Assembly: GCA_020848695.1 (NCBI GenBank)
Contig: JADLHT010000032.1
Coordinates: 1 to 32,550 of the forward strand
Origin: Saprospiraceae bacterium
GTDB taxonomy: Bacteria; Bacteroidota; Bacteroidia; Chitinophagales; Saprospiraceae
Length of the DNA: 32,550 nt
Direction: 5' to 3'
Shown here one piece after another: positions 1-32,550 of this stretch. The notes beneath the pieces are model-generated. The model had not been told where the DNA came from and made no database searches. It was given only the letters and a program-made list of their open reading frames with translations. Position 1 is the stretch's first letter. Each line of letters starts with the position of its first letter. Both the position numbers and the translations under genes were made by a program.

Positions 1-9
1 ATGCATAAA

Positions 10-56
10 TCCTGCTACAAATTTACATATAAAAATTAGTCCTGCAATAAGTTTAC
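10..56. repeat. Imperfect direct repeat pair at left edge
   Basis: TCCTGCTACAAATTTAC (10-26) and TCCTGCAATAAGTTTAC (40-56) match at 14 of 17 positions and lie 30 bp apart, about three helical turns. A partial inverted copy (TAAACTTATT) lies at about 107-116, and a 10 bp palindrome GGTTTAAACC at about 84-93. Such spacing is seen in protein-binding sites, for example recombinase arm sites, but no recombinase gene is in view, so the function is unknown. Confidence 0.4.
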
Positions 57-129
57 TTTATTTGTCCATTTTTATATGCTTTGGTTTAAACCTATTTTAG
101 GAAAAGATAAACTTATTTTCCGATACATT

Positions 130-164
130 ATCCTGAAATCCTTATAAATAAAGGAGTTCAGGAT
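130..164. terminator. Strong hairpin, possible terminator or attachment-region stem
   Basis: ATCCTGAA (130-137) pairs perfectly with TTCAGGAT (157-164), and the stem continues with TCCTT/AAGGA after one mismatch, around a 7-base loop. It is followed by GGCAAC repeated twice (169-174 and 180-185). No U-run follows on the plus strand. It could end transcription of the 193-753 gene on the minus strand or mark an island boundary. Bases 1-192 hold no gene I can support. Confidence 0.4.
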
Positions 165-192
165 ATTTGGCAACGGGTGGGCAACAAAATAA

Positions 193-753
193 CTAAGAAA
201 TACAGAAACTAAGAGAAAATACAGAACAAAGTGAAATTAGAAATTGAAGTATATAGCCAATTGCAATAAGTATGTAGCCTGTCTTTCTTACTTCTGAAAA
301 ATACCTTATGGAAGCTAGGTCACTCTCTATAGAAATAAGCTGTTGTTCTAGTCTTTCAGCTGGGTCTTCAATTTCTTTATAAGAATGGTTTATTTTTGTA
401 AGGCTAACATTAACTTTGATATCACAATCATCCTTATAATAATTTGTAAAGTTTCTGTAAATCTCTCTTAAAGCAAATTTGCACATTTTCCATGATCTCA
501 GGATGTACAATAATCGTGAATTCAGTTTTCCAAATTTGAAAGACGTGTGCTCCATTTTATATTTTTCTTCAAAATACAAGAGAAAAATACCGGCAACTTG
601 ATAGGCAGTACTTATACTTACAATTATTTTTGAACACCAAAATATTGAATAAATTGGAAGGAACAATAATAGTAATGGATATAAAATAGCATTGACTATA
701 TTACCCTTTAATAAATTTACCCATTTTGAAATATCTTTCTTATTAGAATTCAT
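193..753 (-). CDS. Hypothetical membrane protein (186 aa)
   Basis: I do not recognise this protein. Two closely spaced hydrophobic stretches near the N-terminus (about residues 18-60) and one near the C-terminus (about 160-183) suggest three membrane segments. Between them is a basic, soluble, partly helical stretch that ends in a short acidic coiled-coil-like segment. ATG 753 was chosen over an in-frame TTG at 768 because a Bacteroidota -7 box lies exactly 4 nt upstream of the ATG, so the TTG would be outside the transcript. It follows the interrupted ATPase-helicase gene in the same direction but seems to have its own promoter. The layout (paired N-terminal segments plus a helical soluble part) loosely recalls SLATT-type effector proteins of conflict systems, but no family motif supports that. 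Confidence 0.6.
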   Translation of the reverse strand: MNSNKKDISKWVNLLKGNIVNAILYPLLLLFLPIYSIFWCSKIIVSISTAYQVAGIFLLYFEEKYKMEHTSFKFGKLNSRLLYILRSWKMCKFALREIYRNFTNYYKDDCDIKVNVSLTKINHSYKEIEDPAERLEQQLISIESDLASIRYFSEVRKTGYILIAIGYILQFLISLCSVFSLSFCIS

Positions 754-757
754 AGAA

Positions 758-765
758 CAAAAGTA
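758..765 (-). promoter_or_regulatory. -7 promoter box TACTTTTG, leaderless arrangement
   Basis: TACTTTTG on the minus strand matches the Bacteroidota consensus TAnnTTTG. It is separated from the ATG at 753 by only 4 nt, so the transcript should start at or next to the start codon. No clear TTTG -33 box is visible. Confidence 0.5.
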
Positions 766-853
766 CAAAAAATGATAATTTAAAGAATTATAACTATCAA
801 TTAAGACAACTCATGACTTAATAAAACAGTAAATACAGTCAAAAAGTCAACTT

Positions 854-1651
854 TTAACTTTCATTTATTTGGATATCTAGCGTGTCATCTTCTATTCTTA
901 TTTCATATTTATATTTTGATTTGCCAAATACATTTATAGGGTGATGGGCTGTTGTATAAATAATATCTTCGATATAATTCATACTTCCAAATAACGATTT
1001 TTCAATTAATTTAGCCTTTATATCATCTTCCCTTTTCGATAGGGAGACTAAATTATTCAACTCGGTAAACTGATTAAAATTATCAGGGACAAACATAATT
1101 AAATGATCTTTGGCTCTACTAATGGCAACGTTCAAAATGTTTTTATCATTTAAAGCGACCTTGTTTCCAACGGTTTTAGGTGGATTAAAAGCACATATAA
1201 TAATATCACATTCATCGCCTTGAAAACCATGAACTGTGCTCACTAAAATCTCATTGTTTTTGAATTTATCTAAATTCGCATTGACAAGTTTGAAAATTAA
1301 GTCTGATTGTGCCCGATATGGACTTATAATCCCAATTCTTTTACTATCTTCACTAAATTGTTGAACAAACTCTAACAGCTATTCAATAATTATAATTGAT
1401 AAGTATAAATGGTAGGATGAAGATCCTAAGTACTTAGGACAATATAAAGGAATGTCTTTTTTTACTGGAAATATAACTGTATTTATAGTCTTTAAAGGCT
1501 CATCTTTAAAAACAAAATACTTCCGCTGGCCTAATGCTCCACGGTGATGATTAAGTAATTTTTTGTAACAGTACTCACTATAAAGCATACCAATATTTCT
1601 TAGACTTCTATATAGGATTATTAACCTATTTATAGGATATTCATTGATTGC
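854..1651 (-). pseudogene. C-terminal part of SF1 helicase, severed by IS21 and carrying an amber codon
   Basis: This is the distal end of the ATPase-helicase gene that begins at 9260. Read from the target duplication it has 264 codons in one frame. It contains a YRS-like segment, helicase motif IV (IISPYRAQ), motif V (STVHGFQGDE) and motif VI (NVAISRAKDHLIMF), and ends at a TAA (854-856). A TAG at 1379-1381 interrupts the frame between SIIIIE and LLEFV, so even without the insertion sequence a full-length product would need suppression or repair. The stretch 1243-854 can be read from an internal GTG-type start but is only a motif V-VI fragment and would not be an active helicase alone. Confidence 0.9.
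1647..1651. repeat. Target-site duplication ATTGC (left)
   Basis: ATTGC directly precedes the left IS terminus and is repeated at 4255-4259 directly after the right terminus. A 5 bp duplication is within the 4-8 bp range usual for IS21-family elements. Confidence 0.9.
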
Positions 1652-1817
1652 TGTATATTCCTACGAAGCTGACCCCCCAAATGGCGTTTATGTTGACCCC
1701 CTAAATGGCGGCAAGCTGACCCCCTAAAAATTCAAATTTTAGTATCAGGTCAAAGCCAGATTAGAAGTGGATAATTTAAATTACGTTGTGTCCAATTTTT
1801 AAGAAAATAAATTGGAT

Positions 1818-3416
1818 ATGGCATTTAAACCCACGAGAATGAATCAGGTAAAATTAATATTAAAGGATTTATCGGCAGGAGAGCCTATAAAAAAGACATC
1901 TAGGATCTACAAGATTTCTAGGAATACAATTAAAAAGTATTGGTCTATTTTCAAATCATCTGGATTGGAGATTTCACAAATAAATGGAATGAGCGATGAT
2001 GCATTTCACCTTTTATTTTACGTACAACCATCTGATGATAATGCACAATTAGACAGGAGTGCGGATTTAAAGCAAAGATTTCCACAGCTCGTTAATGAGT
2101 TAGGCCGAAGGGGAGTAACAAGAGAATTGCTGTATAAAGAATACATCAAAGACTATCCTAGTGGATATAGTTACAGTAGATTTTGCCGTAAACTTAAGGA
2201 ATATCGACTAATCAGCGAAGCCACCATGCGGATAGAACACAAAGCTGGATATCGTATTATGGTGGACTTTGCAGGAGGTAAAGCGCAATGGGTAGATGCC
2301 AAGACAGGCGAAGTGCATCTATGTGAAGTACTAGTTACTACATTTCCGTATTCATCTTTTACGCATGTGTACGCTGTACCGAGTCAAGACCAATCCAACT
2401 TTGTCATAGGCATCAATGAAGCCTTGAAATATATAGGCGGGACTCCAAGCGTATTGACAAGTGACAACTTAAAGAGCTATGTATCGAAGGCGAGTAGATA
2501 TGAACCGAAGTTTACCGAGTTTTGTAGCCAAATGGGATCGTATTACACCATGGAGCTCGATGCTACTAGAGTAGGCAAACCTAAGGATAAAGCCAATGTA
2601 GAACGTCATGTAACCATCGTTTACAATCAAATATATGCACCACTCAGAGACGAAATATTTCATTCTATAGACGAACTTAATGCCGCTTTCCGCAAACAAT
2701 TAGAAGAGCTCAATGACAAAAAAATGCAAGGCAAACCTTACAGTAGGCGGGAGAGATTCGAGAGTGAAGAGAAACCATTATTGCGTCCACTACCACCGTC
2801 AATGTTTGAAGTAAACAAAGCAACTACAGCCAAAGTACAAAAAAATTATCACGTGATCTTAGGAGAGAATTACCATTATTACAGCGTACCATACCAATAT
2901 ATTGGCAAACAAACTCAGATTATTTATACCAATGGCAAAGTAGAAATCTATTGTGGTACAGAGCGAATAGCCATACATAAAAGAGACCATCGGGAGCAAG
3001 GGTACTCTACCTTCGAAGCACACATGCCCGAAAAACATATCAAATATACAGAGCAAAAAGGATGGGATGCTGCATATTTTAAAAACAAAGCAGCACAGAT
3101 CGGGCCTCATACCCAATGGGCTATACAGTCGATTCTCGACGCAAAACACATTGTGGAGCAGACTTATAATTCATGTCTAGGTGTAATGAGATTGGCCGAA
3201 AAATATGGCGAACAAAGACTGGAAAATGCTGCCAAGAGGGCAGCACTAGGACATCGGGTGAATTATAGTATCCTGCATAATATCCTGCAAAACAATATGG
3301 ATAAAATTGAAATACCAAAAAATAACACACAAAACGAAAGCCAAAAAATACCACCCCATGACAACCTTCGCGGCCCCGCATATTATTCCCAATCAACGAT
3401 GCACTTTATCGATTAA
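1818..3416 (+). CDS. istA: IS21 family transposase IstA
   Basis: DDE-type transposase that cuts and joins the element's ends with IstB. The N-terminus carries a helix-turn-helix (about residues 8-45, including SRNTIKKYW). The RNase H-fold core follows with acidic residues in MVDFAGG (D150), LTSDN (D216) and DKANVERH (E262), counting from ATG 1818. A beta-rich C-terminal domain follows (about 330-400, YHYYSVPYQYIGK). A TTG six bases upstream (1812) is an alternative start adding two residues. The length of about 532 residues is normal for Bacteroidota IstA. The gene is 42 bp upstream of istB, presumably in one transcript. Confidence 0.96.
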   Translation: MAFKPTRMNQVKLILKDLSAGEPIKKTSRIYKISRNTIKKYWSIFKSSGLEISQINGMSDDAFHLLFYVQPSDDNAQLDRSADLKQRFPQLVNELGRRGVTRELLYKEYIKDYPSGYSYSRFCRKLKEYRLISEATMRIEHKAGYRIMVDFAGGKAQWVDAKTGEVHLCEVLVTTFPYSSFTHVYAVPSQDQSNFVIGINEALKYIGGTPSVLTSDNLKSYVSKASRYEPKFTEFCSQMGSYYTMELDATRVGKPKDKANVERHVTIVYNQIYAPLRDEIFHSIDELNAAFRKQLEELNDKKMQGKPYSRRERFESEEKPLLRPLPPSMFEVNKATTAKVQKNYHVILGENYHYYSVPYQYIGKQTQIIYTNGKVEIYCGTERIAIHKRDHREQGYSTFEAHMPEKHIKYTEQKGWDAAYFKNKAAQIGPHTQWAIQSILDAKHIVEQTYNSCLGVMRLAEKYGEQRLENAAKRAALGHRVNYSILHNILQNNMDKIEIPKNNTQNESQKIPPHDNLRGPAYYSQSTMHFID

Positions 3417-3458
3417 CGGATCAGAAACAATAATTTTAATCACTAAATATTAGTAAAA

Positions 3459-4184
3459 ATGAATACACAAGCAACCTTGCAGCAAATGCAAAAACTCAAC
3501 CTCATAGGTATGGCATCAGCCTATGAAAGCATCCTTAAGCTTCCTGCCGATGCCCATCCAGATACCCATGAATGTATAGGTACAGTCATAGATGCAGAAT
3601 GGCAACACAGAAATTTCAAGAAGTCTCAAATGCTTCTAAAACTCTCCAAACTTCGCTACAAAGCAAATCTAGTTGACATCATTTACAACGACGAAAGGAA
3701 TATTAAAAAAGAATCAATCGCTTTGATGGCCGACTGTTCATTTATCGAACGAGCCCAAAACATCATCATCACAGGGGCTACTGGTAGCGGCAAATCATTC
3801 CTGGCCTGTGCCATCGGTAATCAAGCCTGTCTATACGCTTACCGCACGCTGTACTTCAATATGAATCGATTTACAGAGCAGCTATCTCTAGCCAAAATCC
3901 AAGGCACGTACATCAAATGGCTCAATCAATTAAAAAAAGCTGATTTAATCATCCTTGATGATTTTGGGCTCCAACAGCTTGACCAAAATGGAAAACTTGC
4001 TTTGCTTCAAATGTTAGAAGATAGATACGACGACAAATCTACTATCATCGTCTCCCAGTTACCAATAGAACATTGGTACTCATTTATAAATGAACCAACC
4101 ATTGCAGATGCTATACTCGATCGAATATTAGCAAAATGCAGCAAATTTGACTTGAAAGGTAAAAGTTTGAGAATAAAAATTTAG
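3459..4184 (+). CDS. istB: IS21 family helper ATPase IstB
   Basis: AAA+ ATPase related to DnaC that assists IstA in target choice and strand transfer. The Walker A motif is GATGSGKS (residues 106-113) and Walker B is LIILDD (163-168). The 241-residue length is typical and the frame is intact. It lies directly after istA, and the right IS end begins within 20 bp of its stop codon. Confidence 0.96.
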   Translation: MNTQATLQQMQKLNLIGMASAYESILKLPADAHPDTHECIGTVIDAEWQHRNFKKSQMLLKLSKLRYKANLVDIIYNDERNIKKESIALMADCSFIERAQNIIITGATGSGKSFLACAIGNQACLYAYRTLYFNMNRFTEQLSLAKIQGTYIKWLNQLKKADLIILDDFGLQQLDQNGKLALLQMLEDRYDDKSTIIVSQLPIEHWYSFINEPTIADAILDRILAKCSKFDLKGKSLRIKI

Positions 4185-4199
4185 CTTTGTTCCCCACTT

Positions 4200-7100
4200 C
4201 TAAAAGGGGGTCAACTTCGCGCCAACAAGGGGGTCAATGGTGGGAGAATATACAATTGCGGTTTTCTTAGATTCAAACGATTTTAGCCCAACCAAGTCAT
4301 ATATGTTTAATCCTTCCCACTCAGGTAAATTTAATATAGGTCTAATTTGGAAAGGGTCTCCTGCAATAATAATATCTATACTTTTTGATGTTTTCAAGAT
4401 GACTCCGACAATTTGGGCGAGATTGATCATAGATGCTTCATCAATGATAATCTTATCCCATTTAACATCTTTAATTGCTATTTGAGATCCAGATATTGTA
4501 ATGATATCATATGCATACCTTGCTATAGTAGTGATTAGAGTGAAGTCATTAACCTGATTTTCAATACTCTTACCTATAAAGCATTTATGTTTTTCTACCT
4601 TTGAGTCACCAGTGTTTCCAAATCTAAAGAAGCTGGATTCTACATTTGAGTCAATTAGGCGGTTGGTTATAACGTCTGCCGCTTTATTTGTTGGAGCAAG
4701 TACTAATGTTTTAGTATGTTTCTTCTGTAAGGCTGGAATTATGTGATCGTTCACAACGGTAGTGGTTTTACCAGTTCCTGGAGGTCCAAAAATAAATGAT
4801 ATATTATGTGATTTGATCAATTCTCTTAAATTTGATGAAACTTTAAATTCTAGTTCTATTAATTGATCTAAAAGTGTTTTCCATAAAAAATCAACACTTT
4901 CTATTTTTAAAACTACTTTTTCGAAAAGTGATTGTCTTTTTATTAAATTCATATCCTTTTCATTCCATAATTTAGCTCTAACACTATATTTATTTACGGA
5001 TAGGGATTGAACGCTTATTGTCAGGATTTCTGACTCAGTGTAGAAGATTAGCTTTAAATTTTCATATTGTTCGATACTGTTTGGAATATATTTGTTGGGT
5101 AAATCAAGAAAAACTACGTTGTCCTGAATTTCTACTTTATTAAAGACAAATGTGTAAGCACTAGAAGTACTATTTTCAATGTCTCTTAGATATTCAAGTT
5201 CAGTCAATGTTCTTAACCAACCAAATTGAAATTGTTTAAAACTTTTTAGTTTATTGAGTAATGCATCTTTTCTGTCGAGACTTTGTTTAATTGATTGTAA
5301 TTTTTCAATTTCTTTTTTTGTCCTTTCCTTTTCCTTAATGATCGTTTCTAAGGTAGATTTTTCCTTTTCTTCCTTAACAACTAGATCAGGTCTTTCTTTG
5401 GTTGTGGGTTCCTGATAATCTGGTTTTAGTACTTTCTTTACTTTTGGTTCATTTGTTTTTTGATCATTATTACCTTGATTTACAATCAAAGTATCCTTTT
5501 TAGGTAGATCAATAGGCTCCTTTAAAGTAGGCTCATTAATCTTAACATCATTTGGATTAGGATCATTTGGTTGTGGTTCAAATGGTGAAGATGGTTTTGG
5601 TGGTTCTTTTTTTAGATTATCATATATTTCAATAACTTCATGTGGTTTATCTAAATTTTCTTTTTCTTTTCTTTTACCATATTGTGCCCCAAGATAATTT
5701 TCAATTTTATCTTTGAAAGAAGATGGTAAGTACACAATTTTCTTTAATTCATAAGCTATCGATTCAGCAATGTCAATTTTATCGACATCAGTTGAGTAAT
5801 AAAATTTGTATTCCTTTGAATCAAAAAAGACGGGAACATTAGTAATAGCTGAAGAAGTATATTCATCTTTAATTGAATATTCAACTTTGATAGAACCCTT
5901 AACTTCTAGTTCATCTGTTCTAAAAAGTTTTTCAAAGAAGCTTTCTTTTAATAATATTTCATATTCTTTCTCGTATTTAGTTTTTAAGTATGCACCAATA
6001 AGTTTGATGGTGTCGCTTGTCAAAAACTTTTTTGTGTAATTTGGTATTGCCTGAACAGCATTAGATAACTTAATTTCAATATTGTCGGTAAGTTGTTTTA
6101 CACCTAACGCCATATAAAAGTCAACCCATGCCGCGTAAGCATCATTTTCAGGAATAAAAGATAAAGCGATGTACTCTTTTTTAAAAAGTTTTTGCAACTC
6201 TTTACTCACTGCAAAGTATACATTTTCCGGATCAAAAAATGATTTGCGATTGGAAGAATACACTTTAAAAGAACTAAGAAATTTTTTGACATGTTCATTA
6301 TCATTTTTGATAACGTGGCTTTTTATTTTTCTAAGAATTGATGATATAATACCTTCATTTACTTCGGTAATGCCTTCCTGCATAGACATCCACTTTGAAA
6401 GATAAAAGTCTATAGAAAGGGATTCTTGTACTCTGAGTTTATCAATAAAAAACTTTTTTAAAGAGTCATCATAGCATTTAGATAGTACTGTAAATGTAAT
6501 ATTGTCTGAAATCTCTTTAGGGTCTTCCCAAATACAATTTTGTGCATTCACCCAAGAATTTGACTCTTTAATGTAAATCAAATTATATTTGAGATACTCG
6601 TTTTCAAGGGGCTTATCTTTTGATATTCTCTGGTCAAGTTGATTATAAATTTTCAGTATTGTTTTAAAAGCTGGTGTATCTTTCTGTATGTCGACCAGGT
6701 AATTTATTAAACTTTCTCGTGTAATATTGTCTTTTAAGCCTAATAAGTTTATGAGTATTTTATTAGATAAATTTCTGACATATGGTACATTATTATCTAA
6801 AACTTCTCTTATTTCTGGAATATCAAGGAAAACTGATGATGGTACTTGAAATCCCAAGTTCATACTGTACAACCATTTTTCACTTTTTATGAATTGTAAT
6901 AATGCACTTTCACATTTGACTATATTATTACCCCTATTTTGATATTCACCTTGCATCCAAAGACCTGATTCAAGCATCTGATTAAAATCATACTCATTAC
7001 GCCAAGATTGAAGTTTTAGGTTAATAGTAATCAAAAAATTAAATAAAGCCATAGAAGTACTCTCAGATATCTTTTTTAATGATGCGGGTAGTAAAATTTC

Positions 7101-9260
7101 ATATCCTTTAATATCAGAAACGTACGCATTTGCACTGCCGTATAATAATTTTTTCTTTAGTTCTTTACCTTCTTGTGTTTTGGGTTCAGTAAAATATGTA
7201 AAATTATTTTTTTCGAAAGATGGATATAACTTGACATTAGCTTTGCCGTTTATTAGGGCTTTGATTATTTCTTTTAAGTATTTATCACTTAAAATACAAA
7301 AATGATCTCTTTCATTTTCTGCAAAAATATGTTGCCATCCATTTTCCGGCATATATGAATCCGGAACTACCATTTCCATTTCATCATTTTTTGATCTAAT
7401 GCTTTCGTCTGAAAGTACTAGTAAAATCTTATTGTCTGAAATTGTTGAAGGGTTGAGTTTATAAATTGATTCTGTTATTAATATTCTTTCATTATTTGAT
7501 AAATCGTTATTTTCATCACATATTATGTTCAAAAGATCGATGGCTAAATTCTCCTTATTAAAATTATAAATGTTTAAATTATCCTGTAGCCATCCTTTTT
7601 TTTCTTTTGAATCATCATGAAGGTACTTTTTTAAAAAACTTTGCTTCACAGTGTCTACACGTAAATGTCTTTTAGCTTCAGTGGCGAGGGAATCAATTGT
7701 GGATTTATCTTTTAAATTAAAATAAATGTTAGTAACTGATGAAGAAAATAAACCCACTTTACCTTCTAATGGAACTATTTTTATTTCAGTAAGGTCAAGA
7801 TCTTTAGATTTTTTTGAGCGCAAAATTTCATATAAATCTATAAACCATTCATCTGAATTTTCAATCATCCAATCAGTAGATTTAAAATAACTATTAACTA
7901 ATTTTGAAAGCGATATTTGTTTAATACCGAGTTCTTTAAAAATATCTATTCTACCATCGTTGATGATTTGGTCCGAAACCAATGGAATTGAATTATCAAT
8001 TATGTTTGGAGATATTTTTTTTGAGTAATTAAATAAACTATAAATATCTGTGTAAGTTATGCTTATATCTGTTGGACTAAAATAATTACGTGTGTGATAA
8101 GATAATATGCATTTTTCATTCTTTAAATTGAGTAAAATCTGTTCTACTACAGTATTTAAAAATTGATGATGTGCTTGTTGCGGTAAAGTATGATAAACCG
8201 TTAATTTTTCTGTGAGTGAAAACCCATTGTTATTTATAAAATTTAAGAAACCTTTAATGTAAGTGTTGCTAATTTCATTTCGTAACCAGATATTCCAATC
8301 ATAATCTTCATGTAAATTTTCCCTATCACTTGTCAAAAGAAAATCTGCATTTACCATAACAGGTAATCCTGTATTTTCCCACACTGGTAAATAAGAAAAT
8401 AGCACTCCGTCTGTTTTATCATCCATAATAGGAAAAGCAACACTAATTTTTCTGGAAGTAACGCCTTCCCTTTTCGAATGACGGATATTTTCAGGCTTAT
8501 CTATTTCTTCTTCAAATATATAATATTTAAGGTTTTTTGAGGTTTTTTTGAAGTCAATTATTAACCACCTGGTATGTCCTTCATCGATTCTAGTAATAGA
8601 CTTTTTTTGTTTATAGCCTGGTAATTCTATATTTATCTCAAGAATTTTCAATTTTCTTAAAAACAAAATTGTTGATTGATTGATGTTTAATAACTGGTCT
8701 TTAACTGTGTCAATGTTGATATCTCTAGATAAAGGCAAATAAATTTCAGTAGTCATTTCCCTTTGTAAATTAGTTTCAATCACAGGAAACGGTGTAATAA
8801 AACCTAAACCATGCTCGTGATCAGGATTTTTTGCGGGTAGTTTGAATGCAAACTCATTTGAAAAGATATAAGGACAGTCTGTAATTCTAAAAACTGATTT
8901 AAAACCAATTCCTTTTTCTCCAATGGAATCAAAATTAGTTTTTTTAGTTGAACTACCTACTGAACAAATGGCCTTGACATTATCAGAATTAAATCCAGTT
9001 TCGTTATTTGAAATGATTAAACAAAATTCTTTTTTACCTTCTAAAATAACTTCTTTTAGTGAAAGAACTAATTTGGGTTCGATACCTGAATGATATGAGT
9101 TATCATCAGCATTTTGGATTATCTCATAGAGAAAATGGAAATTTTTAGCATATAAATCAGCGGAAAGAGTTTTAATAGCATTATTATAACCTTCCCAAAC
9201 CATATGTTTTTGTTCATCGTACCTATATTGATTTTGGATTTCTTTAATTATGTCTTTCAT
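4200..9260 (-). CDS. Sacsin/Hsp90-type ATPase fused to SF1 helicase, truncated by IS21
   Basis: This is the N-terminal 1,668 residues of a protein originally of about 1,932. A GHKL (Bergerat) ATPase fold opens it: EIIQNADDN (46-54), NNETGF (85-90) and IGEKGIGFKSVF (113-124), as in the sacsin N-terminal region. A long unassigned middle section follows. About residues 1180-1350 form a proline- and charge-rich linker that turns into a coiled coil (EKERTKKEIEKLQSIKQSL). Then comes an SF1 helicase core: Walker A GPPGTGKTT (1492-1500), motif Ia VLAPTNKAAD, motif II DEAS (1607-1610) and motif III AGDPFQ. The last 17 or so residues before the stop (4200) come from the IS end. Large ATPase-helicase fusions of this sort are frequent in bacterial conflict loci. 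A role in defence is inference, and the present allele should be inactive because motifs IV-VI are lost. Confidence 0.9.
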   Translation of the reverse strand: MKDIIKEIQNQYRYDEQKHMVWEGYNNAIKTLSADLYAKNFHFLYEIIQNADDNSYHSGIEPKLVLSLKEVILEGKKEFCLIISNNETGFNSDNVKAICSVGSSTKKTNFDSIGEKGIGFKSVFRITDCPYIFSNEFAFKLPAKNPDHEHGLGFITPFPVIETNLQREMTTEIYLPLSRDINIDTVKDQLLNINQSTILFLRKLKILEINIELPGYKQKKSITRIDEGHTRWLIIDFKKTSKNLKYYIFEEEIDKPENIRHSKREGVTSRKISVAFPIMDDKTDGVLFSYLPVWENTGLPVMVNADFLLTSDRENLHEDYDWNIWLRNEISNTYIKGFLNFINNNGFSLTEKLTVYHTLPQQAHHQFLNTVVEQILLNLKNEKCILSYHTRNYFSPTDISITYTDIYSLFNYSKKISPNIIDNSIPLVSDQIINDGRIDIFKELGIKQISLSKLVNSYFKSTDWMIENSDEWFIDLYEILRSKKSKDLDLTEIKIVPLEGKVGLFSSSVTNIYFNLKDKSTIDSLATEAKRHLRVDTVKQSFLKKYLHDDSKEKKGWLQDNLNIYNFNKENLAIDLLNIICDENNDLSNNERILITESIYKLNPSTISDNKILLVLSDESIRSKNDEMEMVVPDSYMPENGWQHIFAENERDHFCILSDKYLKEIIKALINGKANVKLYPSFEKNNFTYFTEPKTQEGKELKKKLLYGSANAYVSDIKGYEILLPASLKKISESTSMALFNFLITINLKLQSWRNEYDFNQMLESGLWMQGEYQNRGNNIVKCESALLQFIKSEKWLYSMNLGFQVPSSVFLDIPEIREVLDNNVPYVRNLSNKILINLLGLKDNITRESLINYLVDIQKDTPAFKTILKIYNQLDQRISKDKPLENEYLKYNLIYIKESNSWVNAQNCIWEDPKEISDNITFTVLSKCYDDSLKKFFIDKLRVQESLSIDFYLSKWMSMQEGITEVNEGIISSILRKIKSHVIKNDNEHVKKFLSSFKVYSSNRKSFFDPENVYFAVSKELQKLFKKEYIALSFIPENDAYAAWVDFYMALGVKQLTDNIEIKLSNAVQAIPNYTKKFLTSDTIKLIGAYLKTKYEKEYEILLKESFFEKLFRTDELEVKGSIKVEYSIKDEYTSSAITNVPVFFDSKEYKFYYSTDVDKIDIAESIAYELKKIVYLPSSFKDKIENYLGAQYGKRKEKENLDKPHEVIEIYDNLKKEPPKPSSPFEPQPNDPNPNDVKINEPTLKEPIDLPKKDTLIVNQGNNDQKTNEPKVKKVLKPDYQEPTTKERPDLVVKEEKEKSTLETIIKEKERTKKEIEKLQSIKQSLDRKDALLNKLKSFKQFQFGWLRTLTELEYLRDIENSTSSAYTFVFNKVEIQDNVVFLDLPNKYIPNSIEQYENLKLIFYTESEILTISVQSLSVNKYSVRAKLWNEKDMNLIKRQSLFEKVVLKIESVDFLWKTLLDQLIELEFKVSSNLRELIKSHNISFIFGPPGTGKTTTVVNDHIIPALQKKHTKTLVLAPTNKAADVITNRLIDSNVESSFFRFGNTGDSKVEKHKCFIGKSIENQVNDFTLITTIARYAYDIITISGSQIAIKDVKWDKIIIDEASMINLAQIVGVILKTSKSIDIIIAGDPFQIRPILNLPEWEGLNIYDLVGLKSFESKKTAIVYSPTIDPLVGAKLTPF
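4255..4259. repeat. Target-site duplication ATTGC (right)
   Basis: Second copy of the 5 bp duplication flanking the IS21 element. Collapsing the two copies joins ACC GCA on the 5' side of the gene to ATC AAT GAA on the 3' side without a frame change. Confidence 0.9.
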
Positions 9261-9304
9261 TGAAAATGTATCTTAATGGGGTAAAATTAGAAAAAAGGGA
9301 GTAA

Positions 9305-9613
9305 TTAATACTCCCCTGGAAACAAAACTGTAGTAGATGACCGATCTGACTCAGTGATAACCCATAACTTATCACCACAACTATCAATCTCTGATGGTAT
9401 GGCATACGATGAAAAGACACGACCACCGTGCTGAATAGCTGCCTGATTAGTGGCGATATCACTCTGACATAAGGTGCCAAAATCGCCACTACTGTGAGAT
9501 GTAAGGCAATCTGCAATGAACTGAAAGAATGATGGATGCTGATGACAAACTGAATCTACTCCAGATGTCATATAAACACAACCTAATGGAAATAACTTAG
9601 TAATACTACTCAT
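9305..9613 (-). CDS. Conserved small protein (102 aa), 'plasmid-related' type
   Basis: The protein resembles a widespread family of about 100 residues of unknown function, sometimes labelled plasmid-related. Conserved features are LFPLG and MTSGV near the N-terminus, a central SGDFG (GDWG in relatives), NGGR-like QHGGRVFSSY, and the signature LWVITESDRSSTTVLFPGEY at the C-terminus. ATG 9613 is chosen because the similarity starts there; the frame extends upstream to 9700 without similarity. It ends 44 bp before the ATPase-helicase gene on the same strand, so the two may share a transcript. The function is unknown and the identification is from memory of the family pattern. Confidence 0.8.
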   Translation of the reverse strand: MSSITKLFPLGCVYMTSGVDSVCHQHPSFFQFIADCLTSHSSGDFGTLCQSDIATNQAAIQHGGRVFSSYAIPSEIDSCGDKLWVITESDRSSTTVLFPGEY

Positions 9614-9688
9614 GATAAAATGTATATAAAGTAAAAAATGTGGCTGACTCCATGCCAACCTATCAGGTGCAATGCCAGGTGAAGAGAT

Positions 9689-9756
9689 GCATAAATGCAA
9701 GGTGGATCGCTCAGCTCTGCTGAGTGCCAGCCGATAGGCAGACCTTGCATATATGC
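9689..9756. repeat. 15 bp inverted repeat enclosing a smaller hairpin
   Basis: GCATAAATGCAAGGT (9689-9703) is the reverse complement of ACCTTGCATATATGC (9742-9756) except for one base. Inside lies a 6 bp perfect hairpin, CTCAGC/GCTGAG with loop TCT (9710-9724). The 68 bp structure lies in the 286 bp spacer between the 62-residue gene and the 102-residue gene. It could be a structured RNA, a protein-binding or recombination site, or a small repeat element. The rest of the spacer shows nothing I recognise. Confidence 0.6.
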
Positions 9757-9899
9757 AGATCGAACCTACCTTAGTACCTGCTTAGGATGGTAAAGAGTGC
9801 TTTGAGATAGTATGAACAACTATTGGAAAAAATGAGAAAGTAAAAAGTTAAGTATTGGGTAGGATGTTGCTGTGTCATAGGCTACAGCTTTTGTGTGGT

Positions 9900-10088
9900 T
9901 TACCGGATTTCCTTAATTACGGCATCGTATTGTAAACCCATATACTGGCAGAACTCATCAATGGTAACAAGCTGGTGTTGCTCTTTACTGAAATGATCTT
10001 TAATCTTCTTGATGATATATCTGCCATATCTATCGCTTTTGCCTGTGATTATCTGAATGTCTTTCGGATATATACACAGTCTGTTCAT
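9900..10088 (-). CDS. Small conserved hypothetical protein (62 aa)
   Basis: A compact soluble protein with a pattern I recall from many Bacteroidota genomes: IYPKDIQIITGKSDRYGRYIIKKIK, then KEQHQLVTIDEFCQYMGL. The second half reads like a small DNA-binding or helix-turn-helix module, with VTIDEFCQYMGL similar to the start of an excisionase or MerR-like recognition segment. That is inference only. It has its own -7 box about 40 nt upstream of ATG 10088. Its function is unknown. Confidence 0.75.
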   Translation of the reverse strand: MNRLCIYPKDIQIITGKSDRYGRYIIKKIKDHFSKEQHQLVTIDEFCQYMGLQYDAVIKEIR

Positions 10089-10128
10089 TTGATACTTTAT
10101 CTATACTTTTAATATGCTTTTAATAAGG

Positions 10129-10136
10129 CAAAGATA
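10129..10136 (-). promoter_or_regulatory. -7 promoter box TATCTTTG for the 62-aa gene
   Basis: TATCTTTG on the minus strand fits TAnnTTTG. It lies 40 nt upstream of ATG 10088, leaving a leader of roughly 35 nt. Confidence 0.5.
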
Positions 10137-10233
10137 CGAAGAATAAATGAGTGGTAAAAATGTGTTTTATGGCATAATGTGGACATATCGGAAATATCGG
10201 AAGTAGCTGTTTTAAAACAAGTAAAATGTGCTA

Positions 10234-10241
10234 TATTTTTG
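10234..10241 (+). promoter_or_regulatory. -7 promoter box TATTTTTG, leaderless arrangement
   Basis: TATTTTTG fits TAnnTTTG and is 4 nt upstream of ATG 10246, the same spacing as at the 753 and 12139 genes. Confidence 0.45.
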
Positions 10242-10245
10242 TCAT

Positions 10246-10755
10246 ATGAAATGCAAAATGATAGCTTTTTTGGTGGTCCTGATGATCTCTTTTGACGGTA
10301 TGTCACAAGTATCTGCAAGAGTTATGCAAGTGAAGGATGGAGATACTTATGTGTTGAAAGTGAATGAAAGTTTGAAGACTGTCAGATTGCTTAATGTGGA
10401 TGCTCCAGAACTAAATCAAAGCTGGGGATTGCAAGCTCAGGCAAAGGTTAGGGATCTGATTCTTGGAAAGTATGTGACTTATGAGTATGTCAAAACAGAC
10501 TTGTATGATAGGGAACTTGGGAGAATTAAGATTGGTAAAAGAAGTCTTGACTCTCTTTTAATCAGAAATGGGTGGGCTTGGCACTACATCAATTATGACA
10601 GGAGTAAAAAGCTGGACCAACTGATGAAAAGAGCATCAGATAGAAAACTTGGGTTGTGGGAGTGTGGAAAAGAGAATGTGTGTCCGCCTTGGCATTTCAG
10701 GGAGTACAATGCAAAGTATAGATTTAGATATTGCCGAGGGTGCAATGCTTTATAA
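10246..10755 (+). CDS. Thermonuclease (staphylococcal nuclease-like) family protein, exported
   Basis: A 169-residue protein with an N-terminal hydrophobic stretch (about residues 5-22) that looks like a signal peptide, then an SNase (OB-fold) domain. Family residues are visible in VKDGDTYVL (about 29-37), VRLLNVDAPEL (R47, D52, E55) and YDRELGRI (R93). These correspond to the calcium- and phosphate-binding site of staphylococcal nuclease. The C-terminal CPPWHFREYN segment is common in Bacteroidota members. ATG 10246 is preferred to the in-frame GTG at 10228, because the promoter box at 10234-10241 lies after the GTG. It probably degrades extracellular or periplasmic nucleic acid. Confidence 0.88.
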   Translation: MKCKMIAFLVVLMISFDGMSQVSARVMQVKDGDTYVLKVNESLKTVRLLNVDAPELNQSWGLQAQAKVRDLILGKYVTYEYVKTDLYDRELGRIKIGKRSLDSLLIRNGWAWHYINYDRSKKLDQLMKRASDRKLGLWECGKENVCPPWHFREYNAKYRFRYCRGCNAL

Positions 10756-10783
10756 TATTGTTTAATACTTAAATTTAATTAAA

Positions 10784-11539
10784 ATGGCTCGTCAATCGGG
10801 ATTAATCAAATTGAATGGTACCCTTGGTGGTATTACTTTTTACAAGTCACAAGATGGCTACCTTGCTAGAGAAAAAGGCGGTATCGAAGCTGATCGAATA
10901 GCTAATGATCCTAATTTTCAAAGGACAAGGGAGAATGGGGCTGAGTTTGGTGCTGCTGGTAAAGCTGGCAGATTGCTAAGAACAGCATTCAGAACGATTT
11001 TACAAAATTCTGCGGACAACAGAATGGTTGGTCGTTTGACTGCTGAAATGGTGAAGGTGATCCAAGCGGATACCACAAATGCAAGAGGGCAAAGAAATGT
11101 GATAGATGGTGAAGCTGAACTTTTGGTTGGGTTTGATTTCAACCTAAAAGGTAAACTTCAAAATACCATTTATGCTCCTTACACGACCAACATCGATCGA
11201 ACTGCTGGTACTTTGGAAGTGGTAATTCCACCCTTTGTACCTGGTAACATGATTGCAGCTCCGTCAGGGGCGACACATTTTAAAATCGAAACTGCAGGTG
11301 CAGAAATAAATTTCGAGAATGAAACTTATGTTATGGATGCAAAAGAAAGTGCTGTGCTGGCTATAGGAAATACCGCTACTGCCGCAATAACTCTTTCGAA
11401 TGCTGTGACTGCCAATAGTACTCATCCTTTGTTTTTGGTGATGGGAATGGAGTTTTATCAAGAAGTGAATGGTCAGATGTATCCATTAAAAAATGGAGCA
11501 TTCAATGCCCTTACGATCGTGAACGTCTCAGGAATGTAG
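10784..11539 (+). CDS. DUF6266 family protein (251 aa)
   Basis: The N-terminus (ARQSGLIKLNGTLGGITFYKSQDGYLAREKGG) is the hallmark of a Bacteroidota family known as DUF6266. A middle helical part is followed by a beta-rich C-terminal half (about residues 120-250), which looks like a phage- or structure-like beta domain. The function is unknown. It begins 28 bp after the nuclease gene and is followed by a good terminator at 11563, so the two are probably co-transcribed. No signal peptide or membrane segment is present. Confidence 0.88.
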   Translation: MARQSGLIKLNGTLGGITFYKSQDGYLAREKGGIEADRIANDPNFQRTRENGAEFGAAGKAGRLLRTAFRTILQNSADNRMVGRLTAEMVKVIQADTTNARGQRNVIDGEAELLVGFDFNLKGKLQNTIYAPYTTNIDRTAGTLEVVIPPFVPGNMIAAPSGATHFKIETAGAEINFENETYVMDAKESAVLAIGNTATAAITLSNAVTANSTHPLFLVMGMEFYQEVNGQMYPLKNGAFNALTIVNVSGM

Positions 11540-11562
11540 AATTATTTTGTCTTAATGTGCAT

Positions 11563-11596
11563 AAAGGCTCATCATTTGGTTGGTGGGCCTTTTTTA
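11563..11596 (+). terminator. Rho-independent terminator after the DUF6266 gene
   Basis: AAAGGC (11563-11568) pairs with GCCTTT (11587-11592), and CATCA with TGGTG inside it, followed by a run of T. It lies 24 bp after the DUF6266 stop and just before the convergent gene ending at 11594. Confidence 0.75.
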
Positions 11597-12139
11597 GTTT
11601 TTAAAATGAGCTTCTAAAAACGGTCTAAATGTTGTTTGAACTTGGTTCGGAGTTTTTATGATGTATTCAATTGCTTTTTCTTTCATATTTTGATCAAGAG
11701 ATTCGATATGTTTAATAATATTTACAACTGATAAATCCCCCAATCCTTTATCTTTAAATCTGACTCCAAAATCAGACCATATCAAAGCATCAAAATCCGT
11801 TTTATATTGCTGTAAAATTTCCTTAACAAAGGCGTTTCTGTCTCTAGAATGAAAAGATTCTGAAGTATAGGTATAGTGTCCAATATTCTTTATGTCTTCT
11901 GTGCCTTCCCTTTTAGCTAGGTCATTAATAGCTTCATCCAAGGTTTCAAAAAGTGACTCAATTACAAGTGTAGGAACTGGATTAAAATTGCGATTTATTA
12001 CTAAAGTTATTCTACCTTGACTTGAAAGTTTGCAAAATTCAACAGGCAGTATTGGCCCATCTGGTAACCAATCACCTTTTGTTTTTAATTCTCTTTGATC
12101 CCAAATTAGAGAACCCCAACCGATTATTCCTATTTTCAT
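11594..12139 (-). CDS. Hypothetical protein, GGCT-like fold (181 aa)
   Basis: The start (MKIGIIGWGSLIWDQRELKTKGDW, then LPDGPILPVEFCKLSSQGRITLVI) matches a conserved family found in bacteria and some eukaryotes. Its GWGSLIW motif resembles the YGSLxW/YGxN substrate loop of gamma-glutamylcyclotransferase-like proteins. The C-terminal half is helical and ends in the family-type TPNQVQTTFRPFLEAHF. The reaction is not established from sequence, and the GGCT relation is a fold-level inference. It has its own promoter box directly upstream and is convergent with the DUF6266 gene. Confidence 0.75.
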   Translation of the reverse strand: MKIGIIGWGSLIWDQRELKTKGDWLPDGPILPVEFCKLSSQGRITLVINRNFNPVPTLVIESLFETLDEAINDLAKREGTEDIKNIGHYTYTSESFHSRDRNAFVKEILQQYKTDFDALIWSDFGVRFKDKGLGDLSVVNIIKHIESLDQNMKEKAIEYIIKTPNQVQTTFRPFLEAHFKN

Positions 12140-12143
12140 TCTG

Positions 12144-12151
12144 CAAAGGTA
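12144..12151 (-). promoter_or_regulatory. -7 promoter box TACCTTTG, leaderless arrangement
   Basis: TACCTTTG on the minus strand fits TAnnTTTG exactly and is 4 nt upstream of ATG 12139. It directly follows the terminator of the upstream small gene. Confidence 0.6.
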
Positions 12152-12152
12152 T

Positions 12153-12175
12153 AAAAAAAGCCCTACTAAAAGGGC
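12153..12175 (-). terminator. Rho-independent terminator of first 77-aa gene
   Basis: On the minus strand GCCCT and AGGGC (12171-12175 and 12160-12164) form a 5 bp stem with loop TTTAGT, followed by seven T. The loop contains the TAG stop of the 77-residue gene, so stop codon and terminator overlap. This supports real minus-strand transcription of that gene. Confidence 0.75.
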
Positions 12176-12399
12176 AATGGTGCAAGCTCTCGCTCACCTG
12201 TGGGATAAACCCAGACAAAACAATGACAAGGTAACCTATAAACCCTGACGCCATGCAAAGTAGTATGGGCCAATGTGGATCTGCGAATATGACGCTGGAA
12301 GGCATAACGAGATAAAGGTAAATGCTCTGTGATAGGGAGCTGAGATAAATGGCTACAACCTGACTGGGAGCCTGACAAAATACGTGGAATACTGACCAT
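12166..12399 (-). CDS. 77-aa protein, paralogue A of a small family
   Basis: I do not recognise this family. It aligns without gaps over all 77 residues with the protein encoded at 12619-12852, at about 35% identity (27 of 77). Shared positions cluster in SRYxFQRxxRR (30-40) and GxxVYxLPCxCxxWVxxxGxR (50-70), with LPF/LPY at the very end. The DNA differs at many third positions, which suggests selection on the protein. ATG 12399 is used because the similarity starts there; the frame is open upstream to 12450. No signal peptide is seen. C58 and C60 could bind a metal or form a disulfide. A terminator directly follows. Confidence 0.65.
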   Translation of the reverse strand: MVSIPRILSGSQSGCSHLSQLPITEHLPLSRYAFQRHIRRSTLAHTTLHGVRVYRLPCHCFVWVYPTGERELAPLPF

Positions 12400-12448
12400 A
12401 ATGATAAATTTTAATATGCTAAAAAGTGCATTGGGTTTTTTAAAGACC

Positions 12449-12514
12449 AAAAGGAAACGGAATAAGTGCCGTAGGCTGATTCCGCCCTAGCGGATCATTA
12501 TGCCGTAGTCTTTT
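12449..12514. repeat. Foldable module, copy 1 (66 bp)
   Basis: The outer arms can pair imperfectly: AAAAG with CTTTT, ACGG with CCGT, ATAA with TTAT. GCCGTAG also occurs twice in direct orientation. The centre is a hairpin, TGATTCCGC (12477-12485) with GCGGATCA (12490-12497), with one bulge. The first 30 bases and the last 21 bases are identical to copy 2, but the hairpin sequence is unrelated. It lies upstream of the 12166-12399 gene. Confidence 0.75.
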
Positions 12515-12537
12515 GGGATTTAAATAAAAACCCTTGC

Positions 12538-12545
12538 TAACTTTG
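12538..12545 (+). promoter_or_regulatory. -7 promoter box TAACTTTG on the plus strand
   Basis: TAACTTTG fits TAnnTTTG, with a possible TTTG -33 box at 12512-12515 (22 bp spacer). A transcript from it would run rightward, antisense to the 12619-12852 gene, and would begin with a possible hairpin (TATGCAG/CTGCATA, about 12575-12606). The matching site after module copy 2 (12999-13005) is one T shorter and lies before the EEP nuclease gene. Confidence 0.4.
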
Positions 12546-12618
12546 CATAGTAAAATTTATTATGGTCTTCCATGTATGCAGTAGATGCCTGTTTTATGGC
12601 TGCATATCAGCTCTCTCG

Positions 12619-12852
12619 CTAGTAAGGTAACGAGGTGACAAATCTACTGCCATCCTTATGTACCCATAGACAACAACCACAAGGTAATGGATACACCTTA
12701 ATACCTGATGCTGGTGACCACAGTAGAAATCTGCGACGTACATAACGCTGAAAAGTATATCTACTCACCTGCTTATAAATGCCTAATGCTGGTGAGCTGC
12801 AAGAAACACAAGAGCCATCTGGCCCTGCCTGAAATGTAGGAAAATCAATCAT
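12619..12852 (-). CDS. 77-aa protein, paralogue B of a small family
   Basis: Same length as the protein at 12166-12399 and alignable end to end without gaps. Conserved elements are SRYTFQRYVRR and GIKVYPLPCGCCLWVHKDGSR, ending in LPY. It has extra cysteines (C15, C18, C58, C60, C61), so metal binding or disulfides are possible. It lies between the two copies of the foldable module. The two gene-plus-module units look like an old tandem duplication or two cassettes of about 450 bp. Function unknown. Confidence 0.65.
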   Translation of the reverse strand: MIDFPTFQAGPDGSCVSCSSPALGIYKQVSRYTFQRYVRRRFLLWSPASGIKVYPLPCGCCLWVHKDGSRFVTSLPY

Positions 12853-12902
12853 GATCTATATATTTTATATGCTTATTCAGTGCAAGACTGATCAAAACTC
12901 CA

Positions 12903-12971
12903 AAAAGGAAACGGAATAAGTGCCGTAGGCTGTCTCGTCAATTTGACGAGATCATTATGCCGTAGTCTTTT
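12903..12971. repeat. Foldable module, copy 2 (69 bp)
   Basis: The outer arms are identical to copy 1 at 12449-12514. The central hairpin is different: TCTCGTCA (12933-12940), loop ATT, TGACGAGA (12944-12951), a perfect 8 bp stem. Similarity to the copy 1 region continues more weakly to about 13034 (CTTGCTAACTT-GCATA, then TGCAGTAG). Confidence 0.75.
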
Positions 12972-13099
12972 TAAAAGTTTTATTAAGATCAGGCTTGCTA
13001 ACTTGCATATAAAATTGGAGCATGATTGCAGTAGTATAAAAAAGTTGATAAGATTTGGCTAAATGACGTAAATTGCCTTTCATTTTAAAATTTGTAATT

Positions 13100-14053
13100 A
13101 TGCCGCCATTTCCTAAGCCAACATTTGAGTATGTTGTAGATGTAAAAAAAGAAATAAAACATATTAAAAAATACAGAGACACTAAACTCGGTAGAGCAAT
13201 ACCTAAGTCAAGTTCGACCAATATTCTGATTGCCACATGGAATATTGCGAATTTTGGAGTACAGAAAAGGGAAGCTGAACATTATAAAATTATCGCTGAA
13301 ATGGTTACATGGTTTGATGTAATTGCTATTCAGGAAGTGAATGATAATCTTGAAGGACTTATAGCTCTTAGGAATGAATTACCAACTAAATATGGATGTA
13401 TATATACTGATGCAAGTGGTAATAATGAACGGATGGTTTATCTGTATAATAAACAAAAAATAAAGTTACTAGAAGAGTTTGGAGAAATTGCAGTGCCTGC
13501 AGAGGATAATACCGATATTAAACTACCTGGAAATGGTAGTAGTTTTTCAGGATTTAGTAGAAATCCATTTATTGGTTCATTTAGGTTTGTGAATTTTGAT
13601 TTTATGCTGGCAAATGCCCATAGCTACTTTGGAAAGGAAGATGAGACTTTGAGTATGGAGAGAAGGAGTTTGGAAGCCTATGCTATTGCTAGATGGGCTG
13701 ATTTAAAAAGGAAGAGTAAGTATTCGCAAACTACAAATATCATTGCTTTAGGTGACTTTAATATGCCAAAAGTTGAGATTGGAGACCCGATATATGATGC
13801 TTTGCTTGCAAGGGGTTTTGAGATGCCAAAGCATTCTACTGAGATCTACAGCAATATAAAAAATGATAAACATTATGATCAGGTTGTTTTCCTTCCTGGA
13901 ATAAAGTCAAAGATTACAAGTAATGGTAGCTTTGATTTCGATGGTGCTTTGTTTCCTGACTTATATAACGATAAAGGTGATATTCAACACAGAAATTATG
14001 TGCGATATTATATTAGTGACCATAGGATAAAATGGATAGAGATTACTCCTTAA
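13100..14053 (+). CDS. Endonuclease/exonuclease/phosphatase (EEP) family protein
   Basis: A 317-residue Mg-dependent phosphodiesterase or nuclease of the EEP (DNase I-like) fold. Visible family motifs are TWNIANFG (residues 46-53), IAIQEV (catalytic glutamate about E79), ALGDFNMPK in the second half and the C-terminal SDH (YYISDHRIKW). ATG 13100 is preferred over an in-frame TTG at 13073. There is no signal peptide, so it is probably cytoplasmic. Substrate cannot be told from sequence. It follows module copy 2 and a degenerate plus-strand promoter. Confidence 0.88.
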   Translation: MPPFPKPTFEYVVDVKKEIKHIKKYRDTKLGRAIPKSSSTNILIATWNIANFGVQKREAEHYKIIAEMVTWFDVIAIQEVNDNLEGLIALRNELPTKYGCIYTDASGNNERMVYLYNKQKIKLLEEFGEIAVPAEDNTDIKLPGNGSSFSGFSRNPFIGSFRFVNFDFMLANAHSYFGKEDETLSMERRSLEAYAIARWADLKRKSKYSQTTNIIALGDFNMPKVEIGDPIYDALLARGFEMPKHSTEIYSNIKNDKHYDQVVFLPGIKSKITSNGSFDFDGALFPDLYNDKGDIQHRNYVRYYISDHRIKWIEITP

Positions 14054-14183
14054 TTTTCAAATGGGGCAGCAAGTATCAGAAAAAATAAAATATACCTTAT
14101 TGTGCGTTGGCTTAGCAAGTGTACTGACGGAATGGAATGAAACGATCTGCGGTGGGGCATTGTGTATGATTGCAGCGTTTGCA

Positions 14184-14206
14184 AAGATTGCAAAGTTTGC
14201 AATCTT
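14184..14206. repeat. Perfect 11 bp hairpin in long spacer
   Basis: AAGATTGCAAA (14184-14194) and TTTGCAATCTT (14196-14206) are perfect complements around a single G, surrounded by further GCAAAG words. The 850 bp spacer 14054-14905 holds no gene I can support, only structured repeats such as this. Confidence 0.65.
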
Positions 14207-14544
14207 GCAAAGGTGGGTAAATCATGCGCTTGCCTGCGATGGATAGTGAAATGAAATGCAGGCAGTACTCTTGCTGCTCGGAGATAGGGCAGTATGTGAT
14301 GCCTGACAGACCGTAACGGAAGCATGTAGTGGAGGATGGAAGGCATCTCTTACTGACCGATACTATTAATCATATTTTATTTTTTTCTGGCCATAAAAAT
14401 GGGTGGTGGGGATTTGAGGACATTACGGGAATGCCTATGCCCCTGGCTATTTACGTAGTGAAAACATAATGGGTATTATAGGACAGCCCATTCGACAAAT
14501 GCTTTGGGCTTATTGACTTTAATGGTAGCGATGGATGGCGATCG

Positions 14545-14562
14545 TCCCGATAAATATCGGGA
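14545..14562. repeat. REP-like palindrome TCCCGATA/TATCGGGA
   Basis: A perfect 8 bp stem with loop AA, flanked by GATCG and GTCGTCC, which extend the symmetry imperfectly. Short palindromes of this kind are common intergenic repeats in Bacteroidota genomes; copy number cannot be judged from one window. Confidence 0.6.
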
Positions 14563-14707
14563 TGTCGTCCATACATGAATTAAAGGCAGTAAGCCATACT
14601 CGAAATGCTTTTGGGCTGTACTATAATATAGGTCACATTATGTTAAATAGCTTACCCCGAATTTTTTCTGGCATAAGCGAAGTGGTGGAGGTGGTTGGAA
14701 CGAAGCG

Positions 14708-14828
14708 ACTTTTTGCCATGAGCCATTTTACGACTGAAGAGCAGCTCTTTGCTACCACAAGTGGAACGTAGAGTAACGAGGATAGCAATGTGCTGCTTTA
14801 CCTAAATGCTTGGCTCATCGCAAAAAGT
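14708..14828. repeat. 121 bp element bounded by 18 bp inverted repeats
   Basis: ACTTTTTGCCATGAGCCA (14708-14725) and TGGCTCATCGCAAAAAGT (14811-14828) are inverted repeats with one mismatch. Inside is a 6 bp hairpin AAGAGC/GCTCTT (14737-14749). No target duplication is visible. It could be a MITE-like or REP-like element, or a structured RNA. Confidence 0.6.
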
Positions 14829-14878
14829 ATGACAGAAAAATCGGGGGCAGGGGCATAATAAAATATAATAAAAAGTAT

Positions 14879-14886
14879 TACCTTTG
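14879..14886 (+). promoter_or_regulatory. -7 promoter box TACCTTTG for the plus-strand cluster
   Basis: TACCTTTG fits TAnnTTTG and lies 19 nt before ATG 14906. No TTTG -33 box is evident. It is the only good promoter match I see before the seven-gene cluster ending at 19824. Confidence 0.55.
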
Positions 14887-14905
14887 CCATCAAATTAAAA
14901 ATTTG

Positions 14906-15907
14906 ATGTTGAACCGTTCTTTTATTTATTTTTTAGCCGTTAATCTATTGAGTATTTCTCTATGTGCTCAAAAGAATTTTACTATTTTAAACGATTTGAA
15001 CTATGGAAAAGTAAATTGTTTTAAAACAGAAGTAATGTATTCAGGTGATCAGGATCTATCTGCATTGATGAAAAGTCTCATATCATATAATTATTCTAAT
15101 ATGCCGAGTAACCATGATCTAACCTTAGATTTATATCTTCCTACATCAAATAAGAAAATGCCACTACTAATTTTAGCCCATGATGGTGCTTTTCAAGTTG
15201 GATATAAGTCTGATCCTTTTATGGTTTATCTTGGTGAAAATCTAGCTTCAAAGGAAATAATCGTAGCATCCGTCAATTATGGACTTGGCTTCATAGTAAG
15301 CAATGCAAAAGCAAAGGAGACAATACATAAATCTGCTCAAAGTCTAAGAGCTGCTGTTCGTTACTTATTAGAATCACCCTATGGTAGATATATTGATGTT
15401 AATAGCATTTATATAGGGGGTGCAAGTGCTGGTGGTATTGCAAGTATGTATGCTGCTTTTGTAGATGATGGGGAATTTGAAAAGTTTTATAGGGATAAAG
15501 TTGCTGGACAGGCATTTTTTGAATGTATGGATTGCGGTATTAACAAAAATAAAACAAAATTCCAAATTAAAGGTGTTATTTCTATGTGGGGTGCTATTCA
15601 TAGGTTAGACGTTTTGGATAATAATAATATTCCCGTTCTAATGTTTCATGGTGATAAGGACGAAACTGTGCCTTATGATTATGATTATCCATTCTCAAAA
15701 CTGGGATTTCAGCACAAAAGTTCTGGAAGATTAATTTTTGATAAATTATACGGATCGAAAAAAATTAAAGAAAATTTAGGAAATAGCTCAGAATTAATAA
15801 CGTTTTATGGCGAAGGTCATTCTCCACAATATATAAAAAATAGTAGTAATTTTAATAGTCAAAATTGTTCAAAGATTTTAAGCAAAATATATTCTTTTAT
15901 TAATTAA
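14906..15907 (+). CDS. Secreted alpha/beta hydrolase (esterase/lipase-like)
   Basis: A 333-residue protein beginning with a signal peptide (MLNRSFIYFLAVNLLSISLCAQ). The alpha/beta hydrolase core shows LAHDGAF (oxyanion region, about 90-96), the nucleophile elbow GASAG with S174, the acid in HGDKDETVP (D252) and the histidine in GEGHSP (H305). It resembles exported carboxylesterases of Bacteroidota. ATG 14906 is chosen because it follows the promoter box and starts the signal peptide; the open frame extends to 14810 without support. It is the first gene of the plus-strand cluster. The substrate is unknown. Confidence 0.85.
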   Translation: MLNRSFIYFLAVNLLSISLCAQKNFTILNDLNYGKVNCFKTEVMYSGDQDLSALMKSLISYNYSNMPSNHDLTLDLYLPTSNKKMPLLILAHDGAFQVGYKSDPFMVYLGENLASKEIIVASVNYGLGFIVSNAKAKETIHKSAQSLRAAVRYLLESPYGRYIDVNSIYIGGASAGGIASMYAAFVDDGEFEKFYRDKVAGQAFFECMDCGINKNKTKFQIKGVISMWGAIHRLDVLDNNNIPVLMFHGDKDETVPYDYDYPFSKLGFQHKSSGRLIFDKLYGSKKIKENLGNSSELITFYGEGHSPQYIKNSSNFNSQNCSKILSKIYSFIN

Positions 15908-15926
15908 CAATTAAAAATTTTATAAA

Positions 15927-16367
15927 ATGTACACAAAGGTATTATTTTCAGTATTATTTGTATTTCTCACACTTTTTTCTGCTTTTTCTCAATGCCCTAC
16001 CGAAGTTGTTAAAATAGGCAGATCACTAGCTAAAGAATCTGCCTATAAAGCAATGAAACAGATCTCACCAAATACTGGACACAGTGAAGATTGGACTTTA
16101 CAGAGTTGTAATTACGATCAATTAAATGGTTATATAGTTTTTAAGGTGGAATTGACATGGTCAGCTAAAACACAAATGTATTTCGGAGAATCAGGGAAAT
16201 GTGTTGTGTATGCAGATATTAAAATATCTGATGAAGATAGTTCTGATTCAAAATTTGTTATAACTGATATGAACAGTTTTGCACGGACATGTGTAGCGTC
16301 AAGGAAATGGGATGTTCTTGAAGGGGCTGTTAACGCAGCAATGAACTCTAAAGGTGGAGGAGAATAA
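15927..16367 (+). CDS. Secreted hypothetical protein (146 aa)
   Basis: A signal peptide is clear (MYTKVLFSVLFVFLTLFSAFSQ, cleavage near residue 22). The mature part of about 125 residues has four cysteines and a beta-rich pattern (GYIVFKVELTWSAKTQMYFGESGKCVVYADIKI). I do not recognise a family. It starts 19 bp after the hydrolase stop, so the two are probably co-transcribed. It is likely periplasmic or extracellular. Confidence 0.75.
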   Translation: MYTKVLFSVLFVFLTLFSAFSQCPTEVVKIGRSLAKESAYKAMKQISPNTGHSEDWTLQSCNYDQLNGYIVFKVELTWSAKTQMYFGESGKCVVYADIKISDEDSSDSKFVITDMNSFARTCVASRKWDVLEGAVNAAMNSKGGGE

Positions 16368-16483
16368 TCCTAACATTTTTATTACCTTGATGATTTATAT
16401 CAGGAAGTTCGTAGTTTGGTTCAAAAGTTAGCTAGCGATCATAAAAATGAAAGTTTAATTAATAAGTTATTCGATTCTTTCAA

Positions 16484-17146
16484 ATGAAGATATTATTTTT
16501 AATTTTGATTATATTCTCTTGTGGGTTAATTGTAACCGGTTGTAAAAATTTAAAACACTTTCAAAAAGAAAAATTTGATGACATTGTCAAATATGAGACC
16601 TATGATTCTGGCAACTTCGTTAAAGGCGTTCCTGATTCGTTATTGTCAATTTTCAACTTAGTATGTTCTAAATATCCGGAATTAAGTAAAACAGATATAA
16701 ATCTAAAATTTAAAAGTATTAAGACTACAATGCAGGCAAGACCTGCGTTTAGTTTTTTCAGAAGAAAATATAATATATATATCAATAACAATCCAAATTT
16801 TGAAGGAATTAAATACAGTACTATGCCTTTAAATGCTAAAGTTGGATTACTGGCTCATGAGTTTTCGCACATTATTGATTATGAAAGTAAGAATAATTTT
16901 AAAATAGTTTTAACAGGTTTATCATACTTATCGAAAAAAAGTAAAATAGATTATGAAAAAAAAATGGACTATTTAACTATACAAAAAGGGTTTGGATATT
17001 TTCTTAATGACTGGGCCCAGTTTAGTATGTATGATTCAGGTGCCACTGATAAATACAAAGAGTTTAAAAAGGAAGTTTATTTAGAGCCACATGAAATTGA
17101 ATTAATTATGAATCATCAATATTCCACGAACAACTTTAATAAATGA
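16484..17146 (+). CDS. Lipoprotein with HExxH metallopeptidase motif
   Basis: A 220-residue protein with a lipoprotein signal (IVTGC, lipidated C20). The zinc-protease motif HEFSH (H125, E126, H129) sits in GLLAHEFSHIIDYESKNN. A downstream acidic segment (EVYLEPHEIE, near residue 205) may supply the third ligand. It is related in pattern to small putative metallopeptidase lipoproteins of Bacteroidota. It probably acts in the envelope, but activity on any substrate is unproven. The 116 bp upstream spacer contains an open fragment whose TGA overlaps this ATG. The GH3-type gene follows 18 bp downstream. Confidence 0.8.
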   Translation: MKILFLILIIFSCGLIVTGCKNLKHFQKEKFDDIVKYETYDSGNFVKGVPDSLLSIFNLVCSKYPELSKTDINLKFKSIKTTMQARPAFSFFRRKYNIYINNNPNFEGIKYSTMPLNAKVGLLAHEFSHIIDYESKNNFKIVLTGLSYLSKKSKIDYEKKMDYLTIQKGFGYFLNDWAQFSMYDSGATDKYKEFKKEVYLEPHEIELIMNHQYSTNNFNK

Positions 17147-17164
17147 TCATACTTAATAATTATT

Positions 17165-18538
17165 ATGGTTCTAATAAAGTATATTTTTAATATCTATTTC
17201 CCTTTTCTTAATCAAAATAGGGAACTAAATAAAATATTAAAAAAGTATGATTGTAAAACATATGTAGAATACTGCATTAAACATCCAGTAAATGGATATA
17301 ACAATCTTGTCAAAAATAGATTTTATGGGGTAGAAAAAAACTGTGACTATTTCGTTAGAAGCAGCGGTACGTCTTCAGAACCCAAAAATATTCCAATAAC
17401 TTTGGATTATATTAATAATAATCATTTGTTCAGCTCAAAGTTAGCTTTAATACATATGATTGTTAAATTTGGATGTTGGAAAATGATATATGGAAGGAAT
17501 TTAGCATTAACTGGTTATAAATATAAAGATAGAATCCAAAATAAAGATGTTTATGATATTTCAGCACTTATATTCTTAAAAAGACCTTCTTTTTTTAAAA
17601 ACTTTGGATTTCCAACAAAAATCTATGTTAACTGGGAAGAAAAACTCAATTATTTTAAGAGTTTTAAAGAATTCAATAAAGTTAGGTCTATTTCTGGTGT
17701 TCCTACATGGATGATTTCATTATTTGATAATATTGAAAAATGCAATAATCAATCTATAAAAACAACTTTCAAAGATTTGACTTATATTATTCATGGCGGA
17801 GTAGCATTTACACCTTATATCAAAATCTTTAATGAAATTTTCAATGATCGGAGATTAATATTTTTTGAGATTTTCAATTCTACTGAAGGATTCTACGCAT
17901 TTCAACACAAGCCAAGTTTGCCATATTTATTACTCTGTACAAACAATAGTATATTTTATGAATTTAAAAAAGGTAATAAAACATATCAGTTAAAGGAAGT
18001 ATGTATTGGGGATGAATATGAATTGCTTATTAGTAATACTGATGGTTTAGTAAGGTATGAAACAGGTGATAAAATTACATTTTTCAAAACTAACCCCTGT
18101 TTAATTACCTATACTGGAAGAACTTCTGAATACTTAAATGCATTTGGAGAAGATATAAGTATTGAACAGTCGAATAAGATTATAAATAACATTAATGAAC
18201 ATTTTAATTTAGACATTACTGACTATTTAGTCATACCAAAATATAGTGATCTGGGAACACTAGGAAATCATGAATGGTATATCTTTTCTAATTTCATAAA
18301 TTTAAATACAGCAAAAATTTCTGATTTTATTGATGAGAATCTTAAAGAAATTAATTCTAATTATAGACAAAAAAGATATAAATCACTTGCGATTTTGGAA
18401 CCTTCTGTTAAAATTTTAAGTTTAGACAAGAAAGATGCACTTATTAGATTAATGAAGAAGAATATTGGTGGTCAGACTAAATTGAAAAAATTGCATAACA
18501 ATAGAAATATTTATAAATTTTTAAACCAATTGATATGA
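17165..18538 (+). CDS. GH3-type acyl-adenylating enzyme
   Basis: A 457-residue member of the GH3 (auxin-responsive) superfamily, related to ANL acyl-adenylating enzymes that activate a carboxylate with ATP and often transfer it to an amine. Motifs are the ATP-binding loop SSGTSSEPKNIP (66-77), the adenine/acyl pocket NSTEGF (238-243), a CIGDEYELLISNTDGLVRYETGD-type stretch and the hinge YTGRTSEYLNAFGED (316-330). It is shorter than typical bacterial members (about 500 residues). The neighbouring genes are mostly exported while this one is cytoplasmic. The acyl substrate is unknown. Its stop overlaps the next start (ATGA), indicating coupling. Confidence 0.88.
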   Translation: MVLIKYIFNIYFPFLNQNRELNKILKKYDCKTYVEYCIKHPVNGYNNLVKNRFYGVEKNCDYFVRSSGTSSEPKNIPITLDYINNNHLFSSKLALIHMIVKFGCWKMIYGRNLALTGYKYKDRIQNKDVYDISALIFLKRPSFFKNFGFPTKIYVNWEEKLNYFKSFKEFNKVRSISGVPTWMISLFDNIEKCNNQSIKTTFKDLTYIIHGGVAFTPYIKIFNEIFNDRRLIFFEIFNSTEGFYAFQHKPSLPYLLLCTNNSIFYEFKKGNKTYQLKEVCIGDEYELLISNTDGLVRYETGDKITFFKTNPCLITYTGRTSEYLNAFGEDISIEQSNKIINNINEHFNLDITDYLVIPKYSDLGTLGNHEWYIFSNFINLNTAKISDFIDENLKEINSNYRQKRYKSLAILEPSVKILSLDKKDALIRLMKKNIGGQTKLKKLHNNRNIYKFLNQLI

Positions 18539-18951
18539 GGTATTTAATTTTTCTAATTTTCTCACTATTTATTATTAGTTGTGGGGACAATCCATGCTCT
18601 ATTTGTAATGGTAATGGAAAAGTTATTAGCGATAGAATGATATCACAAAACTGCGATAATTGTTCAGGCAAAGGTTATTTAATATGTGATTATACCTTTG
18701 AAAATACTGGATTTGCATCAGCAACCACGTATAAATGTAGTAATGGAAAATATATTCCATTAAGTGTAGCTGGCTTTAATACTGGCCAACTATCTGGGCA
18801 CACATGTTCAAAATGCAATGGGAATGGGAAATTAAAATGTACTAAATGTAGCGGCCATGGAAAAATTTCAAAGGTTGAGAAAACTGAAGAAAACTGTGCC
18901 TTATGTTCAGGAACTGGTAGAGTAAGTAAACTTCAATCACTCTTTAAATAA
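18535..18951 (+). CDS. CxxCxGxG zinc-finger lipoprotein (DnaJ-like)
   Basis: A 138-residue protein with a lipoprotein signal (LFIISC, C16), followed by five CxxCxGxG-type repeats (CSICNGNG, CDNCSGKG, CSKCNGNG, CTKCSGHG, CALCSGTG) of the kind that bind zinc in the DnaJ cysteine-rich domain. There is no J domain. It may bind zinc or unfolded protein at the envelope, but this is inference. It starts within the stop codon of the GH3-type gene and is 8 bp from the next gene. Confidence 0.85.
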   Translation: MRYLIFLIFSLFIISCGDNPCSICNGNGKVISDRMISQNCDNCSGKGYLICDYTFENTGFASATTYKCSNGKYIPLSVAGFNTGQLSGHTCSKCNGNGKLKCTKCSGHGKISKVEKTEENCALCSGTGRVSKLQSLFK

Positions 18952-18959
18952 ATTTTAGA

Positions 18960-19262
18960 ATGGAAAAGAAAATGTATTTCACTATTATCCCAACTTCATC
19001 AGTTGATGAAGTTTTAATAAATGGCATAACATCTAAGAATGGTGCTCTAAAAGTATTTTTATTTTCAAAGATTGCTGATGAAATTAAAGATGAGTTCTTA
19101 AATGAAAATGTTCCGTGGTCATTGGTAGGTATTGATCATGAGGGTATTCAAGGATCAATTTTAAATGATGATGATGCTATAGCAAAGAAAATTTATAGGT
19201 TTATAATTGAGCAAAATTATTTCCATCCACGCTTTTTGATGATATACCATGAAAGAAATTAA
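18960..19262 (+). CDS. Small protein, possibly ADP-ribosyltransferase-like (100 aa)
   Basis: The N-terminal pattern (MYFTIIPTSSVDEVLINGITSKNGALKVFLFSK) resembles the first strand-helix-strand of KptA/DarT-like ART folds, which often read YHxTxxxxxxxIxxxGI followed by a V(F/Y)L strand. The middle (VPWSLVGIDHEGI) would fit the following strands. There is no clear catalytic triad, so this remains a fold-level guess. The gene overlaps the following membrane-protein gene by 14 bp, which suggests translational coupling. Confidence 0.6.
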   Translation: MEKKMYFTIIPTSSVDEVLINGITSKNGALKVFLFSKIADEIKDEFLNENVPWSLVGIDHEGIQGSILNDDDAIAKKIYRFIIEQNYFHPRFLMIYHERN

Positions 19263-19824
19263 AACTGATCAGGTAATAGACCTTTTATATAAAGAATATG
19301 AAATTGCTGGCGATAGAATTGAAGATTATCAAAGAAGCCATTTTAGGTACTATAGCGGAATTCTTCTATTTTTAATTGCAATTTTTACTTATTTTCATGG
19401 TCAGGGATCAAAGAATATTAGCTTAGAATTCCTTCCTTATCCTTTACTTTTTATTTCAATTCTAATTTATTATCATTATCATAGGACTTTAGTAATTCAG
19501 GCTTTTAGAAGAATAATTGGTCAGGAAGTAAATAAAATTATGGACCAAAATATCCTTATTTTTCATTTAATAAGTGATAAATACATCATTTCACCAAAAA
19601 GAAATATAAGTATAGGGATATTTTCCCTTTTAAATGTATTATTTTTTGCGTTTATAATCTATTATTGTTCTAAGGATAGTCAAAGTAATCTTAATAGTTA
19701 TTTACAATATATCATCTTATTTTTTCAGATATCACTATACATATATTCGACATATTTTATTCAACAGAAAGTTGAAAGAGATATGGTTAAGATTTTTAAT
19801 ACCCAATTTTTACAAAAACCATAA
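19249..19824 (+). CDS. Membrane protein, four predicted segments (191 aa)
   Basis: A soluble helical N-terminus (residues 1-33, KTDQVIDLLYKEYEIAGDRIEDYQRSHFRYY) precedes two hydrophobic segments (about 34-50 and 60-76), a soluble middle, and two more (about 124-141 and 150-170). I do not recognise a family. The layout resembles membrane partners of small effector proteins, and the 14 bp overlap with the possible ART-like gene makes a functional pair plausible. It ends the plus-strand cluster and overlaps the end of the convergent Argonaute gene by 15 bp. Confidence 0.7.
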   Translation: MKEIKTDQVIDLLYKEYEIAGDRIEDYQRSHFRYYSGILLFLIAIFTYFHGQGSKNISLEFLPYPLLFISILIYYHYHRTLVIQAFRRIIGQEVNKIMDQNILIFHLISDKYIISPKRNISIGIFSLLNVLFFAFIIYYCSKDSQSNLNSYLQYIILFFQISLYIYSTYFIQQKVERDMVKIFNTQFLQKP

Positions 19825-21906
19825 ATTTTCTTTCCCAAAATCTGCCAATTTATCATACGTAAAATATGGGTAAATTTGGGCTACCATTTCGGGGTACTTG
19901 ATAGTTACTGGCAAACTTTGCTGATTGGTGCTTTTCCAATACATACGGCTGAATTGAAATACTTGGTCAATAAGTTGCTTAGCTACTGCAGGATCATCAA
20001 AGTAATTTGGTATGCTGCTGCTTAAATTTAGCTTTAACGGAAAATGGTATTCTTTGTCGGCTGGTTTTGAATTTTCATCATAACGAGTATTATTAAACAA
20101 TAGATACTCGTTATTTCCAATTTTGATGTATGTGCCGCTTTGGGGCATCAACTCTTTAGAAAGTGTATCAAAACCTATGATGCTTTTACTTTCTGTTTTA
20201 TTGACTGTAACTATAACCACTGGAATATTTAAGCCCAAAGTGTGCAGGGTTTGCATGATGGGTTCTAATTCTTTTTTACTGATGTCTTTGTAAAAATGAA
20301 TTATTAACCTGGTAGCTTTGTAGTTAACGGCAATAAACTTGGCAACTGCTTCTCTGATGGAACCAGCTAAACTTGTGGCATCTTGGGATCTAAAGCAGTC
20401 GAAACCTTTAAAAACGCCTTCGTTATTAAAACAAAAAGCAGAACCAACGAAACGAGTTTTGCGAGTGATGGAATAAAATGCACCAACACCAACAATAAGT
20501 TCGTTGGTAGAAGGTCTCTTTAATCGCCAAGGGATACCGCCCAGTTTAGCTAATAGGGCTATTTCGATGTGTGGAAGAAATGTATTGAAATAATCGTTTG
20601 GCTTACCGTTTTTGAACAAATGCTCTGCCTTGACTACCTGAGATAGTATGTTTTCGTAAAGTAATACTTCTTTGATTTTATAGTATATATTTACTTTGGT
20701 TTGGTCTTTTTCAAACTTAGAAACTGGATTTACAAAAAGTGCCATGTACTTTGTATCTGGCAGTCGCTTCATATTTTTTACAGCTGTTTTGATGGTATCA
20801 AAGGCTGTTTCGATGGTGTCAAACTCTATATTGGCTTCTATGTCTAATTGTAATGGTTGGCTTATATAAGATTCCATTGATGGAAAAGGCCAACGGTCAT
20901 GTTTGTAGCCATCTTTAAGAAAATCATAAAGGGCTTTTACTGCTGTAGTCTTTTGGTTTTTTTGATAAATAAAAAAGAACTTCACATTGTTGGGTGGTGG
21001 GGCTGGCATATATGCCTTGTATTTTTTGAAATCTTTGTGAGGGTCTCTTCCTGTGTATCTTATGCCTTTAGTGTCTTTGCCGTATTCTAAATCGAATGAT
21101 TCGTATTCTATGGTACCTACTTCGCCTTCTTGGTCTGTGGTATAAAGCTCTGCTTTAAACCCTAATTGCTGTATGAGTACTGAGTCATTCAAATATTTCT
21201 TAACGAAGCCATTTATATTTTGCAGATATTTAGGATAACGATTTGTGAAATCGGGACTATCGAATGCTATTTCAAAATGTGGTTTTAAATTATTGCTTAA
21301 CACTGGAAAGGCATTTGCTAAGTCATTTTTGATATCAGCTGGCATGTATTTATACCTATATAATCTATTTTTGTAGGCTATCCAATTGTAAAGCTGGGTA
21401 TCGAAATTATTAATCTCAGCTAAGCTCCTTTTTAAGATTTTTGTTGTACCATCAAATGAAACTACCATTTCGGGACCTTCTGAAATTCGGGCCTGTTGCA
21501 GCTTTAAAGTAAACTGGTAAAACAAAGTAAACTTGGAACTAGATTGATCTTTTGCTTCGTACCATACTACTATGTCTTTGGTGAAATTGCAGTGCATCAA
21601 TGAAGCATGTTTGCGAAAATACTCTCTAATGATGTGCCGGTAATAATGCAAAGCAAAATAGGGACTTTCGTCTAAATTTACCGTCATACTAAAAGCATCT
21701 TCTAAATCATCGCTAAAATTTGTGTATAACCAATTGCCATGTTCCAACTTTTCTTCTTCTATAATACCTTGCAATTGCCCTTCAAGATCATCTTTATGGA
21801 TTGGTGAAAAAGTTTCGTGGTCAGGCTTATGAGTAAGAAACTTAAATGTTAGTTCTTTGGCTGCTGGTGCAAAAGGGATAATATTTAGAAGTATGGACTG
21901 CTGCAT
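19810..21906 (-). CDS. Prokaryotic Argonaute with degenerate PIWI site (698 aa)
   Basis: The C-terminal half has the MID-PIWI pattern. A MID guide-5'-phosphate motif appears as YYKIKEVLLYENILSQVVK (Y409, K410, Q423, K426). The PIWI strands follow: GGIPWRL, ELIVGVGAF, GSAFCFNNEGVF, LAGSIREAV, RLIIHFYKD and LPVTIKYPEMVAQ. The catalytic DEDX tetrad seems lost: the first aspartate position reads G475, the RDG-type strand reads HFYK (537-540) and the final YAD-type motif reads YPE (671-673). About 400 residues precede MID, so it is longer than short pAgos. It likely binds a guide and recognises targets without cutting, and relies on a partner. It is last in the operon with the ISP enzyme and the AlbA_2 protein. 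Confidence 0.85.
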   Translation of the reverse strand: MQQSILLNIIPFAPAAKELTFKFLTHKPDHETFSPIHKDDLEGQLQGIIEEEKLEHGNWLYTNFSDDLEDAFSMTVNLDESPYFALHYYRHIIREYFRKHASLMHCNFTKDIVVWYEAKDQSSSKFTLFYQFTLKLQQARISEGPEMVVSFDGTTKILKRSLAEINNFDTQLYNWIAYKNRLYRYKYMPADIKNDLANAFPVLSNNLKPHFEIAFDSPDFTNRYPKYLQNINGFVKKYLNDSVLIQQLGFKAELYTTDQEGEVGTIEYESFDLEYGKDTKGIRYTGRDPHKDFKKYKAYMPAPPPNNVKFFFIYQKNQKTTAVKALYDFLKDGYKHDRWPFPSMESYISQPLQLDIEANIEFDTIETAFDTIKTAVKNMKRLPDTKYMALFVNPVSKFEKDQTKVNIYYKIKEVLLYENILSQVVKAEHLFKNGKPNDYFNTFLPHIEIALLAKLGGIPWRLKRPSTNELIVGVGAFYSITRKTRFVGSAFCFNNEGVFKGFDCFRSQDATSLAGSIREAVAKFIAVNYKATRLIIHFYKDISKKELEPIMQTLHTLGLNIPVVIVTVNKTESKSIIGFDTLSKELMPQSGTYIKIGNNEYLLFNNTRYDENSKPADKEYHFPLKLNLSSSIPNYFDDPAVAKQLIDQVFQFSRMYWKSTNQQSLPVTIKYPEMVAQIYPYFTYDKLADFGKENLWFL

Positions 21907-21909
21907 AGG

Positions 21910-22143
21910 CTAAAATATTTGAGAGAGTTTTTTGGATTTTATTAATCTATCAAAGGAAGTGTATGATATATGGGTATTTCTGTTTACAAAGTGTGTATGG
22001 AATACAAGGATTTGCATAGGAAGGATTATTTTTACATAAGTATCTCTTTGCAATATCTGCAAATTGCAAACAAACTGCAAAGAGATTTGCAAAGAGATTT
22101 GGTATAAAGTGTTGAGAATCAATATTATTTTGTTTGCAATCAT
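21910..22143 (-). CDS. Possible 77-aa small protein between AlbA_2 and Argonaute genes
   Basis: This frame starts in the stop of the upstream gene (ATGA overlap) and its TAG lies 3 nt before the Argonaute ATG, so it fills the 233 bp gap exactly. The product is hydrophobic and aromatic (IANKIILILNTLYQISLQISLQF...), with a repeat ISLQISLQ derived from a DNA repeat. Another frame over the same bases is also open (21950-22186), and the DNA repeats could have a regulatory role instead. The coupling geometry favours translation, but composition is not convincing. Confidence 0.35.
   Translation of the reverse strand: MIANKIILILNTLYQISLQISLQFVCNLQILQRDTYVKIILPMQILVFHTHFVNRNTHISYTSFDRLIKSKKLSQIF
22042..22098. 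repeat. ATCTCTTTGCA motif: one inverted and two tandem copies
   Basis: ATCTCTTTGCA (22042-22052) is the perfect reverse complement of TGCAAAGAGAT at 22076-22086, which is repeated in tandem at 22088-22098 (12 bp period). Further TTTGCAA words lie between them. The 11 bp arms could form a hairpin with a 23-base loop, or be protein-binding sites upstream of the Argonaute gene. Confidence 0.6.
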
Positions 22144-23897
22144 GTTGTTTTTCTTTTGTAAACTCTCTTGTTATGCCCTTTTTCATAGGCTATTTCGATT
22201 AGATTATCATCCATCATTTCATTAAAAAGGCGACTTATAAATGGGGCATTGGTATCTGGAATATTTAATAATTTTCTTGCCCCTTCATTTTCGATCTCGC
22301 CAACACTATCAAGATACCTAAGAATTGCTTCTATTTGACGGGCCTTCTCTTGCTTCTTTTGTTTTGAATAGGTAATCTTGTCTTCCGTTGATTCTAATCT
22401 ACTCTTATGAATGATGTATTTTAAATCTGATGTACGACCTGTTGTCTCAATGAGTTCTAAATCTAATAATTCTGTTAGTATTCTTTTGAGCTGGTATTTA
22501 TTGACAAAGATTGAGTTCTCCAGTTGAGATAAAGTCATTTTTTGACCCGAATAAATATAGTTAAGCACAATAAGTTTTTCGAAATCAATATCAATGCCTG
22601 TTAACTGTTTATAAAGTATAGACAACTCGGCCAGTTTTTCTATATGCACATCTGCTTCTACTCTTATTATTATACTATCTTCTGTTTGCTGGGGTATAGG
22701 TAAACTTTTACCTTTGGAAAGCAATGCGGTGAATATCTTGTCGAAGCCACTACCTGCTTTTTCTGCATAATTGATTTCCCGTAAGACATCCATGATGTTT
22801 GGGTTTCGTGGATTTGTTTTTCTTAAAAAATTTGTTTCGTCCACTCCTTGTGGAAAACGACCAGGGCTTTCAAACTCGATGTAAGAAGGGTATTTCCGTA
22901 TTTCTATAATTTGCTGACGACTATAGTCTCTGTGAGCTACGGCATTAATAAGAAGCTCTCTAAGTACAATTTCTGAATAATCTTCAATGTACTCTCTAAA
23001 AAGACCAAAATGGAACTCTTTTACTTTTTTTTCTGCTACTAACTGAGCGAAACATTGATCTACAATAGTGATTAAATCACCCTTATATTCAAATGGTGTG
23101 TATGTACCATCTTCATAATACCTGATGTATTTGATCTGGTTAAAAGGTAATTCTTTTAGAGCCTTGGCATTACCTATAAAAAGTAACCCTGTTGTAGTAG
23201 GCAGATAATGACCATCGACTTCTTTTATCAATCCTAAGGTCTCATTAAACTCTTGGGAACTGTTTTTCAAATAAGAACTTTTGGGATGATTGTTTTTTAT
23301 ATTGTTGTAAAGACTTCTGGCTTTATTGATGTCTTGCCACCCGGGTACAGGCATACCGTTTACATCAGATTCTGTAGAGACCAGATTGAACTGCCAAGTC
23401 TTTTGGTCAAATACAATTAAATCTTTTTCAGATTGAATGGTACTGATTTCATGAGGCTCAATTGCTCTATTTCCATCATTGGACCTTATCAAGTATTCTG
23501 ATTTACTCGTTCTATGAAGCTGTTTGGAAAAGGGAATTTCTAATAGAGCAAGGTCGGTTTCATTCACTCTTAGTTTGTGAATTTGCAATGTAATGCTAGG
23601 GCTTGTTCTATTTTGAATTTGGCTAACCAAATCAAATAAATTCTTATTGTCATAAGTGAAGTCAACATTTATCTCCTTGGATTCATCAGCAATACCAAGA
23701 AAAATAAATCCACCTTTCTTATTGGCAAAAGCAACTACATCTTTTGCTAATTCATCATACTTGGGAGCATAGCTTTTGTATGGTTTCCCAAAAATATTCT
23801 TATCAGATAAATATTCTTTAAAATCTAAAATATCACATTCTCCTTGTGCAATTAGATTGTAAAACCATTGGATACTATGTTTGGTGTATTTTTCCAT
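22140..23897 (-). CDS. AlbA_2 (Schlafen-type) domain and GHKL ATPase protein
   Basis: A 585-residue protein. An AlbA_2/Schlafen-like domain is at the N-terminus: ECDILDFKEYL (about 20-30), then DVVAFANKKGGFIFLGIAD (about 53-71) and the IRSNDGNRAIEPHEI segment. A RecG-related GHKL-type ATPase C-terminal region follows (ELLINAVAHRDYS, FESPGRFPQGV, NPNIMDVL, EKAGSGFDKI, about 315-395). Winged-helix segments end the protein. Family members are often annotated as ATP-binding or transcriptional regulators, and some occur in defence islands. The start codon shares one base with the stop of the ISP gene (TAATG), and its own stop overlaps the next start, so it is translationally coupled in the operon. 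Confidence 0.88.
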   Translation of the reverse strand: MEKYTKHSIQWFYNLIAQGECDILDFKEYLSDKNIFGKPYKSYAPKYDELAKDVVAFANKKGGFIFLGIADESKEINVDFTYDNKNLFDLVSQIQNRTSPSITLQIHKLRVNETDLALLEIPFSKQLHRTSKSEYLIRSNDGNRAIEPHEISTIQSEKDLIVFDQKTWQFNLVSTESDVNGMPVPGWQDINKARSLYNNIKNNHPKSSYLKNSSQEFNETLGLIKEVDGHYLPTTTGLLFIGNAKALKELPFNQIKYIRYYEDGTYTPFEYKGDLITIVDQCFAQLVAEKKVKEFHFGLFREYIEDYSEIVLRELLINAVAHRDYSRQQIIEIRKYPSYIEFESPGRFPQGVDETNFLRKTNPRNPNIMDVLREINYAEKAGSGFDKIFTALLSKGKSLPIPQQTEDSIIIRVEADVHIEKLAELSILYKQLTGIDIDFEKLIVLNYIYSGQKMTLSQLENSIFVNKYQLKRILTELLDLELIETTGRTSDLKYIIHKSRLESTEDKITYSKQKKQEKARQIEAILRYLDSVGEIENEGARKLLNIPDTNAPFISRLFNEMMDDNLIEIAYEKGHNKRVYKRKTT

Positions 23898-26800
23898 TAC
23901 TCAAATTTAATAACTGGTAATCCATCCACTATCTCTACCGTCTGCGTACTCACATGTATGATACTCAAAAGTAAGTCAAGGATATATCTTGGTTTGCCTT
24001 GCTCGGTGGACCAATCGTTGGGATTGTTGGTGATGCCTGAGTCTTTGTGGGTGGTGATTTGGTATCGCTCCATGATGCACTCTATGGCAGACTTGCCATT
24101 GACTTGATAGTCGTATGCTCGGTCTGGAATGCCTTCTATGGTGATCTGACTGTTGTAATAGATAATGGACTTGTCATCTACTTTTTTAGTCTTGCCGTCG
24201 ATGGTGACTTCTTTTTTGCCAAATCGCATTTTGTCCACTCGGTAATGTAGAAACTCCATCTCATCTTTATTGGCTTGTGATAAGGCTGATGAAACATTCA
24301 TAGGACTGATCATGGTGATGACATCAGGATGTGGCGGTACATCTTCATAATGCAGGTGTAACTCTGCTAACTCACGGCCTGCCTTGCTAAAATCCCAAAA
24401 CTGTTTGACATCTTCTACCAATGGTAGGCGTGGCAACATCTTCTTGAGATCATTGGCATAGGTCTCCCGGTAGGTGGGACTGTGCAGAAAGCCATAGACA
24501 TAATAAAAAATGTCTTCTTTGGTGACAGATTTGCCATATTGATCCACTGCCCTGCTGTGAATAAAGTCAGAGATAGCATCGTGGCGACGATATCTTAGGC
24601 TTAGATCTGTATTGAATAGATCCGCTTGGGTGGTGCTGATTTCTTCATAATAATATAGTGGAAAGCATTGTGTATCACCATTGAAATGTAGATTAGTAAT
24701 TTTATCAGAAATCAAAATGGAAATTGCATCGTTCGCACTAGGAGAGATACAAATTGTAATGTTGGATAAGTCATTTTGAGGATAAAAAATACTATTTACC
24801 CCAGGACTTTCAATAAAAGATTTCTCATTATATAAATTTTGCTTGGTGAAAGGTCTATAAAAACTAGATGAAATATAACTTGAATTAAAATTTGCAATTT
24901 TATTATTTGAAGCATCCTTTCTCAATGCCCGTGTCCAACTAATTTTAGTATTATTATTATCAATAAAATTTTCTATTTCAAGAGGTGGGGAATTGCTTTT
25001 TGCAATTGCAAATTTTAAAGTTTGATCATTATAAAAATCAATCATTGAAGACATTTTTAACTCAACAGTCTTTTTTGAAAAATTATAAACCCAGGCATCC
25101 CTATTTGTATTGAGGCCTATTCCATAAGTATTAAAGAAAGACTTAGTAGACGTATCAAACTTTTTCTCCGGTTCGATGGGAATATAATTATCAAAACCTT
25201 CATTGCGCATGCTGATCCAATCGCCTTCGGCATTGGGTGTAAGTTGACGAAGTGGTATATCGGGATTGGCAAAGGATTTAAATGTATCTATGATGTTGAG
25301 TTTTGTTTCGCGATCAAGATAGTCACCGATATCGTGGTAGTAGATGGTTGCTTTACTTACCTTGACATCAGGATTTTTTACCAATAATGTAATTGCTATC
25401 GGGGTACGTGAGCCGCTACCAAAAAGTTTACCGCCTTCTTTGCGACTGAGTTCGCCACTTGTACGCTGATTGCCCCGAAGATTGAATACATAGATGGAAG
25501 TAAATTCCCTTTCTAGAGATTTTCTAAATCCATCTGTGCTGTTGCCATCAAGCCATGCTCCATTGCTGATAAAACAAATGATGCCACCATCTTTGCCTAA
25601 TCGATCTGTACTCCATCTGAAGGCTTTGATGTAGGCATCGTATAAAGATTTGCTAAGACCCGCAGAAGATAGATGAGCATACGTCCTTGAAATATCGTTG
25701 TCTAATTTTTTGTATGATTGATTTTGAGCATTGTCATTGGCATTCTTTTGACCTATGGAATAAGGTGGATTGCCTATGATGATACGGAGTGGAGCTTTCT
25801 TTTGTCTCACTACCCGGTCAGAGTTTTGTGGAAACATTTCAGAAAAAAGTCTTTCGCCATCTTCGGTTTCACCAAGCTGAAAAGTGTCGGTAAGTACGAT
25901 ACCATCAAATGGGGTATATTTTTCTTTACCGATACCATCATCAGGATCAAGTGTCTGATCGTGGTAAGCATTCTCGATATTGACGGCTGCGATATAGTAA
26001 GCTAATAATACGATTTCGTTGGCATGAATCTCATGTAGGTATTTTCGCTCCAGGTCTTTTTCTTCAATTAAGCCACTTTGTATTAGTCGTGTGATGAATG
26101 TGCCTGTGCCTGTAAATGGGTCAAGGATGTGGATATTTTCATCACCTATGTTACGACCAAATTCTTTTTTCAAAACATCTGCCACACTTTGTATGATAAA
26201 ATCCACTGCTTCGACAGGAGTATATACGATACCGAGTTTTTCGACTAGTTTAGGGAAAGCAGTTTTAAAGAATTTGTCATACAGCTCTATGATGATATTT
26301 TGCTTACCTATGGCATTATCGATGCCTGATGCTCTCATTTTTACAGACTCATAAAATGACTGAAGGATTTCAGTATCTTTTTCTACTTCATCACCTTCGA
26401 GCAGATCGAGCATGTGTTGCATAGCTTGACTCATAGCATTGTTTTTCACAAAGCTGTACCCTTCGAATAAGGCATCAAAGACAGGCTTGGTAATAATATG
26501 CTGGCTAAGCATATCGATGGCTTCTTCTTTTGAGATAGAAGGGTTGATGTTTTTATGCAAACCTTTCATAAAATCTTCAAAAGCCTGATTGTGCTGTGGG
26601 TTGGTCTCGATGAGTTTGGTAATGCGCTCTATTTGTCTTTGGGCTATCTCAGCAACTGATTGTGCCCATTGCTCCCAATATCTGCGGTCACCTACTTTCT
26701 GCACCATACGAGCAAAGACCACATCTTGTAAATTATGGAACTGCATAGCCAATTGAGTAGCTACGTCGGATTTGCTTCCTTTTTGCTTTTGTACAGGATT

Positions 26801-28855
26801 GCCTTGATCGTCAAAGGTGGTTGGTGTGCCCCCGACCACGATTTGATTTGGACGTTTATTGTTGAGTTCAATCTTATTGATGGTAGCATTGAAGCGGTCA
26901 TCATGTGCTCTCAAAGCGTTGAGAACGGACCAAACGACTTTGTATCTTTCGTTGTCATCCAATGCCTGATCTGCTGCCATATCTGATGGTACTAAGATAG
27001 GTATGATGATATAGCCAAAGTTTTTGCCTTCGGATTTTCTCATGACTCTGCCTACACTCTGCACCACATCAACTTGTGAGTTGCGAGCTGACAAAAACAA
27101 AACGGCATCAAGCGATGGCACATCTACGCCTTCACTCAGGCAACGTACATTGGTCAAGACCCGACATTCGTTGGGTTTTGTTTCTTCTTTGAGCCATCGC
27201 ATCAGGGTGTCTCTATCTGTGGCATTCATGGTCCCGTCTATGTGTCGAGACTCTACCAACTGCATGTGCATCTGCTGATCGGATGGCAGCTGTTTGACAT
27301 AGGTATCAGAAGCCGCATTGAATGAATTGGTAATTTTTCTAGATGTGACTATACTCTGGCAGAATGCTACAGCTCGTCGCATAGGATCAGGATCTGTAGC
27401 TTTGATGATGCCTTCATCCCCTAATATTTGCTTGGATAAAGCATTGATGCAACCAATAAGTTTGGAAGCGTCGTCTGTATTGATTTCATTGTCCTGATCA
27501 GTAAGGATCTTTTGTACTGCAGGAGGTACGTCTTTTTCATTTAGGGTAAGGATAAGGACTTTATAATCTGTCAATAAATCCTTTTCAACAGCTTCACCAA
27601 AACCTATACGATACATCTCTTGACCATACATGGATTCGTCGTCCATGCTACACAAGATAGCTTCTGCTTTTGCGGCTTTGCTCTTGCTCTCAGCGTCATA
27701 GAGCCGCGGGGTAGCAGTCATATACACTCTTTTCTTAGCTTTGATAAAGTCGTTGTTATGCACTTTGGTAAATGCTCCTTCATCACTAGAAGACAACGCT
27801 ACACCTGTGGTACGGTGAGCTTCATCACAGATGATCAAATCAAACTGGGCAAATTGTGGATATTTATCACCGCAAACCTTTTGGGCTTTGGCTATAACTT
27901 CAATTGATTGATATGTGGAGAATACCACTTTTAGGCCTGATGGCTTGGTCTGGTCTAATATCTGAAACTGATGCATAATGGCATCCACATTGGTAGATGC
28001 AGGAAGTGCAAGGTCGATGACAGATGATGTATCAATGTCGTCTACTTGATCTCTTTTTTTTGTGATTTCTGGATCAGAGCAGATACATATCGCAGATATC
28101 GGCTCGATAGCATCAGCGTACCACTCATTGAGTGTTTGACCCAATAATGAAATAGAAGGAACTAAAAACAGGATAAAACCATTACCTTCGGTAAGTCTCT
28201 CAGCAAGGCGAAGCGAAGTGAAGGTCTTGCCCGTACCACAAGCCATGATGAGTTTGCCGCGATCTGCATTCATAAAATGGGTGTACGTATTCTCCACTGC
28301 TTGCGTCTGATGTGCACGCAATGTTTTTTTTGCTAAACGTGCATCAGTACCCGTAATGTCTTGTTCGAGTTTTTGCCAATCGATGGGTGCATCGTAAAGA
28401 TCATTTAGGTTAACACGAGATAGCGCAGGGCTTTGATTTTTGATTGCTTCCTGAGCATTAGCACTCCATTTATTGGTGGTGCTAATCCAGAGTCTATGAG
28501 AAAATTTTACTCTGTGACCGGTATTAATATCCTTAAAATCACGACCTGATGTAGTGATAAAACTATCTACAGCTGGTTTATCAATGCTGCTATCTTCTTG
28601 AAAACATTTGCACTGTATCGCCCAATATTCACCCGACGTAGTTAATGTAACTAAGTCGATGCCCGTATCATTGCCGCCAAAATCTTCTCTAGCTGGAAAC
28701 TCATTCCAAAGCCATACTTTTGAGAAAAGATTGGCATATCGAGGGTCTGTAAGAAGATAAGCCTTCATAAGGCGTTCAAATCTGGCACCCTTGTCTCTTT
28801 CAGAAAACGATATTGATCGATATTTGGAAAGTATGGTGTCGAAATAGTTATTCAT
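23897..28855 (-). CDS. Type ISP restriction-modification enzyme (1,652 aa)
   Basis: A single-chain restriction-modification enzyme like LlaBIII/LlaGI. An Mrr-like nuclease is at the N-terminus (D67 in GIDLV, QCK at 81-83). An SF2 translocase follows (Walker A ACGTGKT at 205-211, DEAH at 344-347). Then comes an N6-adenine methyltransferase (motif I DPFTGTGTF at 912-920, motif IV NPPY at 1029-1032) and a C-terminal target-recognition part. All motifs needed for cutting, translocation and methylation are present, so it looks functional. It lies 18 bp after a small XRE-type regulator and is coupled to the AlbA_2 gene. The C-terminal third (about 1300-1480) is lower in GC than the rest, as expected for exchangeable recognition domains. 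Confidence 0.95.
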   Translation of the reverse strand: MNNYFDTILSKYRSISFSERDKGARFERLMKAYLLTDPRYANLFSKVWLWNEFPAREDFGGNDTGIDLVTLTTSGEYWAIQCKCFQEDSSIDKPAVDSFITTSGRDFKDINTGHRVKFSHRLWISTTNKWSANAQEAIKNQSPALSRVNLNDLYDAPIDWQKLEQDITGTDARLAKKTLRAHQTQAVENTYTHFMNADRGKLIMACGTGKTFTSLRLAERLTEGNGFILFLVPSISLLGQTLNEWYADAIEPISAICICSDPEITKKRDQVDDIDTSSVIDLALPASTNVDAIMHQFQILDQTKPSGLKVVFSTYQSIEVIAKAQKVCGDKYPQFAQFDLIICDEAHRTTGVALSSSDEGAFTKVHNNDFIKAKKRVYMTATPRLYDAESKSKAAKAEAILCSMDDESMYGQEMYRIGFGEAVEKDLLTDYKVLILTLNEKDVPPAVQKILTDQDNEINTDDASKLIGCINALSKQILGDEGIIKATDPDPMRRAVAFCQSIVTSRKITNSFNAASDTYVKQLPSDQQMHMQLVESRHIDGTMNATDRDTLMRWLKEETKPNECRVLTNVRCLSEGVDVPSLDAVLFLSARNSQVDVVQSVGRVMRKSEGKNFGYIIIPILVPSDMAADQALDDNERYKVVWSVLNALRAHDDRFNATINKIELNNKRPNQIVVGGTPTTFDDQGNPVQKQKGSKSDVATQLAMQFHNLQDVVFARMVQKVGDRRYWEQWAQSVAEIAQRQIERITKLIETNPQHNQAFEDFMKGLHKNINPSISKEEAIDMLSQHIITKPVFDALFEGYSFVKNNAMSQAMQHMLDLLEGDEVEKDTEILQSFYESVKMRASGIDNAIGKQNIIIELYDKFFKTAFPKLVEKLGIVYTPVEAVDFIIQSVADVLKKEFGRNIGDENIHILDPFTGTGTFITRLIQSGLIEEKDLERKYLHEIHANEIVLLAYYIAAVNIENAYHDQTLDPDDGIGKEKYTPFDGIVLTDTFQLGETEDGERLFSEMFPQNSDRVVRQKKAPLRIIIGNPPYSIGQKNANDNAQNQSYKKLDNDISRTYAHLSSAGLSKSLYDAYIKAFRWSTDRLGKDGGIICFISNGAWLDGNSTDGFRKSLEREFTSIYVFNLRGNQRTSGELSRKEGGKLFGSGSRTPIAITLLVKNPDVKVSKATIYYHDIGDYLDRETKLNIIDTFKSFANPDIPLRQLTPNAEGDWISMRNEGFDNYIPIEPEKKFDTSTKSFFNTYGIGLNTNRDAWVYNFSKKTVELKMSSMIDFYNDQTLKFAIAKSNSPPLEIENFIDNNNTKISWTRALRKDASNNKIANFNSSYISSSFYRPFTKQNLYNEKSFIESPGVNSIFYPQNDLSNITICISPSANDAISILISDKITNLHFNGDTQCFPLYYYEEISTTQADLFNTDLSLRYRRHDAISDFIHSRAVDQYGKSVTKEDIFYYVYGFLHSPTYRETYANDLKKMLPRLPLVEDVKQFWDFSKAGRELAELHLHYEDVPPHPDVITMISPMNVSSALSQANKDEMEFLHYRVDKMRFGKKEVTIDGKTKKVDDKSIIYYNSQITIEGIPDRAYDYQVNGKSAIECIMERYQITTHKDSGITNNPNDWSTEQGKPRYILDLLLSIIHVSTQTVEIVDGLPVIKFE

Positions 28856-28873
28856 TATTGATTTTAAATCGGA

Positions 28874-29173
28874 TTAGAAAAATGATAGGAGATCTTTTTT
28901 GGTCAAATCAAGTGCTTGAATAGCTTCTTTTTTGTCATCAAAAACAGTAAGAAATGATGCTATCTGGTCAGATGCCCAAAATAGCTGCAAGTCAGCTTTA
29001 GGCACATTTAAAATCTCACTGAAAAGCGGTAAATGTTCCATTCGGGCTATTCGTTCGCCACGCTCTAACTTTGAGAGATAAGCCACATCCATGTCGAGCT
29101 TAGCAGCAAGCTGACGAAGTAAAAGGTTGTTTTCTTCACGTTTTAGTCTGATAAAAGTGCCTAATTTGTTCAT
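28874..29173 (-). CDS. XRE-family regulator, probable restriction-modification controller
   Basis: A 99-residue protein with an N-terminal helix-turn-helix of the XRE/Cro type (GTFIRLKREENNLLLRQLAAKLDMDVAYLSKLERGER, about residues 5-41). It precedes the type ISP gene by 18 bp in the same direction. A palindrome overlapping its own promoter suggests autoregulation, as in controller (C) proteins that delay restriction until the host is methylated. It might also control the downstream AlbA_2 and Argonaute genes. Confidence 0.9.
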   Translation of the reverse strand: MNKLGTFIRLKREENNLLLRQLAAKLDMDVAYLSKLERGERIARMEHLPLFSEILNVPKADLQLFWASDQIASFLTVFDDKKEAIQALDLTKKDLLSFF

Positions 29174-29187
29174 TTGTATAAAAATGA

Positions 29188-29206
29188 TTTGTCATAAAGT
29201 GACAAA
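29188..29206. promoter_or_regulatory. Palindromic operator TTTGTCATAAAGTGACAAA
   Basis: TTTGTCA and TGACAAA form a perfect 7 bp inverted repeat with a 5 bp spacer, 15 bp before the regulator's ATG. It overlaps the -7 box, so binding would block transcription of the operon. The regulator at 28874-29173 is the obvious ligand. Confidence 0.7.
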
Positions 29207-29210
29207 AGTA
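29203..29210 (-). promoter_or_regulatory. -7 promoter box TACTTTTG for the defence operon
   Basis: TACTTTTG on the minus strand fits TAnnTTTG, 29 nt upstream of ATG 29173, and shares 4 bases with the palindromic operator. It would drive the regulator, the ISP enzyme, the AlbA_2 protein and the Argonaute. Confidence 0.6.
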
Positions 29211-29277
29211 GTAATTTTGTTGCTATTTTAAATTATATTTTTTCGTAATATTTATTTCACTTATAAAATGGTTTGTA

Positions 29278-30360
29278 TTGGAAAAGAAAAAAGGATTTTA
29301 TGAAGTAGGCTTTAAAGGAGAAACGGTTGCAAAAGTGCCTATTGGTGGGACTAATTCAGAAATTGATCCTGATCATAAATATATAGTTGCAACAAACTCT
29401 TATTATGGAGAAAATAAAGATCATGTGATTTTCCATATATTAGATGAATATTGTGGTAATATTAAGAATAATAGAAAGAAATGGAAAACAGATATAAAGC
29501 CTTATTTCTGTACGTTCACAGGGAAAGATAATAAATGGAAAAGTCATGCTATAAATTTTCATATTCTAAAAAGGTATATTCATAAGCACAATCATTTTTA
29601 TTTCAAAGATTTTGATTTTCCTAATTATAATTGTGATTGGTTAGATTACAGTATAGATATGACTCTTAATTTTATGCATAAAGATGGAATTGGTGTACAA
29701 GACTTTTCAAGAAAACAATTTTTTGGAATTAATATATTTCCACAACTAGAAAGAGAGGGGCATATAATATCAACCTTCTTACCACAGCTTACGATGAGAG
29801 TGGTAAGAAAAAGAAATTATCTAATAGAAAATTCAAACTTAGTATTGACGATTGATTGGTTGCTTGATTTTAAAGATTTGATAAATGATTCTATTTCTCT
29901 CATTGATATATTCTTAATGCAATTTTATACCAAATCACAATTTGCACCTTTAAAATCATGGAATTTTGATGAAACTATTGTTGGGTCTAAATTCAATAGG
30001 AGGATAGATGACAAATTGAAATGGATAAGGCTAATAACTGGAAAAAACTTAAACATTGAAAACGAAAAGAAAGATTTTACAATTATTAGAGAACTTAGAA
30101 ACCATTTAAATCACTTTGATCCACCATCATTTTGTGCATCTCTTGAAGAGATAGCTGAATGGATGAATATGATATTATCAGTATCTACTATATTATTTAA
30201 AATGCGAAAATGTACTGAGTCAGTTTTATCTGAGGAATTAATGACCTTAATGGTCCAACCGATAGTCAAATTTGATCCACAAAAAGTTTTTAGCGATAGA
30301 TACCCACAACCTAAAGCAATGTCTGGGTACACTACGTCGATATGGAAAAATCCTATTTAA
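29278..30360 (+). CDS. Hypothetical protein with HEPN-like motif (360 aa)
   Basis: I do not recognise the full-length protein. The C-terminal third is helical and contains RELRNHLNHFDPP, where R274-N275-x3-H279 matches the RNxxxH motif of HEPN ribonucleases and related Apea-like proteins. The N-terminal part is rich in aromatic residues and probably globular. No ATG precedes codon 127 in this frame, so TTG 29278 is the likely start; a nearby ATG at 29268 is out of frame and opens only 11 codons. It is divergent from the defence operon and convergent, with a 3 bp gap, with the VirE-N/DUF3987 gene. A role as an RNA-cleaving effector is possible but unproven. Confidence 0.65.
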   Translation: MEKKKGFYEVGFKGETVAKVPIGGTNSEIDPDHKYIVATNSYYGENKDHVIFHILDEYCGNIKNNRKKWKTDIKPYFCTFTGKDNKWKSHAINFHILKRYIHKHNHFYFKDFDFPNYNCDWLDYSIDMTLNFMHKDGIGVQDFSRKQFFGINIFPQLEREGHIISTFLPQLTMRVVRKRNYLIENSNLVLTIDWLLDFKDLINDSISLIDIFLMQFYTKSQFAPLKSWNFDETIVGSKFNRRIDDKLKWIRLITGKNLNIENEKKDFTIIRELRNHLNHFDPPSFCASLEEIAEWMNMILSVSTILFKMRKCTESVLSEELMTLMVQPIVKFDPQKVFSDRYPQPKAMSGYTTSIWKNPI

Positions 30361-30363
30361 AAA

Positions 30364-32550
30364 TTAGAGTTTTTTATAATGACCTGCTTTTATCTTTTCC
30401 AATTTAATACCTAATGCGTTTTTTAGTAATGAATCTATCGTCCTATCAGCCAAACCAAGTGGCTTACCAATCTCGATGGCTTGTTGTCGCGTAAACTCTT
30501 GGGGCAATTGCTCGAAAAAGTCAGATTTTGCCTTGCTTGAATTGGTAAAAGGTTGCTGGTTATTTTGATTTGGGAGATTATTGTACATGAGTAAGCTATG
30601 AGCTAGAAAAGTTTCGCACAAAATAAGTGATGTGTTAAAATCAAGGTCTTGACATTTGAGTTGCGTTTTTAGCTCTGCGGTGTCACATTTTCTTAATGCA
30701 GATAGAATCATTGCTATACGAAAACAAACTAAACCTAAACGAAACACAACCGCAGATGCATCATCCCCATTAAAAACTGCTACATCCTGGAGGTATTGAG
30801 AAAAAGTAGCATTAAGTTTTGCCCATTGATCGTGGGTCAATGAAAACTCAGTAGGATCAATAGAAAGAAAATCAATACCATTCAGGACCATTGTGGATAG
30901 ATTGTCAAAATGGTCGTTTAAAACTATATTTGATGCTGAGACGGAAGGGTCAAGCCAAACCACTTCATTCTTGAATGCATAAAAAAGAAAGCGAGAGAAT
31001 AGACCATCTTCCGCTGATGCTATTAGTCGTGGCACCTGTGCTGGTGTCCCTGATAGACAAACTGCCAGCTTTGGTTCTTTGATCTCAATGTATTCATTAT
31101 TTGTTTTTCTTGAGAAAGCATACTTTTCATGGTGGAATGCTGCTCGAAGCACCGGAGAATAATCACCCCAATCTTGTTTTTTAGCCCCACTCATGGCATC
31201 TGCTTCGGTTTCACAAATGATGCCTTCGCCACCATTGTTTTGTAAGTGTTCAATCATTCGTGATGCAGAACTATCAGCAGGAATAAAAACTATGCGGAAT
31301 TTAGGTTCTTGTGGTTTCTCTGGTTGTGGATCATTTTTGTGCTTTGTTCTACATTCAGACTTAAATGACTCAAAATCAATATTAAACTCAGCTTGTGCAT
31401 CACGACTGGCTTTTAAAACTCTTTCGTGGTATTTGTCGGCTAATCGTTTAGCATTTTTAAGAACACCTTTACCACTGGCAGCTGGTGCAATCACAAATGT
31501 ATATAGATGTGGATACACTCTCTCGCCATGATAAATACCTGACACTCCTGGCAAACAACCACTTAAAATAGATAATGCACTGATGAGAAATACATCTTTA
31601 CGACGTGAATCATTAAAAGCGGAACAACCTGCTCGAAGTACGTCAGGAAGTGAATCAAAAATGTGATCAGGAATTGCTGGGGTGGACTTTAAGTAATCTT
31701 CATCATCAATTGGCTTCTCTATAGACTCCTTCTTGTTAATATCAGACTTTGAATAATTTGCATACTTTGCATGTTCAGCAAAGTGATTTGTGTAGGCACT
31801 TTTTACAGATGCTCTAATTTCAGAATGTTTTAGATCAAACTTCTGGATACATAAATCTTCACAATCTAGCTGGGAAATGCCTGATCTATTGCAATTGGAA
31901 GCCAATTGATAAATGTAGTTATTTCGATTTCCTTCGGAATAAGAAACCTTGTTATTCGTAAATTCAATCATCTGATTGAATTTGAAGTCAAGACTAAGAT
32001 TTGCAGGTGGTGGTAATTCCTTTGCCGGCTGGATAGGTAGTAAGGGATTTGGATATTGAATTGGCTTGTCCGAAAAAGGAAGATCAACTATGAATCTTTT
32101 ATTCTCTATGGTCCTAAGTGAATTAGGATCAAAACTAACGAAACAAAGTCTGGTAATGTCTTTGCACTTTGCATCCGCAACAATACAAAGCGCCTTCTCA
32201 TAATATTCTTTAACTTGCTGATAAGCTATATCATGGTGTTCCATGGATGTATTCACTTCTACGAAAACTTTGAGACCATTGCCGCTTGGACTTATAAAAC
32301 ATAGATGGGTGTATGATATTTCCCCAATCTTTTGTTTTAACGATGGAATGTCATTTTCATCTAATTTATCAAAGTCAAGGTGTACGAATCCACTGTACAT
32401 ATCGAGATTGTCTAATGTTCGCCTATTGATGAAAGTACCGGAAGGAGTGAAAGCGGGAAGAGACTTCTTCAACCGCTCTGCTTCTTCCTTATTAGACGAT
32501 AAGGCATTTCTGTACTGTTCTACTTGGGTCTTATACTTGCCATTAATAAT
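30364..32550 (-). CDS. VirE N-terminal / DUF3987 protein, 5' end outside window
   Basis: The frame stays open to the window edge, so the start lies beyond 32550; the TTG at 32472 is not the true start. The N-terminal part matches the VirE-N/BT4734-like domain of Bacteroidota mobile elements (LKKSLPAFTPSGTF, GFVHLDFDKL, ISPSGNGLKVFVEV). A DUF3987 region follows (LPDVLRAGCSAFNDSRRKDVFLISALSILSGCLPGV, then a phosphate-loop-like IAPAASGKG), which looks like a degraded helicase or primase-type ATPase. Such proteins are common on phage- and plasmid-derived islands and are thought to act in DNA replication of the element. It suggests that the defence operon sits next to mobile-element genes. Confidence 0.88.
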   Translation of the reverse strand: MINGKYKTQVEQYRNALSSNKEEAERLKKSLPAFTPSGTFINRRTLDNLDMYSGFVHLDFDKLDENDIPSLKQKIGEISYTHLCFISPSGNGLKVFVEVNTSMEHHDIAYQQVKEYYEKALCIVADAKCKDITRLCFVSFDPNSLRTIENKRFIVDLPFSDKPIQYPNPLLPIQPAKELPPPANLSLDFKFNQMIEFTNNKVSYSEGNRNNYIYQLASNCNRSGISQLDCEDLCIQKFDLKHSEIRASVKSAYTNHFAEHAKYANYSKSDINKKESIEKPIDDEDYLKSTPAIPDHIFDSLPDVLRAGCSAFNDSRRKDVFLISALSILSGCLPGVSGIYHGERVYPHLYTFVIAPAASGKGVLKNAKRLADKYHERVLKASRDAQAEFNIDFESFKSECRTKHKNDPQPEKPQEPKFRIVFIPADSSASRMIEHLQNNGGEGIICETEADAMSGAKKQDWGDYSPVLRAAFHHEKYAFSRKTNNEYIEIKEPKLAVCLSGTPAQVPRLIASAEDGLFSRFLFYAFKNEVVWLDPSVSASNIVLNDHFDNLSTMVLNGIDFLSIDPTEFSLTHDQWAKLNATFSQYLQDVAVFNGDDASAVVFRLGLVCFRIAMILSALRKCDTAELKTQLKCQDLDFNTSLILCETFLAHSLLMYNNLPNQNNQQPFTNSSKAKSDFFEQLPQEFTRQQAIEIGKPLGLADRTIDSLLKNALGIKLEKIKAGHYKKL

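What the first reader, a model, noticed from the sequence alone, without database searches (positions are those of the whole stretch)
19810..29210. Operon joining a type ISP restriction enzyme, an AlbA_2 ATPase and an Argonaute
Five frames on the minus strand are tightly coupled: the regulator is 18 bp from the ISP gene, ISP and AlbA_2 share one base (TAATG), AlbA_2 and a small frame overlap (ATGA), and that frame ends 3 nt before the Argonaute. One operator-promoter precedes them all. Each part is a known defence family, but I do not know this combination as a named system. One model is that the nuclease-dead Argonaute detects invading nucleic acid and signals through the AlbA_2/ATPase protein, while the ISP enzyme gives first-line restriction.
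Basis: partly seen in the sequence, partly recalled or inferred. Interest (0 to 1): 0.82.

Follow-up and report, generated by a model that had tools for sequence, protein, structure and literature searches.

The report
Swappable defence slot beside dead Argonaute
In a mobile DNA element of Bacteroidota, a nuclease-dead Argonaute gene stays put while the restriction enzymes and other defence genes in front of it are swapped like cartridges; the restriction enzyme, ATPase and Argonaute seen here look like one such load, not a conserved three-part machine.

Summary
The genes and spacings are real: an HTH regulator, a 1652-aa type ISP restriction enzyme, an AlbA_2/HATPase protein and a dead long pAgo, behind one operator-like site. 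The fifth "small gene" is probably not a gene: its last 17 codons match the end of another gene at this spot in the nearest relative elements, a probable scar.

Comparison with 85 related Argonaute loci changes the interpretation. The Argonaute closes a slot in an integrative element: integrase, DUF6617, primase (BT4734/DUF3987), operator+HTH, variable defence genes, Argonaute. The load is type I, type III, ISP or Dcm-type R-M, RhuM, Abi_2, OLD-like genes, or nothing. In 9 of 16 compared sister pairs the elements differ up to within 90 nt of the Argonaute start. R-M type is random on the Argonaute tree (17 changes; shuffled mean 17.4); the primase tracks the Argonaute (r 0.56, 0 of 999). The Argonaute is under purifying selection, keeps a guide-pocket motif and lacks the first catalytic Asp. 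ISP+AlbA_2+Argonaute occurs in 1 of 86 loci, and the AlbA_2 neighbours are scattered arrivals.

AlbA_2 signalling is therefore unlikely. The subclade was flagged (og_54) in 2023, function open.

The parts
30364..32472 (-). BT4734-like (VirE-N) + DUF3987 primase/helicase of the mobile element; left anchor of the slot. Its frame stays open to the contig end, so its start may lie beyond the window
   Evidence: Pfam PF08800 and PF13148; open frame of 728 aa; in relatives its distances track the Argonaute's (n 33, r 0.56, 0 of 999 permutations)
29278..30360 (+). 360-aa divergent ORF between primase and HTH, no Pfam family
   Evidence: no opposite-strand ORF of that size is listed between primase and HTH in the relatives
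29189..29210 (-). promoter -7-like box TACTTTTG (29203-29210) overlapping the operator-like dyad TTGTCA-N5-TGACAA (29189-29205)
   Evidence: dyad upstream of 19 of 28 regulators of this HTH cluster exactly and 27 of 28 with at most one substitution, against 35 and 178 of 20000 random 110-nt stretches
28874..29173 (-). HTH_3 regulator, first gene of the run
   Evidence: Pfam PF01381 E 2e-11
23897..28855 (-). type ISP restriction-modification enzyme (nuclease-helicase-coupler-methylase-specificity), slot load
   Evidence: 65% identical ISP beside a distant pAgo in a same-genus genome (L036)
22140..23897 (-). SLFN_AlbA_2 + HATPase_c_4 protein, slot load, more likely the R-M enzyme's companion than the Argonaute's
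   Evidence: two of three relatives examined lie in R-M operons with no Argonaute seen
22031..22093 (-). hairpin of TTTGC repeats in the AlbA_2-Argonaute gap
   Evidence: MFE -24.8 kcal/mol for 91 nt, z -5.7, 0 of 200 shuffles; 9 of 13 intergenic hits of a triple-TTTGC pattern lie 56-168 nt before the regulator gene in relatives
   Evidence: 13 of 17 residues identical to the C-terminus of the 327-aa gene before the Argonaute in L038/L039
19810..21906 (-). catalytically dead long pAgo, right anchor of the slot
   Evidence: Pfam Piwi, PDLC02385; Gly473 at catalytic position 1 and Y408/K412/Q423/K454 invariant in 55 of 55; AF2 pLDDT 86

Best explanation
This is one loading of a cassette slot in a Bacteroidota integrative element (integrase, DUF6617, HTH_17, BT4734/DUF3987 primase). 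The slot begins at an operator-like site with an HTH regulator gene and ends at, or one companion gene before, the start of a conserved dead pAgo. Shown by comparison: the anatomy, the exchange of what lies between, and the constancy and purifying selection of the Argonaute. Inferred: the HTH represses its own promoter through the dyad that overlaps the -7-like box, so R-M or other defence genes recombined into the slot come under element-controlled expression and newly transferred restriction genes are held back until the cell is methylated. Inferred: the Argonaute, the constant layer, loads small 5'-phosphate guides in its conserved MID pocket and binds DNA of competing plasmids or elements without cutting, as RsAgo does, while the exchangeable R-M module gives sequence-specific restriction. 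In the window the load is ISP + AlbA_2; a 17-codon probable scar suggests that it replaced an earlier load.
For: Layout in relatives. Of 86 Argonaute loci the primase is in view in 45; of these, R-M of type I 18, type III 12, ISP 1, Dcm-type 1, no R-M 13; a regulator (HTH or c32 model) in 30. Of 16 sister pairs compared, 9 differ up to within 90 nt of the Argonaute start, among them L105/L108 (flanks 95% over 6.5 kb and 93% over 9 kb; RhuM gene against nothing, and a diverged HTH), L080/L081 (7.2 kb of type I R-M against nothing, HTH conserved), L073/L107 and L089/L091 (type III R-M present or absent). R-M type on the Argonaute tree equals random (53 rows, 17 changes, shuffled mean 17.4, range 12-22). 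Argonaute-primase distances correlate (r 0.56, 0 of 999), Argonaute-HsdR and -HsdM do not. Argonaute dN/dS 0.02-0.14 in 15 of 15 pairs. Dyad 19 of 28 exact, 27 of 28 with at most one substitution. Class-level samples: of 21 genomes with such a primase, 10 have the Argonaute; in 9 an HTH regulator lies between them on one contig, and the tenth (G521) is split over two contigs; the 10 primase loci examined in 9 of the 11 other genomes show no match to the HTH or Argonaute models. Probable scar.
Against: No expression or functional data. The 80 named loci are the best 80 of 333 relatives, picked by Argonaute similarity. Only 45 of 86 loci show the primase; in the others the flank or contig ends first, or there is none. 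In 3 of 16 pairs (L042/L044, L042/L046, L043/L048) a companion gene (DUF1016 or RhuM) stays with the Argonaute and the exchange ends before it; 4 more pairs share the load, change it only in part, or are both empty. The HTH gene does not track the Argonaute or primase (r 0.12 and 0.00) and lies inside the exchanged stretch in some pairs, so the left edge is soft. The dyad was defined on the same sequences that it was counted in, and the five c32-type regulators (L045, L063, L064, L073, L107) lack it. Type III genes track the Argonaute weakly (Mod r 0.28, 45 of 999; Res r 0.41, 11 of 999), and primase-HsdR distances lean the same way (n 7, r 0.50, 49 of 999). The integrase part of the window's own element was not found: the primase runs to the contig end, the DUF6617 query had no match in the own genome and the integrase query only weak ones. 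Guide loading and target are assumed from relatives.
Confidence: 0.62

Rival explanations
1. One reading: the dead Argonaute senses invaders and signals through the AlbA_2/HATPase protein as its effector, with ISP as first-line restriction, one integrated three-part system.
For: Genes are adjacent and co-directional. An AlbA_2-HATPase-pAgo fusion of 1134 aa exists (PDLC02394, G207, L127), and AlbA_2 fused to several long-B pAgos is reported (PMC6299218 section 12). Long-B pAgos do use partner effectors (PMC10620215, passages).
Against: ISP+AlbA_2+Ago in 1 of 86 loci; AlbA_2-like genes upstream in 7 of 86, scattered on the tree; 19-26% identity for the five aligned; the nearest Argonaute relatives (69%, L038/L039) have none; two of three AlbA_2 relatives examined sit in R-M operons with no Argonaute seen; 233-nt gap to the Argonaute.
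Confidence: 0.08
2. The Argonaute is a core gene of the element itself (for example copy control, incompatibility with related elements, or protection of its replication), and the slot is merely the place where defence cargo recombines in; the two have no joint function.
For: Argonaute tracks the primase, not the type I load; it stays when no ORF of 80 aa or more but the HTH lies between (L068, L081, L108, L109, L114), when none does (L098), or only an opposite ORF (L103).
Against: Primases of the same broad family without a neighbouring Argonaute exist (10 loci examined), so it is not needed for the element's replication as such; it is led by the same regulator and operator-like site as the defence load.
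Confidence: 0.25
3. The Argonaute is an adaptor that activates or recruits whichever nuclease sits in the slot (HsdR, Res, ISP, RhuM, DUF1016, DUF5655), so the load is an interchangeable effector.
For: R-M loads in 32 of 45; the gene before the Argonaute ends within 20 nt of it in 47 of 77 loci; in 3 of 16 pairs a DUF1016 or RhuM gene stays with the Argonaute while the rest is exchanged; a long-B pAgo activates a separate nuclease (PMC10620215, passages). R-M genes also abut distant pAgos: ISP (L036), type I M-S (L037), Mod-Res (L178), type I (L174).
Against: Empty slots; loads unrelated to each other in sequence; no co-variation with type I genes.
Confidence: 0.12

Closest known systems
Long-B pAgos linked to og_54 (VirE-N) in Song et al. 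2023 (PMC10620215, passages) and long-B operons of Ryazansky et al. 2018 (PMC6299218, section 12 and passages)
   Same: Dead long pAgo; VirE-N protein 2-8 genes upstream; HTH (og_2), AlbA_2 (og_37), HsdS (og_11), type III enzymes and RND pumps listed near pAgos.
   Different: They list genes one by one; the 2018 paper finds no consensus operon and the 2023 paper leaves the og_54 group's function open. The fixed frame, exchanged slot, operator and scar were not in what I read. That og_54 is this primase rests on name and place, not on sequence.
BPAN / BPAS / BPAM long-B pAgo systems (PMC10620215, passages)
   Same: Dead long-B Argonaute of the EcAgo kind.
   Different: There one effector gene follows the Argonaute and co-evolves with it; here the downstream gene is convergent and the upstream genes are exchanged.
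Type ISP R-M enzymes (LlaGI/LlaBIII type, recalled)
   Same: ISP domains in one chain.
   Different: Nothing unusual found in the enzyme itself; its place is unusual.
Defence hotspots of integrative elements (for example Pseudomonas genomic islands, PMC12629846, search listing only)
   Same: Defence genes exchanged at a fixed place in a mobile element.
   Different: Here the slot has its own regulator and operator-like site and is closed by an Argonaute.

Membership tests
long-B pAgo | catalytic tetrad lost | tested here: met
   Gly473 at the first Asp position in 55 of 55; EcAgo and AfAgo also have Gly there in the alignments; that active Agos have Asp there is recalled
long-B pAgo | full length with N, PAZ-like, MID and PIWI parts | tested here: inconclusive
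   AF2 model aligns over its length to RsAgo (Foldseek TM 0.67, rmsd about 7.8); PAZ not delimited
long-B pAgo | MID guide-end pocket (Y-K-Q-K, recalled) | tested here: met
   Y408, K412, Q423, K454 invariant in 55 of 55
long-B pAgo | place in the pAgo tree with RsAgo/EcAgo | tested here: inconclusive
   AfAgo, EcAgo, RsAgo are the nearest solved sequences; no tree across all pAgos was built
BPAN/BPAS/BPAM | cognate effector gene downstream of the pAgo on the same strand | tested here: not met
   the downstream gene 19249-19824 is on the opposite strand
type ISP R-M | single chain with Mrr-like nuclease, SF2 helicase, coupler, methylase, specificity domain | tested here: met
   Pfam matches along one 1652-aa frame
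AlbA_2/HATPase_c_4 proteins | both domains in one chain | tested here: met
   PF04326 E 1e-18 and PF13749 E 1e-12
integrative element with BT4734/DUF3987 primase | integrase near the attachment gene | tested here: inconclusive
   integrase close to mnmE in 7 of 80 named loci and in G194; the window's contig ends with the primase and no convincing copy was found elsewhere in its genome
three-part ISP-AlbA_2-Ago system | recurrence of the trio | tested here: not met
   1 of 86 loci

The most novel reading that the evidence does not exclude
A mobile element keeps a guide-binding dead Argonaute as the permanent platform of a plug-in immune slot: any restriction system recombined in front of it is put under the element's operator and works with the Argonaute, for instance by feeding it fragments of cut DNA as a source of guides, giving innate restriction a guided memory of the same invader.
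Probability: 0.1. Interest if true: 0.9.

Novelty: new variant of a known kind. Interest (0 to 1): 0.62.

Why it matters
It offers an explanation for why a survey found no consensus operon for these Argonautes and an unexplained link to VirE-N proteins and RND pumps: they would be parts and cargo of one element family with an exchangeable defence slot. It gives a natural experiment (closely related Argonautes with type I, type III, ISP or no restriction system) that can separate what a dead Argonaute does alone from what it does with a nuclease.

Tried and rejected
Rejected: (1) the small frame as a gene. (2) AlbA_2 as conserved Argonaute partner; against this rejection stand the fusion and the Caballeronia plasmid, where no R-M gene is listed beside the relative (PLSDB's table is incomplete). 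Only 2 of the 16 plasmid records were looked at. (3) A phage or plasmid home for this Argonaute: no phage record matches at E 1e-5 and only 8 plasmid records, at 23-26% over 36-48% of the query; one scan of viral contigs with the single sequence, which reaches close relatives only, gave none. (4) A known RNA family in the window: none at gathering score. (5) The HTH as part of the fixed frame by descent: its distances do not follow the Argonaute or primase; only its place and, for one of two clusters, the dyad are fixed.

Led nowhere: one structure library was not available; the paper search for cassette slots in Bacteroidota returned nothing to the point.

Dropped before counts: L053 (Argonaute split over two frames) and L087 (cut by the contig end) from the 86-row tree. 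L039 and L110 (Argonautes identical to L038 and L091) were left out of the distance tests, and L110 out of the 28 regulators, but both are still in the 86, 45 and 77 counts. In one search the distant rows L032-L034, L036 and L037 were also left out. ORFs under 80 aa were not looked at in relatives. R-M labels come from models built on clusters of these loci, with Pfam or PADLOC on representatives only. A locus counts as type I if any HsdM/S/R model matches, else as type III if any Mod/Res model matches; complete systems were not required, L031 counts as type III although it also has a Dcm-type gene, and some singletons may be missed R-M genes. BREX-, Gabija- and SIR2-HerA-like loads were recognised by eye only. 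In one search the DNA match of the scar scored 48, under the maximum of 500 shuffles (53).
Full report
Observation. The reading frames, overlaps and families in the finding are correct: HTH_3 regulator 28874-29173, type ISP enzyme 23897-28855, AlbA_2/HATPase_c_4 protein 22140-23897, pAgo 19810-21906, all on the minus strand. ISP and AlbA_2 share one base, and the HTH stop lies 18 nt before ISP. One dyad, TTGTCA-N5-TGACAA, at 29189-29205 overlaps a TACTTTTG box and is the only exact match of TTGNCA-N5-TGNCAA in the window (0.06 expected). The pattern was chosen after seeing it, and that the box fits the Bacteroidota -7 consensus is recalled, not tested.

The small frame. Its 77 residues match no Pfam or PADLOC family. 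Against all fetched loci only residues 61-77 match (tblastn E 0.002), namely the last 17 residues of a 327-aa gene in L038 and L039 that ends 10 nt before the Argonaute start; here the stop lies 3 nt before it. At the DNA level the match (score 48) is below the maximum of 500 shuffles (53), so the case rests on the 13 of 17 residues, the shared stop and the place. L038 and L039 carry the nearest Argonaute (69%; the two are identical to each other). I read the stretch as the probable remains of an earlier load. The rest of the 233-nt gap holds a strong hairpin of TTTGC repeats (z -5.7). In relatives, 9 of 13 intergenic triple-TTTGC hits lie 56-168 nt before the regulator gene.

Who else has it. 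PDLC02385 matched 22 of 395 genomes in a phylum sample (E at most 1e-20), 14 of 395 in a class sample (1e-60) and 3 of 9 in the genus (1e-10). A scan of named genome contigs gave 333 relatives, of which the best 80 were kept with up to 10-kb flanks. I clustered their neighbours and labelled them with models made from the clusters, with Pfam and PADLOC on representatives.

The layout. Where enough sequence is held, the order is integrase, DUF6617, HTH_17, BT4734/DUF3987 primase, HTH_3, variable genes, Argonaute, often then cargo such as RND and P-type ATPase genes (RND cluster in 23 of 80 named loci). In 7 of 80 named loci and in G194 the integrase lies close to mnmE. The primase is in view upstream in 45 of them. 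Between primase and Argonaute these 45 hold type I R-M 18, type III 12, ISP 1, Dcm-type 1, no R-M 13; a regulator (HTH or c32 model) is present in 30. Of the 13, L068, L081, L108, L109 and L114 have the HTH alone, L098 no ORF of 80 aa or more, L103 only an opposite one; the rest carry Abi_2 (L091, L110), RhuM (L105) or other genes (L056, L073, L076).

The load is exchanged. Sixteen sister pairs were compared by blastn. In 9 the pair agrees from within 90 nt of the Argonaute start onward and differs before it: L105/L108, L080/L081, L073/L107, L089/L091, L099/L103, L063/L064, L075/L079, L096/L111, L047/L049. L105 and L108 agree at 95% over 6.5 kb and 93% over 9 kb and differ by a RhuM gene between HTH and Argonaute. 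L081 has the HTH stop 1 nt before the Argonaute, and L080 has 7.2 kb of type I R-M in between. L107 and L089 have type III genes that L073 and L091 lack. In 3 pairs (L042/L044, L042/L046, L043/L048) a DUF1016 or RhuM gene stays with the Argonaute and the difference begins before it. The other 4 share the load (L080/L113), change it in part (L057/L074, L083/L085) or are both empty (L068/L109). On the Argonaute tree the split of type I and III needs 17 changes; shuffled labels need 12-22, mean 17.4 (53 rows). Distances of Argonaute and primase correlate (n 33, r 0.56, 0 of 999). Argonaute against HsdR (n 21, r -0.02) and HsdM (n 22, r -0.13) do not; against Mod (n 16, r 0.28, 45 of 999) and Res (n 18, r 0.41, 11 of 999) weakly; primase against HsdR r 0.50 with n only 7 (49 of 999). 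The HTH does not follow the Argonaute (r 0.12) or primase (r 0.00) overall, although it is closer among near Argonautes (median distance 0.30 against 0.54). In L105/L108, L047/L049 and L068/L109 identity falls across the HTH gene and returns at the Argonaute; in L080/L081 the HTH is conserved. So the left edge of the exchanged stretch is soft and lies in or around the HTH gene.

Common control. The dyad TTGNCA-N5-TGNCAA precedes 19 of 28 regulators of the window's HTH cluster exactly and 27 of 28 with at most one substitution, against 35 and 178 of 20000 random 110-nt stretches of the same loci; all 19 exact sites overlap TANNTTTG. The pattern was drawn from these sequences, so the contrast is flattering. 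The five regulators of the second cluster (c32) lack it. The gene before the Argonaute ends within 20 nt of it in 47 of 77 loci, median 15 nt. The window, at 233 nt, is among the loose ones.

Reverse control. In a class-level sample, 21 of 385 genomes have a primase at E 1e-60 or better. Ten of the 21 have the Argonaute; in G521 primase and Argonaute lie on two contigs, each broken at an HsdR frame. In the other 11, I examined 10 primase loci in 9 genomes (one cut short by its contig): none shows a match to the HTH or Argonaute models. G494 and G535 were not examined because their contigs are short. The HTH model was built from Argonaute-linked loci, so it leans towards them.

The Argonaute. 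Purifying selection is strong (dN/dS 0.02-0.14 in 15 of 15 pairs), so it is used. The first catalytic position is Gly in 55 of 55, and Y408, K412, Q423 and K454 are invariant in 55 of 55. They align with Y, K, Q and K of EcAgo; that these form the guide 5'-end pocket is recalled. AfAgo, EcAgo and RsAgo are the nearest solved sequences. The AF2 model (mean pLDDT 86, pTM 0.83) matches RsAgo and eukaryotic PIWI proteins about equally (TM about 0.67).

AlbA_2. Seven of 86 loci, the window included, have an AlbA_2-like gene upstream, scattered on the tree (7 changes; shuffled 5-7). Five of the other six were aligned: 19-26% identical to the window's, and L092 by eye lacks the AlbA_2 part. The only other match at E 1e-40 in 375 genomes (28%, G471) lies between an HsdM-type and a c65-type gene in a run that begins with HsdR, with no Argonaute in the 18 kb fetched. 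An Aeromonas plasmid has HTH, the ATP-binding protein, HsdM, HsdS, HsdR in order and no annotated Argonaute in 19 kb. A Caballeronia plasmid relative has no R-M gene listed beside it. Against my reading, a fused AlbA_2-HATPase-pAgo protein exists (1134 aa, G207), and such fusions are in print (PMC6299218, section 12). The two families can work together elsewhere, but nothing here shows it for the window.

What is in print. Ryazansky 2018 (section 12 read, passages elsewhere) lists HTH, AlbA_2, HsdS, type III enzymes and RND pumps (14% of long-B operons, role unknown) around pAgos and states that no consensus operon could be built. Song 2023 (passages) names an og_54 VirE-N subclade, with og_54 usually 2-8 genes upstream, whose function needs future study. 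I equate og_54 with the BT4734-like primase by description and place, not by sequence. Kazlauskas 2018 (PMC5862659, passages; author name recalled) predicts DUF3987 to be a helicase of mobile elements. Searches for the slot, the primase link or R-M-Argonaute operons listed no paper whose title or abstract start showed it; one search listed only 20 of 352. Subscription journals and preprints are not held.

Mechanism, with what is shown and what is inferred. Shown by comparison: a fixed frame with an exchanged load, an operator-like site in one regulator cluster, a conserved dead Argonaute with its pocket motif intact, and probable remains of an earlier load in the window. Inferred: autorepression by the HTH, a single transcript, guide loading, and silencing or loss of competing plasmids or elements as in RsAgo. 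Whether Argonaute and load help each other is open; the empty slots show only that the Argonaute can persist without one.

Also seen: R-M genes directly before distant pAgos without this primase in view, with SIR2 behind them in L036 and L037 and a 404-aa gene behind in L178; in L174 the pAgo reads as two frames inside a type I run that also holds an AlbA_2-like gene. That is 4 of 19 distant loci (L032-L034, L036, L037 and the 14, several on short contigs), so the neighbourhood of R-M and long pAgos may be wider than the element.

Noticed in passing
22020-22110 (-): Strong hairpin of TTTGC repeats in the AlbA_2-Argonaute gap; in relatives similar triple TTTGC repeats lie mostly before the regulator's promoter. 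It could be a terminator, a recombination mark or an RNA.
   Followed up: partly
L036 3512-11732 (G401, same genus as the window): A type ISP enzyme 65% identical to the window's overlaps a distant pAgo (24% identical), which is followed by a SIR2 protein: an ISP-pAgo-SIR2 run.
   Followed up: partly
L127 / G207 C6:46097-49456: AlbA_2-HATPase fused to a pAgo in one 1134-aa chain (PDLC02394 over its full length).
   Followed up: partly
854-9260: An IS21-type pair (IstA/IstB, 1812-4184) lies between a 1686-aa sacsin-domain/SF1-helicase frame (4200-9260) and a frame with a helicase C-terminal match (854-1243), as if it had interrupted one large gene.
   Followed up: no
16484-19824 (+): Run of closely spaced genes with a GH3-like enzyme, a DnaJ-type zinc protein and, convergent with the Argonaute and overlapping its 3' end by 15 nt, a hydrophobic 191-aa protein that by eye looks membrane-bound.
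   Followed up: no
L112 521-8276; L056 3919-8552; L092 5430-9990: Slot loads that look by eye like BREX, Gabija-like and SIR2-HerA-like genes, so the slot may take more than R-M.
   Followed up: no
L068, L091, L109 downstream of the Argonaute: RND efflux genes, with P-type ATPase genes in L068 and L109, follow the Argonaute as cargo; this fits the RND link that the 2018 survey could not explain.
   Followed up: partly
L068/L109 and L105/L108, HTH gene: The HTH regulator diverges much faster than its neighbours (dN 0.23-0.31 against 0.01-0.05), even between two empty slots.
   Followed up: partly
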